From an uncultured Dehalococcoidia bacterium (GTDB lineage: Bacteria; Chloroflexota; Dehalococcoidia; Lucifugimonadales; UBA1123): a DNA stretch of 64,000 bases. Of the stretch, positions 1 to 64,000 are shown piece by piece; the stretch's first letter is position 1; each line of letters starts with the position of its first letter. Both the position numbers and the translations under genes were made by a program. The notes beneath the pieces were generated by a model. The model searched no databases and was not told the DNA's origin. It worked only from the letters and a program-made list of their open reading frames with translations. Location of the stretch: the NCBI GenBank assembly GCA_958296105.1, contig OY282441.1, positions 1,877,800-1,941,799 on the forward strand, in the 5' to 3' direction.

Positions 1-26
1 GGCCGGCGCCTTTCAGCGCCGGAAAC
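1..26 (-). repeat. Partial oldest visible repeat, GGCCGGCGC stem variant
   Basis: The window opens inside a repeat. Its 26 nt carry the CCGGCGC/GCGCCGG stem of the main block, but with G rather than A in front of GCCGGCGC. These 26 nt are identical to the matching part of the solitary repeat at 34115-34151, so that solitary copy resembles the array's distal, presumably oldest, repeat type. Confidence 0.9.
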
Positions 27-63
27 CGGCGCAGGGGATCGAGATGGTGTCGTGGGTATGCCC

Positions 64-172
64 GCTTCAATGGGTCCGGTGACTTTCGCCACCGGAAACC
101 TGTAACTACATTAGGCAACTGGCTGAGAGGGTTCGGGCTTCAATGGGTCCGGTGACTTTCGCCACCGGAAAC
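64..172 (-). repeat. Repeat block with CCGGTG/CACCGG stem (2 copies)
   Basis: Repeats at 64-99 and 137-172 carry CCGGTG on one arm and CACCGG on the other, with ACTTTCGC between. Both arms differ from the neighbouring blocks yet remain complementary. Confidence 0.95.
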
Positions 173-212
173 GACGAAACCCTACATAGACATTCCCGTG
201 TTCCTCAAGGGC

Positions 213-614
213 GCTTCAATGGGGCCGAGGACTTTCGCCCTCGGAAACTTCGGATGAGGACTTTCGCGGTCGCGAGGGCGTAGTAGCTTCAATGGGGCCG
301 AGGACTTTCGCCCTCGGAAACCGCACCTTTCCGCCCCTCATCGGTAGATCATTCATACGCTTCAATGGAGCCGAGGACTTTCGCCCTCGGAAACGAGACC
401 GACGAATACATGGTGACGTACATCTTCAGCACGCTTCAATGGAGCCGAGGACTTTCGCCCTCGGAAACGAGCGTATGGCTGACCTAACCGATACGGAGTC
501 GGCCTAGCTTCAATGGAGCCGAGGACTTTCGCCCTCGGAAACCTAAATAAATACAGCGCGAACGCGCTTGACAGTTGAGCTTCAATGGAGCCGAGGACTT
601 TCGCCCTCGGAAAC
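213..614 (-). repeat. Repeat block with CCGAGG/CCTCGG stem (6 copies)
   Basis: Repeats at 213, 286, 359, 433, 507 and 579 carry CCGAGG and CCTCGG arms around ACTTTCGC. The first two have GGGG before the stem and the last four GGAG, a single-base step between the two sub-blocks. Confidence 0.95.
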
Positions 615-651
615 TGCGACAACTAGCCACCTACTTCATCCCCTACCCTGC

Positions 652-3600
652 GCTTCAATGGAGCCGGCGCCTTTCAGCGCCGGAAACGTGGCGCGCGCTG
701 ATGGCGATCTGAGACCAGCCGCCCGGCTTCAATGGAGCCGGCGCCTTTCAGCGCCGGAAACAAGGAGTTCACGATAGAACAGCTGAGAGCTTGGTCGCTT
801 CAATGGAGCCGGCGCCTTTCAGCGCCGGAAACAAGATTGGCAGATGAACGTCTGCGACCTCATCTCCGCTTCAATGGAGCCGGCGCCTTTCAGCGCCGGA
901 AACTCGTGTCCTCGTTGAGGTCTCGTGCCACGCCTTCGTAGCTTCAATGGAGCCGGCGCCTTTCAGCGCCGGAAACTCGTGTCCTCGTTGAGGTCTCGTG
1001 CCACGCCTTCGTAGCTTCAATGGAGCCGGCGCCTTTCAGCGCCGGAAACTCGTGTCCTCGTTGAGGTCTCGTGCCACGCCTTCGTAGCTTCAATGGAGCC
1101 GGCGCCTTTCAGCGCCGGAAACTCGTGTCCTCGTTGAGGTCTCGTGCCACGCCTTCGTAGCTTCAATGGAGCCGGCGCCTTTCAGCGCCGGAAACTCGTG
1201 TCCTCGTTGAGGTCTCGTGCCACGCCTTCGTAGCTTCAATGGAGCCGGCGCCTTTCAGCGCCGGAAACTCGTGTCCTCGTTGAGGTCTCGTGCCACGCCT
1301 TCGTAGCTTCAATGGAGCCGGCGCCTTTCAGCGCCGGAAACTCGTGTCCTCGTTGAGGTCTCGTGCCACGCCTTCGTAGCTTCAATGGAGCCGGCGCCTT
1401 TCAGCGCCGGAAACAGGCGGCAGTCTCAGGAGTATCACCGAGCAGAAGACGCTTCAATGGAGCCGGCGCCTTTCAGCGCCGGAAACATGGTGTAGGGCGC
1501 GGCATAGAACGCGGTGATGTCCGCGCTTCAATGGAGCCGGCGCCTTTCAGCGCCGGAAACCATCAGGCCGGCCTGCTCGACCCACAGCCCCTACCCGCTT
1601 CAATGGAGCCGGCGCCTTTCAGCGCCGGAAACGATGCGCAGTAGTGTTTGGATGTGAGGTAGAGGGCGCGCTTCAATGGAGCCGGCGCCTTTCAGCGCCG
1701 GAAACCCGCGCCGGCGGCGGCATGGAGTGTTCATCCGAGCGTTGCTTCAATGGAGCCGGCGCCTTTCAGCGCCGGAAACACGTGATCCACGTTGCGAACG
1801 GCCTGGCGCTCTCCAGCTTCAATGGAGCCGGCGCCTTTCAGCGCCGGAAACCGGGAGGGGGGGTAAGTAAAGCCGCCGTCGCATCGGCTTCAATGGAGCC
1901 GGCGCCTTTCAGCGCCGGAAACGCGAAGAGATTCGCGCCGACGTTCATCTGTTCGTGGCTTCAATGGAGCCGGCGCCTTTCAGCGCCGGAAACCTGCTCG
2001 GAGCGTGCGGTGGTGGGGACGACGGGATAGAGCTTCAATGGAGCCGGCGCCTTTCAGCGCCGGAAACAGCCCACGTTGGTCGAGCCGGTGCCCTCGTGGA
2101 ACCCGCTTCAATGGAGCCGGCGCCTTTCAGCGCCGGAAACCCGGTATCCCCGCTGAAGCTGGGCTTCGCTGGTTCGCTTCAATGGAGCCGGCGCCTTTCA
2201 GCGCCGGAAACAGATTTCCCGTTCTCAATTCCCCTTCGATGATTGACGGCTTCAATGGAGCCGGCGCCTTTCAGCGCCGGAAACCTGCTGCCGCTTCCCT
2301 CGCGCTCGGTCGCCCACAGGCTTCAATGGAGCCGGCGCCTTTCAGCGCCGGAAACAATCCTAATCGGATTCTTGATTGCGGTAAAATGCCCGCTTCAATG
2401 GAGCCGGCGCCTTTCAGCGCCGGAAACGTGTTCGGGGAACGCCGCCAGTACCTCCGCATCGTGGGCTTCAATGGAGCCGGCGCCTTTCAGCGCCGGAAAC
2501 GTGCTAGTCGTAGTCTGGGTCGGTCTCGATGATCGAGCTTCAATGGAGCCGGCGCCTTTCAGCGCCGGAAACTTGGTGGTCGGACATAGCCCTCGCCGTT
2601 CGTTCGTCGCTTCAATGGAGCCGGCGCCTTTCAGCGCCGGAAACCTCAATGTCGATCTCGATGTCGATGCCGAGTGACGAGCTTCAATGGAGCCGGCGCC
2701 TTTCAGCGCCGGAAACCGTGAAGCCCAGGAGACACAGGCGGCGATTGTCGAGGCTTCAATGGAGCCGGCGCCTTTCAGCGCCGGAAACAACGGGGGCTGT
2801 GAGAGCGCCCCCAAAGCGAAATCCGCTTCAATGGAGCCGGCGCCTTTCAGCGCCGGAAACGCCCTAGACCGATTGCCCATGAGCGCGCCGGAAACGGCTT
2901 CAATGGAGCCGGCGCCTTTCAGCGCCGGAAACCTGTAGGTGTCCTCGTCCCACTCGGGGCCTTCGAAGATGCTTCAATGGAGCCGGCGCCTTTCAGCGCC
3001 GGAAACCCGGCCTATCTCCGGCTCATCGCCCAATACATCGCTGCTTCAATGGAGCCGGCGCCTTTCAGCGCCGGAAACAAGCATGAGAGGAGAAGATACA
3101 CCATGCACCCACTCGCTTCAATGGAGCCGGCGCCTTTCAGCGCCGGAAACCGCAGACCCGCAGCCCTGCTCGACCGCTCCCTGCTCGCTTCAATGGAGCC
3201 GGCGCCTTTCAGCGCCGGAAACCACCGGCTCGCCTTCTTGAGCGGCTGAACCTCAAGGGCTTCAATGGAGCCGGCGCCTTTCAGCGCCGGAAACGGTCAC
3301 GGCGGCGAAATATGCCGCTGTGACGAAAATGCTTCAATGGAGCCGGCGCCTTTCAGCGCCGGAAACGGTCACGGCGGCGAAATATGCCGCTGTGACGAAA
3401 ATGCTTCAATGGAGCCGGCGCCTTTCAGCGCCGGAAACCCTACCCCACCCATCACAACCGCCCGAACCTCCGCAGCTTCAATGGAGCCGGCGCCTTTCAG
3501 CGCCGGAAACAGACGTAGAATCCGTCAGCCTCGCCGCCGCTCTGCGAGCTTCAATGGAGCCGGCGCCTTTCAGCGCCGGAAACTACGCTCAGCGTACCAC

Positions 3601-6600
3601 AGTATCGGACGCTCTGGCTGCTTCAATGGAGCCGGCGCCTTTCAGCGCCGGAAACTTGTGACAGCGGTGTGGCTTTCTCTCCGGAAGCAACGTGGCTTCA
3701 ATGGAGCCGGCGCCTTTCAGCGCCGGAAACTTGAAACTCCCTCGGTGTCGGTGTGGCTGAATCGACAAGCTTCAATGGAGCCGGCGCCTTTCAGCGCCGG
3801 AAACCTGCCGTTGTCGTTGCATATCTGGCATGGTGTGAGATGCTTCAATGGAGCCGGCGCCTTTCAGCGCCGGAAACTCAAGGCCTATGCGAAGATTCAA
3901 GCGACGAGCTTCAGCTTCAATGGAGCCGGCGCCTTTCAGCGCCGGAAACCAGAGGGCAAGGGATGGTTGGGTATCGCGCCCTCTGGCTTCAATGGAGCCG
4001 GCGCCTTTCAGCGCCGGAAACCGTAGTATTCAGCGCGTTCTCGTTCTCGGTCAATTGCGCTTCAATGGAGCCGGCGCCTTTCAGCGCCGGAAACCCAGTC
4101 CAGCTATGACCGCTTGATGTTCGAGATTCCGGCTTCAATGGAGCCGGCGCCTTTCAGCGCCGGAAACTGGCAGGGCATGGATGATTGGGTATGCCGCCCT
4201 CTGGGCTTCAATGGAGCCGGCGCCTTTCAGCGCCGGAAACCCGAGATTGACAGTTGAGGGCGCAAGCGTAATAGGGCTTCAATGGAGCCGGCGCCTTTCA
4301 GCGCCGGAAACCTCGAGATCCTGCCACTGTTCAGTAGATGGGAGCGGGCTTCAATGGAGCCGGCGCCTTTCAGCGCCGGAAACGCGCCGCGCCGCTGGTT
4401 TCGAGTGACAGCCAGCCGATGCTTCAATGGAGCCGGCGCCTTTCAGCGCCGGAAACTGTCAGACAATGTGAGCTTCAAGTTCAACAAGGCTCTGCTTCAA
4501 TGGAGCCGGCGCCTTTCAGCGCCGGAAACGAGCGGAAGGGAGGGGACATCGTACAAACCGGTGTTCGCTTCAATGGAGCCGGCGCCTTTCAGCGCCGGAA
4601 ACCGAACTGGACTGAGAAGTCGGGCTACGTGCGGCATACGCTTCAATGGAGCCGGCGCCTTTCAGCGCCGGAAACCGAGGTGTAGAGTGAGAAGGGCGCG
4701 TTCAGCCCGTTCGCTTCAATGGAGCCGGCGCCTTTCAGCGCCGGAAACTAGGAGGACAATATGACCACCGCAACTCCCACCTGGCTTCAATGGAGCCGGC
4801 GCCTTTCAGCGCCGGAAACTATGATGACGATGACGATGCGGCTGAGATTACCTCTGCTTCAATGGAGCCGGCGCCTTTCAGCGCCGGAAACATGCCAAAC
4901 CTATGGGCGCCCTCGACCAGACCAGCTGGCTTCAATGGAGCCGGCGCCTTTCAGCGCCGGAAACAGGAAGACCATCCCGATCTTCGGCGACGTGTGGATC
5001 GCTTCAATGGAGCCGGCGCCTTTCAGCGCCGGAAACTGGCGGATTACGTGGTTGCCTTCGGCAGCGGCGGCCAGCTTCAATGGAGCCGGCGCCTTTCAGC
5101 GCCGGAAACGAATCCGACGTGAGGTGATCCGTGACTGACGGCGAGGCTTCAATGGAGCCGGCGCCTTTCAGCGCCGGAAACCAGCCCGGAAGATATCATG
5201 GTGACGCGGATGATCAGGGCTTCAATGGAGCCGGCGCCTTTCAGCGCCGGAAACGTTCCAGTCCGAGCCTACGAGCTTGCGCGCGTTGTTGCTTCAATGG
5301 AGCCGGCGCCTTTCAGCGCCGGAAACCGGGCGAATAGGCGAACAATCCACAGGGGCGCCAGCAGCTTCAATGGAGCCGGCGCCTTTCAGCGCCGGAAACC
5401 CATCCTGTACGCGATCACGTAGTCGGATAATTCCGTGCTTCAATGGAGCCGGCGCCTTTCAGCGCCGGAAACCAGGCGGAGATGCCGCTATGAGTCGTCC
5501 GCAGGTCGTGCTTCAATGGAGCCGGCGCCTTTCAGCGCCGGAAACGAACCCGCCCGGCGGATCCCAGTTCGCGCATAGTTGGGCTTCAATGGAGCCGGCG
5601 CCTTTCAGCGCCGGAAACGATTCCACCAACAACATCACGATAGCGGGTTCGTCTAGCTTCAATGGAGCCGGCGCCTTTCAGCGCCGGAAACAAGTCAGCA
5701 GGTTATTCGGTGAAAGGAGGGTAGCCGTGCTTCAATGGAGCCGGCGCCTTTCAGCGCCGGAAACCGACCAGCCCATGAGCTTCACCGGTGCGAGCGCATC
5801 GGGCTTCAATGGAGCCGGCGCCTTTCAGCGCCGGAAACGTCGATAGAACGGGATTACTCCACACCGTTCTACCCGCTTCAATGGAGCCGGCGCCTTTCAG
5901 CGCCGGAAACGATGGGGACGGTGTATATGATTCCCGGTGTGTGTTCGCTTCAATGGAGCCGGCGCCTTTCAGCGCCGGAAACGGTGCGTAGAAGCCCGTC
6001 AACTCGAATGCTCTGCGCCGTGGCTTCAATGGAGCCGGCGCCTTTCAGCGCCGGAAACGCAAAATCACGAGACGAAGAGCTGCACGCCTCCATCGCTTCA
6101 ATGGAGCCGGCGCCTTTCAGCGCCGGAAACGTGCAGGCATCTGTCAAACTACGCTGAAGGCGTTCAGCTTCAATGGAGCCGGCGCCTTTCAGCGCCGGAA
6201 ACGCGTATGCTCTCGATCATCTCTTCCCGTATCCGCCCTGGCTTCAATGGAGCCGGCGCCTTTCAGCGCCGGAAACGCGAAGCACGCGCTTTTCCGTATC
6301 AGTCAGACGGTCGTGCTTCAATGGAGCCGGCGCCTTTCAGCGCCGGAAACCCGGCGCAGGTAGCGATAACTCCCCCGGTGCCAGTAATGCTTCAATGGAG
6401 CCGGCGCCTTTCAGCGCCGGAAACGAGGCCCCGCCGATCGCGGCGGAGGCGGCGAAGCTCGGCGCTTCAATGGAGCCGGCGCCTTTCAGCGCCGGAAACT
6501 GGCGGATGGACAGCGGAGAGCGGCGGAGTGATCCGGCTTCAATGGAGCCGGCGCCTTTCAGCGCCGGAAACCTGGCTCGATCTCCGTTGCTGGTGGATTC

Positions 6601-9600
6601 CCGACTTGCTTCAATGGAGCCGGCGCCTTTCAGCGCCGGAAACATGCCTGACGAAGCAGCCACTACCGAAGAATCAACAGGCTTCAATGGAGCCGGCGCC
6701 TTTCAGCGCCGGAAACCTCTCGGTGATACTCGCTGTCCGCGTATATCCTGTCGCTTCAATGGAGCCGGCGCCTTTCAGCGCCGGAAACATCCGCCTGCCG
6801 CGTTGAGCGCGGATTCAGCGTCCGGCTTCAATGGAGCCGGCGCCTTTCAGCGCCGGAAACCCGGCGCTGGACGCTGGACGCAGGAAGCTGGGATGGCTTC
6901 AATGGAGCCGGCGCCTTTCAGCGCCGGAAACCCGTTCGTAGAGTTTCAGAGGCTTTTGCGTTGGGTATCGCTTCAATGGAGCCGGCGCCTTTCAGCGCCG
7001 GAAACGGGGCTGGACGTGTTCATCCGCTACCAGACCTACAGCTTCAATGGAGCCGGCGCCTTTCAGCGCCGGAAACTAGTCGAGTATGCGTAACTCGCCG
7101 TAAGGTTTGAGTGCTTCAATGGAGCCGGCGCCTTTCAGCGCCGGAAACCATGGAAGGCGGCGGCGATGTGTTCTGTATTACCTCGCTTCAATGGAGCCGG
7201 CGCCTTTCAGCGCCGGAAACGAGAAGCTGGAGATGAATCCCATGATGCCCGGGTTGGCTTCAATGGAGCCGGCGCCTTTCAGCGCCGGAAACGCGGAAGC
7301 GGAACGTGCAGGTGTCTGCTTGTTGGACCTGCTTCAATGGAGCCGGCGCCTTTCAGCGCCGGAAACCCGCCGCGCCGCCGAAGAAGCCATCGACCGGCTC
7401 GTCCTGCTTCAATGGAGCCGGCGCCTTTCAGCGCCGGAAACCCCATTTACCCAAACCGCTGATATGACAAGCTATCCGCTTCAATGGAGCCGGCGCCTTT
7501 CAGCGCCGGAAACACAGAGAGAACATCGGATACTTGCCGATGTTCGCGCGCGCTTCAATGGAGCCGGCGCCTTTCAGCGCCGGAAACTGGGCGCGCCGGC
7601 GCGCCCGTCGCAGACAGTATCTACGCTTCAATGGAGCCGGCGCCTTTCAGCGCCGGAAACTCGAGGGAACGAACGCCAACAGCTGGGACGTCCCCAAGCT
7701 TCAATGGAGCCGGCGCCTTTCAGCGCCGGAAACGCCACACCGCGCGCACAGACGGCCGCGGCTGTACAACGCTTCAATGGAGCCGGCGCCTTTCAGCGCC
7801 GGAAACCCGAAACTGCGATTTCCTGCCTTCCTGTGCGCGCAGGGCTTCAATGGAGCCGGCGCCTTTCAGCGCCGGAAACCTGCGGGGATACTATCCCCGA
7901 CACCAGCGCGCCCGTGCTTCAATGGAGCCGGCGCCTTTCAGCGCCGGAAACTGGGACGCAGACCGTTACGGCTCTGTCCTCCTCGCTAGAGCTTCAATGG
8001 AGCCGGCGCCTTTCAGCGCCGGAAACGCCTTACTAGGCAATACATAGGCTCGGACTGTTCGAGGCTTCAATGGAGCCGGCGCCTTTCAGCGCCGGAAACG
8101 CATCCCAGCTTCCCAGCAATCTGAAAATTGCCTCCGCTTCAATGGAGCCGGCGCCTTTCAGCGCCGGAAACATGGAGAACAACAGATATGCCTCGTTGGT
8201 TCGCGCAGCTTCAATGGAGCCGGCGCCTTTCAGCGCCGGAAACGCCGGCGCTGGGAAGCTGGGATGCGCCGGCGCTGGGCTTCAATGGAGCCGGCGCCTT
8301 TCAGCGCCGGAAACTCTGGAGTGGGTGTTGGCGGACATAGCGCATACGGAGCTTCAATGGAGCCGGCGCCTTTCAGCGCCGGAAACTCTGGAGTGGGTGT
8401 TGGCGGACATAGCGCATACGGAGCTTCAATGGAGCCGGCGCCTTTCAGCGCCGGAAACTATACCGTCTAGGGGCTCTTCAAGATGGAAGGTTATGGCGCT
8501 TCAATGGAGCCGGCGCCTTTCAGCGCCGGAAACTGTAGACCTGCACGCGCTCCGGGCCGACGTTCGTCACGCTTCAATGGAGCCGGCGCCTTTCAGCGCC
8601 GGAAACTGAGGATTAGATCGGCCTGCACGTTCAGCTGGGAGAGGCTTCAATGGAGCCGGCGCCTTTCAGCGCCGGAAACGAGACGATCTTCCTCGCCTTG
8701 TGGTTGGCGTTACGGAAGGCTTCAATGGAGCCGGCGCCTTTCAGCGCCGGAAACGGGCCTGTTCATAAAGCCTAAAGAGGCGAGCGAGATATTGCTTCAA
8801 TGGAGCCGGCGCCTTTCAGCGCCGGAAACGATTGGCAGTCATTCCATCGGAGGTGTGACCATGACCGCTTCAATGGAGCCGGCGCCTTTCAGCGCCGGAA
8901 ACGCGGCGAAAACGACAGCGTGGAGCGCGTCTACGACCGCAGCTTCAATGGAGCCGGCGCCTTTCAGCGCCGGAAACTGCCAGCGGCGGCGGCATCGCCA
9001 ACTACCTATCCGGAGCTTCAATGGAGCCGGCGCCTTTCAGCGCCGGAAACGCTAACGTGGACAACATCTTGCACGGCGACGCATCCGCTTCAATGGAGCC
9101 GGCGCCTTTCAGCGCCGGAAACGACCGTCCAGTCTGTCCCGATAGCGGGCGCGTACATGCTTCAATGGAGCCGGCGCCTTTCAGCGCCGGAAACGGGTAG
9201 GGCATACTGGAATTGTGGTTGTGGGCACATGTGCTTCAATGGAGCCGGCGCCTTTCAGCGCCGGAAACATGCGCCGCCGCCAGCAGCTGGCGCGATACCA
9301 CCCGGCGCTTCAATGGAGCCGGCGCCTTTCAGCGCCGGAAACACGCCTCTGACCAACGAGCTTGCGTTGGCAATTCAAGCTTCAATGGAGCCGGCGCCTT
9401 TCAGCGCCGGAAACGTCGGTCATGCACGGGAAGCATCGAGCCACCCACTGGGCTTCAATGGAGCCGGCGCCTTTCAGCGCCGGAAACCCTCTGGAACACC
9501 CTGGGGCTCAAGGGCGCATTCGTGCTTCAATGGAGCCGGCGCCTTTCAGCGCCGGAAACTCTCTCGACCCTGGTCAGTAACCCATCGAGACAACGTGCTT

Positions 9601-12600
9601 CAATGGAGCCGGCGCCTTTCAGCGCCGGAAACACCAATATACCGGTGCCAGCCGCGATGATCGACACGCTTCAATGGAGCCGGCGCCTTTCAGCGCCGGA
9701 AACTGCCCAGACGCGGGAAGCTGTCGATGCGCCGGCGCTGGCTTCAATGGAGCCGGCGCCTTTCAGCGCCGGAAACTGAGCGCAAGGGGGACGGCGCGGC
9801 TTCCGTAGGTCGAGGCTTCAATGGAGCCGGCGCCTTTCAGCGCCGGAAACCATCGTGCGCGTGTTCGTGCGCGCGTGGTATCTCGCGTGCTTCAATGGAG
9901 CCGGCGCCTTTCAGCGCCGGAAACCTGCTGGATGGATGAACCATGAGCCTGAGAGCCGAGCTTCAATGGAGCCGGCGCCTTTCAGCGCCGGAAACCGGCA
10001 CAAACAGGCCGGATTTCGGCTACTGGAGGCGAGCTTCAATGGAGCCGGCGCCTTTCAGCGCCGGAAACGTTTACATCCGAGAGGTCACACGGCGGCGGCA
10101 GGCAACGCTTCAATGGAGCCGGCGCCTTTCAGCGCCGGAAACCGAGGGAGTAGCCCCCGTTGCCGCTGTCCCCACGCCGCTTCAATGGAGCCGGCGCCTT
10201 TCAGCGCCGGAAACAAGGGGCTACGGGCAGGTTTTCGGGGCAATTTCGGGGCTTCAATGGAGCCGGCGCCTTTCAGCGCCGGAAACCAATCAACGGGCGG
10301 TCTTTCCGTTTGCGGGATGGTGGCTTCAATGGAGCCGGCGCCTTTCAGCGCCGGAAACATCACTGGGATTCGAGGATGCTTGTATCACGCGCTCGCTTCA
10401 ATGGAGCCGGCGCCTTTCAGCGCCGGAAACTTGGCGGACTGCGAAGAGGACTACCATGGGGACGCTGCTTCAATGGAGCCGGCGCCTTTCAGCGCCGGAA
10501 ACGGTATTCACTACCGCTGGCGTAAAGGTGGTGACGCAGCTTCAATGGAGCCGGCGCCTTTCAGCGCCGGAAACATAACCGTTTCGAAGCGGCAGAAGCA
10601 AGAAGAGATGGCTTCAATGGAGCCGGCGCCTTTCAGCGCCGGAAACGATGATCGAAGCTGCGAAGCTGAAAGGCGCAGCACTGGGCTTCAATGGAGCCGG
10701 CGCCTTTCAGCGCCGGAAACATCGGTTGTTGGCGTGTCCGACAACACGACTTCCACGCTTCAATGGAGCCGGCGCCTTTCAGCGCCGGAAACCTCCAGGG
10801 CGAATAGCCGACAAGCTCGCCTGCTCAACGCTTCAATGGAGCCGGCGCCTTTCAGCGCCGGAAACCGCCCCGCCCCCTCTCGGCCTCGGGTGGCGCACGG
10901 TGCTTCAATGGAGCCGGCGCCTTTCAGCGCCGGAAACCTCCTCGATGTCGTCGTCTAGGTCGTCGTCCAGGTCGCTTCAATGGAGCCGGCGCCTTTCAGC
11001 GCCGGAAACCAGGGACACCACCAGCGGGAACACCGGCGCACAGCAAGCTTCAATGGAGCCGGCGCCTTTCAGCGCCGGAAACTTGAGCGTGAACGCTCGG
11101 CAATCTCGGCATGGTATCGCTTCAATGGAGCCGGCGCCTTTCAGCGCCGGAAACTCATCGAGGAAGCCAAGGCTTGCATGAACCGGTTCGCGCTTCAATG
11201 GAGCCGGCGCCTTTCAGCGCCGGAAACTCGGTAGCGGGATTGAATGCCACGATACCCAGCATGGCTTCAATGGAGCCGGCGCCTTTCAGCGCCGGAAACT
11301 CGGCACGCAGGTTAGAGTTGCCGCTGTACGCTTCGCTTCAATGGAGCCGGCGCCTTTCAGCGCCGGAAACTATCAGAGGCCGACCGGATTCGATTCGCGC
11401 GTTGACGCTTCAATGGAGCCGGCGCCTTTCAGCGCCGGAAACTGGGACGAGGAAGAGGTCGAGCAGGTTGAAGAAGTCGCTTCAATGGAGCCGGCGCCTT
11501 TCAGCGCCGGAAACATGCCGTTTCCAATCTGCCGCGTTTCCGGTCGTAAGCTTCAATGGAGCCGGCGCCTTTCAGCGCCGGAAACGGGGGACGATAGATG
11601 GGTGCGAGCGTTGAAACCGCTTGACGCTTCAATGGAGCCGGCGCCTTTCAGCGCCGGAAACACGGGCTGGATTATCAAGGCGTGCTGCGCACGCTGGTGC
11701 TTCAATGGAGCCGGCGCCTTTCAGCGCCGGAAACTTTGGGACAGCGTCTCAATGGCGGGAACATGCGTGGCTTCAATGGAGCCGGCGCCTTTCAGCGCCG
11801 GAAACCGGCGATTAACTGGAACGGACGCTACGAGGATTTGTCGCTTCAATGGAGCCGGCGCCTTTCAGCGCCGGAAACGACGGCAGAGGCGATAGAACCA
11901 GTTGCGTTTCCCGTGCTTCAATGGAGCCGGCGCCTTTCAGCACCGGAAACAAGCAGAAAGAGAGGCCCTGATCGGGCTGCGTCACCGCTTCAATGGAGCC
12001 GGCGCCTTTCAGCGCCGGAAACCATGGCGGGGGAGTGCAAAAGGTTACACGGTGAATCTCGCTTCAATGGAGCCGGCGCCTTTCAGCGCCGGAAACTTGA
12101 ACGGGGTTCGGCAAATCGAGGCGCGGCGGCTGGCGCTTCAATGGAGCCGGCGCCTTTCAGCGCCGGAAACCGATAATGCGCTCGTGCGTCTGTCTCCTGG
12201 GCTTGGCGCTTCAATGGAGCCGGCGCCTTTCAGCGCCGGAAACTCGTATGATGAAATAGAGGTAGTCCTTGCTTCTATGCTTCAATGGAGCCGGCGCCTT
12301 TCAGCGCCGGAAACTCCGAGTCCAACGGTATTCCTCACCCGCGTAGGTCTGCTTCAATGGAGCCGGCGCCTTTCAGCGCCGGAAACTCACCCTATCCGGT
12401 TCAATGCGCGGCAGCTCATCGCGGCTTCAATGGAGCCGGCGCCTTTCAGCGCCGGAAACAAGCAGCGTTGTGGCGACTGTCTCAATCGACGTCGGGCTTC
12501 AATGGAGCCGGCGCCTTTCAGCGCCGGAAACACCGGGATGCTCGTCGAGCGTCCACTCCGAAACCATCGCTTCAATGGAGCCGGCGCCTTTCAGCGCCGG

Positions 12601-14499
12601 AAACCACGCCGAGGATGTACTCCTTTCTGAAGCTCTCCTCGCTTCAATGGAGCCGGCGCCTTTCAGCGCCGGAAACTCGAAGAGAAACTCAGCGCAACCA
12701 GCCAGCAGAGGAGGCTTCAATGGAGCCGGCGCCTTTCAGCGCCGGAAACCGGCAACGAAGAGCTGATGCGGTGTCGGATGCTCGTTGCTTCAATGGAGCC
12801 GGCGCCTTTCAGCGCCGGAAACGTTACCGGCAATGTCCGAGCTTGGCGCGACTTCATCGCTTCAATGGAGCCGGCGCCTTTCAGCGCCGGAAACCACAAG
12901 AACGCTGCCATGTCAGAGCCGCTCGCATAACGCTTCAATGGAGCCGGCGCCTTTCAGCGCCGGAAACCTCGCCCGCCTCGCGAGTGGGGACAACACCTAC
13001 TTCTCGGGCTTCAATGGAGCCGGCGCCTTTCAGCGCCGGAAACCTTCCCAGCGCCGGCGCATCCCCACAGTGCGCGCAGGCTTCAATGGAGCCGGCGCCT
13101 TTCAGCGCCGGAAACAAGTCAGCAGGTGATTAGGTGATGCCGCGCAAGAAGGCTTCAATGGAGCCGGCGCCTTTCAGCGCCGGAAACTTGACGAACTCAA
13201 CGCAGACGCTGGCAGGCTCGTTCGCTTCAATGGAGCCGGCGCCTTTCAGCGCCGGAAACTCTGATACATCGGGGCGACCTTATTTCGGTCATTTTCGCTT
13301 CAATGGAGCCGGCGCCTTTCAGCGCCGGAAACGAACCATCAGGAGATCGACAAATTCAAGGCGGCATTGCTTCAATGGAGCCGGCGCCTTTCAGCGCCGG
13401 AAACAGGCGCTCCCGACCACGACCACTAGGAGGGGAAATGCTTCAATGGAGCCGGCGCCTTTCAGCGCCGGAAACTACCGCTTAGCGTGGCGCGGGGTGC
13501 AAACACAACAGGCTTCAATGGAGCCGGCGCCTTTCAGCGCCGGAAACCTGCGCAGGGCAGGCGGGGCTGTGCTTGTCTAGTTGCGGCTTCAATGGAGCCG
13601 GCGCCTTTCAGCGCCGGAAACATGCCCGAAATACTCGACCGCTCGCTAGATATTTTCCGGCTTCAATGGAGCCGGCGCCTTTCAGCGCCGGAAACTTCTT
13701 CATCGGAACGGACATCAGAATCTGTATTGATGGCTTCAATGGAGCCGGCGCCTTTCAGCGCCGGAAACGCGCGGCGTGGGTGGGGGTGTTGACCTACTGT
13801 CGGGCTTCAATGGAGCCGGCGCCTTTCAGCGCCGGAAACCGGCCCGAACGGAATGCCAGTTCCGAGCCGCAGAGAGCTTCAATGGAGCCGGCGCCTTTCA
13901 GCGCCGGAAACTGCCGCATTTCTGGATGTGACCGTAAGCACCGTTCCAGCTTCAATGGAGCCGGCGCCTTTCAGCGCCGGAAACTCGGCCGGGACGTACT
14001 GCTCCGCCTTGATGTACTCGGCGCTTCAATGGAGCCGGCGCCTTTCAGCGCCGGAAACCCTAGCGTAGTGATCCCGGTGCATGAGGTAGCTGTTGCGCTT
14101 CAATGGAGCCGGCGCCTTTCAGCGCCGGAAACTGGGCATCTCTGGCGCACCGTCACGGGCGGCTCCGCCCGCCGCTTCAATGGAGCCGGCGCCTTTCAGC
14201 GCCGGAAACCAGCCGAGCTGCTGGCTGATAGCGCGTGGGAAAATATCGCTTCAATGGAGCCGGCGCCTTTCAGCGCCGGAAACCCTCCTCCTTGCCGCAC
14301 TCTGTCCAGCCGCCATAGGCTTCAATGGAGCCGGCGCCTTTCAGCGCCGGAAACGACGGCTTCGTACACCTCGTCGTTGCCCAGCACTACGGCTTCAATG
14401 GAGCCGGCGCCTTTCAGCGCCGGAAACCGCCCATGAGGGATTGGGTATGCCGCGCCCTCTACCGCTTCAATGGAGCCGGCGCCTTTCAGCGCCGGAAAC
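652..14499 (-). repeat. Main repeat block, CCGGCGC/GCGCCGG stem (about 192 copies)
   Basis: All copies I inspected are identical, with a 7-bp stem CCGGCGC/GCGCCGG around CTTTCA, except the repeat at 11915-11950, which has A instead of G at 11942. In transcript orientation the handle ends GAAGC. Confidence 0.95.
904..1378. repeat. Seven tandem copies of one spacer-repeat unit
   Basis: The same 37-nt spacer (starting TCGTGTCCTCG) occurs at 904, 977, 1050, 1123, 1196, 1269 and 1342, each followed by an identical repeat, giving an exact 73-bp period. This is either amplification by slippage or recombination, or an assembly error. Confidence 0.97.
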
Positions 14500-14537
14500 T
14501 CGAACGCGCGCCCCGTCGGACGGCTCACCACGATCAC

Positions 14538-15154
14538 CCTTCAATGGAGCCGGCGCCTTTCAGCGCCGGAAACGCCCGTCTCGTGGTCGAGCGCGACCGT
14601 CTGCCGCGCACCTTCAATGGAGCCGGCGCCTTTCAGCGCCGGAAACCCTACTTCGCGCGCGCCCGTCCGATGAAGCACCCCTCCCTTCAATGGAGCCGGC
14701 GCCTTTCAGCGCCGGAAACTCCAGCTGAAGCACCAGAACGGGAACAAGGAGGTAATCCTTCAATGGAGCCGGCGCCTTTCAGCGCCGGAAACACCGCGAA
14801 CGAGAGCCACGCTGAAGGTAGCATGGCCCTTCAATGGAGCCGGCGCCTTTCAGCGCCGGAAACGAGCGCATCTTCAGAGAGTGACGCGCTGGATTCGCGC
14901 ACCTTCAATGGAGCCGGCGCCTTTCAGCGCCGGAAACCAGAAATTAGCGAAGGCCGCGCTCCAACTTCAACAGCCTTCAATGGAGCCGGCGCCTTTCAGC
15001 GCCGGAAACTCGTTGATGAACGATAACGATGCCGGCCACACCTTTCCTTCAATGGAGCCGGCGCCTTTCAGCGCCGGAAACGCGGTTCGGGAAGAGATGG
15101 TGTACGCCGGGGCTTATGCCTTCAATGGAGCCGGCGCCTTTCAGCGCCGGAAAC
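14538..15154 (-). repeat. Repeat block with main stem but GG handle end (9 copies)
   Basis: Nine consecutive repeats (14538 to 15119) keep the CCGGCGC stem but begin CCTTCAATGG instead of GCTTCAATGG on the plus strand. The crRNA handle would therefore end GG rather than GC. This single change precedes the stem switch in the next block. Confidence 0.93.
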
Positions 15155-15190
15155 CGGTAAACGCTTTGGCGGCGTAAGCAAGGAAATAGG

Positions 15191-18100
15191 CCTTCAATGG
15201 GGCCGAGGGCTTTCACCCTCGGAAACCAGGTGCCGCCGCCCGACTCTGCGACAGATCCACTTGGCCCTTCAATGGGGCCGAGGGCTTTCACCCTCGGAAA
15301 CCTCGATATGGCAAAGCCTTTTGAGAATGCCGAATTCCCTTCAATGGGGCCGAGGGCTTTCACCCTCGGAAACATCAGGAGGTATGCCTACTATGGCTAC
15401 GCAGACAGACCTTCAATGGGGCCGAGGGCTTTCACCCTCGGAAACGGAGGACAAGATGTCCACAGAGATTGACAACGCGACCTTCAATGGGGCCGAGGGC
15501 TTTCACCCTCGGAAACCGATTGATGGTGCGCTGAACGTTCCAGAGAACACCTACCTTCAATGGGGCCGAGGGCTTTCACCCTCGGAAACTCGGGCGCTCC
15601 CCCTCACCATAGAAATCCGCCGCAAACCTTCAATGGGGCCGAGGGCTTTCACCCTCGGAAACAGCGACAGGCGGAAATCGCAACGACTGCATACCTAGCC
15701 TTCAATGGGGCCGAGGGCTTTCACCCTCGGAAACTTGGGCAATTCAGGACGCTTCGCCGCTATATGGAGAATGCCTTCAATGGGGCCGAGGGCTTTCACC
15801 CTCGGAAACCACGGGTCGATGCACTGGTTCGCCTCGTCGGTCAGCCTTCAATGGGGCCGAGGGCTTTCACCCTCGGAAACCTGCTCGACCCGCAGCCAAT
15901 AGCTGGCGCCGGCTACACCTTCAATGGGGCCGAGGGCTTTCACCCTCGGAAACTAGGTGCCTCGTCCGTCCCCGGTCGAATTGGAAGCGCCTTCAATGGG
16001 GCCGAGGGCTTTCACCCTCGGAAACCAGAACTCCAAGAGCTGGGGATCATCAAGAGAGGGATCCTTCAATGGGGCCGAGGGCTTTCACCCTCGGAAACGA
16101 TAGGGCGACCGACCGATTGACTAGAAGCGTATCCCTTCAATGGGGCCGAGGGCTTTCACCCTCGGAAACTCGGTCAAGAATAATAATAAGGCCGTGGATA
16201 ATGTCGACCTTCAATGGGGCCGAGGGCTTTCACCCTCGGAAACCGGCGGTGTACATTTCGCCGATGCTGAAGTCGTCTTGCCTTCAATGGGGCCGAGGGC
16301 TTTCACCCTCGGAAACCTGTTCGCAAGAAACAGCACGCACGCCCCCAGAACTCCCTTCAATGGGGCCGAGGGCTTTCACCCTCGGAAACTGCCAGTGAGC
16401 AGTAGCTTGCCTCTGAGTGAGCCGCCCTTCAATGGGGCCGAGGGCTTTCACCCTCGGAAACTCGGACGCGCGCCAACCCCTCGCAGGCGTCCGATTCCTT
16501 CAATGGGGCCGAGGGCTTTCACCCTCGGAAACCCCCGTAACCATCGAGTGCGTGAGTTGCCCGAAGGGCCTTCAATGGGGCCGAGGGCTTTCACCCTCGG
16601 AAACTAGACTCTCCGTATACGGATCGACGAGAGCATGAGAGGACCTTCAATGGGGCCGAGGGCTTTCACCCTCGGAAACGCGAAGGCGGGGTTTGCCTTT
16701 GCTTTCTTCGCGCTGCCTTCAATGGGGCCGAGGGCTTTCACCCTCGGAAACGGCGAAAGCGGGATGGAGTATCTCACTATCCCATTTGCCTTCAATGGGG
16801 CCGAGGGCTTTCACCCTCGGAAACCGGCGACTGCACCCGACGCTAAGCCGCTAGAATACTCCTTCAATGGGGCCGAGGGCTTTCACCCTCGGAAACCACG
16901 AAGGACAGAAGAAATGCCATTGGGTCTTAGAGCCTTCAATGGGGCCGAGGGCTTTCACCCTCGGAAACGGATTCTACCGAGTCCCGGCTAAGGTATTTGG
17001 CGGTACCTTCAATGGGGCCGAGGGCTTTCACCCTCGGAAACCGGGCTATCTCTAACTGAAAGAGGTGATGTAATGACGCCTTCAATGGGGCCGAGGGCTT
17101 TCACCCTCGGAAACGTCTTATGCTTACGCCCATCTCGCTTCTTATCAAGGGAATCCTTCAATGGGGCCGAGGGCTTTCACCCTCGGAAACGAGGCATCTC
17201 AAGAATACATTTCCCGGAGGCGGTATCCCTTCAATGGGGCCGAGGGCTTTCACCCTCGGAAACTGAGATGGCCGGCAGGCTCTGCTACATGAGCTATCCG
17301 CCTTCAATGGGGCCGAGGGCTTTCACCCTCGGAAACTCGTTCCAATCGGAGATGTATGGCACACCCTTCGCATGGACCTTCAATGGGGCCGAGGGCTTTC
17401 ACCCTCGGAAACATGCTTATGGCCGGGCTGAAGGTGGAATCCGATGCCTCCTTCAATGGGGCCGAGGGCTTTCACCCTCGGAAACGAGCGCGTGGGAAAC
17501 ATACCGTCAACGGCATGAGCACCTTCAATGGGGCCGAGGGCTTTCACCCTCGGAAACGCGCTGTGCGATCCGCTCGCGCGCCGCGTTTCGCACCTTCAAT
17601 GGGGCCGAGGGCTTTCACCCTCGGAAACTCGCCGCCCTTGCGGACGGCGGCGAATCCATAGTCGGCGCCTTCAATGGGGCCGAGGGCTTTCACCCTCGGA
17701 AACTGGGCGCACCACAGATAGGAGGGACGAAATGGCAACGACCTTCAATGGGGCCGAGGGCTTTCACCCTCGGAAACCAGCCTAGCTCTCGACCCATCGG
17801 GTCGCCGGCAAATTCCTTCAATGGGGCCGAGGGCTTTCACCCTCGGAAACATCGCGGCTGTCTGCTCCATCTCTTCTATTTCGTCACCCTTCAATGGGGC
17901 CGAGGGCTTTCACCCTCGGAAACGCGACCATCGGGATAACCGCGCCGAACGCCTGCTTCCTTCAATGGGGCCGAGGGCTTTCACCCTCGGAAACCGAAGA
18001 CGAGATAATCACCATACTTGCCGCGCGCCTTCAATGGGGCCGAGGGCTTTCACCCTCGGAAACCCGAGGACGCAGAACTCTGGCTAGAAGTCGAGTCAAT

Positions 18101-18863
18101 CCTTCAATGGGGCCGAGGGCTTTCACCCTCGGAAACCGAGATGGTGCGCTGGCTCGAAGATCCCGGCATTTCCCTTCAATGGGGCCGAGGGCTTTCACCC
18201 TCGGAAACGCAGGTGTTGAACAAAAACTACCACTCGATGGGCTACCTTCAATGGGGCCGAGGGCTTTCACCCTCGGAAACGCGAGTCGTGACCACTGATG
18301 CGATGGTGGTCGATTACCTTCAATGGGGCCGAGGGCTTTCACCCTCGGAAACCTGATGCGTGAGTGGTGGGCGTACCACCTCGACGAGCACCTTCAATGG
18401 GGCCGAGGGCTTTCACCCTCGGAAACGAGTATGGCTTTGCGCGCGTTGCCCACGTCCACGATTACCCTTCAATGGGGCCGAGGGCTTTCACCCTCGGAAA
18501 CCCCGTATCTGGATCGACCTGACGGAAGCAGTCGGCACCTTCAATGGGGCCGAGGGCTTTCACCCTCGGAAACGATGCGAGCGAAGGCTCGGCTGAACGC
18601 CATAATGAACCTTCAATGGGGCCGAGGGCTTTCACCCTCGGAAACTTGGTTAGTCGGTCTTGCGCCTCGCTTGGCTAGTCCCTTCAATGGGGCCGAGGGC
18701 TTTCACCCTCGGAAACTACTTCATCTAGGCTCCCGCCTTCATACACCAAATCCCTTCAATGGGGCCGAGGGCTTTCACCCTCGGAAACATGAACGATCCT
18801 ACACCTTATCTGGAGAGGCTCAGGAAGCCTTCAATGGGGCCGAGGGCTTTCACCCTCGGAAAC
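15191..18863 (-). repeat. Leader-proximal repeat block, CCGAGGG/CCCTCGG stem (51 copies)
   Basis: I counted 51 repeats from 15191 to 18828. They keep the CCTTCAATGG start but have GGGG before a 7-bp CCGAGGG/CCCTCGG stem around CTTTCA. If the leader is on the right, this is the repeat currently being copied at acquisition. Confidence 0.95.
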
Positions 18864-19148
18864 AGCCCTACCACTGCGATTTGCGTAGATCTCCTCGCAT
18901 GTGATGGGTGTGTGACACGAACTCGACACTCTCACGACCACTCCAGATAGAGATATGCTGACATTTTGGACGCTAACCCTGAAATCCGCCCTCCAATTTT
19001 GCGAGCGCTCCAAGCTGGCGCGCCCATCAGCCCACCCCTCGCATGGCAGCCTTCCCGCCAGCGGATAGCCCTCGCCTCACACAATAGTACCACATCCGCC
19101 TCGGACGATGGCGACCTCGCGCACAACGAGCTTCGGATGGGGGCAGAG
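18864..19148 (-). promoter_or_regulatory. Probable CRISPR leader between array and cas2
   Basis: These 285 bases lie between the last repeat and the cas2 stop and hold no convincing gene. By position and repeat orientation this is the expected leader, reading leftward into the array. I could not identify a good promoter; a stretch near 18950-18980 is the least GC-rich part. A 16-base segment at 19107-19122 duplicates 19155-19170, the end of the cas2 coding sequence, 48 bp away. Confidence 0.5.
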
Positions 19149-19439
19149 TCAGATGATGGCGACCTCGCGCTCGACCGGCTTCATCTGCCGCCCAAGCGTG
19201 CTGAGCGTCTTGCCACCACGTCCCCCGATCGGCCCCGTGTCTATGATCAGCACCCTGTCCTCCCTGAGGTCGATCACCTCCGTCAGCGCCTCTTCCAGAA
19301 GCACGCGCTCCTTGCGCGACAGGTCACAGGAGAACACCGAGTATTGCAGATGCGTTCCGAACCCGTTCATCTTCTTGAAAGTGCGCCGCAGACGCTTGGG
19401 GTCGCTCACGTCGTAGGTAACTATGAATCTGTTCCGCAC
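19149..19439 (-). CDS. cas2: CRISPR adaptation endonuclease Cas2
   Basis: The 96-residue product has the usual Cas2 length and start: MRNRFIVTYDVSDPKRL, with the conserved N-terminal beta strand and Asp of the metal site (YDVSD). The FGTHLQYSVFSCDLS strand and the central RVLIIDTG strand complete a ferredoxin-like fold. Cas2 bridges two Cas1 dimers and holds the prespacer during integration. The gene is the last of the cas operon, 4 bp after the cas4-cas1 stop and just before the presumed leader, which fits the I-G order cas4/1-cas2-array. Confidence 0.96.
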   Translation of the reverse strand: MRNRFIVTYDVSDPKRLRRTFKKMNGFGTHLQYSVFSCDLSRKERVLLEEALTEVIDLREDRVLIIDTGPIGGRGGKTLSTLGRQMKPVEREVAII

Positions 19440-19443
19440 CGTC

Positions 19444-21216
19444 TCACCTCGTCGTGAACGCAGGATACTTCTCCAGCTCGCCCAGCACGTGCCTGCACAT
19501 CAGCCGCGCCTGAACCTCCATTATCCTGCGGTAGCTGATCGAGTAGCCGAACAGCGGGTGGGTTATCAGACTGTCCAGCCTCCGCTCTATCGCCCTGATA
19601 ACCGCCCTGCGCCCGCCTTCCGTGAGCGCCACCGCCCCGCCTCGCCTGATGAAGTCGGACGGCTTCAGCTCCGAGTTGTTGAACAGCGTCAGCGCCGCAG
19701 AGTCCGCCACTATGGGGCGGAACTCTTCGGCAAGATCCAGCGCCAAGGCAGGCTTGCCGTATTTCGGCTGGTGGTAGAAACCCAGATACGGGTCGAAGCC
19801 AACCGCTATCGCAGACACCATCGCCTGCCTCATCAGCACCGAGTACAGCAGCGACAGCACCGCGTTGACCGGGTCCCTCGGCGGCCTGCGGTTGCGCGTC
19901 CTGAAGTCGAACGCAGACTCCTCAGAGCGGATCATCGCCCCGAAGTTGGAGAAATAGACCCTCGCCCCCGCCCCCTCTATGCCGAGCAGCGTCTGAAGCG
20001 ATCCCGCCTCGCGCGCACTGCGCGTGAGCCGCGATATCTCACCCAGCGCAGCCGAAGGCGCGTCCGCGTGGTTCCTCCGAAGCATCACCCTGCTGTTGCG
20101 CAGCTTCGCCGTCACGATCTCCCGCGCTATCGCAACCGACCTGTCCACGTCGCGCGCGGCGGCGAACTGCTGAATCCGAAGCTCCACGTTCTTGTGTCCC
20201 GTGCCAGACGTCACACCCTTCAGCCACCCGCCGTAGGTGAAGTGGCAGATCGGCATACCTCGATCCAGCAGCTCGCGCGTTGCCTGCGCCGTCACCTGCG
20301 CGTTGCCGAAGATCGAGAGGTTCGAGACGTCCAGCAGCCTCGCGCTCGCTATCTTCTCCCCCCTCACCTTCACCGTGAGACTGTCCCCAGACTTGCCCAC
20401 CACCGCGCCCTGCTTCATCACGTACATCGGCAGCGCGTCGTCCCGCGCCGGCGCCATTCGCCGAACGTCGTCCGGCTTGACGACGTGGCTGCTGCCGTTG
20501 AGAAACGTCACCTCGTCCGGCAGACAGATACCCACCAGCGAACATCGCGGACACTTTGGACTGTCTTCCAGAGGCGGCGGAATCTTCCCCTGCGCCGCCA
20601 TCGAGCGCGCCCCTTCCAGCAGCTCCAGCGTTCGACTCACCAGCGCGTCGTCGAACGCAACCTCGACCCTGCGCTTCGATCCCACGTAGTAGATGACGCC
20701 CCCGTCGGACTCGAACCCGTTTCGTCTCAGCAGAAGCCCTTGCAGGCACAGCTGAACCCGCTCCGGCTCCCATGCCCGCTCCGGGATGTTGGGGACTTTC
20801 CCGCGCTTGTAGTCGACCGGCGTCGCCCTGCGCCCCTCGACCTCCACCAGATCGAGACGCGCTATTGCGCCGAGCGTCTCGTCCAAGAGCATCACCGATC
20901 TCGCGTGGATGGTGTGCGACTCCTCAGCGGAGTCCGCGTCCGGCAGATCGCCCGACTGACGATCCACGCGCCTGTGCTGGAAACGCCCGTCCACCGTGTC
21001 CGCGCTGTGCGCGAACTCCCCCTGCACCCACTCCAGATAGGAGAGCCTGGGGCAGTAGGCGAACTCGTTGAGCATCCGAGCCGGAACCAGCTCGGTCGAG
21101 AGATTGGCTTGCGGAGCGCCGCCGTTGCCCTCGTGAGGCGTCTGACGCTGCGCGCGCGGCTCGGATATTGGCTCGTGCTGTGGTACGGAGGTGGTCATGG
21201 CTCGTCGATTCTCCAC
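19444..21216 (-). CDS. cas4-cas1: Cas4-Cas1 fusion, spacer acquisition protein
   Basis: The N-terminal part (about 45-235) is a Cas4 nuclease: a first Cys in EFAYCPRLSY (C55), a PVDYKRGK nuclease motif (about 133-140) and a C-terminal cluster CPRC...C (222, 225, 231) for an Fe-S centre. From about 255 it is Cas1, with the Glu of GIEGAGARVYF, then NFGAMI, NRRPPRDPVNAVLS, the His of GFYHQPKYGK and the Asp of ALDLAEEFRP, the expected Glu/His/Asp metal ligands. Cas4 selects and trims PAM-containing prespacers and Cas1 integrates them. This fusion is a hallmark of type I-G (I-U). The start is uncertain: GTG at 21216, or ATG at 21198, 13 nt after a GGAG. The GTG lies inside an inverted repeat (21211-21256). 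Confidence 0.95.
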   Translation of the reverse strand: MENRRAMTTSVPQHEPISEPRAQRQTPHEGNGGAPQANLSTELVPARMLNEFAYCPRLSYLEWVQGEFAHSADTVDGRFQHRRVDRQSGDLPDADSAEESHTIHARSVMLLDETLGAIARLDLVEVEGRRATPVDYKRGKVPNIPERAWEPERVQLCLQGLLLRRNGFESDGGVIYYVGSKRRVEVAFDDALVSRTLELLEGARSMAAQGKIPPPLEDSPKCPRCSLVGICLPDEVTFLNGSSHVVKPDDVRRMAPARDDALPMYVMKQGAVVGKSGDSLTVKVRGEKIASARLLDVSNLSIFGNAQVTAQATRELLDRGMPICHFTYGGWLKGVTSGTGHKNVELRIQQFAAARDVDRSVAIAREIVTAKLRNSRVMLRRNHADAPSAALGEISRLTRSAREAGSLQTLLGIEGAGARVYFSNFGAMIRSEESAFDFRTRNRRPPRDPVNAVLSLLYSVLMRQAMVSAIAVGFDPYLGFYHQPKYGKPALALDLAEEFRPIVADSAALTLFNNSELKPSDFIRRGGAVALTEGGRRAVIRAIERRLDSLITHPLFGYSISYRRIMEVQARLMCRHVLGELEKYPAFTTR

Positions 21217-21256
21217 ATTGCTAGGCTTCGTACAAGACTATTCTAGCAATGTGGAG
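21211..21256. promoter_or_regulatory. 14-bp perfect inverted repeat over the cas4-cas1 start
   Basis: CTCCACATTGCTAG at 21211-21224 is matched exactly by its reverse complement at 21243-21256, with 18 bases between. It lies in the only sizeable gap (about 125-143 bp) inside the downstream half of the cas operon and covers the GTG start candidate. It could be a repressor site for a separate adaptation-module promoter, or an RNA hairpin hiding the start. No T-run follows, so a classical terminator is less likely. Confidence 0.6.
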
Positions 21257-21341
21257 AAAATTAGATAGGGCAGCTGCTTGCGCCCCTGTATATTCGGCTG
21301 TTAAGTTGCGAGATTGCGGCCGTTCCCCTTGCCCTCCGCCG

Positions 21342-22574
21342 TTACAGCTTCAGGTCGAGCGTCGGCCAGCGCGGGATTTCGTCTTCACTGACATTCATAG
21401 CGGAGAGCGCAGCGTTCCAGAATTTCTTGAAACTTTTTTCCGTGACCGGCTGGAAGCCGTGAGCGAGTATCGAGGTGTTCCGATCAGACAGCTGAGCGCT
21501 GACGGCGTCGTACACGCCAGCCTGTTCGCGCAGCGTGTCATCGTCGCTGAATTCCAATGCGCGGTACAGCTTCTGAACCCCGAGCTTGTACTGACCGTCG
21601 CTCCCCGGTTCGCCGAGCCTGTTTATGACTTCTTGCCGTCGGAGCGCGGGGAAGCAGTCGAGCGTCACCCTGCCCATCTCCGCCCCAAAAGCCTGCTGTA
21701 CCAGCTGCTGCCCATGAAGCTCGACTGCGCGGTAGAGCCTTCCGACGGCGTCGTCGTAGCGCGCCTGATCTGCCCTGCGCTCCGCGTTGGCGAGCAGCTC
21801 CAGCAGAGTTTCACGCCGTCTCGGAGTCTTTCCGCCGTTATTCACATCGTCGTGGACGACGCGCCAGCGCTTGGAAAGAGACTCCAGCGCTTTATAGATC
21901 GAATAGTCGAGGCATTTGCAGCAGCGGTTGAATCTCTTGAGCGCTTCATTGAATCGGAACCGATCGGACTCCCCCAATGCCTGCGCAAGGCTGCTGAACG
22001 CTTCCAAACGGCTCTTGTGAGACTCGTGGCAATTCTTGCTGGCTTCCCTCAGAGTCTGCTCGGCAGCGTCGGCGTGGAACCCTTCCAGCAGCAAGTTCGC
22101 GCGTTCGAGCTCCCTCACCGCGTCTGCGGTCAATGGATTTCCGGTAGTGACGACTTTCTCGAATCCATCGAGCACCACACCGAGATCCATAGCGCTTCTC
22201 TTGTCGCCGCCTACGTAAGTGAGGGTATTGAATCGCTCGACAGCGGCTAGAGCAAGAGCGGACGACATTGCCTTGGTGCCGCCAGTGATGTCCACGTACA
22301 CACGCACGGGATCCAGCCTGCGCTCGTTGAGCCACCGATCTATACCCTCCCGAATTTCCCTGTAGCATGTTCCAATGTTCTGGTGATCTGATATTTCCAA
22401 AGGCTTGTACTGGGGAACGTATCCCAGCGCAGGTAGAATCTGTTCCCCCACCTGTGACCTGGAACTGCCGGAGACGACGAACAGGACGTCAGCAGGGCTT
22501 TCCCGCTCGATCGCCTTTATCACCGGCGCGGGTGTGCCACCTACGCTAACGACCATCCCATCCATAGCAGTCAT
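21342..22574 (-). CDS. CARF-HEPN cOA-activated ribonuclease, Cas02710/Csm6-like
   Basis: The start at 22574 is set by a TGATG overlap with the csm4 stop, giving 410 residues. The N-terminal half looks like a CARF Rossmann domain: an opening VVSVGGTPAPVIKAI strand-loop, a LFVVSGSSRS strand and the ligand-site motif DITGGTKAMSSA (95-106). The C-terminal half carries an R-x6-H HEPN motif (R365 to H372, RNTSILAH followed by GFQPV), as I recall it from the TIGR02710 family. Such proteins are activated by cyclic oligoadenylate made by Cas10 and then cleave RNA non-specifically. The gene is translationally coupled to the type III module, so it is the natural effector of the GGDD-containing Cas10 upstream. 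No ring nuclease is visible. Confidence 0.88.
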   Translation of the reverse strand: MTAMDGMVVSVGGTPAPVIKAIERESPADVLFVVSGSSRSQVGEQILPALGYVPQYKPLEISDHQNIGTCYREIREGIDRWLNERRLDPVRVYVDITGGTKAMSSALALAAVERFNTLTYVGGDKRSAMDLGVVLDGFEKVVTTGNPLTADAVRELERANLLLEGFHADAAEQTLREASKNCHESHKSRLEAFSSLAQALGESDRFRFNEALKRFNRCCKCLDYSIYKALESLSKRWRVVHDDVNNGGKTPRRRETLLELLANAERRADQARYDDAVGRLYRAVELHGQQLVQQAFGAEMGRVTLDCFPALRRQEVINRLGEPGSDGQYKLGVQKLYRALEFSDDDTLREQAGVYDAVSAQLSDRNTSILAHGFQPVTEKSFKKFWNAALSAMNVSEDEIPRWPTLDLKL

Positions 22575-23533
22575 CAGTCGCCCTCCCCTCTCCACATCAT
22601 CGGAGCTGCGAGCGCGAACGCCGCCTGAACCGGGTGGACGCCCATTTCGGCGAGCTTGTCGCGGTCGTCCTCGGACAGCAGACGCTCCGGCCCAATCGCG
22701 CCGCCGTAGAACGGCTTGGGCGCGCCGCCCGTATGGAAGCACGCGCCCGCCTCCAGCATCACTTGAGGACGCTTGAACACGGCTGTCGCGTGGAACTCCG
22801 GAGCCATCTTGCCGTACTTCACGAAGCCGCGCCAGAAGCCTTCCACCGGATCGCCCGCCGCCGGCTGGAACGTCGAGAGAGATACGAACCCATCCGCAGA
22901 GGGAACGTCATCCAGCTCCGGACACGGCTCTGGCTCTCCATCGAGATCGAACCCTCCGTGACCTGTCGAAGCCCGCGCCCCGTAGCCGACCTGCCCCAGC
23001 GCCGTCAGCGCCCGCGTCAGTATCTCCAGCCCGTCATCGTCCGCCGCGCGCGCGTACAGCGTGAGCCGTCCGTTCTCCGGATCGCTCAGATCGGAATACG
23101 CCACTTCGAACAGACCGCCCTCGTCGTTCGCCGAACCCGTCTCGCGCGAAACCGAATTCCGCATCCGAACGTGATTTCGTATGGATACGCCCGAAGCGTC
23201 CTTCAGACTCGGCTGCGTCCCCTTCTGCGTGGCCATGAAGTCTTCGGACGAAAGCAGGCGCAGCTTCTTGACCCTCTTCCGATCCTCCGGCGCCCAGCCC
23301 CAGAACGGCAGCGGCAGGCTCGCGGGCGCGGGCAGTGAATCCGCGGGGAAGGCGTCCGATATGACGAAGCGCGGCTCGCCGGCAAGCCACGGTTCGAGAA
23401 AGTCGCGGCGGAGAGCCGCAGCGCCGTTGGACCGCGCCCACGCCACCGCCAGCGCGCCCAGCAGCGAGTCGGCCTGCCAGGGCGTGATCCAGACGCCGAG
23501 CGGTCTCAGCCTCAGCCTTACCAGTGTGTCCAC
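22574..23533 (-). CDS. csm4: Csm4-like (Cas5 group) type III effector subunit
   Basis: The likely start is GTG at 23533, overlapping the csm3 end by 16 bp and giving 319 residues, normal for Csm4. The sequence begins VDTLVRLRLRPLGVWIT and contains FISDAFPAD-like and PLPFWGW segments. It ends with the typical Csm4 stretch ATAVFKRPQVMLEAGACF followed by YGG and HPVQAAFALAAPM. Csm4 binds Cas10 and caps the 5' handle of the crRNA. No Csm5 homologue follows, which is unusual for type III-A. The GTG start is inferred; a downstream start is possible. Confidence 0.87.
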   Translation of the reverse strand: MDTLVRLRLRPLGVWITPWQADSLLGALAVAWARSNGAAALRRDFLEPWLAGEPRFVISDAFPADSLPAPASLPLPFWGWAPEDRKRVKKLRLLSSEDFMATQKGTQPSLKDASGVSIRNHVRMRNSVSRETGSANDEGGLFEVAYSDLSDPENGRLTLYARAADDDGLEILTRALTALGQVGYGARASTGHGGFDLDGEPEPCPELDDVPSADGFVSLSTFQPAAGDPVEGFWRGFVKYGKMAPEFHATAVFKRPQVMLEAGACFHTGGAPKPFYGGAIGPERLLSEDDRDKLAEMGVHPVQAAFALAAPMMWRGEGD

Positions 23534-24192
23534 GGCTCGCCGTCCAGCTCGAAGTCGTGGAAGCTCACCGCGCCCGATCCGCGGCTCGTGCCGCCGCCCA
23601 GACCGGTCATCCCGACCATCCTCAAACCGTCCGCCACCACCGCCTGAAGCGCCGCGCCGCCGCGCTGAGCTTCGCCGCCCCTGTACGGCGCGTACTCGAA
23701 GCCCTCGTCCAGATCGTACACCTGAAGGACTATCTGCATACTGAATTCCGACCCCTCGACCACGCGCTCGTTCGAGCGAGGATGTTCGGCGCCGCCCTGC
23801 TGCCGATTGATGATGTTCTCCGTCTTGTTCTCGATGCGACCGCCCTCGACCAGCTTGCCGTCTCTGACGATGATGCGAGACGGGCCGAGCTCGCTGCTCG
23901 TGTTCATGTGCGCCCCGAACACGCGGCATACCGGGCAGTCCGTCTCCGCGCATCCGCAGGGCTGGTGCTGGTTTCTGCCCTCTCTGCCGAACTTCCCCAG
24001 CTGCCTCTCCAGCTCGGCGCGTATCTTCCCCTTGAGCGACGAACCCGGAATGTAGGGCTTGTCGCTCGCCGGATTCTTGATTACCGGATTGTCCGAGCCG
24101 CCTATCTTCAGCTCGTCCTGCGAGCCGCCGATGTGCAGGCCGCTCTCGCAGCGCGCGGTGAAGGTTATGCTGTGAATATCGGTTCTCCGCAT
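23518..24192 (-). CDS. csm3: Csm3-like (Cas7 group) backbone and target-RNA nuclease
   Basis: The 224-residue product shows the Csm3 pattern: SGLHIGGS at about 17-24, SDNPVIKNP with Asp34 aligned to the known slicing Asp (D33 of Streptococcus thermophilus Csm3), then YIPGSSLKGKIRAELE. Four cysteines (79, 81, 86, 89) just before RVFG form the zinc site often seen in this family. The C-terminal GLGGGTSRGSGAVSF is the glycine-rich RAMP loop. Csm3 polymerises along the crRNA and cuts bound target RNA every 6 nt. A G-rich Shine-Dalgarno precedes the ATG. It is the only Csm3/Csm5-type gene here, so the filament would be built from a single Cas7. Confidence 0.93.
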   Translation of the reverse strand: MRRTDIHSITFTARCESGLHIGGSQDELKIGGSDNPVIKNPASDKPYIPGSSLKGKIRAELERQLGKFGREGRNQHQPCGCAETDCPVCRVFGAHMNTSSELGPSRIIVRDGKLVEGGRIENKTENIINRQQGGAEHPRSNERVVEGSEFSMQIVLQVYDLDEGFEYAPYRGGEAQRGGAALQAVVADGLRMVGMTGLGGGTSRGSGAVSFHDFELDGEPWTHW

Positions 24193-24202
24193 CGTTCCCC
24201 CC

Positions 24203-25060
24203 TCATCTGTCTCTCATATGAGCCGCGCCGAAGCCGACCAGCGCCTCGAAGTGCGGCATGAACCCGCGCAGAAACGCGGCGCGCTGGTCGGTCGAAGACG
24301 TGACCCTCTCGACGTTGCGCTCGATGAACTGTCGGAACTCTCGTGGAATGTTGCCAGACGATTCCGAATACTGGGCGAAAGCGGAGAGCTTTACGAAATC
24401 CGCGGCGACCTGCTCCCAGCTCTCGCCATCGTTGAGCCTGCGCTCGATATCGCGGCAGTGGTTGAAGAAGCGGCGCGCCTGTCCGCTGGTGAGACGCGGC
24501 TGGGCGCCGCTCCTCGTCATGAGCCTTGCCATGCCATCGACAGGCTCTTTGGATACGAATTTCGTCTCTAGGCAGAGATTGTCCCCATCCGTCACGAAAT
24601 AGGAATCGGGCAGCTCCGGAATGCCCCGTCTTCGCGGTCTGTCGGAGGGTCGGCTGCCGGATGCTCTCTGACTGCTGAAGCAGTCTGAACACAGCCGGTG
24701 ATTCGGCTGCATTGGCTGAAACGACTTGCCGCACCCATTGCACTGAGCCGCCGCTCCTGCTGGTCTGTCAGAGGGTCGGCTGCCGGATGCTCTCCGACTG
24801 CTGAAGCAGTCCGAACACAGCCGGTGATTCGGCTGCATTGGCTGAAACGACTTGCCGCACCCACTGCACTGAGCCGCCGCCGTCCCTGCTGGTCTGGCAG
24901 GAGATCGGCTGTGGCAGTCTGCGCACAGCCTGTGATTAGGCTGGGCTGGCTGAAACGACTTGCCGCACCCACTGCACTGAGCCGCCGCCGTTGCTTCTCT
25001 CCTTTCCGGTTCGGCTGGCACCTCTATCCCCGCTTTTATCAACGCTTCTCTCATACTCAT
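24203..25060 (-). CDS. csm2: Triple zinc-finger domain fused to Csm2-like small subunit
   Basis: The start at 25060 follows GGGAGG by 6 nt and gives 285 residues. Residues 29-127 hold three near-identical units of the form CxGCGKSFQPxQPNHRLCxDC (Cys at 29/32/46/49, 65/68/82/85 and 107/110/124/127), joined by Ala/Pro/Ser/Arg-rich linkers. The DNA of the units is also nearly identical (24661-24975), so the duplication is recent. The last 110 residues are helical, with LTSGQARRFFNHCRDIERRL and ADFVKLSAFAQYS, and match the pattern of Csm2/Cas11 small subunits, which line the crRNA-target groove. Its position between cas10 and csm3 agrees. Usual Csm2 proteins are about 120-150 residues without zinc fingers. 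Csm2 assignment is fairly likely; the role of the fingers is unknown. Confidence 0.8.
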   Translation of the reverse strand: MSMREALIKAGIEVPAEPERREATAAAQCSGCGKSFQPAQPNHRLCADCHSRSPARPAGTAAAQCSGCGKSFQPMQPNHRLCSDCFSSRRASGSRPSDRPAGAAAQCNGCGKSFQPMQPNHRLCSDCFSSQRASGSRPSDRPRRRGIPELPDSYFVTDGDNLCLETKFVSKEPVDGMARLMTRSGAQPRLTSGQARRFFNHCRDIERRLNDGESWEQVAADFVKLSAFAQYSESSGNIPREFRQFIERNVERVTSSTDQRAAFLRGFMPHFEALVGFGAAHMRDR

Positions 25061-25070
25061 AGCTGCCTCC

Positions 25071-26549
25071 CTAACTCCCGCGCGTCGCCAGCAGCGCGTA
25101 GCGCAGGCTTGCGGCGGCTTCACTCGCGCGCTGTTCGTCGCCGTCCATATATTCCAGAACTCCGTTCGCCCAGCTGCGCAGATCAGGGCTGCGCGCGTTG
25201 CGCTCTGTCTGATACGCCCATCGCGCCGCTCTCGACGGGCTGTCGCTCTCTGCCAGTCTCAGCAGTCTGTGCAGCAGCGAGCGTGGAACTCGCCCACCTT
25301 CCGCCTCCGCCATGTCCGCCAGCCGCTTGCCGTCTCCGACAACGGTCGCGTGTCTGTCCCAGCTCCAGACCGCGTCCAGCGCGGCGCAGCTGCTCTTGCC
25401 CTCGCGCCCCTTGGCGATTTCCAGCAGCTCCTCGCCCCGTTCCACCGCGTGGCGAACGGGTACGCGATACGGCGTCAGCGCCACGCCGGCGCTCAGCGTC
25501 AGCCCGTATCTCTCGCCCGGACCCTTCCGAAACTCCTCCGCCAGCGCACCCGCGAAATCGAGCGCCGCGTCCCACGGTCCGACCAGCAGCAGATCGTCGC
25601 CGCCAGCGTAGACAGTGTAGATCGAATGGTAGAGGTCTCTCAGCATACCGTAAATCCAGTCCAGAAAAAACGTATGCAGATCGCTGCTGAACCGCCTGAG
25701 ACTCTCGTAGGTGGCGTCCGACTTGGCGACCTCGCCGACTCTTACGCCCATGTCGTCCACATCTGCCTTCAGAACGGCGAGGCGATTGTCTCCGCGAGCC
25801 GTCTCGGATATCTCCTCGAAGGTCAGCGCCTCGTGTCCATTCGGAGCGCGCGGAATCCAGCGGCGAACGCGGAAGGCGTCGCTCGCCTCACGCGGCAGCA
25901 CGTCGAAGTCCACCCCGAGCGCCTGCGCGGAGCCGTCTTCGCCCTCACTGGGGCGCATCCACTCCCATTGAGTCAGCGCGTCGCCGATCCTGCGAGCTTT
26001 AAGGCAGGCTTGGCAGTAGAGAACGCTCACGTCCTCGTCATCCTCGTCGTGAACTTCGAGTGCGCCACTGGCTCGCCCGCAGACATCGCACGGCTTGCCG
26101 AGCGGCTGCTGGCTCAAGCCGTCTTCGCGCCACCCGCCGCCGTTCTGCATTACGGAGAACCCGGCGCGGCGTTTCCGATACTCCAGACGCGCGCGAGCGT
26201 CCTCCGGCGTCTCGCCCCAGCCGAGCGAGACCTGAACCTCGCCGCCGGTCTCGTCCCACACTCTGCGCTGGAGATCGGCATTGAGGTTTTCGAGCTCGGC
26301 CGCGTCCGCCGCATGTTCGATGCGAACGAGGAAGCCGCCGCCGCCCTGAACCAGAACATCGCGCTCGGAGACGTCGAAATTCGCCTTGACCATGACGAGC
26401 GCGGCATGTTCGAACAGCTCCAGCAAGAACGACCGCGCTCGCAGTCGCTTGGCTTGAGCCTTCCCCGCGCTCTTCACGCCCAGCACATAGCTCTGTATTC
26501 CGGAGAAATCGCAGGCTAGGAGCATGTCTTTGTTCGCATCGGTTGCCAT
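25071..26549 (-). CDS. cas10: Cas10 with active-looking GGDD palm and no HD domain
   Basis: The 492-residue product is short for Cas10 (often 700-900). It starts directly with the first palm motif, DFSGIQSYVL (14-23), with no HD nuclease domain before it. Two Cys pairs (154/157 and 179/182) form the usual zinc site. ADVDDMG (262-268) and YAGGDDLLLVG (GGDD 316-319) are the cyclase motifs, all intact, so it should convert ATP to cyclic oligoadenylate on target-RNA binding. Loss of the HD domain implies no Cas10-dependent DNA cleavage. It follows csb2 by 15 bp and precedes the csm2-like gene by 10 bp. An AGGA lies upstream of the ATG. Confidence 0.93.
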   Translation of the reverse strand: MATDANKDMLLACDFSGIQSYVLGVKSAGKAQAKRLRARSFLLELFEHAALVMVKANFDVSERDVLVQGGGGFLVRIEHAADAAELENLNADLQRRVWDETGGEVQVSLGWGETPEDARARLEYRKRRAGFSVMQNGGGWREDGLSQQPLGKPCDVCGRASGALEVHDEDDEDVSVLYCQACLKARRIGDALTQWEWMRPSEGEDGSAQALGVDFDVLPREASDAFRVRRWIPRAPNGHEALTFEEISETARGDNRLAVLKADVDDMGVRVGEVAKSDATYESLRRFSSDLHTFFLDWIYGMLRDLYHSIYTVYAGGDDLLLVGPWDAALDFAGALAEEFRKGPGERYGLTLSAGVALTPYRVPVRHAVERGEELLEIAKGREGKSSCAALDAVWSWDRHATVVGDGKRLADMAEAEGGRVPRSLLHRLLRLAESDSPSRAARWAYQTERNARSPDLRSWANGVLEYMDGDEQRASEAAASLRYALLATRGS

Positions 26550-26564
26550 GAGAGATATCCTATA

Positions 26565-28046
26565 CTATAGGTTTGACGCTGGAACGAACAACCCAAGCCC
26601 GTAATGGCAGGCGAAGCCTAGCGCGATGGGGCCGTCCACCGACTGATCGAACTCTATTTCGAAACTGTACGCGCCGCCACCTCTGGATCCGCCGCCCCTA
26701 CGATGTCTGAAGAACTCGATAGGGCGGATGCCGTCCGAGCGACCGCGCCTCATCGGAGGAATGGGCGCGTGTCGGTCTTGAATCAGAATCTCATCCGTGT
26801 CTGACAGATGAGACCGCAGCGACACCTCGCGCCTGATCTGATCTTCGGGTCCGTCTACCATCATGCGACGCTGGCCGTTCTCGTCCTTCGGTCCGCGGAA
26901 TTTGACGTGGCGCGTGAGAACGTAAGGGGTCAGCGACCGCCAGCGTTTCGAGACGTCGAACAGAGGCGAGACGCCAACGAAATCTTCGACGCCCCCATGC
27001 GACTGGTAGGCGAGCTGTACGGGATCGCGCCCGCGGCCGGGGGGTTTTAGCTTGGTCAATGATGCGACTGCCTTGAACTCCTTTGCGGTCAAACCCTCAG
27101 GGGCCCACACGGTGAGATGATCGAGCTTGCCGTCGCCCTCCTCGTCAGTGGGCAGGTAGAAGGCGTGTTTATGTCCCTTCAGCGGTTTCCCCGATTCGTC
27201 TTTGCCGGACAGGGTTTCTGAGCGCCCATTATCATTCTGCCGTCCGAACTTTGCCATCGCAGAGCTGCGCGCCAGTTCTCCCCATCGAAGCGTGTCTTTG
27301 ACCATCGGCAGAACGTTGCTGGACAGCGCGAATCTGACCACGTTAGCACCTTCTCCGCTCTCGGTGCGCCGCGGGCGATGGGAGCGAAACTCGGTGAAGC
27401 AGTTGGCTTTGCGGGTGTACATCCACCACTGAGCGCGTTCGGGATCTATCCGCCCGGCGCGTCTCAACTCGGAGGTCTCGATCATTAGGTCTTCCAGCCG
27501 AATGGGTGTGCGTGGAACGAGTGTCCGAACCGTTTCGATGTCACCCTCAGGGAGCGCGCCGTTTTCCATCGGGGCTGAGTTGGGTTTAGGATAGCTAAAA
27601 GCGAGACTTGATTCCACCCAAGACTCTGCGCGCCCTAGGTAGGGCATGTTGCGGAGGATGGCGGACAGGTCGGCGGTCTGCTGATGGTCTAGCTCGACAC
27701 CCTGCCATACCGCATATACGGGCTTTTGGGGCTGTATCGCCACGAACGAGTCTATGACCAGCGTAGTGCGCTCACGGCTGCCCTCGTTGTATGGCATGTA
27801 GTGCCTGGTGTGAGCGGTGGATGCGGGCGGCAGGCTGTAGCTCGGACGCTCGGACGCCAGCGATTCGAGTATTGGAGCGACGCGATCCGCGGGAATGTCC
27901 GGCAGTGTGCGCCGCCACGTGGCGACGATTGCCCTGAGTATTCGCCACGGCGAGGGGGGCCACTCCAGCACTCCCTCGTTGACGTGTCTGCCCCATTGAG
28001 TGGCGTGGTAGCGGTTGGCTGTGAAATCGAACTGGATCGTCAGCAT
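26565..28046 (-). CDS. csb2: Csb2 (Cas5-Cas6 type, GSU0054 family), type I-G
   Basis: The 493-residue product begins MLTIQFDFTANRYHATQWGRHVNEG followed by EWPPSPWRILRAIVATW, the characteristic Csb2 opening. The C-terminal end has a glycine-rich loop (RRGGGSRGGGAYSF) and ALGFACHYGLGLFVP, a RAMP/Cas6-type motif. In type I-G, Csb2 combines the Cas5 role with crRNA processing. There is no separate cas6 in this operon, so Csb2 probably also makes the crRNAs used by the type III subunits. The start codon lies 6 bp after the csb1 stop. Confidence 0.93.
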   Translation of the reverse strand: MLTIQFDFTANRYHATQWGRHVNEGVLEWPPSPWRILRAIVATWRRTLPDIPADRVAPILESLASERPSYSLPPASTAHTRHYMPYNEGSRERTTLVIDSFVAIQPQKPVYAVWQGVELDHQQTADLSAILRNMPYLGRAESWVESSLAFSYPKPNSAPMENGALPEGDIETVRTLVPRTPIRLEDLMIETSELRRAGRIDPERAQWWMYTRKANCFTEFRSHRPRRTESGEGANVVRFALSSNVLPMVKDTLRWGELARSSAMAKFGRQNDNGRSETLSGKDESGKPLKGHKHAFYLPTDEEGDGKLDHLTVWAPEGLTAKEFKAVASLTKLKPPGRGRDPVQLAYQSHGGVEDFVGVSPLFDVSKRWRSLTPYVLTRHVKFRGPKDENGQRRMMVDGPEDQIRREVSLRSHLSDTDEILIQDRHAPIPPMRRGRSDGIRPIEFFRHRRGGGSRGGGAYSFEIEFDQSVDGPIALGFACHYGLGLFVPASNL

Positions 28047-28052
28047 TGCCGT

Positions 28053-29072
<1,020 letters not shown>

Positions 29073-29099
29073 CTATTGAGTCAATTCCGACTCGGGTTC

Positions 29100-31277
29100 C
29101 TATTGCCTGTCTTTGGGCGGTCTCAGCGCGCGCTTGGCGAGCGCTTTCGTTGCCCTTTTGTTCAGCGGAAACAGCAGCGCGGCGGCAAGGCGAAGCCCCA
29201 ACTGTGTTCCGTCGGCAATGCCGGGATCTCTGGACAGGGGCTGAAGTCCAGACGATACGAGACGGCGGTATGCCAGTCGGTAGGCGTCTTCGACTCTGCC
29301 CGCTCGCAGCAGCGGAAGCATGGCGGGTTCGGATGAGATTTCAACGTCCTGATCGAACTCGCGCGGCAGCAAAGTCAGCTTCATCGCTGCATAAGCAGTC
29401 GGCAAGTAAGCAGTCGGCAAGTCGAGCGGCGGGCTAGACTGTGGGGATTGCTTGGAATCGTTTTCGTTACGGCGATGCCGGTAGCGAATGAACGACAGCG
29501 GCAGAGCGAGGTCCACTACGCGCTGAACATCCACGGCGTCGTTCAGGAACGCTACGATGTCGCCGAGCCGAGCCGAGTACGTAGATTCGATGGGCGGGTG
29601 ATTCAGTCCTTGCATACGCCCATCGAGGCAGCGACGCTCCAACACTGCAAGCATGTTGGCTAGAGTGTCTCCCGCGCTCCAGACGAACGACCTGCTGGAC
29701 TCGTCCCACTCGGCGCGCTGGCGTTGATGGGTTTTCACTGGTTCGAGATTCTCGCGGATTGGCCCAACCTTGCGCTGTCCATCTTTGGGTTCGTGAAGGA
29801 TGGACGCTAGGGATCGCGCAAGTCTAAACTCCGGCGTGTCGTCATCTGCGTGTTTCAGCCATTTCTGCCTGAGCGTGTTGAGCGGTGAGACTTTCTCACG
29901 GAGACCGGACTTCCCAAGCCAGCGTTCGGCGCGACCGACCGCGATCAAGACGTTCTGCAAATCGCGGGGCTGACCGCGTTGGCAGAACTCGATTATGGCA
30001 TCGTCTATCTGCCTGAGCATAGACCCCAGACCGGCCGGGGCGTTTCTGCCTGCTATGTTTCGTCTGAGACTGTCAATCCACTGGTCGAGATCGAACAGCA
30101 CGTTAGCGCCGTCCACGGTGTCGTTGCTCTGTCGAATACGGAAACGGCCAAGTGGGGCGGCAAGGTACGCAAGCCCGTTCCGCACCAAGAATCCGTATCT
30201 GTGAAACTGGGAGACGCCCCGGTCGGTGCCTAGCCCGGCGACTGCGCGCGCGAAGTCTGTGCCTGTCGCAACCTGCCGCCGCCCGATCTGAGCGCGGCCT
30301 TCGGATACGAGTTGTCTCAGCTCTCTGAAGCTGGCGGGCCTGTCCCACACTGGCGCCCAGAACTCGGCCCTCGATGCGTCTCCGTACTCGGAGTCCGAAG
30401 CCGTTCCGTAGCCTCCTGCGGAGTTGTCCACCGTGAAGGGGAAGACCGCTTTGGATTGTGATTGCGCCGACAGCCGTCGGGCGGCCGCGCCCGCGAACAG
30501 CAGCGCGCCTTCGAACATCAAGACGTAGTCCCAGGGGTTGGTCAGCGAGGCGTCGTTGAATCCAGTGGATGCGTTTGCTCCTCCGACCCCACCGGGGTTG
30601 AAGAATCCGGTCGAGCGATTCTTCAGGAGTTGTGGAGAGCCTTCGTCGAACAGCGCTGCGCCCAGCCTATCGCGAGCTATGGTCAGCCCGTTGCGCCGTT
30701 CATCCAGGTTCAGCGCCGAGGCTACGTTCTGCATGTAGTTGTTGCTGAACTCCAGTCTGCCGTCGTTCCCCCCTGTGCCGAGCAGTGGAGGGAACTTCGC
30801 GCCGTCGGCTGTCAGCACATACGAGGCGTCGAGCCAGTCCAGAGCGTCATCGGGAAACTGGATTCTGCATTGAGCAAGTGTCCATGTTTTCATATTCGCT
30901 TTCTTGGACCACTGCATACTCTCGGCTTGGGCCAGCACGCGCCTGCCCGTCGCTATTGTCTCGTACCACAGACCGAATCTTGGAGATTCGATGTCCAGAA
31001 TCGCGTCCATTGCCTTGGAGTTGTCCTTGGGGTTGAAACCGCTGCCACTGTTCCACGGCGACACGATGGGCGTGGGCCTGTACTCATTCAGGAAGAAGTC
31101 CAGCAGGGCGTCGCGGTCGAGCGTCGAGCTCAGGAAGAACAGGTCGTTAGCCCACCAAGCGCGGGCCTGCGGGTCTATCTGCTCAGCTACTATGCGGAAG
31201 ATGCCGAGAGCCTTGAGATAAGACATCAGTGGCTCGGGGGCGCATCCGCTCAGTTCGAGTTCGTGAAGTTGGTTCAT
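29100..31277 (-). CDS. csx17: Csx17 (Cas8u2) large subunit, type I-G
   Basis: The start at 31277 overlaps the cas3 stop (ATGA), giving 725 residues. The N-terminus MNQLHELELSGCAPEPLMSYLKALGIFRIVAEQ matches the family's usual opening. Next come RAWWANDLFFLSS, STGFNDASLTNPWDYVLMFEGALLFAGAAARR and QFHRYGFLVRNGLAYLAAPLGR, conserved-looking segments. The C-terminus (REFDQDVEISSEPAMLPLLRAGRVEDAY) is also typical. It would serve as the Cas8-like subunit for PAM and target recognition and Cas3 recruitment. Residues 650-670 contain a small duplication (LPTAYLPTAYAAMK). Confidence 0.93.
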   Translation of the reverse strand: MNQLHELELSGCAPEPLMSYLKALGIFRIVAEQIDPQARAWWANDLFFLSSTLDRDALLDFFLNEYRPTPIVSPWNSGSGFNPKDNSKAMDAILDIESPRFGLWYETIATGRRVLAQAESMQWSKKANMKTWTLAQCRIQFPDDALDWLDASYVLTADGAKFPPLLGTGGNDGRLEFSNNYMQNVASALNLDERRNGLTIARDRLGAALFDEGSPQLLKNRSTGFFNPGGVGGANASTGFNDASLTNPWDYVLMFEGALLFAGAAARRLSAQSQSKAVFPFTVDNSAGGYGTASDSEYGDASRAEFWAPVWDRPASFRELRQLVSEGRAQIGRRQVATGTDFARAVAGLGTDRGVSQFHRYGFLVRNGLAYLAAPLGRFRIRQSNDTVDGANVLFDLDQWIDSLRRNIAGRNAPAGLGSMLRQIDDAIIEFCQRGQPRDLQNVLIAVGRAERWLGKSGLREKVSPLNTLRQKWLKHADDDTPEFRLARSLASILHEPKDGQRKVGPIRENLEPVKTHQRQRAEWDESSRSFVWSAGDTLANMLAVLERRCLDGRMQGLNHPPIESTYSARLGDIVAFLNDAVDVQRVVDLALPLSFIRYRHRRNENDSKQSPQSSPPLDLPTAYLPTAYAAMKLTLLPREFDQDVEISSEPAMLPLLRAGRVEDAYRLAYRRLVSSGLQPLSRDPGIADGTQLGLRLAAALLFPLNKRATKALAKRALRPPKDRQ

Positions 31278-33709
31278 TTTGCGTTCTCCCGCTCCTTCTT
31301 GCTGGCGCGCATGTCTGCGGCGCGTACTATCGCCTCCAGATAGGCGAGCCTGAACGGCCCCAGCCAGTCGAGCAGGTCGAGAGTCCGATCCAGCCACGAG
31401 CGTTCGCCACTTTCCGCCAAGCCGATTTGGGCTATGGACACGTCCAGCTTGGTTTCGCATATGCGCCGTCCCTCGCCCAAATCCACCGACGGCAGGGTCT
31501 CGGCTTCCGAAATCGTGTAACCCAGCAGGTGATTCGGGTCGGGGTTGGTACCTTGCGCGCCGGGAAGTGATCTGATGCCCAGCCTAACCTTGCCGTGGTG
31601 AGACGCGGCAAGGTAGGCGGCGAGGTCGCGGGTTCTGTCGTCCAGCTCGCTCGCGTGTTGCAGGATAGCCAGAGCGCTTCCAAGCTCGTGTCGGAAGTGG
31701 CGGCGCTGGGGATCCATCTTCCCATTGCCTCGGCTCTTTGCCAGCAGCTCCCCTTCTTCGGGCGGGCATTCGCCCTCTTTGCGCAGCATCTCCTGAAACG
31801 CGCAGTGCGCCTTGCCCACGTCGTGGTAGAGCGCCGCCAGCGACACGGCTTTCTCCACCTCCGCTTCGGCAAGCCAACTGGATACCGACCTCAGAATGGA
31901 GTTCGCCTCCGCCTCTACGTGATGGGAGTGATCGGCAAGCGTCACCCATGTTCTCTGACCTGTGGAATTGGGGTCCGAGTCATGGCTGTCTTCGGGTTCT
32001 TCAGACGCATCCCCATCTACACTAACAGCCGCTTTGACGGATGGGTCCCAGCCCGTTTCCGACGAGTAGCCGCCATGCGCGGCATCCAGCATCAGCGTCA
32101 TTCCCGGGTGTATCTGCCACGATTGTACTTGCTGCCACCTGTCGTCGAGAAAGTCCCACATCCACGCGCGGCGCCCTTCAGTGGTCAAGTAACTCACGAT
32201 GCCTTTTAGCGCGCCTGTCCTGGCACCTATAGGCACACTCACCATTTCGGAGTGTCGGGGTTTCGGCTGGTCAGGGCTAGGTTCGCCGTTGGTTCGGTTG
32301 CGCCAGAACACCGATACATTGCGCTCGTCATCGCCCCGGACGTATTGGGACACGTCGAGATAGCTGCCCGACAGGTCGGGCGTTGTATCGAACAGCCCAA
32401 CCACGTCGCGCCTGCGGATTACCGCACGGTGTTCGAGGTGTTCCATGACGTCGCCCAGACCTTCGATATCCGCTGGGCCGACTGATTGACCTTCCATGAC
32501 TTTCATCTGGGCGCGAGCCAGCGCTACGTCGTCCGGATCATATGGCGCGGTATCCTGTGGACGCTCTCCGGCATCAATCCAGAACACATCCCCCTGATCG
32601 AATTCTCCGCTTCTGTTGCAGCGACCGAATCGCTGAACCATAGACGCCCACGGCGCAAGCTCGGTGACGAGCGTTCGGGCAGATATATCTACCCCCGCTT
32701 CGACCGCCTGAGTCGCAACTACGATCTTTCCTGGATCAGACCGGTCTATATCTTGCGATATCTCGGCATTCTTCTTCCCTCTGTCCTCTGTGCGGAAACG
32801 CGAGTGTATCAGCACAGTATTGGCGTCGAGGTCTTTGATCTGGCGGGGATTGTTCAACGACTTGTAAACAGCCTGCGCGCGCTCGACCGTGTTGACGATG
32901 GCGAGGGTCAGAGTGCCGCGCTCGTGCTTCTCTGCAATCAGCGAAGCTATGCTGCGAGCGTATCGCGCACCGCTGGCAGCTGACACTTCGGCGACGATCT
33001 TGCGCGCGTTGTGGCGTTGCGCCAGATGCGGATTCGCCATGTCGTCAGCGCCCAACTCCAGGATCTGCTCGGCGGCGGGCGCGCGATGATCTATCGTAGA
33101 AAGCCAATCCGGTCTGACAGTCGCGGACATCCACATGCTCTGCGAATGCCCATACGCGCCGAGCTTGCGCCTGAGACCGGCGAGTTGGGTCGAGGTCGGC
33201 AGTCCGTTCGCCATTAGCTGCACTTCGTCCATCACCCATAGGCAGTCGTTGTTCAGCAGGCCGTACTCGACAGGCCATATGAACGGGCTGTTCCCGTAGC
33301 CCCTGTTGAGCGCGCGAGACAGCAGCATATCCTGAGTGCCTATGATGACACACGGCTTTTCGGGTTCCAGATACCACTGACTGCGCGGCTCCCCGCCCAT
33401 GAGAGTGACCACGCCAACGCGGTTAGTCCAGCCAAGCGCATTCAGCCAACACCTAACACGATCAACGGTTTGCTCCACCAGGGTTCGCATGGGAAGACAG
33501 TAAACCAGTCTCGAAGGCGTCCCCCGCCGCACAGCGTGGTCTGAATGCTCGAACTTCCTATATAGCCAACTGAGGATTGCCGCCTCGGTCTTGCCCGCGC
33601 CGGTTGGGATCCTGAGCAGTGTGGACAGAACGGGCATGTCTGCCAGACTGGATTGGTAGGGGTATGGAGTATGTGTCGTTGATCGCTCGAAGAAACTGGA
33701 GAAACTCAA
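31274..33709 (-). CDS. cas3: Cas3 helicase-nuclease with C-terminal HD domain, type I-G
   Basis: The 811-residue product has the SF2 helicase first: PTGAGKT (35-41), DEVQ (161-164), MSATVRPDW (193-202), ATQAVEAGVDIS (332-343) and QRFGRCNRSG (359-368). A C-terminal HD nuclease follows, with ADHSHHVEAEA (about 592-602) and LYHDVGKAHCAFQEML (627-642). The helicase-then-HD order is the type I-G arrangement. Cas3 unwinds and degrades target DNA after R-loop formation. The start is TTG at 33709, supported by AGGAG 9 nt upstream and a nearby in-frame stop before it. It is the first gene of the cas operon. Confidence 0.95.
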   Translation of the reverse strand: MSFSSFFERSTTHTPYPYQSSLADMPVLSTLLRIPTGAGKTEAAILSWLYRKFEHSDHAVRRGTPSRLVYCLPMRTLVEQTVDRVRCWLNALGWTNRVGVVTLMGGEPRSQWYLEPEKPCVIIGTQDMLLSRALNRGYGNSPFIWPVEYGLLNNDCLWVMDEVQLMANGLPTSTQLAGLRRKLGAYGHSQSMWMSATVRPDWLSTIDHRAPAAEQILELGADDMANPHLAQRHNARKIVAEVSAASGARYARSIASLIAEKHERGTLTLAIVNTVERAQAVYKSLNNPRQIKDLDANTVLIHSRFRTEDRGKKNAEISQDIDRSDPGKIVVATQAVEAGVDISARTLVTELAPWASMVQRFGRCNRSGEFDQGDVFWIDAGERPQDTAPYDPDDVALARAQMKVMEGQSVGPADIEGLGDVMEHLEHRAVIRRRDVVGLFDTTPDLSGSYLDVSQYVRGDDERNVSVFWRNRTNGEPSPDQPKPRHSEMVSVPIGARTGALKGIVSYLTTEGRRAWMWDFLDDRWQQVQSWQIHPGMTLMLDAAHGGYSSETGWDPSVKAAVSVDGDASEEPEDSHDSDPNSTGQRTWVTLADHSHHVEAEANSILRSVSSWLAEAEVEKAVSLAALYHDVGKAHCAFQEMLRKEGECPPEEGELLAKSRGNGKMDPQRRHFRHELGSALAILQHASELDDRTRDLAAYLAASHHGKVRLGIRSLPGAQGTNPDPNHLLGYTISEAETLPSVDLGEGRRICETKLDVSIAQIGLAESGERSWLDRTLDLLDWLGPFRLAYLEAIVRAADMRASKKERENAK

Positions 33710-33738
33710 TAGATCAAACTCCTAGCAGCTCGATGTGT

Positions 33739-33766
33739 TACCCTGTTACTAGGGTATAATACTGTC
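33739..33766. promoter_or_regulatory. Palindrome and promoter-like site upstream of cas3
   Basis: TACCCT at 33739-33744 and AGGGTA at 33751-33756 form an inverted repeat, about 30 bp before the cas3 TTG. A minus-strand -10-like TATTAT lies at about 33757-33762 with a weak -35-like TTCCAT 18 nt upstream. A perfect TATAAT occurs on the plus strand at 33755-33760. The palindrome overlaps the -10 box, so it could be an operator for the cas operon. This rests on pattern only. Confidence 0.35.
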
Positions 33767-33777
33767 ATGAGGCACGT

Positions 33778-33975
33778 TCATGGAAGATGCGCCGATTCAT
33801 CCCAGCTATGGCCGATATGCCAATGATTACCTACCCGACACTTGTAATCCGTTAGAGGTGTGGAGAAGATAACCTGATGCCACCTTCGCTGCGCCGCGTC
33901 TTTTGCGGATTTCTCCGTTCGATAGGTTGCTTTTGAGCAGTGACGTCTTCGATACTGAGTCCTTCGGTTCGGCAT
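33778..33975 (-). CDS. Small basic conserved-looking protein upstream of cas3
   Basis: This is a 65-residue protein starting at ATG 33975, with GGAG 6-7 nt upstream, which supports real translation. The sequence is rich in Arg/Lys/His and contains KATYRTEKSAKDAAQRR, then YKCRVGNHWHIGHS. Small bacterial and phage proteins with a Y-x-C...WH-x-GH ending are common and of unknown function; the second Cys of the usual pair seems to be missing here. It runs in the same direction as cas3, ending about 70 bp before the cas3 start, so it could be co-transcribed or carry its own promoter in the inverted-repeat element at 33991-34096. No function is assigned. Confidence 0.6.
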   Translation of the reverse strand: MPNRRTQYRRRHCSKATYRTEKSAKDAAQRRWHQVIFSTPLTDYKCRVGNHWHIGHSWDESAHLP

Positions 33976-33990
33976 TTCTGTCTCCTAAAA

Positions 33991-34096
33991 CTAACTCATA
34001 AGGTCAACAAAGATAGTCTAGCACGGAACGTGAGACGACCACAAGTCCGTTCGCCCCTTCTGGTGGCCCACTTGAAGCGTTGACCTTATGAGTTAG
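33991..34096. repeat. 106-bp element bounded by an 18-bp perfect inverted repeat
   Basis: CTAACTCATAAGGTCAAC at 33991-34008 is matched exactly by its reverse complement at 34079-34096, with 70 bp between. Both arms carry a TTGACC (-35-like) pointing outward. It sits between the 65-residue gene and the solitary CRISPR-like repeat. It could be a divergent promoter/operator, a MITE-like element, or part of a regulatory RNA locus. Confidence 0.8.
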
Positions 34097-34114
34097 CGAA
34101 GGAGTTTCCTCCTA

Positions 34115-34151
34115 GTTTCCGGCGCTGAAAGGCGCCGGCCCCATTGCAAGC
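34115..34151 (+). repeat. Solitary CRISPR-like repeat in opposite orientation to the array
   Basis: These 37 bases read GTTTCCGGCGC, TGAAAG, GCGCCGG, then CCCCATTGCAAGC. They match the array repeat in transcript orientation (main block) except for CCCC in place of CTCC and one inserted base in the handle (ATTGCAAGC versus ATTGAAGC). The repeat reads on the plus strand, opposite to the array, about 400 bp upstream of cas3. A 7-bp hairpin (34151-34169, CCCCGGC/GCCGGGG) follows directly in the spacer position. It resembles degenerate repeats of crRNA-like regulators, or it may be a relic. Confidence 0.92.
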
Positions 34152-34245
34152 CCCGGCTCTTGGCCGGGGCCTACACCCTCCGCCATCCAGAGACGAACTC
34201 CCCGGCATCACTCTAACAGCGGCCGCGCTCATTCGCGGCGGCAGA

Positions 34246-35886
34246 TTAGCGTGTCCTGCACTCCTGAGTTAGGAACGCCGCCAGCGCGCATGTCAAGCCG
34301 ATGAGGAAATTGTATGCCCCCATGGTGAGCAGATGCTGAAACGGTATGCTGAATATGCCCATGACGATCACACACAGGACAATGGAATCTCTGCCAATGG
34401 ACCTCGGCGTGGTCCAAAGAACTCGAATCAAGAAGAACAGCGCCAGAGCGTATATCGCCAGTGGTACAATGCCCGCTTCGCCAATCAGCATCAGGTACAC
34501 GTTGTGGACGCCTTCCGGCATACCGTGATATCCCGGGGATGCGCCTTCCATGTGGTGGAGCTGATACAGTCCATTGCCGACGATGGGCGAGTCCAAGACT
34601 TTTCCGGCGCCCATCTGCCATAACTCCATTCGCCGCGGCAGACCTCCCGGGATGGTGGACTCCCCTCTGATGCCCCTTATTGTCGCTCTTGTTTGTCTCA
34701 GTCGAGAGATTGATACTGGGGGTATCTCGCCTGGCGTCGTTATCGGACCCACTGCTATGGTCTGTGCCAGGTAGGTCTCGCCCTCCTTTTCGTAGTACAC
34801 GTAGGCGAACAGGAACTTGCCAATATCTGCGTCGGTGATGGTGTGCTCGTATGTCGGGGAGCCTCTTTCGATGTCGGTCCATGTGGCTTCGTCGGGCGCA
34901 TTGGGATCGTCGGGCAGGGCGTCTGCGCGCTGCCAATGCCAGCCTTGGACCGGGTCGTCGTCAGCCCGGTGGAGACCGTCGTGGACTAGGTGTGCCCTGA
35001 TGATCCATCCTGCCCGACCCTCTTCATACATCTGGCTGCTGATCCCGGCCACGCCCACTCTTACTGCCGGCGCGATTATCTGTAGGTTGATGGCGAAGTA
35101 GACTAGGACGCCGGCTAGGCACAGAACAGTCAGTCCGGTGTGCAAGAGGTCTCGTCTCAGGCGGCGGACGTTCACCAGCAGGAACAAGGTCAGTATCACG
35201 CCCAGAGCGCCAACTGCTGTATGGGAAAACGTCGAGAATCCCGCGGCGCATCCCAAGACCAGAGCCAGATACCCCAGATACTTAAGGAGGCGCTGCCGTC
35301 TGTTGGATCGAAACGGCAGCGCCAGCGCCAGCGCTGCCGTAATGCAGGCGATGAAGCCCGCGTCGTTGGGGTCGGTGAACGTGCCGGTCATTCGATAGGG
35401 GAGCCGGTACTCCGGCAGCGCGCCGATTTCGCGCAGCGGCTGCGATGCCAGGGTGACGGCGCAGCTTGCCACGAGAATGACGAGCGTCCACTTCAGCAGC
35501 GTCTCGACCCCGATTCGCTCCAGCAGCCAGCGGCCGCCGAGTATGGCTGCCAGTGTGACGACTAGGAAAAAGCCCTGACGCGCCAGATCTTCGGTCAACG
35601 GCTCGGAGTCAGCAGCAAGCGAAGCGACGGAGGAGATATAGATGTAGGACGCTATCGAGGCGAGGAGCAGCAATCCGGGCGTTCCAAGAGACCGCCACCG
35701 GCGGAGGTTCACGAAACCCAGCAGGAGCAGGCAGCACAGGAGCATACCCCCAAGGACGAGCGACTCTATCAAACCGCCTTGCAGCTTTATATGGACCAGG
35801 ACGGCAAGCGTCCAGAAAGAAAACGCGATACAGGCGGCCGACGCGAACTCCAGCCTCCGCCAGATCGGATGAATCAGCGACAACAT
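34246..35886 (-). CDS. O-antigen ligase-like polytopic membrane protein with Ig-like insert
   Basis: The chosen ATG at 35886 follows a purine-rich stretch and is the last Met before the hydrophobic region, giving 546 residues. About eleven hydrophobic segments are visible, with the Wzy_C-type pattern YRMTGTFTDPNDAGF in the middle and WQMGAGKVLDSPIVGNGLYQLHH then HNVYLMLIGEAGIVPL near the end. Proteins of this class ligate or polymerise surface glycans in the membrane. In the large external loop (about 270-380) there is an inserted stretch, VQGWHWQRAD then SPTYEHTITDADIGKFLFAYVYY, that looks like an Ig-like or fibronectin-like module. Substrate unknown. Confidence 0.8.
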   Translation of the reverse strand: MLSLIHPIWRRLEFASAACIAFSFWTLAVLVHIKLQGGLIESLVLGGMLLCCLLLLGFVNLRRWRSLGTPGLLLLASIASYIYISSVASLAADSEPLTEDLARQGFFLVVTLAAILGGRWLLERIGVETLLKWTLVILVASCAVTLASQPLREIGALPEYRLPYRMTGTFTDPNDAGFIACITAALALALPFRSNRRQRLLKYLGYLALVLGCAAGFSTFSHTAVGALGVILTLFLLVNVRRLRRDLLHTGLTVLCLAGVLVYFAINLQIIAPAVRVGVAGISSQMYEEGRAGWIIRAHLVHDGLHRADDDPVQGWHWQRADALPDDPNAPDEATWTDIERGSPTYEHTITDADIGKFLFAYVYYEKEGETYLAQTIAVGPITTPGEIPPVSISRLRQTRATIRGIRGESTIPGGLPRRMELWQMGAGKVLDSPIVGNGLYQLHHMEGASPGYHGMPEGVHNVYLMLIGEAGIVPLAIYALALFFLIRVLWTTPRSIGRDSIVLCVIVMGIFSIPFQHLLTMGAYNFLIGLTCALAAFLTQECRTR

Positions 35887-36205
35887 ACAGTCATCTTCTT
35901 TCAGTCTTGGTCGTTCGTCCAGCCGTCCACGCCAAGCCCCAGGATGCGGACGAGAACCAAGAGCGTGACCGCGTCGCGGAGGATTGAAAAGGCCGCCAGA
36001 CGCCCAGATCGCCGTAGAGCCACGAGCTGGTGATCGAGAGCGACGAGAGCGGAACCAGCGCAAGCGATTGCAGTGTACAGAACGAGGAACTGGCGTTCCA
36101 GTGAATCGCCGACCCTCGAACTGCATCCCCAAAATGCAAGAAGAGCCGGAGACCCCTCTCAGGAAACCTCCGGCCCTTGTGGTGATTTGGTTCGAGTGAA
36201 ACCGG
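35887..36205. other. Intergenic region with direct-repeat copy and a hairpin
   Basis: No gene is seen in these 319 bases. The region holds the left copy of a 57-bp direct repeat (36073-36128) and an inverted repeat GCCGGAG/CTCCGGC (36145-36151 and 36168-36174) just downstream of the PD-(D/E)XK-like gene. The hairpin could act as its terminator, although no T-run follows. Confidence 0.5.
36073..36128. repeat. Left copy of a 57-bp direct repeat
   Basis: The segment starts GTGTACAGAACGA and ends CTGCATCC. It matches 36953-37009 in the same orientation with about eight differences. The two copies flank the PD-(D/E)XK-like gene. Confidence 0.85.
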
Positions 36206-36931
36206 CTAGGTTGCCTTGAGCAGTCGCGCCGGCAGCCTGTAGAAGAACACGTCTGGCGAATCGACAGCATCTTGCGCTCGCCAGTTAACCTGTATCCCGG
36301 CTACAGCGGGGCGAGCAGGAAGCCCTGTGAATCTGGTGAGAAACTCGGCATTGCGAATAGCCCTCGAGGTGTCCCGGGGGTAGATCGTGTATGAGACCTC
36401 CACGACCACGTAGCAGTCGGCGCCTTCCGAGTCAGTGACCTTCATGATCAGATCGGCGCCTTCGAAGCTGATCAGATCGCCTTCAGAAATGTCCGACGTG
36501 TCGGCATCATCCACGATATTCGAGATGTCGGCTATGGAGAGGACGTCCTTCATCCTGAAGCCCATTCTCCTGGGGATGAAGGAAGCCATTCTAATGGCGA
36601 TCTCTCTGGCGTGGAACCCCTTGATGTTCGCTACTTCGTCACGCAGCCCCTTGACTTCGCCACTCAGCCCATTGATTTCGGCTTCGAGCGCGTCGAACCG
36701 CCTGTTGGTGGCTTCCATGAACTGTTCGAGCGCGTCGAACCGCCTGTTGGTGGTCTCGATGAACTGCTGGAGAGTGTTCTCCAGCCTGACGTGGGATTCG
36801 GCCAACTCTGTGACGACCTGCGGCAGTTCGAGCAGCTCGCGGGTAATCAGCCGAGAGCGCACTTCCTCCAGCCAGTGCGGGTTCTCGTCCAGAATCCGTA
36901 TGAAGTCTTGTATGTTGTCGATGGTAGCCAT
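36206..36931 (-). CDS. Coiled-coil protein with PD-(D/E)XK-like C-terminal domain
   Basis: The ATG at 36931 is preceded by GAGGG at 6 nt, giving 241 residues. Residues 30-105 form a coiled coil with an internal repeat, FIETTNRRFDALEQ and FMEATNRRFDALEA, followed by EINGLSGEVKGLRDEV. The C-terminal half (GDLISFEGADLIMKV then DCYVVVEVSYTI and GLPARPAVAGIQ) has the D...ExS strand layout of a degenerate PD-(D/E)XK nuclease fold common in cyanobacterial and Chloroflexota hypothetical proteins. Function unknown. Direct repeats on both sides suggest the gene moved as a unit. Confidence 0.75.
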   Translation of the reverse strand: MATIDNIQDFIRILDENPHWLEEVRSRLITRELLELPQVVTELAESHVRLENTLQQFIETTNRRFDALEQFMEATNRRFDALEAEINGLSGEVKGLRDEVANIKGFHAREIAIRMASFIPRRMGFRMKDVLSIADISNIVDDADTSDISEGDLISFEGADLIMKVTDSEGADCYVVVEVSYTIYPRDTSRAIRNAEFLTRFTGLPARPAVAGIQVNWRAQDAVDSPDVFFYRLPARLLKAT

Positions 36932-36952
36932 TTCTGCCCTCATTGAATTGTA

Positions 36953-37009
36953 GTGTACAGAACGATGGTCTGGAGTTCCAGTGAATCGCCAGCCCCTCGT
37001 TCTGCATCC
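36953..37009. repeat. Right copy of the 57-bp direct repeat
   Basis: This is the same element as 36073-36128, here just upstream of the PD-(D/E)XK-like gene. Confidence 0.85.
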
Positions 37010-37170
37010 TCGAAGATGTCCGTCATCGCTGCTACTATGAGACTACTCCGTCCGGCGCGAGCTTGGCTTACAGTATTCGGTGAACCAGATGGGCGTTCCC
37101 GATCTCCGGGAAAACGGCGCCCCTCCGCTGTGATATGATTGCGCCCACACTCGAAAACGGAGATGACACT

Positions 37171-38196
37171 ATGCCATTCGGAGGAAATGACTGGCTTGCG
37201 CTGACACAGGAGCCGGCGCTCGAACCCGATCTGCCGATCTGCGACCCGCACCATCACTTTTGGGACATGCGAACCGAGCGCATTCCGCACCAGCGCTACC
37301 TGCTCCACGAGCTGGCGGACGACGTGAACAGCGGACACAACGTGCGCTCGACGGTGTTCGTGGAAGCTCGCGCCATGTACAGGTCGAGCGGCCCGGAGGA
37401 GATGCGCCCGGTGGGCGAGGTCGAGTTCGTGCAGGGGCTTGCGGCGGCAAGCGAAAGCGGGCTGTACGGACCCACGCGCGCCGCGGCTGCCATAGTAGGA
37501 CACGCCAACCTGAATCTCGGAGAAGCCGTGGAGCCTGTGCTGGAGGCGCTTCAGGCGGCAAGCCCCAACCGATTCCGTGGAATCCGCCACTCGGTGACGT
37601 GGGACCCGCACCCCGAGATCGAGGTCACGTCCGCTCACAGGATGGAGGGGCAGCTTGCCAGAGACGGATTCAGAGCCGGCGCGCGCGTCTTGGCGCGAAT
37701 GGGCATGTCCCTCGAAGGCTGGATGTACTTCCCCCAGCTGCCGGAGCTTGCGGACTTCGCCAAAGCCGTGCCAGACCTGACCATCATCCTCAACCACATC
37801 GGCGGGCTGCTCCGTGTGGGGCCTTACGCCGCCAACCCGGACGAGGTGATGGAGACGTGGCGCAGCGGCATCGCCGCCGTGGCGGAGTGTCCCAACGTAT
37901 TCGTCAAGCTCGGCGGCATCGGAATGCCGCGCACCGGCTTCGACTGGCACGAGCGCGACGCGCCCATCGGCTCGGAGGAGCTCGCCGCGGCTATGGCGCC
38001 GCTCATGCACTACTGCATCGAGCAGTTCGGCCCCGAACGCAGCATGTTCGAGAGCAACTTCCCCGTGGACAAGGTCTCGTACTCGTACAGCGTGATGTAC
38101 AACGCCTTCAAGCGGCTGTCGAGCGCCTACTCGGACTCCGAGCGCGCCGACATGTTCCACGACACGGCGGCGCGGGTGTACCGTATTCAGGTGTGA
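37171..38196 (+). CDS. Amidohydrolase family 2 metal-dependent hydrolase
   Basis: The ATG at 37171 follows GGAG at 7 nt; an ATG 36 bp upstream lacks this. The 341-residue product opens with the metal-binding DPHHHFWD motif, then GHANLNLGEAVEPVLEAL, FRGIRHSVTWDPHPE, TIILNHIGG and FGPERSMFESNFPVDK, the ordered TIM-barrel motifs of the amidohydrolase-2 group (lactonase, decarboxylase or hydrolase of ring-cleavage products). The exact substrate cannot be told. It starts a plus-strand cluster with an LLM oxidoreductase and HyuA/HyuB proteins, suggesting catabolism of cyclic organic compounds. Confidence 0.9.
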   Translation: MPFGGNDWLALTQEPALEPDLPICDPHHHFWDMRTERIPHQRYLLHELADDVNSGHNVRSTVFVEARAMYRSSGPEEMRPVGEVEFVQGLAAASESGLYGPTRAAAAIVGHANLNLGEAVEPVLEALQAASPNRFRGIRHSVTWDPHPEIEVTSAHRMEGQLARDGFRAGARVLARMGMSLEGWMYFPQLPELADFAKAVPDLTIILNHIGGLLRVGPYAANPDEVMETWRSGIAAVAECPNVFVKLGGIGMPRTGFDWHERDAPIGSEELAAAMAPLMHYCIEQFGPERSMFESNFPVDKVSYSYSVMYNAFKRLSSAYSDSERADMFHDTAARVYRIQV

Positions 38197-38342
38197 CGAG
38201 CGCAGCGGGTCAGCCCGATGACTGACATGACCAAGCCCGATCTCTCCGAGCGCTTGGCGGTCGGAGCGACCGCGCTGATTCTCGGGCTGATCGGCTGACC
38301 GCGCGCGACTCGGCGGACAATCAGAGACAAGGTGAACGCAAA

Positions 38343-39512
38343 ATGGCGCTGCCAGACAGAATGAAGTTCGGAATCTTCCTCGGCCCGTTCCACCGCGTGG
38401 GCGAGAACCCGACGCTGGCGATAGACCGCGATCTGGAGCTCATCCAGTGGCTGGACTATCTCGGCTTCGATGAGGCGTGGATCGGCGAGCATCACAGCGC
38501 GGGCTGGGAGATCATCTCCTCGCCCGAGATATTCATTGGCGTCGCCGCCGAGCGCACGCGGCACATCGCACTCGGCACCGGCGTCATCAGCCTGCCGTAC
38601 CACCATCCGCTCATGGTCGCCAACCGCATGACGCAGCTCGACCACATGACGCGCGGGCGTGTCATGTTCGGAGTCGGCCCCGGCGCGCTGCCCGGAGACG
38701 CCTACATGATGGGCATAGACCCGACCACACAGCGCGAGAAGATGGACGAGGCGCTGGGCATAATCCTGCGCCTGTTCACAGAGACCGAACCCATTACCTA
38801 CAAGAGCGACTGGTTCGAGCTGAACGAGGCGATGCTCCAGATCAGGCCGTTCCAGCGTCCGCACATGCCCATAGCCGTGGCGTCCGTGCAGTCGCCCGCC
38901 GGAGTCGCGCTGGCGGGCAAGTACGGCGCGTCCGTGCTGACCATCACCGTTCCAAGAGATCCTTCGTCCGGACAGTCCAATCTCAGGGGGCTGTGGGACG
39001 TAGCCGAGGAGTCGGCGGCGGAGCATGGGCAGACGGTCGACCGCTTCGATTGGCGGCTCACCATCCCCATACATCTGGCAGAAGACCGAGACCTGGCGTT
39101 CGAGGAGGCTCGGCTAGGCGCAGGCCGATTCCTGCGCGAGTACACCGAAGCCACCAACGGGCGCGAGGCGGCGTTCGACGGGCCGCTCGAACAGGTCATA
39201 GACCACATGGCGGAGACAGGCTCCTGGATCATCGGAACGCCGGACGACTGCGTCGAGGGCATCCGCAGGCTGGAAGAGCAGAGCGGCGGCTTCGGCGGCC
39301 TGCTGGTGCAGACCATAGACTGGGCTCCGAGAGATCGCATCCTCAACAGCTACGAGCTGCTGGCGCGCTACGTCATGCCGCAGTTTCAGGGTTCGCTGGC
39401 AGGGATAGAGGGGTCGAACAGCTGGGCAAGAATGCGACAGAAAGACCTCGTGGCAGGGCGCGTTCGCGCCATAGACCGCGCCCGTCAGGTGTACGCGGAG
39501 CGCGGCGGCTGA
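38343..39512 (+). CDS. LLM-class flavin-dependent oxidoreductase
   Basis: The 389-residue product is a luciferase-like monooxygenase: MKFGIFLGPFHRVGENPTLAI at the start, then WLDYLGFDEAWIGEHHSAGWE, IALGTGVISLPYHHPLMVANRMTQLDHMTRGRV and MFGVGPGALPGDAYMMGIDP, the FMN/F420-binding barrel signatures. Such enzymes use reduced flavin and oxygen to oxidise small organics; this family is strongly expanded in SAR202-type Chloroflexota. AAGGTGA lies upstream of the ATG. It lies between the amidohydrolase and hyuA, on the same strand. Confidence 0.92.
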   Translation: MALPDRMKFGIFLGPFHRVGENPTLAIDRDLELIQWLDYLGFDEAWIGEHHSAGWEIISSPEIFIGVAAERTRHIALGTGVISLPYHHPLMVANRMTQLDHMTRGRVMFGVGPGALPGDAYMMGIDPTTQREKMDEALGIILRLFTETEPITYKSDWFELNEAMLQIRPFQRPHMPIAVASVQSPAGVALAGKYGASVLTITVPRDPSSGQSNLRGLWDVAEESAAEHGQTVDRFDWRLTIPIHLAEDRDLAFEEARLGAGRFLREYTEATNGREAAFDGPLEQVIDHMAETGSWIIGTPDDCVEGIRRLEEQSGGFGGLLVQTIDWAPRDRILNSYELLARYVMPQFQGSLAGIEGSNSWARMRQKDLVAGRVRAIDRARQVYAERGG

Positions 39513-39590
39513 CGGGGAGACTCCGTACAGACGAGGGGCGCGCATGAACGCTCTCCCACCGTAAGATATCTCGTTCTAGAGAAAGGCGCG

Positions 39591-41690
39591 ATGACACTTC
39601 TCAGCCACTCCCTCAGCATAGACATCGGCGGCACCTTCACGGATTTCACCCTGCACGACTCCGAGACGGGCGATCTCAGCGTCCACAAGGTGCTGACCGA
39701 CCCCGACGACCCTACCAGCGCGCTGATCCGAGGAGCGCGCGAGATCTTGACGAACGCGGGTACGGCTCCCGCCGCGCTCCGTCTGGTCGTCCACAGCACG
39801 ACCCTAGCCACCAACGCGATCATCGAGCGCAGCGGCGCGAAAGCCGCTCTGCTGACGACGAAGGGGTTTCGCGACGTTCTGGAGATGGGGCGCGAGCAGA
39901 TCTACGACATGCACGATCTCCACGCGCGATTTCCCGAACCGCTCGTCCCGCGCCATCTGCGAGCGGAGGCGCCGGAGCGGACAGATCGAGACGGCAACGT
40001 CATCGAGCGTATCGACCTGAGTGTCTGCGCCCGAGTGGTGGACGAGCTGGTCGCACAGGGGGTGGAGTCCGTGGCTGTCTCGCTGCTGCACTCCTACGCC
40101 AACCCGCAGAACGAGATAGCCCTGAAAGATCATATCGAGTCGCGCCACCCGGATCTGCCGCTTTCGCTCTCTTCGGAAGTCGCGCCGGTGATAAACGAGT
40201 ACGAGCGCACCTCGACCGTCGTGGCGGACTGCTTCATCAAGCCGTCCGTATCGCGCTACATTCGCGGCGTGGAGCGCGAGCTTTCGGAGGAGGGATACAG
40301 CGGGCGTCTGCTGGTGATGCACTCTGCCGGGGGCGTCATGGACGCCGCCGCGGCGCGCGCGCGTCCGGTGCGGATGCTGGAGTCAGGGCCTGCCGCCGGA
40401 GCGCTGGCAGCCGGATTCTACAGCGAGCTGATCGGCGAACCCGACCTGATCTCGCTCGACATGGGCGGAACAACCGCCAAGACGTGCGTCATCGAGGGCG
40501 GTCGGCCCAGCCGCGCGAACAGCATCGAGGTCGCGCGCGTACACAGGTTCAAGGTCGGTAGCGGGCTGCCCATCCTGATGCCCGTACTCGACCTGATCGA
40601 GATTGGATCGGGCGGCGGCAGCATGGCTTGGCTGGACAGTCTGGGAAGGCTGAGAGTCGGCCCGCAGAGCGCCGGCGCGAGCCCGGGACCGGCGTGCTAC
40701 GGGCTGGGCGGCGAGCGTCCAACGGTGACGGACGCCAATCTGGTCTTGGGCTACCTCAGCCCCGATTACTTCCTCGGCGGTCGAATGTCTCTGGACGGCG
40801 AGGCGGCGGAGCGCGCGCTCGGCGCGCTCGGCGCGGAGATGGGCATGGACGCCGTGGATGCCGCCTGGGGAGTTTACAGCGTGGTGACGGAGAACATGGC
40901 TGCCGCTGCGCGAATCCACATCATCGGGCGCAACAAAGACCCGCGCAGCTACGCGATAGTCGCGTTCGGCGGCGCGGGCCCTGCGCACGCCTGCGAGGTG
41001 GCGCGGATACTCGGCGCATCGCGCGTAGTCGTCCCGCTCGGAGCCGGCGTCACCTCCGCGCTCGGCTGCCTCGCCGCGCCCCTGTCGTTCGAGAGCGTCC
41101 GATCCATGCCCAGCCTGCTGGATCGGACGGACTGGGATTCGGTCGAAAGCGCGTTCGCCGAAATGGAGGCGTGGGGGCGCGACATGCTGGCGAGCGCGGG
41201 CGTCCCCGTATACGGAATCAGGGTCGAGCGCAGCGCCGACATGCGGCTGGCAGGCCAGATTCACGAGATCGACGTTCCCATACCGGACGGGAGGCTTTCA
41301 CAGGCGAGCGCTTCCCAGATAGAGGCGGACTTCCACCGCATCTATCAAGAGCTTTACAGCCGCCGCAACCTGAGCCTGCCCATAGAGACTCGGAGCTGGC
41401 GTCTGCTCGTCAGCGCCCCCAAGCCCGACCTTGCCCTGCGCGAGCGCGAGTCGTCTTCAGGCGCGGACGCTTCCCTCGCGCTCAAATCCTCGCGCCGAGC
41501 GTACTTCCCCAACGCTGGCGGCTTCGTCGAATGTCCCGTGTACGACCGCTACCAGCTCGCGCCCGGATCCGAGATACGGGGCCCTGCGATAGTGGAAGAG
41601 GAGGAAGCGACTACCGTGATACGTCCGGGCGACGGCGCGAAGGTGGACGGCTGGCTGAACCTCGTGATCGCGCTGGGACACGGCGGATAG
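39591..41690 (+). CDS. hyuA: Hydantoinase/oxoprolinase A-type ATPase subunit
   Basis: The 699-residue product has the HyuA pattern: SIDIGGTFTDFTLHD (ASKHA phosphate-binding motif) at the start, VVHSTTLATNAIIER, then TKGFRDVLEMGRE. The middle holds SLDMGGTTAKTCVIEGGRP and AGASPGPACYGLGGERPTVTDANLVLG. It ends with a typical FVECPVYDR followed by GPAIVEEEEATTVI. HyuA pairs with HyuB for ATP-dependent opening of lactam or hydantoin rings, or carboxylation of acetone-like substrates. Its length is standard. Next gene is hyuB, 114 bp downstream. Confidence 0.94.
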   Translation: MTLLSHSLSIDIGGTFTDFTLHDSETGDLSVHKVLTDPDDPTSALIRGAREILTNAGTAPAALRLVVHSTTLATNAIIERSGAKAALLTTKGFRDVLEMGREQIYDMHDLHARFPEPLVPRHLRAEAPERTDRDGNVIERIDLSVCARVVDELVAQGVESVAVSLLHSYANPQNEIALKDHIESRHPDLPLSLSSEVAPVINEYERTSTVVADCFIKPSVSRYIRGVERELSEEGYSGRLLVMHSAGGVMDAAAARARPVRMLESGPAAGALAAGFYSELIGEPDLISLDMGGTTAKTCVIEGGRPSRANSIEVARVHRFKVGSGLPILMPVLDLIEIGSGGGSMAWLDSLGRLRVGPQSAGASPGPACYGLGGERPTVTDANLVLGYLSPDYFLGGRMSLDGEAAERALGALGAEMGMDAVDAAWGVYSVVTENMAAAARIHIIGRNKDPRSYAIVAFGGAGPAHACEVARILGASRVVVPLGAGVTSALGCLAAPLSFESVRSMPSLLDRTDWDSVESAFAEMEAWGRDMLASAGVPVYGIRVERSADMRLAGQIHEIDVPIPDGRLSQASASQIEADFHRIYQELYSRRNLSLPIETRSWRLLVSAPKPDLALRERESSSGADASLALKSSRRAYFPNAGGFVECPVYDRYQLAPGSEIRGPAIVEEEEATTVIRPGDGAKVDGWLNLVIALGHGG

Positions 41691-41804
41691 CGCCGCCTTC
41701 ACCCTGCGCATCCTTCCAATACCCCAAAATCTCGATTCCGACAACTCGCCTTCATCCAGTGTACCTAGAATGTATCCTAGGCTGAACTCAACGTGGAGAC
41801 TCGA

Positions 41805-43469
41805 ATGACCAACAGCCAGAATTTCGACCCCGTATCGCTCGAGATCATGTGGAGCCGTATGCTCAACGTGGCGGAGGAGATGTGGACTACCATCTTGCGA
41901 ACGGCGGTTTCGACCATCATCGCCTCTGCCAACGACTTCGGATGCGAGGTGCTGGACGCAGAGGGACGTTCACTCGCCCACGCCTACCGCTCCATGCCCG
42001 TGTTCAACATGACGATGCCCAACGTGGCAAAGGAGATACTCAAGAAGTATCCGGTCGAGTCCATGCGCCCCGGCGACGTCTATATGACCAACGACCCGTG
42101 GATGTGCGCCGGACACCTGCCCGACATCGCCATAGTGTCTCCGGTGTTCCACCAAGGGCGATTCGTGGGATTCGCGGGCAACATCGCCAACACCTCTGAC
42201 ATAGGCGGCTCGCTAGACGCCAAGAGCGTGACCGACTCCTACGAAGAAGGCATATTCTTTCCGCTGTGCAAGCTGTACGACGGAGGCGAGCCGAACGAGC
42301 TGGCATTCGACATGTTCAGGTGGAACGTGCGCGGCCCGGACATGGTGCTGACCGACATCGAGGCGCAGGTCGCCGCCAACCACGTGGGCGCGCGGCGCAT
42401 CAGCGACTTCTTGGACGAGTACAGGCTGGAAGACCTCACCACCCTGTCCGAGGCGATTCGCGGACGCTCGGAGAGCGCAATGAGAAAGGCTATCTCGGAT
42501 CTGCCGGACGGGGAGTACACGAACCACGTGTTCACGGACGGCATGGGCGATCCGCTGAAGATACAGGTTCGCATAGAGATTCGCGGCGATGAGATACTCG
42601 TAGATTTCGACGGCTCTGCGCCGCAGATAGACCGCGGCGGCCTGAACTGCACCATGATATACAGCCAGGGCCACACGTACTACCCGCTCGCCTGCCTGCT
42701 GACGCCGGACGTTCCCGTGAACGAGGGCTGCTTCGAGCCGATAACCGTCACCGCGCCGAAGGGGACGATCATCAACTGCGATTTCCCCGTGTCCGTCGGC
42801 TCCCGCGTCAACACCGGATGGTACATTCACGGCTGCATATTCGGCGCGCTCTCCAAAGCCGTACCCGACCGCATACAGGCGGGGAACGGCCTTATGTCGT
42901 CCATCCACACCTACGGCGCGGAGGCGGACGGGCGCATCTTCAACGCCCATCTGTTCTGCGGAGGCGGACGCGGCGCGACGAGCCAAGGGGACGGCATGGG
43001 GCTGAACATGTTTCCTTCGAGCGCGTCCAACGTGCCTGTGGAGGTGTTCGAGGTCAACAGCCCCTCCCTGATAGTCTCCAAAGAGCTGATGGAGGATTCG
43101 GCAGGCGCGGGCAGGCATCGCGGAAGCCCCGGACAGCGGCTCGTGGTGGGCAAGCTGCCGTCATACCCCGCCCCGCTCAACATATACCTGCATCCGAACC
43201 GGCTGTCCTTCGCCCCGCAGGGAATCTTCGGAGGGCGCGCCGGAACCAAGACGAACGTCATAGTAAACGGCGAGTCGGTGAGTGAAGACCCGTCCTCTAT
43301 GACCAGAGGCTCGGTCACGCTGAGCGCCCCCGAAGACAGGCTGACGCTGGAGTTCTCCAGCGGCGCGGGAGCGGGCGACCCTAGAGAGCGCCCCCAAGAC
43401 ATGCTGGAGCGCGACGCTCTCAACGGCCTCGTGTCCGAACGAGCGGCCCAGTTTGTCTACGGGCGATGA
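41805..43469 (+). CDS. hyuB: Hydantoinase/oxoprolinase B-type subunit
   Basis: The ATG at 41805 follows GGAG at 6 nt; a GTG 12 bp earlier is the alternative. The 554-residue product shows HyuB motifs: FDPVSLEIMWSRMLNVAEEM, ISANDFGCEVLDAEG-like text, MRPGDVYMTNDPWMCAGHLPDIAIVSPVF, GNIANTSDIGGS, then DFDGSAPQIDRGGLNC and GAGRHRGSPGQRL. It forms the catalytic pair with HyuA. The stop overlaps the next ATG (holB). Confidence 0.94.
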   Translation: MTNSQNFDPVSLEIMWSRMLNVAEEMWTTILRTAVSTIIASANDFGCEVLDAEGRSLAHAYRSMPVFNMTMPNVAKEILKKYPVESMRPGDVYMTNDPWMCAGHLPDIAIVSPVFHQGRFVGFAGNIANTSDIGGSLDAKSVTDSYEEGIFFPLCKLYDGGEPNELAFDMFRWNVRGPDMVLTDIEAQVAANHVGARRISDFLDEYRLEDLTTLSEAIRGRSESAMRKAISDLPDGEYTNHVFTDGMGDPLKIQVRIEIRGDEILVDFDGSAPQIDRGGLNCTMIYSQGHTYYPLACLLTPDVPVNEGCFEPITVTAPKGTIINCDFPVSVGSRVNTGWYIHGCIFGALSKAVPDRIQAGNGLMSSIHTYGAEADGRIFNAHLFCGGGRGATSQGDGMGLNMFPSSASNVPVEVFEVNSPSLIVSKELMEDSAGAGRHRGSPGQRLVVGKLPSYPAPLNIYLHPNRLSFAPQGIFGGRAGTKTNVIVNGESVSEDPSSMTRGSVTLSAPEDRLTLEFSSGAGAGDPRERPQDMLERDALNGLVSERAAQFVYGR

Positions 43470-44479
43470 GGGACGGCCCCATGTGGCAGACCGCAGGGCA
43501 TGACAAGGCGGTCGGCGCGCTGAGACGGGCGATCGAGCGCGGGCATCTGGCGCACTCGTACCTGATCACAGGGCCGCCGAGCGTGGGCAAGACCACGCTC
43601 GCGCTCGACATCGCGCGCGCCGTCAGCTGCCTATCCGAAGATCGGCCATGCTCCGCCTGCCGCCAGTGCGAGCGTATCGCCTCCGAGCTGCACCCAGACG
43701 TCCGAGTCATCGGCTTGGAGCTCGCCAGATCCGGGCGCGCGCGCACGCAGATCGGCATAGATCAGGTGCGCGAGACGCAGCGCGAGACGAGCCTGCTTCC
43801 ATACGAGGGGCGATACCGAGTCTTCATATTCGAGACCGCCGAGAAGCTGAGCGAGGAGGCAGCCAACAGCCTGCTCAAGACACTGGAGGAGCCGCCAGAC
43901 AGCGTCATTCTGATACTGCTGGCTTCGGACGCCGATTCGGTACTCCCGACCATCTTGTCCAGATGCCGGCGCATCGACCTCAGACCCGTTTCGGCAGAGA
44001 TGATCGCGGGCTTCCTGACAAGTAGAAAGGGTGTGGACGCGGACAGGGCGCGGGAGATCGCGGGGATGGCGTCCGGGCGAATGGGCTGGGCGCTCCGAGC
44101 TGCCGACGACCCCGATATCGTGCAGCGCGTATCCGACTCCATGGACTCGATAGAGGCTGCCATACTCGACTCGCTCGCGGGCAGATTCGAGTACGCCGAG
44201 CGGCTTGCCGCCCGATTCTCCGCAGACCGCGAAGGCGTGTTCGCAGAGCTGGACCTGTGGCTGTCGTGGTGGCGGGACGCGCTGCTGGCGGGACAGGGGA
44301 GGAGCGAGCTGGTGTCCAACGTGTCCAGACGCCAGCCCATAGAAGCCGCCGCCGAGCGGCTCACGACTGAGACCGTCGCGGCGGCGATCAGAGCGGTCAT
44401 GCGCACTTCGTACCTTCTGGAGCGGAACGTCGCCCCTCGCCTCGCCATCGAGAGCATGATGCTCGGACTGCCGCGCTGA
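43466..44479 (+). CDS. holB: DNA polymerase III delta-prime (clamp-loader) subunit
   Basis: The 337-residue product has a AAA+ clamp-loader layout: HLAHSYLITGPPSVGKTT with Walker A at 36-44, zinc-module cysteines (55, 62, 65, 68; CSACRQC) and the conserved VFIFETAEKLSEEAANSLLKTLEEPP. ILILLASDADSVLPTILSRCRRI carries the SRC motif. It helps load the beta clamp on DNA. The ATG overlaps the hyuB stop by four bases, an odd partner for a replication gene but common in compact genomes; an ATG 15 bp downstream is also possible. Confidence 0.93.
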   Translation: MRDGPMWQTAGHDKAVGALRRAIERGHLAHSYLITGPPSVGKTTLALDIARAVSCLSEDRPCSACRQCERIASELHPDVRVIGLELARSGRARTQIGIDQVRETQRETSLLPYEGRYRVFIFETAEKLSEEAANSLLKTLEEPPDSVILILLASDADSVLPTILSRCRRIDLRPVSAEMIAGFLTSRKGVDADRAREIAGMASGRMGWALRAADDPDIVQRVSDSMDSIEAAILDSLAGRFEYAERLAARFSADREGVFAELDLWLSWWRDALLAGQGRSELVSNVSRRQPIEAAAERLTTETVAAAIRAVMRTSYLLERNVAPRLAIESMMLGLPR

Positions 44480-44584
44480 GGAGCGCCGCGCCGCCGCCGT
44501 CTATCCCACTCCTGAGACCGCGCCTTTGGCAGCTGGACGATGAACCAGCTGAGGAGCGCCGCGCCGCCGCCGTCTATCCCACTC
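44475..44584. repeat. 37-bp direct repeat at the holB/NHL convergent gene ends
   Basis: A 37-base segment at 44475-44511, starting in the last codons of holB, recurs exactly at 44548-44584. The second copy includes the last codons of the minus-strand NHL-protein gene. The period is 73 bp. Confidence 0.9.
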
Positions 44585-45497
44585 TGGCGAACTTCTGGAC
44601 GCGCGCTCCGTCCAGCGTCTCGCCAACGTACAGGTCGCCTCTGGAGTCCATCGCCACCGCGTGGCCTGCGATGATGTCGCCCGGATGGTCGGAGCTAGTC
44701 CCCCAGCCGCCCAGCCATTGGCCGGTGGGAGTCATTATCTTCACCCCTGCGGGATGCGAGAGCGCGTTGGGCTTCGTCTGATCCGGTCCAAGCCCCAGGA
44801 AGAAGCCGAGATCGGTGATGTACATGTTGCCGTCCTGCCCCTGCCAGATGTGATCCGGACGGTGGACGCCGCCCCACTCGCTCACGTACTGCCCGTCTGG
44901 GGTGAATATCTGAATGCGGCTGTTCTCGCGGTCTGCCACGTAGACCAAGCCTGCGCTGTCCACGCAAACGCTGTGCGGAATGCGGAACTGGCCTGGCCCG
45001 CTTCCCGGCTCGCCCCATGATCGGATGCGCTCGCCCGTAGCGGTGAAGTGATGGATTCTGGCGTTGCCGTAGCCGTCCGCGATGTACAGCGTGCCGTCCG
45101 CTGCGATGGCGATGTCCGTAGGCCTGTTGAACGGCTCGCCGCTCATCGGCTCAGGCGGGTCATCGGGCGTTCCCAGCGTCATCAGAAGCTCGCCCTCGGC
45201 AGTCCACTTGCGAACCGTGTGGCTGCCCACGTCCGCGGTGTAGATGCTGCCGTCAGGCCCGACTTCGAGATGGTGGGCGGAGCCGAACAGACCCTCGCCC
45301 CAGCTGTCTATGACGTTGCCGTCCGTATCCAGCACGATCATCGGGTGGTCGCTGCGGTTGTACACGAAGACGCGGTCTTGGGCGTCCACGCCCACGCCGA
45401 CGGCGTGATTCCACTCCCAGCCGTCCGGCAGCGCGCCCCAGCCCGGAACGTGTTCGTAAACATACTCGCCATAGCTGACTCTGAGTCCCTCGCTCAT
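44574..45497 (-). CDS. NHL-repeat six-bladed beta-propeller protein
   Basis: The 307-residue product is made of NHL blades, for example GVGVDAQDRVFVYNRSDHPMIVLD, HHLEVGPDGSIYTADVGSHTVRKW, DIAIAADGTLYIADGYGNARIHHF and SVCVDSAGLVYVADRENSRIQIF. It resembles the peptidyl-hydroxyglycine lyase-like propellers often annotated in Chloroflexota. There is no signal peptide, so it is probably cytoplasmic; function unknown. GGAGAG precedes the ATG. It is convergent with holB and divergent from the Uma2 genes. Confidence 0.88.
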   Translation of the reverse strand: MSEGLRVSYGEYVYEHVPGWGALPDGWEWNHAVGVGVDAQDRVFVYNRSDHPMIVLDTDGNVIDSWGEGLFGSAHHLEVGPDGSIYTADVGSHTVRKWTAEGELLMTLGTPDDPPEPMSGEPFNRPTDIAIAADGTLYIADGYGNARIHHFTATGERIRSWGEPGSGPGQFRIPHSVCVDSAGLVYVADRENSRIQIFTPDGQYVSEWGGVHRPDHIWQGQDGNMYITDLGFFLGLGPDQTKPNALSHPAGVKIMTPTGQWLGGWGTSSDHPGDIIAGHAVAMDSRGDLYVGETLDGARVQKFARVG

Positions 45498-45641
45498 GTG
45501 ACGCTCTCCCGTTGGTCCAAAGTGAATAGCCCCTTTCGGGCGAAGGCGATTATATCAGTCCGAGTAATGCTTGTCTGCGATAGGGCGAATCTCGCCTCTA
45601 TGCTTCGACCTCGAAATCCGGAAGCAGATTGGCATTGCGCC

Positions 45642-46333
45642 GCGCCGTCAGTCTCGTCGTGTCGAGAAAATGATAAGATGAGCCATCCAGACAGCGCGAG
45701 GGAGAGCGGGCATGATCACTTCTGCCAAGCCGATAACAGCCGAGCAGTTTGCCCTGATGCCGGACGATGGCAAGCGCCATGAGCTTGTCGCAGGGGAGTT
45801 GGTCGTGACGCCGCCGCCAATGCCAGCGCACGGAGAATCTCAGGCGAAAACTGGCAGCATCTTGCTGGGATTCGTTCGCCCGCGAAAACTGGGGAGAGTC
45901 TTCACGGAGACGGGCTTCGTCATTTCGACAGACCCCGACACGGTGCGCGCGCCGGACGTGGCGTTCGTAGCGGCAGATCGGCTTCCCGAAAGCCGTCTTC
46001 CACGAGGCTACTTCCGATTCGCGCCGGACATCGCAGTCGAAGTGGTCTCGCCCTCGGACACCGCCTCCGGGATACGTTCGCGTGTTCGCATGTGGCTGGA
46101 AGCGGGGTGCAGGCTGGTGTGGGTGGTGTACCCTGCTTCGCGCTCGGTGACGGTCTATCGCTCCATGAGCGACGTAACCATGCTCGAATCGGACGACGTT
46201 CTGGACGGTGCGCCGGTCTTCGACGGGTTCGGCGTCAGCGTGTCCGATCTGTTCGAGTAGTCGCGCCGTCAGGTCTCGTCATGTCAAGAAAATGTTAATA
46301 TGAGCCATCCAGACAGCGCGAGGGAGAGTGGGC
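45642..46333 (+). repeat. Duplicated upstream region of the first two Uma2 genes
   Basis: About 70 bp upstream of the first Uma2 gene (45642-45711) recur with few changes upstream of the second (46262-46333). Shared text includes GAGCCATCCAGACAGCGCGA and the Shine-Dalgarno GGGAGAG. So the duplication unit included the 5' region. Confidence 0.85.
45712..46260 (+). CDS. Uma2-family (DUF820) restriction-endonuclease-like protein, copy 1
   Basis: The 182-residue product begins MITSAKPITAEQFALMPDDGKRHELVAGEL, the standard Uma2 opening. The PD-(D/E)XK core is visible as VRAPDVAFV and FAPDIAVEVVSPSDT, followed by RSRVRMWLEAGCRLVWVVYP. These proteins have the endonuclease fold, are often in many copies per genome in cyanobacteria and Chloroflexota, and have no settled role. 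First of three tandem paralogues. Confidence 0.9.
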   Translation: MITSAKPITAEQFALMPDDGKRHELVAGELVVTPPPMPAHGESQAKTGSILLGFVRPRKLGRVFTETGFVISTDPDTVRAPDVAFVAADRLPESRLPRGYFRFAPDIAVEVVSPSDTASGIRSRVRMWLEAGCRLVWVVYPASRSVTVYRSMSDVTMLESDDVLDGAPVFDGFGVSVSDLFE

Positions 46334-46885
46334 ATGATCACTTCTGCCAAGCCGATAACGGCGGAAGAGTTTCTGCTGATGCCGGACGATGGCAAGCGCC
46401 ATGAGCTTGTCGAGGGGGAGCTGACAGAGTTGACGCCGCCGCCGGGATGGGTGCATGGCAAGACCCAGTTGAATACTGGCATCGTTCTGCGGGAGTTCGT
46501 TAGACCGCGAAGATTGGGGGACGTGGTTACCGAAACGGGCTTCGTCATTTCGACCGACCCCGACACAGTGCGCGCGCCGGACGTGGCGTTCGTCTCTGCT
46601 GGCCGGCTTCCCAAAGGCGAGCCGCCGACGGGCTACCTTCGACTGGTCCCGGACATCGCAGTCGAAGTGGTCTCACCCTCGGACACCGCCTCCGAGATAC
46701 GTTCGCGCGCTCGCATGTGGCTGGAAGCGGGGTGCAGGCTGGTGTGGGTGGTGTACCCGGCTTCGCGCTCGGTGACGGTCTATCGCTCCATGAGCGACGC
46801 GGTCACGCTCGAAGCGGACGACGTTCTGGATGGCGCGCCGGTCTTAGACGGGTTCGGCGTCAGCGTGTCCGATCTGTTCGAGTAG
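46334..46885 (+). CDS. Uma2-family protein, copy 2
   Basis: The ATG at 46334 aligns with copy 1 and follows GGGAGAG; an in-frame GTG two codons earlier is less likely. The 183-residue product differs from copy 1 mainly in the early region (EGELTELTPPPGWVHGKTQL) and keeps APDVAFV, VPDIAVEVVSPSDT and the WLEAGCRLVW helix. Confidence 0.9.
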   Translation: MITSAKPITAEEFLLMPDDGKRHELVEGELTELTPPPGWVHGKTQLNTGIVLREFVRPRRLGDVVTETGFVISTDPDTVRAPDVAFVSAGRLPKGEPPTGYLRLVPDIAVEVVSPSDTASEIRSRARMWLEAGCRLVWVVYPASRSVTVYRSMSDAVTLEADDVLDGAPVLDGFGVSVSDLFE

Positions 46886-46935
46886 CCGCCGAATGTTGCG
46901 ATGCGAGGACAATGGAAGTGATCGAGGCATGAGAG

Positions 46936-47487
46936 ATGACCACTTTAGCCAAGCCGATAACGGCGGAAGAGTTTCTGCTGATGCCGGACGATGGCAAGCG
47001 CCATGAGCTTGTCGAGGGGGAGCTGACAGAGTTGACGCCGCCGCCGGGATGGGTGCATGGCAAGACCCAGTCGAACACCAGCGGCGTTCTGCGGGAGTTC
47101 GTTAGACCGCGAAGATTGGGGGACGTGGTTACCGAAACAGGCTTCGTCATTTCGACCGACCCCGACACGGTGCGCGCGCCGGACGTGGCGTTCGTCTCTG
47201 CCGGCAGGCTTCCCAAAGGCGAGCCGCCGGCGGGCTACCTTCGACTGGTCCCGGACATCGCAGCCGAAGTGGTCTCGCCCTCGGACACCGCCTCCGAGAT
47301 ACGTTCGCGCGTTCGCATGTGGCTGGAAGCGGGGTGCAGGCTGGTGTGGGTGGTGTACCCGGCTTCGCGCTCGGTGACGGTCTATCGCTCCATGAGCGAC
47401 GTAACCATGCTCGAAGCGGACGACGTTCTGGACGGCGCGCCGGTCTTAGACGGGTTCGGCGTCAGCGTGTCCGATCTGTTCGAGTAG
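46936..47487 (+). CDS. Uma2-family protein, copy 3
   Basis: The 183-residue product is nearly identical to copy 2 over its whole length, but begins MTTLAKPITAEEF and has VPDIAAEVVSPSDT (A for V next to the catalytic Glu). Its 50-bp upstream region differs from the other two copies, so the duplication end points lie close to the start codon. The next gene starts 4 bp after its stop. Confidence 0.9.
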   Translation: MTTLAKPITAEEFLLMPDDGKRHELVEGELTELTPPPGWVHGKTQSNTSGVLREFVRPRRLGDVVTETGFVISTDPDTVRAPDVAFVSAGRLPKGEPPAGYLRLVPDIAAEVVSPSDTASEIRSRVRMWLEAGCRLVWVVYPASRSVTVYRSMSDVTMLEADDVLDGAPVLDGFGVSVSDLFE

Positions 47488-47491
47488 CCGC

Positions 47492-48409
47492 ATGTCCATG
47501 AAGAAACCCGATGTCTTATGTCTTGGAACGATCACGCCTGCCAGAGTGCTGGTGGTGGACAGCCTGCCGCAGTGGAACACGGGCGCGGTCTGGACGCAGG
47601 GCGCTGAGTTCGTGTCGGACGACGCCGCCATCGTCGCCGGACTGCTCGCCGGGTGGGGAGTGTCCACCGAGCTGGCTGGAAGCGCGCTCGGCGACGACGA
47701 TGCCGGGCAGAGGACGGCGCGGATGCTCCGCGATATGGGAGTCGCGGGCATCTTCAGGCTGCGCTCTGACATCGAGACGCCCTTCGAGATCAACATTTCG
47801 GACGCCAGCGGTGGACGGACCTACTACTGGAATCGCGCGCCCGAAACGCTGGCTACGCTGGAAGAAGCCGACCTGTCCTCTCTCGAAGGCGCTAGGCTGA
47901 TGTATGCCGACTGGTACGATGCGCCGTACAACCTGCGCGCTATGGAGATGGCGAAGGGCTTGGGCGTGCCTGTGATGCTGAACCTAGAGCATGGTCACGC
48001 CGATTCGGACGCGCTGGCGACCATGCTGCCGAAGTCGACGATCGCGCAGGCTGTGACGAACGCTTCCCAAAGCGGCGGAGACGCGGCGGCGGTGGTCGAG
48101 CTGCTTCTCAGAAGCGGGGCGTCCACCGCGCTGGTGACGCTGGCGGCTGGCGGCGTGATCGGAGCGCGGGGGGACGAGATGATTCACGTCTCCGCCCCGA
48201 AGCTGCGCGCGCTGGACACCTGCGGCGCGGGGGCTACGTTCTCGGCAGCCTACATTGCGAAGTGGCTGGAGGAAGCGGATTTCGAGCCTGCGCTGAGATT
48301 CGCGGTAGCCGCCGCCTCCCTGAAGTGCACCGTAGTGGGGCCTGTGGGCTTCCCACATGATCGGATAGCGAGCCTAGCCGAATCCCTCCAAGCGCGGAGG
48401 CTGGCTTAG
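47492..48409 (+). CDS. PfkB/ribokinase-fold protein with altered catalytic motif
   Basis: The 305-residue product has the PfkB fold: opening VLCLGTITPARVLVVDSLP, GGRTYYWNR and a LVTLAAGGVIGARGDEMIHV strand pair. The signature near the C-terminus reads DTCGAGATFSAAY (242-254) where active kinases have DTxGAGD, so the catalytic Asp is replaced by Ala248. It may have lost kinase activity or use another residue. It follows Uma2 copy 3 closely. Confidence 0.85.
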   Translation: MSMKKPDVLCLGTITPARVLVVDSLPQWNTGAVWTQGAEFVSDDAAIVAGLLAGWGVSTELAGSALGDDDAGQRTARMLRDMGVAGIFRLRSDIETPFEINISDASGGRTYYWNRAPETLATLEEADLSSLEGARLMYADWYDAPYNLRAMEMAKGLGVPVMLNLEHGHADSDALATMLPKSTIAQAVTNASQSGGDAAAVVELLLRSGASTALVTLAAGGVIGARGDEMIHVSAPKLRALDTCGAGATFSAAYIAKWLEEADFEPALRFAVAAASLKCTVVGPVGFPHDRIASLAESLQARRLA

Positions 48410-49563
48410 GGAGACCAGCAGCCGATGAACCCTCGCGCCACTTCCTGCGCGCCGCCCTCGCCGTTGGCGTCCATGACTATGGCGCGGTTGGACTCGCGCC
48501 CGCTCAGAGACGTTCGCGCCACGTGGTATCCAAGCTCGCCGAATATCAGCAGGCGAGCGCTGTCCGGCGACCAGATCGAATGTGACTGCGCGTACTGATC
48601 GAAGAACATGAAGTGCGTGAGCTGCTCTCGGCTCGGCTTGAAGTCCGGCAGATAGACGCGCTCGGCGGCATCCACGTCTACCACCCCGATTCTCAGCGAC
48701 CCCTCCGCGTCTTGGGACGAGGTGACGTATGCGACCTTCGATCCGTCCGGAGACCAGTAGAACGCGAGAGCGGGATCGTCCGTAAGCTCAGCCTGTTCCC
48801 CTGTGGCGCAGTCTATGAGCGTCAGCCCCGAGTAGAAGCCTGAAGATCCGATCATGGTTTTGACGAGTCCGACCTGAAGATGGCGCGGACGCCATGAGAC
48901 CGCCGCTATGCCCGGGAACTCCGTCAGCACCCTGACCGCCTGATCGTCGAGATCGACCGTTACGAGTCGCTGGCGGCCCCTGTCGGCATCGAGGAAGAAC
49001 GCGATTCTGCCGCCGTCCCTAGCCCACGAGGGCGCCATGTACTGCGTGCTGACGCCGGGAAACTGGCGCGGCATCCGCCCGTCGGACGCGCCGACGAGGT
49101 GGTGTCCCGTAAAAGAGTGGACGTAAAGCTCCTCCGAGTCCGGCGACCACGTGAAGTACATGGGGCCGCCTTCGAGCTTGAGGCTGGCGCTGCCGTCCGA
49201 GTCGGCGCGCCACGCGAACAGCGCCAGTCCCGCCCGAGTCTGTGCCACGAACGCCAGCTTGGATGCGTCCGGCGACCACGAGCAGTAGTGCGGAGTTCCT
49301 CGCGCTATGGCGTCCGCCCCCGGCTCGTTGGCGTAGATCAGTCCGGGGCCTGTTCCGTCTGGACGGACGACATAGACGCCGAGCATAGCGTTTCCATTGC
49401 TGCCGCCCGCGTACCCGGAGAAGGCGATCAGATCGCCGTCCGGCGACCATACGGGCCATACGCATCTCAGCCCCGGCACGCTGAGAACGGCATCTTCGGC
49501 GTTGGGGCGGGACAGGTCGCAAACCCGCAGAGTCGAGTCGCGCGCTGAGTAGGCTATCTTCAT
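48406..49563 (-). CDS. TolB/WD40-like beta-propeller protein
   Basis: The ATG at 49563 gives 385 residues; the longer upstream reading is not protein-like. At least six blades contain the WSPDG-type motif, such as VWPVWSPDGDLIAFSGYA, YCSWSPDASKLAFVAQ, YFTWSPDSEELYVHSF, APSWARDGGRIAFF, FYWSPDGSKVAYVTS and SIWSPDSARLLIF. There is no signal peptide. The gene is convergent with the PfkB-like gene, overlapping by 4 bp. Function unknown. Confidence 0.85.
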   Translation of the reverse strand: MKIAYSARDSTLRVCDLSRPNAEDAVLSVPGLRCVWPVWSPDGDLIAFSGYAGGSNGNAMLGVYVVRPDGTGPGLIYANEPGADAIARGTPHYCSWSPDASKLAFVAQTRAGLALFAWRADSDGSASLKLEGGPMYFTWSPDSEELYVHSFTGHHLVGASDGRMPRQFPGVSTQYMAPSWARDGGRIAFFLDADRGRQRLVTVDLDDQAVRVLTEFPGIAAVSWRPRHLQVGLVKTMIGSSGFYSGLTLIDCATGEQAELTDDPALAFYWSPDGSKVAYVTSSQDAEGSLRIGVVDVDAAERVYLPDFKPSREQLTHFMFFDQYAQSHSIWSPDSARLLIFGELGYHVARTSLSGRESNRAIVMDANGEGGAQEVARGFIGCWSP

Positions 49564-49814
49564 GGCTGGGCAGTCCTGATCCGAAAGGCGTCTGGTACAT
49601 GTTACACGTCTCCACACAGATTGGGCGCGTTGCGAGGGCGCATCGAGCCGAATACAATGCAGGCGTGACAGAAATCCGACAGACCGCAGTCTATCACGGG
49701 TGGCACGGAAGGCTTCAAGACAGTCGCGCGCAGGGGCATATCCTAATTCGCATCCAGAGACTGGAAGCAGGCGGGCCGCGAGACGCTGGATCGGCGCGCA
49801 AGGGGTAATCGAAT

Positions 49815-52800
49815 ATGGACGTAACGGAAGTGGCCGCGAAGTGGACTGGGGCGGATGGCGACATTGGGGCATACGTCCGCGAAGAGTCTCGAAAGTCTCT
49901 GGAATCATACCGCGCCCAGCCGAACAATCTGATAGAAGACGCCAACCTAGAGGAAGACACCGCTCGCGGAGGATACGCCAACCGGCAGATATTCGAGCTG
50001 GTCCAGAACAGCGCCGACGCCTTGACCAAATCAGATGGCGAATGCATCTGGCTCATGCTGACTCCAACGCATCTGTACTGCGCAGACAATGGAATCCCGA
50101 TAGATGAGGCTGGAGCGCGGGCGCTCCTGTTTTCGCACCTGTCCAGCAAGCGCGGAACTTCCGAGATCGGGCGTTTCGGTCTGGGGTTCAAGTCCGTGCT
50201 TGGCATCACCGACACGCCCGAATTCTTCAGCAGGGCTGGATCGTTTCGATTCGACCGCGAGCGCTCAGCCGAGCTGCTGAGACCCATCGCGCCGGATAGC
50301 GAGCGGTATCCCGTTCTGCGCCTCGCCGAACCCATGGACCCATGGCCAGAGATGGAGGCCGACTCCAATCTGCGCGAGATGGGCTGTTGGGCATCGAACA
50401 TCGTCCGCCTGCCGCTGAAGCTCGGCGCCTATCAGTCCATTCACAAGCAGATCGAGGATTTCCCCGCCCAGTTCTTGCTGTTCGTCAAACACGTCGGGCG
50501 GCTCGTGCTTCAGGAGGACGGGCAAGAATCGGCTCGCATAGTCACCCTCGCGCGTCAAGAAGATGATCGGTGGATACTCGACGATGCCGGAAGGAAGACC
50601 CGGTGGATGATCGAGACTCGCTTGCACACTCTTTCCCCCGATGCCAAGAGCGACAGCAGAAGCCTGGACGACACCGATGAAGTCCCGATCTGGTGGGCCG
50701 CGCCGACCGAACGGCTGAACGAGCCCGGCTGGTTTTGGGCATTCTTCCCCACGATGACGCCGAGCCTGCTTTCAGGGATTCTCAACGCGCCTTGGAAGAC
50801 AAACGAAGACCGCCAGAATCTGCTTACGGGAGTCTATAACGACGAGCTGATAGACGCCGCGGCAAAGATGGTCGCGGACGCGCTGCCAAGTCTTTCGACC
50901 GAGGACGATCCCGCAAGACATCTCGACGCGCTTCCGCGCAGGCATGAAGCCGGCGACAGCCAGCACAGCGAGCGACTGCGCTCACGGCTCTACTCCACCC
51001 TTGCACATGGCGAGCTGGTTCCCAATCAGGATGGAGAGCTGCGGGAACTGTCCGACATTTCATATCCTCCCAGGGATCTGACCATTGACGGAGCAGCGGA
51101 CTCCGCCGCATTCGAGCGGTGGGAGGCATCCCCTGACAGACCGAAAGACTGGCTTCATCACCGAGCGCTGACGCGCAATCGCATGGGCAGGCTGGAAACT
51201 CTCCACCAAGAGCGTCATTCCCGCCCGCTTCCCAGAGCGACCATCACCGAATGGCTCGAAGCGTTGGTGGAAGACGCCAAGTTCCGTTTGCGATACCTAA
51301 GCCTAATTGAGCGGATGGTGGCGGACGCCAACAAGAAGATGGCGGCAGCCTCAGCCGATTCCTCGCAAGACGCCTCGGATACGGTTGCTTCATATGAGGA
51401 GAGAATCAAAAACCTGCGCGAATACGAAGACATTGCGTACGAAGAGATCGTCCGATCATCCATGTCCGCCATTCAGACGGCGGCCCTGATTCCGGAGTCC
51501 GTACGGAAGGCGCGCGCGCTGGGCGACATTGTGTTCACTGCCGATAGGCGGTGGGTCGCGCCGGATCCCGATGCCGTCTGGCTCGGCGGCGGATACGATT
51601 CTCGCGCGGGCGCGCTGGTCAACCCTCATCTGGAAGCAGACCCCGAAACGCTGAGCGCGCTGAAGGAGCTGGGGATTCGGCCAGCGTCTCCCACGACCGT
51701 GTTCGAAGAGCTCGCTTCGGTCATGCTGACAGCAGTGGCTAAGAGCAATGATGACTGGCGCGATTTCTGGAATCTCTCGCGCCGCGCGCTTCGGTCAGCG
51801 GCGGTAGATGCCATAAAGTCGCGCGAAGGCTGGCGTAACTCGCTTCGAGTTCGAACGATGGATGGGAGCTGGCGCTCCCTGTTCGAGGCGCTTCTGCCGG
51901 GTCGCATAGCGCCTGCGGACAGCAGCCGAGACAGCGTCGTCGTCATAGACGTGGCGGGGTTTCATAGAGATGACTTGCGGCTGATCGAGCATCTTGGCGC
52001 AGTCGATGCGCCGCGCGCCGAACATGAGCTGGCGCGTAGCCATCTTCTTCGATTTACCGACCGATGCCGCAGCGAATTCGTAGATCGGAACACTCGGGGC
52101 AGCACCCCGCAGTGGGATAGACTGAAGTTCGCTTCCACTGCGACCACCGGCCCATTGAACGTATTGGAAACGCTGTCCGAAGAAGGCTGCGCGCTGTACA
52201 CGTGGGATCTGCTCGGCTTACCCGCCACGTATCAGCAGTGGCACATGCGGCATGACTCACCCAACAGGCGGGATTACTATGGGACGGTCGAGTTTGAGTC
52301 CCCTGCGATAGAGGCGCTGCGCCAGTGCGGACGTGTCAGAACCGACGATGGCGGAATCCATAGACTGTCCGACGCATTCGGAGACCCGCCGAAGAACCGC
52401 GCAGTCTTGAGAAAGCTGCTCTCTCATCCCAAGTCCGACCTGATTCGCAAGGGGTTCGGATTGAATGCAGAGGCCGACGATCTGCTGGATCCAATCGGCG
52501 CGGACGAGCCTATGCTCCTGATAGACGTATGGCCGGATCTGGAATCTCATCTTTCGCCACGGCAGGCGGAACTTCAGGTCATACGCTGCGACGGGTTCGA
52601 CAGCGTGGACGGCCTAGCTCCAAGCTGCATCGTCAGGGGCGAATTCGTATATGTCACGCGGAGGGATGACGAACGAGACGAGCTTCAGTCCATTCTAGAC
52701 CACCCTGAGATTCTACTGCCGTACACCGCCTGTCAGATACTCGAACATCGGACTCCCGAAGACGTGAGGGCGGCCAGAGAAGCCGTTCGGAAATGTGCGA

Positions 52801-54368
52801 CTGACGAAGAACGCCTGCTGAAAGCGGTGGGCGAAGACGCGCTGCGCCGCCGTCTGCCGTCCAGCCTGATCCCAACACTGGAAGACATCAGATCTGCTCC
52901 TCTGGCGGGAGTGGATATAGCGCATGCCGCGATTGCGACGTTCCACACGGGCGCGCTTCGCGAGTATCGCTACGCGCTCGCCCACCTGGACCCACCTTAC
53001 CAATGGGCGGGGAGGCCGAAGGCTGTCGAGTTCGTTCGTTCTCTCGGCTTCGGCGAGGAGTGGGCTGGCGATTCGAGGGCTCGGCGAGACCCGTACATCG
53101 AAGTAGAAGGTCCCTATCCGCTTCCTCCTCTTCACGATTATCAGCGGAACGTAGTAGAAAACGTCAAGAATCTGATCCGATCCCGTGGCGTGGGAGAGCG
53201 GCGCGGCATGGTCAGCATGCCCACCGGATCAGGGAAGACGCGCGTCGCAGTACAGGCCATAGTGGAAGCGATTCGAGAGGGCGGCTCGAAGGGCGGCGTC
53301 CTTTGGGTTGCCGACCGAGATGAGCTGTGCGAGCAAGCCGTAGAGGCGTGGCGACAGGTCTGGGTCAGCGAGGGAGCGCAGGCGAAGCAGCTGCGGATCT
53401 CCCGGATGTGGGCAGGACAGCCGCAGCCGCTGCCCACTGCGAACATGCACGTGGTTGTTGCCACCATTCAGACGTTGTCCGCCAAGATAGATAGGCAGCC
53501 CGATTCATACGAATTCTTGGCGGACTTCGATCTGCTGGTGTTCGACGAAGCGCACAGATCGGTCGCGCCCACCTTCACGGCGGTCATGGAAGAGCTGGGG
53601 CTGACACGCTGGCGAAGACCCACCGAACCGCTGCTGATCGGTCTCACCGCGACTCCGTACAGAGGCCACGACGAGAGCGAAACCGCGCGACTGGTGAATC
53701 GCTACGGAAGCAACAGACTGGACGCCGGCGCGTTCGCCAGCGACGAGCCTGAATACGTGATCAGCGAGCTTCAGGCTATGCGCGTACTCGCCCAGGCCGA
53801 TCACGGGACTATCGAAGGCGGCGACTTCTTCCTGTCCGACGACGAGCGGCGGCAGGCCCGAGAAGTCCCATGGCTGCCTCGCAGCGTCGAAAACCGAATA
53901 GCCCAAGACGTCGGGCGCACGAGGCGCATTGTCGAGGCGTACATGGAACACGTTCACAACGTCGATCCCGACTGGCCTGCGCTGGTGTTCGCCACTTCGG
54001 TCGAACACTCGCAGACCATGGCGGCGCTGCTCACCTCGCAGGGAATCGAGGCGCGCTCCGTGAGCGGAAGCACGGATACATCCGTCCGCCGCCGCATCGT
54101 AGATGAGTTCCGCGCGGGAGAGGTCAAGGCGCTGGTCAACTACGGCGTGTTCAGAGAAGGGTTCGACGCGCCCAGCACCCGCGCTATCATAGTAGCCCGA
54201 CCCGTTTACAGCCCCAACCTGTACTTCCAGATGATCGGCAGGGGACTGCGCGGCGTGAAGAACGGCGGCAAAGACCGCTGCCTCATTCTCAACGTCAGGG
54301 ACAACATAATAAACTTCGGGCGGGAGCTTGCTTTCTCGGAGCTCGACTGGCTATGGACTGACCAGTGA
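49815..54368 (+). CDS. GHKL-ATPase (sacsin-like) fused to SF2 helicase; possible defence protein
   Basis: The 1517-residue product has an N-terminal GHKL/HSP90-type ATPase: N-box ANRQIFELVQNSADAL (55-70, E61 and N65), CADNG (89-93) and IGRFGLGFKSVLG (118-130). A long middle region (about 250-1090) has no motif I recognise. The C-terminal SF2 helicase has HDYQRN, PTGSGKT (about 1136-1142), DEAH (1244-1247), GLTATPYRGHD and a motif-VI stretch FQMIGRGLRGVKNGG. Fusions of this kind occur in anti-phage contexts, but I cannot name a characterised system with exactly this layout. AGGGG lies upstream of the ATG. The gene stands alone. Confidence 0.88.
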   Translation: MDVTEVAAKWTGADGDIGAYVREESRKSLESYRAQPNNLIEDANLEEDTARGGYANRQIFELVQNSADALTKSDGECIWLMLTPTHLYCADNGIPIDEAGARALLFSHLSSKRGTSEIGRFGLGFKSVLGITDTPEFFSRAGSFRFDRERSAELLRPIAPDSERYPVLRLAEPMDPWPEMEADSNLREMGCWASNIVRLPLKLGAYQSIHKQIEDFPAQFLLFVKHVGRLVLQEDGQESARIVTLARQEDDRWILDDAGRKTRWMIETRLHTLSPDAKSDSRSLDDTDEVPIWWAAPTERLNEPGWFWAFFPTMTPSLLSGILNAPWKTNEDRQNLLTGVYNDELIDAAAKMVADALPSLSTEDDPARHLDALPRRHEAGDSQHSERLRSRLYSTLAHGELVPNQDGELRELSDISYPPRDLTIDGAADSAAFERWEASPDRPKDWLHHRALTRNRMGRLETLHQERHSRPLPRATITEWLEALVEDAKFRLRYLSLIERMVADANKKMAAASADSSQDASDTVASYEERIKNLREYEDIAYEEIVRSSMSAIQTAALIPESVRKARALGDIVFTADRRWVAPDPDAVWLGGGYDSRAGALVNPHLEADPETLSALKELGIRPASPTTVFEELASVMLTAVAKSNDDWRDFWNLSRRALRSAAVDAIKSREGWRNSLRVRTMDGSWRSLFEALLPGRIAPADSSRDSVVVIDVAGFHRDDLRLIEHLGAVDAPRAEHELARSHLLRFTDRCRSEFVDRNTRGSTPQWDRLKFASTATTGPLNVLETLSEEGCALYTWDLLGLPATYQQWHMRHDSPNRRDYYGTVEFESPAIEALRQCGRVRTDDGGIHRLSDAFGDPPKNRAVLRKLLSHPKSDLIRKGFGLNAEADDLLDPIGADEPMLLIDVWPDLESHLSPRQAELQVIRCDGFDSVDGLAPSCIVRGEFVYVTRRDDERDELQSILDHPEILLPYTACQILEHRTPEDVRAAREAVRKCATDEERLLKAVGEDALRRRLPSSLIPTLEDIRSAPLAGVDIAHAAIATFHTGALREYRYALAHLDPPYQWAGRPKAVEFVRSLGFGEEWAGDSRARRDPYIEVEGPYPLPPLHDYQRNVVENVKNLIRSRGVGERRGMVSMPTGSGKTRVAVQAIVEAIREGGSKGGVLWVADRDELCEQAVEAWRQVWVSEGAQAKQLRISRMWAGQPQPLPTANMHVVVATIQTLSAKIDRQPDSYEFLADFDLLVFDEAHRSVAPTFTAVMEELGLTRWRRPTEPLLIGLTATPYRGHDESETARLVNRYGSNRLDAGAFASDEPEYVISELQAMRVLAQADHGTIEGGDFFLSDDERRQAREVPWLPRSVENRIAQDVGRTRRIVEAYMEHVHNVDPDWPALVFATSVEHSQTMAALLTSQGIEARSVSGSTDTSVRRRIVDEFRAGEVKALVNYGVFREGFDAPSTRAIIVARPVYSPNLYFQMIGRGLRGVKNGGKDRCLILNVRDNIINFGRELAFSELDWLWTDQ

Positions 54369-54499
54369 GAAACCGTCTCGAAACTTCAACATCCCGTGAT
54401 ATGCGCTCCGTCGCGCTTGGAAACTGTCTCGAACCCCGACGTTGTAGGGCGGTACGAGATCGACAGCCACCTGCGAAACTTGCCGACCATCGTCATGGC

Positions 54500-55330
54500 T
54501 CATAGTCTGCGACCCTTCAGCCGCGCTATCACGTCCCCATCGTATGGAATGTCGGCTTCCGGGTACTTCCACGGGCGCAGATTCGGGGCGGGGGAGTCTA
54601 TATCCGCAGAGAGGCGGTTGTAGGCTTTCTCCGCCAGCTTGGGCAGCGACAGCACGTCTTCGGCGTTGTAGCGTATCAGAGTGCTGAGCGCGCCCTCGTC
54701 CCCCGTCTGCCACATCCTCCACATCCTGACGGCGTCGTATCCGTTCAGCGACGAGAGCGCGGACGGGCGCGCCACGTCGAGCCGCCGTTCCAAAGACTTC
54801 AGCCCGCCGCTCAGCCCCATGCGCCTCAGCGGGAAGCGCAGGTCTATGTGCGGGGTGCTGGCGAAGAGCGTCCCGAAGTGACGCTCGATGAACGGCAGGT
54901 CGAACGCCGCGCCGTTGTACGTGACGATCAGATCGTACCGCTCGACAGCCTCGCGCAGGTCGGACAGGTTCTGACCGTACACGAACGGGTGATATCCGTC
55001 GCGGTCGAGTATCCCCACGAGCGTTATGATGGAGAAGGCGGGAGACAGGCCCGTAGTCTCGATGTCGAGGAAGGCGGCGTTGTGGCGGAAGTCGGCGTAC
55101 ATCCGCCAAGACTCCCGTTTGGGGACGCGGCGGCTGAAGAAAGCGGAGTTGCCGTCCGAGAGATGGGCTATGCACTCGGAGACGGCGGCCCTCAGCGCGG
55201 CGGCGCGGGCGCGGGCGGGCAGGTTTCTGGCGGATAAGAAATCCCGCCACGTATGGACTCCGGATTCCCAGAGCGCTCGTTCGGTGACGCTGCCTATGTT
55301 CGGAAGGTGGATGAAGGTGTTGGGCAGCAT
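54500..55330 (-). CDS. YprB-like RNase H-fold 3'-5' exonuclease
   Basis: The ATG at 55330 gives 276 residues. A short helical N-terminus (LPNIGSVTERALWESGVHTWRDFL, helix-hairpin-helix-like) precedes a DEDD exonuclease domain: AAFLDIETTGLS, IVTYNGAAFDLPFIERHF, PHIDLRFPLRRMGLSGGLKSLE and LIRYNAEDVLSLPKLAEKAY. This matches the ribonuclease-H-like YprB family, probably acting on single-stranded DNA or RNA ends. It ends about 130 bp from the helicase gene, convergently. Confidence 0.9.
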   Translation of the reverse strand: MLPNTFIHLPNIGSVTERALWESGVHTWRDFLSARNLPARARAAALRAAVSECIAHLSDGNSAFFSRRVPKRESWRMYADFRHNAAFLDIETTGLSPAFSIITLVGILDRDGYHPFVYGQNLSDLREAVERYDLIVTYNGAAFDLPFIERHFGTLFASTPHIDLRFPLRRMGLSGGLKSLERRLDVARPSALSSLNGYDAVRMWRMWQTGDEGALSTLIRYNAEDVLSLPKLAEKAYNRLSADIDSPAPNLRPWKYPEADIPYDGDVIARLKGRRL

Positions 55331-55392
55331 GGCTGATTTCGAGGTCGGGCCGCTGCGGGCTGGATGCCCACGCTTTCCATCCCGTACACGCG

Positions 55393-56793
55393 CTAGTCGG
55401 CGGCTGCCACTGAGTAGGTGAGCTCGCCCCTGTATATCTGCCTGATGGTCAGCGCCTGCCAGCTTGCGAGCATGACGAATATGAAGCCGACGCCGCCGAC
55501 GAGAAGCACGATGGTCGCCCCTATCAGCGGGACGTTGGCGAACCAGGGTATATCCGCCAGCCAGCCGTTGACGAGGTTGGCGCACGCCATCATGCCGCCT
55601 ATGTGTATGGAGTAGACGGATCCCACCCTGCCGCGCACCGAATCGTCTGTGACGGACTGGATCATGGTGTGGGTGAGCGTCATGAACCCGGCCTGCGCCG
55701 CGCCCATGAAGGCGGCTGCGGCGAGCGCCAGCGGCATGTTGACGGACAGCGCCAGAATCGCAGGCGCCAGCCCGCTGATCACTCCAAGGTTCAAGAACAG
55801 CTTGCCGCGCATCGACTCGGTGTTCACCCCAGCGATGGCTATGACCGCCACCATCGCGCCGCCTCCAACCGCCATCATCAGCAGCCCAACCCCTTCTTGC
55901 CCCACGTTCAGGCGCATGTCCGACACCAGCGGCAGCAGCGACTCGAAAGACATCGTAAGGCTGCAATGGAACAGCGCCATGAACACTATTGCCCTCAGTA
56001 TGGGCGTTCGGTACACGTATCTGATGCCGTCCCACACGCTGACGAGGAAGTTGACCATGAAGTTGCTGCCCTGATAGACGCTTCCTGTAGATGGAGTCTT
56101 GAGCCTGAACGCCTGCACTAGGCTGAGCAGGTACATGCCCGCGCACATGAAGAACACGCCCGCCGTTCCGACCGCGCCCAGACCCGCCAGCGACATGGCG
56201 AAGAGAACTGCGGCTGTGACGCCGGCGCCGAAGAAGCGCGACCCCTGCATGGTCGCTTGGTTGAGCGCGATTCCGTTCAGCAGCAGGCGGCGCGGCACGA
56301 GGTTGGGAACCAGCGCCTGCGACGCGGGCATCTGCGACGCTCGCGCAGAGCCGTTGATCAGGGACAGTATGGAGAGGTGCCACCCTTGGATCAGCCCATC
56401 CACGAAGTACAGCCCGATGAGCGCGTAACCCGCCAGAACCAGCGTCTGAACCAAGTTGATCGCATACATGACCGCGATCACCCGCCGCCTGTCGAAGCGG
56501 TCCGAGAGATAGCCCGATATGGGCGTCACCAGAACGCGCGGAATCATGGCGGCGAAGGTGACGAGTCCGACTTCGAGATTCGAGCCGGACTCGCTGTACA
56601 CCAGCGTGGCGCGCGCGACTATCAATGCCCACGCCGCCGACGCGGACGACAGGTTCGCTATCCACAGCGTGCGGTAGTCCCCGTAGGCGAGCGCGGCGGT
56701 GTAGCGCGAGCCTACTATGGCGACGTAGCCGGATAAGATGCGGGGAATCCCTATGTCTGTCCTCCACTTGCGAATCCCACGTTGGATCCGCAA
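55393..56793 (-). CDS. MFS transporter (MFS_3 / EntS-like exporter)
   Basis: The 466-residue reading has twelve hydrophobic segments and the loop LSDRFDRRRVIAVMYAINL between segments 2 and 3, plus GSARASQMPASQALVPNLVP and SVTDDSVRGRVGSVYSI, as in the enterobactin-exporter-type MFS_3 group. Substrate unknown. The start is uncertain: TTG at 56793 has no clear Shine-Dalgarno, and the first membrane segment begins around residue 40. Confidence 0.88.
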   Translation of the reverse strand: MRIQRGIRKWRTDIGIPRILSGYVAIVGSRYTAALAYGDYRTLWIANLSSASAAWALIVARATLVYSESGSNLEVGLVTFAAMIPRVLVTPISGYLSDRFDRRRVIAVMYAINLVQTLVLAGYALIGLYFVDGLIQGWHLSILSLINGSARASQMPASQALVPNLVPRRLLLNGIALNQATMQGSRFFGAGVTAAVLFAMSLAGLGAVGTAGVFFMCAGMYLLSLVQAFRLKTPSTGSVYQGSNFMVNFLVSVWDGIRYVYRTPILRAIVFMALFHCSLTMSFESLLPLVSDMRLNVGQEGVGLLMMAVGGGAMVAVIAIAGVNTESMRGKLFLNLGVISGLAPAILALSVNMPLALAAAAFMGAAQAGFMTLTHTMIQSVTDDSVRGRVGSVYSIHIGGMMACANLVNGWLADIPWFANVPLIGATIVLLVGGVGFIFVMLASWQALTIRQIYRGELTYSVAAAD

Positions 56794-56816
56794 GCGGAGG
56801 ATACACCAAGCGGCGG

Positions 56817-57929
56817 CTAGTGGCTAGTGGACACCGACACCTTCACGGGCTTCACGCCGTTGACCATGTACCCCAGCCGGTTCCAGCGAGACTTCATCGG
56901 CTGAACGCTGCCGCGCGCGTCCACGGCGCGAGACATCAAGGTGTACTCGCCGGGTCTATCCGGAGTCCAGGTGTGGTGCCACTGCTGCCATGCGTACCGC
57001 TCGGACGGGCCGACGATCTCGGCTTCGCGCCATGTCTTTCCGCCGTCCGCGCTGACGTCCACGCGCGCGATGCGCTCCTGCCCAGACCACGCCAAGCCGT
57101 TGACGCAGACGTCCCCCAGCTCCAGATCCGCCCCGTCGCGCGGGCTGCCGATCAGCGACTTGATTCCTATGCTCGTCAGCGGAGCCGCTCTGCCCGATCC
57201 GTCGTCCATGACGTATTTGTACGTCTGGAAGTAGCCCTCGAATTCGCAATCCAAGACGGTGAGACGCTTCAGCCACTTGACGGATGCCATGCCGTACCAG
57301 CCCGGCACGATCAGCCTGAGCGGGTGGCCGTGTTCATCGGGAAGCCCCTTGCCGTTCATCTCGTAGACGAGCAGCGTATCCGGGTGCATGGCGACGTCTA
57401 TCGGCAGGCTGCGCAGGTACGGCGTCTCGGGCTTGCCCGGCTCCGGGCTGCCCATGTCGCCGCCCTCGAACAGCACTTCTCGCGCGCCCGGCTTCATCTC
57501 GGCGCGGGTGAGAACGTCCATCAGGCGGGCGCCCGCCCAGTAGGCGTTGCTGACCGCGCCGTTCTGGAACTGGTTGCCGGGCGTAGGCGGATCGAGGTCG
57601 CCGCGGTTGTTGCCCGCGCACTCCATGGTGACGGGCATGGCGACTCTCGGCAGCTGCTTGATATCCGCCAAGCTCATCTCGGCGCTATTGAAGACCAGAC
57701 CGTCTATCTGAAGTCTCCAGTCATCGCAGCGGATTTCGGGGACGGAGAAGTGATTGCGAACGTAGAATAGGGGGGTTGGGGTGAGCCAGCTGTCGAGGGC
57801 GCGTTGAGGAGTTTCGCCAATCAGCGGCTCGTGTTCGATGGTTACGAGATTCTTGGATTCTTCCGGCCGGACCTGCGCGCTCGGTGGCGCTGCGCTTAGC
57901 CCAGCCCGGCTACATGTGCAGCAACTCAT
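56817..57929 (-). CDS. Sulfite-oxidase-fold molybdopterin oxidoreductase
   Basis: The 370-residue product has the molybdopterin domain with the Mo-ligand Cys in VTMECAGNNRGD (C104), then FQNGAVSNAYWAGARL, HPDTLLVYEMNGKGLPDEHGHPLRLIVPGWYGMASVKWL, and a C-terminal dimerisation domain (SADGGKTWREAE, WTPDRPGEYTLMSRAVDARG). These features are typical of bacterial sulfite oxidase/SorA-like enzymes. No Tat motif is seen at the N-terminus, which is Cys-rich (MSCCTC). GGAGG precedes the ATG. Confidence 0.92.
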   Translation of the reverse strand: MSCCTCSRAGLSAAPPSAQVRPEESKNLVTIEHEPLIGETPQRALDSWLTPTPLFYVRNHFSVPEIRCDDWRLQIDGLVFNSAEMSLADIKQLPRVAMPVTMECAGNNRGDLDPPTPGNQFQNGAVSNAYWAGARLMDVLTRAEMKPGAREVLFEGGDMGSPEPGKPETPYLRSLPIDVAMHPDTLLVYEMNGKGLPDEHGHPLRLIVPGWYGMASVKWLKRLTVLDCEFEGYFQTYKYVMDDGSGRAAPLTSIGIKSLIGSPRDGADLELGDVCVNGLAWSGQERIARVDVSADGGKTWREAEIVGPSERYAWQQWHHTWTPDRPGEYTLMSRAVDARGSVQPMKSRWNRLGYMVNGVKPVKVSVSTSH

Positions 57930-58060
57930 AGCATTGCCCTCCGTACTGTCAGAAATACACTGCTGTAACGGTTGTCATGCTACTCTATCCCAATGAAGTC
58001 CTGAATTCAAGTGGGATTGCGCGTAGACTTGGCGCGGAAGGGACGCGCAGGCGCGCGCTG

Positions 58061-58780
58061 CTAGTCGGACTTGAATCGACCGATGAAACCGGAATGATTC
58101 CTGAGCGATTCCGGAACCTTCGCAAAAGATATCGCGCCGGGCGCAGCCATGCCGCCGGAAAACACCAGCTTCATGGCGTCTTCCACCGAGAGATCGGTCT
58201 CCAGCACGTCGTCTTCCGCCATCACAACCATGTTCCCTGACATCGGGTTGGGAATCGAAGGGATGTACACTATGATCAGCGACTCCTCATCTCTGCCGGG
58301 AGCATGTACGCGGCCAGTCACCAAGCCCATCGAGATCATATCGTCTTTCGGGTACTGGACGAACACCACGCGGCTGAAATTGAACTCGGAAGTAATCGTC
58401 GCCGTCGCTTGCTGAGTGACCCCGAACATGGCTTTTATCACGGGGATTTTGCCCAGCGCGCCGTTCTTCCATTCCATAGCTCGTCTTCCCATTCCAGTCG
58501 TCTTCAGAAGTCCGATGAAATACAGGGCCACGAAGATCGAAACGATTCCGATGCCCGGAAAGTCCCAGGAACGTCCGTCTATGAGCGGCGTCGATCTCAC
58601 GATATTGTCCGCGTATTCCACGACGAACAGGATGACGATGGCGATGATCAGCAGCGGCAAAAGCTCTATCAGCCCGGAGACCATCTTGTTTTGCAGATGG
58701 CCAATGAACTTCTGAAAGATGTTGGCATCGGGATCACTGCGATCACTGGATGCTGGCTGGCTTGTTTTCAGTAGATTCAT
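58061..58780 (-). CDS. DUF502 membrane protein
   Basis: The 239-residue product has two membrane segments (GLIELLPLLIIAIVILFVV and GIGIVSIFVALYFIGLL), then KIPVIKAMFGVTQQATATI, VVFVQYPKDDMISMGLVTG, VYIPSIPNPMSGNMVVMAEDDV and SVEDAMKLVFSGGMAAP. This order is the DUF502 family, inner-membrane proteins of unknown function. AGGA lies 8 nt before the ATG. Confidence 0.92.
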   Translation of the reverse strand: MNLLKTSQPASSDRSDPDANIFQKFIGHLQNKMVSGLIELLPLLIIAIVILFVVEYADNIVRSTPLIDGRSWDFPGIGIVSIFVALYFIGLLKTTGMGRRAMEWKNGALGKIPVIKAMFGVTQQATATITSEFNFSRVVFVQYPKDDMISMGLVTGRVHAPGRDEESLIIVYIPSIPNPMSGNMVVMAEDDVLETDLSVEDAMKLVFSGGMAAPGAISFAKVPESLRNHSGFIGRFKSD

Positions 58781-58860
58781 CCGTCATCCTCTCGGCGCGC
58801 TTCGTTAGGCGGGCTGTCCAGCGTTTCGCTTCTCGTATCGCTTCCGCTGCGGCTCCGGCT

Positions 58861-59745
58861 CTACTCCGCAGGCTCTGAGCGAGGGCCGAACGGCTCGGGG
58901 CGGAAGGGGCCGTCGCGGACTTCCAAGAAGCCGCGCATACCGCGTTCGGCGGCGGCGTCCAGCATCTCGCGGCGGTTGTAGTCCGGACGCTGCGCCGAGT
59001 GCGCCACGGACGACAGCAGCCAGTTGGCGGTTATCGCGTTGCGCAAGCCCATCATCTCCAAGCCCAGCGTGGCAACGTACTTGTTCGCAGCCACGGTTTC
59101 GGGGCTTATCTTCGCTATGCGCTCCGCGAGCCGAAACGCCTCCGCCATCATCGCGTCCTTGTCCTCGAACACCTCGTTGACCAGACCGATGCGATGAGCC
59201 TCGCGCGCGTCTATGTGGTCGCCTGTCAGCGAGTAGCGCAGCGCGTTCTTGTAGCCCGCCATCAGCACCCACAGGAAGCTGGTGTTGGATATCTGGCGCA
59301 CCTCCGGCTGAGCGAAGACGGCGTCTTCGGAGCAGAACGTCATGTCGCAGGTGAGCGACAGCCACGTTCCGCCGCCCATGCACCAGCCGTGAACGCAGGC
59401 TATGACCGGCTTGGACAGCTCCAAGACGTGCGTCTGGTTCTTCAGCATGTTGCGGTCGTGGTAGAACCAGCGCGATACGTGGTCGGCGGCGCTCGCGCCC
59501 TTTGCGATCATCGAAACGGGATCGGTCTCGCCGAACGATGCTATGTCGTAGCCCGAGCTGAACGCCCTGCCCGCGCCCTGTATGACGATGACGCGCGCGT
59601 CGGAGTCTGCTTCGGCTGTGTCCAGTGCCTCGTGCAGATCGCGCTCCATCGGCTCGGTGATCGCGTTCAGCGTCTCGGGTCTGTTGAGCGTGATTACGCA
59701 GGTCGTCCCGCGCATCTCGTACAGGATGTGTTCGTAGTTGGGCAA
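58861..59745 (-). CDS. Enoyl-CoA hydratase/isomerase family protein
   Basis: The start is TTG at 59745, with GGAG 8 nt upstream, giving 294 residues. Crotonase motifs are clear: CVITLNRPETLNAI, VIVIQGAGRAFSSGYDIASF (oxyanion hole), KPVIACVHGWCMGGGTWLSL and MTFCSEDAVFAQPEVR. Acts on acyl-CoA in fatty- or aromatic-acid breakdown; exact substrate unknown. Close to an enolase-superfamily gene on the same strand. Confidence 0.92.
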   Translation of the reverse strand: MPNYEHILYEMRGTTCVITLNRPETLNAITEPMERDLHEALDTAEADSDARVIVIQGAGRAFSSGYDIASFGETDPVSMIAKGASAADHVSRWFYHDRNMLKNQTHVLELSKPVIACVHGWCMGGGTWLSLTCDMTFCSEDAVFAQPEVRQISNTSFLWVLMAGYKNALRYSLTGDHIDAREAHRIGLVNEVFEDKDAMMAEAFRLAERIAKISPETVAANKYVATLGLEMMGLRNAITANWLLSSVAHSAQRPDYNRREMLDAAAERGMRGFLEVRDGPFRPEPFGPRSEPAE

Positions 59746-59815
59746 TCGAAGTCTCCACGTCGAAATTAGACGGTCGGCTCTACTCTTTCATCCATCGTCC
59801 ATCTCGCCCCCGCGC

Positions 59816-61027
59816 TTATCTCGGCGTCTTGTATCCGCCCGCGCCGACTGCGAGGCTGTTCTCGTCCCAGGGGTGAGCTAGGGCTACCTCTTCCACGATG
59901 TCCGCGCCCCAGCCCGGGGCAGTGGGAACGGTCATGTAGCCGTCTGTGATCTCGGGGGCTGCCGTCGTCAGCTCGTCCTTCCATGGAACGTCGTCTATGT
60001 CTATCTCCATGATGCGCACGTTGGGCAGTGTGGCGCACAGGCTGGCGCTGACGAAGCTGGACAGGTGGCTGTAGTAGTTGTGCGGCGCAACGTTATGCTG
60101 GTAGACCTCCGCCAGATCGCCCACCTTCTTGGACTGGCTGAAGCCGTTCCATGGCACGTCTATCATAAACATGTCCGCAGAGTGGTTTTCGAAGTACGGG
60201 ATGAAGTCGCGCATGTAGAACAGGTTCTCGCCGGTGCATATGCGCGTGGTGGTGGAGTCCTTGATCTGGCGCAGGCTCTTCGGCTCGTACATGTCGATCT
60301 CCAGCCAGAGCATGTCGAACTGCTCCAAGACTTTGGCGATTCGCAGCGCGCCCTCCGTCTTGAAGTGGAAGTTGAGGTCTAGGTTGATGTCCAGATCGTC
60401 GCCAACGGCGTCTCGGAACGTGCCTATCAGCTTTTCCACGTGCGGAATCAGCCACTTGGGAGCGTACTGGTCGGTCGAGCCGATGCCGCCGCTGAATCCG
60501 CCGCCGAAGGTGGCGTCTTGGCCGGGCATGAGGATATTCGTCTTCAGCGCCGTGAAGCCGCGCTCCTTCACCTCGCGGCCCAGATTCGTCACGGCTTCCC
60601 ACGAGTCTATGGGCGGCGTTCCGAGTATGTCGTGGTGGCGTATGCGCGAGCTGCCGCAGTGCGACCAGTAGACGCGCACCTGCTCGCGCGTGGGGCCGCC
60701 GAACAGCTCCGTCACGCTGATTCCGAGCGCCTTCGCCTTGATGTCTATGAACGCGCAGTCCAAGCCGGCGATTGCCTTCGCCGCGATGCCGCCGGGACTC
60801 TGCCGCGTGATGCGGTACATGTCTTGAAAGCGCATCTCGAAGGCGCGCGGGTCCTTGCCGATCAGCAGCGGCTTCATGTCCCTGATAGTGCCTTCGATCC
60901 CGTGCGGCGATCTGCCGTCGCTGCACTCGCCCCAGCCGGTCACGCCCTCGTCGGTCTCCACTTTGACGAACATCCAGGGCCGCCAGCCCGCATCCACGAT
61001 GAATGTCTCGATGTTGGTGATCTTCAT
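59816..61027 (-). CDS. Mandelate racemase/muconate lactonizing-family enolase enzyme
   Basis: The ATG at 61027 follows AAGGA and gives 403 residues. MKITNIETFIVDAGWRPWMFV and GWGECSDGRSPHGIEGT form the capping domain. The barrel holds GFTALKTN, DINLDLNFHF (first metal ligand), MLWLEIDMYEP (second), ICTGENLF (third) and a likely catalytic His in APHNYYSHL. It probably dehydrates or epimerises a sugar acid or related acid. Enolase-family expansion is a known SAR202 trait. Confidence 0.93.
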   Translation of the reverse strand: MKITNIETFIVDAGWRPWMFVKVETDEGVTGWGECSDGRSPHGIEGTIRDMKPLLIGKDPRAFEMRFQDMYRITRQSPGGIAAKAIAGLDCAFIDIKAKALGISVTELFGGPTREQVRVYWSHCGSSRIRHHDILGTPPIDSWEAVTNLGREVKERGFTALKTNILMPGQDATFGGGFSGGIGSTDQYAPKWLIPHVEKLIGTFRDAVGDDLDINLDLNFHFKTEGALRIAKVLEQFDMLWLEIDMYEPKSLRQIKDSTTTRICTGENLFYMRDFIPYFENHSADMFMIDVPWNGFSQSKKVGDLAEVYQHNVAPHNYYSHLSSFVSASLCATLPNVRIMEIDIDDVPWKDELTTAAPEITDGYMTVPTAPGWGADIVEEVALAHPWDENSLAVGAGGYKTPR

Positions 61028-61347
61028 TCGATTTCCTTTCCAGTCCAGCGGATTCGTGGCGATGATACCACATTGACAGCGGGATTTGTTTTGTGATGAT
61101 ATTGTAGGCTCGCGGCGGCATTGCATTAGAGACTCCCTGAGCCATGCCACACTCTCGCCGTACCCTTTCGTTCGGCGCGCCGACATGTCTAGCTGCACTC
61201 GCAACACTGAGCGCAGCCGCGCCCCTCGTTCCTAACGTTATCAGCGCGTGAGAGGGACACCAACGCGCGGCCTCGTAGATTGGGCTGAGCGGCTGGGGAT
61301 ATAATGCCTTGACTTTGGGGCCGTGCTTGGCAGTTTGGGAGCGCAGT
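61028..61347. other. Intergenic region upstream of LRR gene 1
   Basis: No gene is seen in 320 bases. The right part (61246-61347) is a promoter-containing segment repeated at 62547-62648. Confidence 0.6.
61246..61347 (+). promoter_or_regulatory. Promoter region of LRR lipoprotein 1, duplicated at copy 2
   Basis: About 100 bp are nearly identical to 62547-62648 and contain a perfect -10 hexamer TATAAT at 61300-61305; the -35 is weak (TAGATT at 18 nt). Conservation runs up to the start codon. Confidence 0.6.
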
Positions 61348-62403
61348 ATGAAGCTAATGGCAGTCATGGCAGCAGCGCTTGCAGTCGCGCTGGCATTTGG
61401 CGCGGGTTGTACCGATGGATCGCAGCCGACGCCTGATCCGTTCCCACTCGATACACCCATGCCGCCAACGGTTGCCGCCGCGCCCACGCCCGCAGCATCA
61501 GGCGGAGCTTCGACCGACAGAGCCGCCTTGACAGCGCTCTACAACGCCGCCAACGGCAACAGCTGGACGAACAACACAAACTGGCTGAGCGACAGGCCAA
61601 TCGGTGAATGGCACGGCGTCGCCACCGACGGCAGCGGGCGCGTCACGGCGCTGGACCTCGGCAACAATGAGTTGAGCGGCGAGATTCCGCCGGAGCTGGG
61701 CAGCCTCGACAGGCTGAGAGTGCTGTACTTCGGCGGCAATCGGTTGAGCGGCGAGATTCCGCCGGAGCTGGGCAGCCTCGACAGGCTGAGAGTGCTGTAC
61801 TTCGGCGGCAATCGGTTGAGCGGCGAGATTCCGCCGGAGCTGGGCAGCCTCGACAATCTGAGAGAGCTGAGGCTCGGCGATAATGAGTTGAGCGGCGAGA
61901 TTCCGCCGGAGCTGGGCAGCCTCGACAGGTTGAGAGTGCTGTACCTCGGCTACAATCAGTTGAGCGGCGAGATTCCGCCGCAACTGGGCAATCTCGCCAG
62001 CTTGGAGTTGCTGTACCTCGACGGCAATCAGTTGAGCGGCGAGATTCCGCCAGAACTGGGCAGCCTTACCAACCTGGAGCAGCTGAGGCTCGGCTACAAT
62101 CAGTTGAGCGGCGAGATTCCGCGGGAACTGGGCAATCTTGCCAACTTGGAGGGGCTGGATCTCGACTACAATCGGTTGAGCGGCGAGATTCCGCCAGAAC
62201 TGAGCAGCCTCGACAATCTGAGAGAGTTGTACCTCGACGTCAATGAGTTGAGCGGCGAGATTCCGCCAGAACTGGGCAATCTTACCAACCTGAAGTGGCT
62301 GTACCTCGACGTCAATGAGTTGAGCGGATGTGTGCCTTCAGGCTTGCAGCGTGTGCTGAGCAACGATTTCTCGGAGCTTGGCCTGCCGTTCTGCGGCAAT
62401 TGA
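61348..62403 (+). CDS. Plant-type leucine-rich-repeat lipoprotein, copy 1
   Basis: The 351-residue product starts with a lipoprotein signal peptide (MKLMAVMAAALAVALAFGAGC, lipobox Cys at 21), a Pro/Thr/Ala-rich linker to about 55 and a cap with RAALTALYNAANGNSW and WLSDRPIGEWHGV. It continues with about ten 24-residue repeats of the LxxNxLSGEIPPELGxLxxL type. The end has GCVPSGLQRVLSNDFSELGLPFC. It is probably surface-anchored and may bind host or environmental polymers. Several repeats are identical at DNA level, so copy number likely varies by recombination. Confidence 0.92.
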   Translation: MKLMAVMAAALAVALAFGAGCTDGSQPTPDPFPLDTPMPPTVAAAPTPAASGGASTDRAALTALYNAANGNSWTNNTNWLSDRPIGEWHGVATDGSGRVTALDLGNNELSGEIPPELGSLDRLRVLYFGGNRLSGEIPPELGSLDRLRVLYFGGNRLSGEIPPELGSLDNLRELRLGDNELSGEIPPELGSLDRLRVLYLGYNQLSGEIPPQLGNLASLELLYLDGNQLSGEIPPELGSLTNLEQLRLGYNQLSGEIPRELGNLANLEGLDLDYNRLSGEIPPELSSLDNLRELYLDVNELSGEIPPELGNLTNLKWLYLDVNELSGCVPSGLQRVLSNDFSELGLPFCGN

Positions 62404-62546
62404 GACCGCCATGCCCGCGCCCGCGTCAGCTGCGGATTCGGAGATATGCCGAGCCTAGCCGTCAGCCTCGGCATGTCGTGGCGTCAGCTGCGGGGTCGTG
62501 CCATAGAGTCACGCTCTCTGAGCGCTGAAGCGGTTCGCTCTCGATG

Positions 62547-62648
62547 GCGTGAGAGGAACACCGGCGCGCGGCCTCGTAGATTGGGCGGAGCGGCTGGGGA
62601 TATAATGCCTTGACTTTGGGGCCGTGCTTGGCAGTTTGGGATCATAGC
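62547..62648 (+). promoter_or_regulatory. Promoter region of LRR lipoprotein 2
   Basis: Near copy of 61246-61347 with TATAAT at 62601-62606. It differs in the last bases before the ATG (GATCATAGC for GAGCGCAGT). Confidence 0.6.
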
Positions 62649-64000
62649 ATGAAGCTAATGGCAGTCATGGCATCAGCGCTTGCAGTCGCGCTGGTATTTG
62701 GCGCGGGCTGTACCGATGGATCGCAGCCGACGCCTGAGCCGCTACCACTCGATACACCCATGCCGCCAACGGGTGCCGCCGCGCCCACGCCCGCAGCATC
62801 AGGCGGAGCTTCGACCGACAGAGCCGCCTTGACAGCACTCTACAACGCCGCCAACGGTCGCAGATGGACAGACAACACAAACTGGCTGAGCGACAGGCCA
62901 ATCGGTGAATGGTACGGCGTCACCACCGACGGCAGCGGGCGCGTCACGGCGCTGGACCTAGTCGGCAATCAGTTGAGCGGCGAGATTCCGCCGGAGCTGG
63001 GCAGCCTCGACAGGCTGAGAGTGCTGTACTTCGGCGGCAATCGGTTGAGCGGCGAGATTCCGCCGGAGCTGGGCAATCTTACCAATCTGGATGCGCTGGA
63101 TCTCCGCGGCAATGAGTTGAGCGGCGAGATTCCGCCGCAACTGGGCAGCCTCGACAATCTGAGAGAGCTGGGGCTCGGCGATAATGAGTTGAGCGGCGAG
63201 ATTCCGCCGGAGCTGGGCAGCCTCGACAGGCTGAGAGTGCTGTACCTCGGCTACAATCAGTTGGGCGGCGAGATTCCGCCGCAACTGGGCAATCTCGCCA
63301 GCTTGGAGTTGCTGTACCTCGACGGCAATCAGTTGGGCGGCGAGATTCCGCCAGAACTGGGCAATCTTACCAACCTGACAAAGCTGTCCATCTGGGGCAA
63401 TTGGCGACTCACAAAGCTGTCCATCTGGGGCAATTGGCGACTCTTCGGCAATAAGCTGAGCGGCGAGATTCCACTAGAACTGGGCAATCTTACCAACCTG
63501 ACAGAGCTGTACCTCGGCGGCAATGAGTTGAGCGGCGAGATTCCGCCGGAACTGGGCAATCTCACCAACTTGGAGTGGCTGGACCTCTCCGAGAATGAGT
63601 TGAGCGGCGAGATTCCACCGGAACTGGACAATCTCACCAACTTGGAGTGGCTGGACCTCTCCGAGAATGAGTTGAGCGGCGAGATTCCGCCGGAACTGGG
63701 CAATCTCACCAACTTGGAGTGGCTGGACCTCTCCGAGAATGAGTTGGGCGGCGAGATTCCGCCGGAACTGGGCAGACTCACCAATCTGACAGGGTTGAGT
63801 CTCGACAGCAATCAGTTGAGCGGCGAGATTCCGCCGGAGTTGGGCAGCCTCGACAATCTGACAAGGCTGTACCTCCGTGAGAATCGGTTGAGCGGCGAGA
63901 TTCCGCCGGAGCTGGGCAGTCTCGACAGGCTGACAGGGCTGAGTATCTACGGCAATCGGTTGAGAGGATGTGCGCCTTCAGGCTTGCGGCGTGTGCCGAA
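62649..64000 (+). CDS. Plant-type leucine-rich-repeat lipoprotein, copy 2 (partial, runs off window)
   Basis: The frame is open from ATG 62649 to the window end, giving at least 450 residues. The signal peptide, lipobox Cys and cap are nearly identical to copy 1 (MKLMAVMASALAVALVFGAGC). There are about fourteen LSGEIPPELG repeats. An in-frame 33-bp tandem duplication at 63378-63443 (encoding TKLSIWGNWRL twice) interrupts the repeat rhythm. The GCAPSGLRRVP end suggests the stop lies just beyond the window. Confidence 0.92.
   Translation, partial: MKLMAVMASALAVALVFGAGCTDGSQPTPEPLPLDTPMPPTGAAAPTPAASGGASTDRAALTALYNAANGRRWTDNTNWLSDRPIGEWYGVTTDGSGRVTALDLVGNQLSGEIPPELGSLDRLRVLYFGGNRLSGEIPPELGNLTNLDALDLRGNELSGEIPPQLGSLDNLRELGLGDNELSGEIPPELGSLDRLRVLYLGYNQLGGEIPPQLGNLASLELLYLDGNQLGGEIPPELGNLTNLTKLSIWGNWRLTKLSIWGNWRLFGNKLSGEIPLELGNLTNLTELYLGGNELSGEIPPELGNLTNLEWLDLSENELSGEIPPELDNLTNLEWLDLSENELSGEIPPELGNLTNLEWLDLSENELGGEIPPELGRLTNLTGLSLDSNQLSGEIPPELGSLDNLTRLYLRENRLSGEIPPELGSLDRLTGLSIYGNRLRGCAPSGLRRVP
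63378..63443 (+). repeat. 33-bp in-frame tandem duplication within LRR gene 2
   Basis: The 33-base unit beginning ACAAAGCTGTCC occurs twice in tandem, adding eleven residues and keeping frame. Confidence 0.95.

Follow-up and report, generated by a model that had tools for sequence, protein, structure and literature searches.

Can an added RNA-targeting effector alter the spacers that a DNA-targeting CRISPR-Cas system keeps? One very long natural array, lying in the window analysed here (the whole stretch of 64,000 nucleotides), provides a test of this question. An earlier note had drawn attention to spacers that carry a Shine-Dalgarno (SD) motif and a start codon, all on the plus strand, and had read them as a sign of strand-biased acquisition or selection suited to a type III effector. 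The outcome of our analysis is a mild shift at most in the spacers kept, and start-codon motifs in spacers should therefore not be taken as proof of RNA-directed acquisition.

A type I-G operon with an inserted III-A cassette

The locus belongs to a SAR202-like Chloroflexota bacterium and, as the content and order of its genes show, is a type I-G CRISPR-Cas system whose operon is interrupted by a III-A effector cassette:

-8..18863 (window numbering; starts 9 bases before the window), minus strand: CRISPR array with 260 repeats and 259 spacers, 251 of them unique
18864..19148, minus strand: leader, between cas2 and the array, with polarity as in PMC10504553
19149..19439, minus strand: cas2, 96 aa, identified by eye in the translation
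19444..21216, minus strand: cas4-cas1 fusion of type I-G (Cas1g model, profile match 1e-181), without reverse transcriptase
21342..22742, minus strand: csx1 (CARF-HEPN); translation probably begins downstream of the ORF start
22574..23953, minus strand: csm4; the profile match begins at residue 144, so the real start lies near 23530
23518..24192, minus strand: csm3
24203..25123, minus strand: csm2, extended at its N-terminus by three cysteine-rich repeats
25071..26549, minus strand: cas10, 492 aa, with a GGDD cyclase motif but no HD nuclease domain
26565..28046, minus strand: cas5-cas6 fusion (csb2), the type I-G crRNA-processing subunit (Cas56g, 1e-137)
28053..29027, minus strand: cas7g (csb1; Cas7g, 7e-46)
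29100..31460, minus strand: cas8g (csx17; Cas8g, 2e-204)
31274..33709, minus strand: cas3g (Cas3g, 2e-262)

The operon contains the gene set of type I-G (csx17/cas8g, csb1/cas7g, csb2/cas5-6g, cas3 and the Cas4-Cas1 fusion) together with that of type III-A (a Cas10 with GGDD, Csm2, Csm3 and Csm4); no separate csm5 was seen in the operon between cas10 and csx1. The profile match of Cas10 starts at position 198 of 577 and includes no HD domain. Some type III Cas10 proteins have no such domain, and III-A-like is the safer name for the cassette, which appears intact as far as its sequence can tell. Its position inside the I-G operon makes RNA targeting plausible, and the fact that it has no array of its own makes the locus a natural example useful for studying how effectors share an array: the I-G and III-A effectors would probably both use this one. 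None of the ten operon ORFs scanned gave a reverse transcriptase (RT) profile match. In RT-Cas1 type III systems the RT is fused to or next to Cas1; the Cas1 found here is instead fused to Cas4, which is why we rejected RNA-derived spacer acquisition.

The earlier note held that the array is transcribed from the minus strand, a claim that several features bear out. The right end of the array adjoins the leader and cas2, while the left end is a trailer with variant repeats. In the crRNA reading the repeat is GTTTCCGGCGCTGAAAGGCGCCGGCTCCATTGAAGC, with stem variants at both ends, and a pattern search recovered 260 copies, every one inside the array. Of the two possible readings, only that of the minus strand gives the repeat a stem of 7-8 bp followed by 4 nt and the 8-nt handle ATTGAAGC, in agreement with the geometry of Csb2 cleavage (PMC9638904), and the type I-G repeat ends described in PMC10504553 (GTTTCC on the leader side and ATTGAAGC on the spacer side) match this same strand. 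Among related I-G loci whose array lies next to cas4-1/cas2, almost all have a repeat that ends in ...ATTGAA(G/A) when read in the direction of the cas genes. No match to a sigma-70-type promoter was found in the leader (18864..19148). The transcript would run leftwards and be cut by the Cas5-Cas6 fusion, with AUUGAAGC as the expected 5' ends of the minus-strand crRNAs.

Transcription from the plus strand, which would make the start-site crRNAs mRNA-sense and of no use to type III, was discarded because of the repeat geometry. It is true that the plus-strand repeat end is also a GAAAC motif, an ending that occurs in other CRISPR subtypes. However, the leader, the side on which cas2 lies, the hairpin-plus-handle geometry and the I-G repeat polarity (PMC10504553, PMC9638904) all contradict this orientation, which we regard as highly improbable. 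Since the crRNA would come from the minus strand and an apparently intact III-A cassette is present, the start-site crRNAs would be antisense to mRNA, as the earlier note proposed.

Start-like spacers on the plus strand

All 13 spacers cited in that note as carrying an SD and a start codon are present, and eight or nine of them are convincing (3079, 4749, 5110, 8830, 15375, 15446, 17042, 17704 and probably 16897). The rest were not confirmed: 11586 runs into an in-frame stop, 10431 and 8171 read equally well as internal coding sequence, and 5473 is weak. Individual spacers were annotated as follows:

3079..3114, plus strand: start AGGAGAAGATACACC-ATG (MHPL)
4749..4783, plus strand: convincing start TAGGAGGACAAT-ATG (MTTATPT), crRNA antisense
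5110..5145, plus strand: start GAGGTGATCC-GTG (VTDGE)
6932..6969, minus strand: likely sense strand minus (YPTQKPLKLYER, methyltransferase-like motif); crRNA of the same sense as the mRNA, as read from the translation
8830..8866, plus strand: start GGAGGTGTGACC-ATG-ACC
11586..11624, plus strand: not a translation start; the frame of its ATG closes with a stop after 8 codons
15374..15409, plus strand: convincing start AGGAGGTATGCCTACT-ATG (MATQT)
15446..15480, plus strand: convincing start GGAGGACAAG-ATG (MSTEIDNA)
17042..17078, plus strand: start GAGGTGATGTA-ATG-ACG overlapping a stop
17629..17667, plus strand: self-matching spacer, 39/39 to host chromosome 70771-70809, sense on plus
17704..17741, plus strand: convincing start AGGAGGGACGAA-ATG (MAT)

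A strict scan of the 251 unique spacers (5-base SD core, 4-11 nt, ATG) found 8 start-like spacers on the plus strand and 0 on the minus strand, or 13:2 when widened to GTG/TTG, against 3.0:2.1 and 6.8:5.2, respectively, in dinucleotide shuffles. As about 5 of the 8 strict hits would be expected by chance, the skew rests on few events. A second scan, which combined anti-SD duplex energy with an open downstream frame, gave plus:minus ratios of 18:1, 7:0 and 5:0 for ATG at dG cut-offs of -5.5, -6.5 and -7.5 or lower, and of 32:10, 13:4 and 7:3 for ATG/GTG/TTG. The 18:1 difference was reached in 0 of 200 shuffles, and the controls showed no skew (6:5 when the order of SD and ATG was wrong, 7:4 when the two were too far apart); related arrays were balanced (39:36; Fisher p=0.0005 against 18:1). 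We do not use the 18:1 ratio alone because its cut-off is one of several tried and because four of the 18 hits (27, 3950, 4168 and 14428) seemingly belong to one gene family and, from their sequences, contain an internal ATG (peptide ..DWVCR..) and not a start site. The plus-strand skew of SD+ATG-like spacers is nonetheless real in the sequence. The earlier observation, made by eye, of no convincing case in the reverse orientation stands for a good SD plus ATG, of which the energy scan of the array found none on the minus strand, but minus-strand starts with GTG/TTG do occur (3439, 8100 and 16317).

Strand usage across the array

Searches for mapped targets returned a single perfect protospacer across phage, plasmid, viral and relative-genome sequences, and it lies in the host's own genome: the crRNA of the self-matching spacer is antisense to a 313-aa host ORF, and this sole mapped protospacer does not carry the type I-G motif, a TTN PAM (GAA on the PAM strand). 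No near phage matches to the array were found; a distant phage search with its first 8 kb, as well as a comparison of the spacers with 250 genomes of the order, gave chance-level matches only. The plasmid search produced no protospacer, 24 spacer peptides (one used twice) gave nothing confirmed against IMG/VR, and the array with its repeats hit only the self-target and related arrays among 197 relatives.

Coding-strand classifiers, by contrast with mapping, yield strand usage from the spacer sequences themselves, without mapped protospacers. Codon models trained on the host (represented by a sample of stretches of its genome) or on phage gave a crRNA-antisense fraction of 0.53-0.57, and an expectation-maximization (EM) version gave 0.60 +/- 0.07; in simulations the classifiers recovered true values of 0.65 and 0.8. 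The phage training set consisted of annotated phage genes (held-out accuracy 0.77-0.86) and replaced one built from longest ORFs, which was dropped because of its poor held-out accuracy (0.61). The array is no different in this respect from related I-G arrays (0.534, 0.487-0.580, over 1,177 spacers), a set in which type III genes were detected near only a few arrays. No block of the array departs significantly from 0.5; the youngest (15120-18863) leans antisense (32:19, f 0.64, interval 0.43-0.82), and the purine excess on the plus strand (51.3 +/- 0.6 %) leans the same way as the EM estimate. The same target family is matched in both orientations (8244/9704 versus 8100/13044). These values do not support a strong array-wide strand bias, and the Cas4-Cas1 fusion without RT, together with target families matched both ways, lends no support to strand-biased acquisition. 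The array-wide preference thus appears mild at most, of a kind known for shared I/III arrays, and leaves room for mild selection for mRNA-antisense spacers.

Origin of the skew and comparison with known systems

The explanation that we favour, with some confidence, is that of an ordinary array shared by I-G and III-A, with mild or no strand bias, in which PAM geometry, mild selection and small numbers jointly account for the skew at start sites. Cas4-Cas1/Cas2 would take spacers from double-stranded DNA without reading transcription, so that both orientations would enter the array. Antisense crRNAs would serve both effectors and mRNA-sense crRNAs I-G only, and net usage would stay near balance (0.5-0.65 antisense). 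The start-like skew would then be a small-number effect superimposed on PAM geometry (NAA/GAA directly following start codons and TTN/TTC preceding them), perhaps with mild retention of RNA-binding spacers; with the candidate PAM, geometry alone predicts an antisense fraction of 0.58-0.61 at start sites. On the shared-array explanation the skew is no sign of strand-biased acquisition. Several points count against it: the lenient 18:1 ratio exceeds what a fraction of 0.6 easily gives, the controls show that the skew is specific to the correct order and spacing of SD and ATG, the EM estimate and the purine excess lean in the direction of the skew, and the self protospacer has no TTN PAM.

Alternatively, type III selection, as the earlier note proposed, may have retained mRNA-antisense spacers because the III-A cassette makes them more useful; start-site spacers would then reveal a real coding-strand bias, of about two thirds. 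The 8:0 and 18:1 ratios beside balanced related arrays, the intact-looking Cas10 GGDD and Csx1, the lean of the youngest block and the EM estimate all agree with such selection, as does the coding-strand share reported in PMC8482600 (65 % on average in type III arrays, with bias also in shared I/III arrays). However, array-wide estimates equal to those of related I-G arrays, blocks that do not differ significantly from 0.5 and targets matched both ways make it a minority possibility. We give the same modest weight to pure chance aided by perception, an SD-ATG being easier to see on the strand that is read, in which case more data would erase the asymmetry. The small number of strict hits, the internal codons of one family among the lenient ones and the drop to 7:3 and 5:2 when GTG/TTG and a strong SD are considered favour chance, whereas the common lean of every cut-off, the shuffles and the flat wrong-order controls oppose it. 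Finally, spacers antisense to ribosome-binding sites and start codons might be specifically retained while gene-body spacers show no strand bias, either because effectors bound there also prevent translation or because no part of viral mRNA is easier to reach than the start regions. The gap between 18:1 and the array-wide 0.53-0.60 would fit, but strict start-like spacers are no commoner here than in related arrays (8/251 versus 51/1,290), and we know of no precedent for such selection, which seems unlikely.

Several known systems resemble the locus. In the shared I/III arrays of a 2021 report (PMC8482600), a single array with a single type I acquisition module likewise adjoins a type III effector that has no cas1/cas2/cas6 of its own, and there may be a coding-strand preference; the partners listed in the accessible part of that report are I-A, I-B, I-C and I-E, whereas here the partner is I-G and the strand bias is weak and putative. 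In type III adaptation of Thermus thermophilus (Artamonova et al. 2020, PMC7515739), a Cas1 without RT similarly takes up both strands and bias arises only through selection of protective spacers. Phage spacers selected in that system show a very strong, PAM-free bias, whereas at the present locus both orientations would be useful, since Cas4-Cas1 selects for a PAM and the I-G effector targets DNA. Marinomonas type III-B (PMC5576922) also sets an RNA-targeting type III effector alongside a type I system, but with RT-Cas1; no RT is present here, and the locus therefore has no known RNA-to-spacer route. The type I-G systems known from Thioalkalivibrio and from Methanosarcina barkeri (PMC9638904, PMC10504553) share cas3g, csx17, csb1, csb2, the Cas4/1 fusion, the GTTTCC...ATTGAAGC repeat and a 7-bp stem separated by 4 nt from the 8-nt handle; the present locus differs from them in its III-A cassette between csb2 and cas4-1 and in the great length of its array, which contains several variants of the repeat stem.

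Locus organization and crRNA strand

The CRISPR array begins nine bases ahead of the window, ends at 18863 and contains 260 repeats and 259 spacers, 251 of them unique; a pattern search detected no further copy of the repeat elsewhere in the 3.18 Mb single-contig genome. To its right, all on the minus strand, lie the leader, cas2, a cas4-cas1 fusion, csx1, csm4, csm3, csm2 and cas10 (GGDD present, HD domain absent), followed by the type I-G genes csb2 (cas5-6), csb1 (cas7), csx17 (cas8g) and cas3g.

19149-19439, minus strand, cas2

The nearest relatives of Cas4-Cas1 come from Chloroflexota metagenome genomes (SAR202, Caldilineaceae, Dehalococcoidia). Csm2 (24203-25123) has an unusual N-terminal extension for this protein, made up of three Cys-rich, zinc-ribbon-like repeats that are nearly identical to one another. 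Among 247 relatives, G194 is the sole further genome with this Cas10, which lies there within 5-6 kb of an array whose 55 repeats belong to a different family and a long way from that genome's own Cas4-1; the III-A cassette appears to be portable. The related cassette there (L191, 394000-413000) includes three csm2-like and two csm3-like stretches, and its cas10 match is split between two reading frames.

By three independent lines of sequence evidence the crRNA strand is the minus strand, which bears out the earlier note. cas2 adjoins the leader side of the array; among related I-G loci, repeats lying downstream of cas4-1/cas2 almost always terminate in ATTGAAGC or a close variant, read in the cas direction; and on the minus strand the repeat comprises a 7-8 bp stem, 4 nt and an 8-nt handle, the geometry measured for Csb2 cleavage (PMC9638904), with just 4-5 nt after the stem on the plus strand. 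The GTTTCC end of the repeat faces the leader, matching the integration assay of the I-G system of M. barkeri (PMC10504553). With this orientation, plus-strand start motifs would yield crRNAs complementary to mRNA.

The repeat stems vary blockwise along the array (1-18863), with the partner side changing in step: stems are CCGGTGA and CCGAGGA in the oldest repeats, CCGGCGC in about 200 and CCGAGGG in the newest 51. Roughly ten repeats ahead of the first CCGAGGG stem, the spacer-adjacent base of the repeat turns from G into C. One spacer (TCGTGTCCTCGTTGAGG...) is present seven times consecutively (904-1380), an expansion of repeat-spacer units, and two others are present twice each. A GC-rich palindromic element, GGGAAGCTGGGATGCGCCGGCGCTGG, is the target of five spacers (6856, 8100, 8244, 9704, 13044) in both orientations; no copy of it turned up in the 359 kb of host sequence that was sampled.

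Start motifs in the spacers

Start motifs were scanned at several cut-offs, and the outcome of each is reported. A strict scan (5-base Shine-Dalgarno (SD) core, ATG at 4-11 nt) gave 8 plus-strand to 0 minus-strand spacers, and 13:2 with GTG and TTG admitted, where shuffles predict 3.0:2.1 and 6.8:5.2, respectively. Scoring anti-SD duplex energy plus an open frame gave, for ATG, 18:1, 7:0 and 5:0 at -5.5, -6.5 and -7.5 kcal/mol, the 18:1 difference being reached in 0 of 200 shuffles. The wrong-order (6:5) and too-far (7:4) controls are balanced, and related arrays (1,252 spacers) give 39:36, 22:14 and 15:8. On these grounds the skew exceeds a composition effect, yet few sites carry it. Of the 13 plus-strand start spacers previously listed, 8-9 were convincing when checked one by one; in the reverse orientation, the scans count no strict SD plus ATG spacer, two with GTG and TTG admitted, and one ATG spacer at -5.5 kcal/mol. 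Four lenient hits (27, 3950, 4168, 14428) apparently target homologous sites of one gene family (peptide QGMDDWVCRPL and variants), all in the same orientation, and their ATG looks like an internal codon of one protein family.

Strand balance across the array

As the collections searched contain almost no viruses of this lineage, spacer orientation was inferred from composition. Estimating the coding strand of each spacer from codon usage gave crRNA-antisense fractions of 0.55, 0.54 and 0.53 when trained on window genes, 300 kb of host genome and the annotated genes of three phages (upper 95 % limits 0.62 to 0.65); held-out accuracy with phage genes was 0.77-0.86, and true fractions of 0.65 and 0.8 were recovered in simulations. 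Since real viruses may have other codon usage, an EM procedure that adapts the codon table to the spacers themselves was also used, giving 0.59-0.62 (bootstrap sd 0.06-0.08), while k-mer asymmetry gave 0.53-0.69 with wide errors. For 1,177 spacers of related arrays, where tblastn of the array neighbourhood detected a type III gene in few cases, the same codon estimate was 0.534 (0.487-0.580). One target family is matched in both orientations, by spacers 8244 and 9704 versus 8100 and 13044. A strong array-wide bias, with an antisense fraction of at least 0.75, is unlikely, and the estimates are compatible with 0.5 to 0.7. The minus strand of spacer 6932 encodes what resembles a methyltransferase motif, so its crRNA would be mRNA-sense.

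Origin of the skew and known shared systems

Type I-G Cas4/1 selects a GAA trinucleotide on one strand (PMC10504553), and the type I-G PAM is TTN (PMC9638904). In phage genes, GAA right after starts is commoner than TTC before them, so that a PAM-selecting enzyme would by itself produce an antisense fraction at starts of 0.61 (GAA/TTC) or 0.58 (NAA/TTN) without any selection; at this PAM-only fraction the probability of 8:0 is near 0.02. PAM geometry and small numbers thus go some way towards accounting for the start skew, to which the III-A effector may contribute further through mild selection. Confidence in the best explanation overlaps with that in its rivals, since PAM geometry can operate alongside chance and mild selection. 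The sole perfect protospacer found is in the host's own chromosome and lacks a TTN PAM; the leader-proximal spacer 17629-17667 is identical at 39/39 positions to chromosome 70771-70809, inside a 313-aa ORF that is formyltransferase-like by eye.

In systems without RT, strand preference arises by selection and not by acquisition (Artamonova et al., PMC7515739). The available text of Vink et al. (PMC8482600) describes shared type I/III arrays and an average type III coding-strand preference of 65 %; type I-G is missing from the I/III combinations given in that text, whereas in the present locus it is the type I-G system that partners the III-A cassette.
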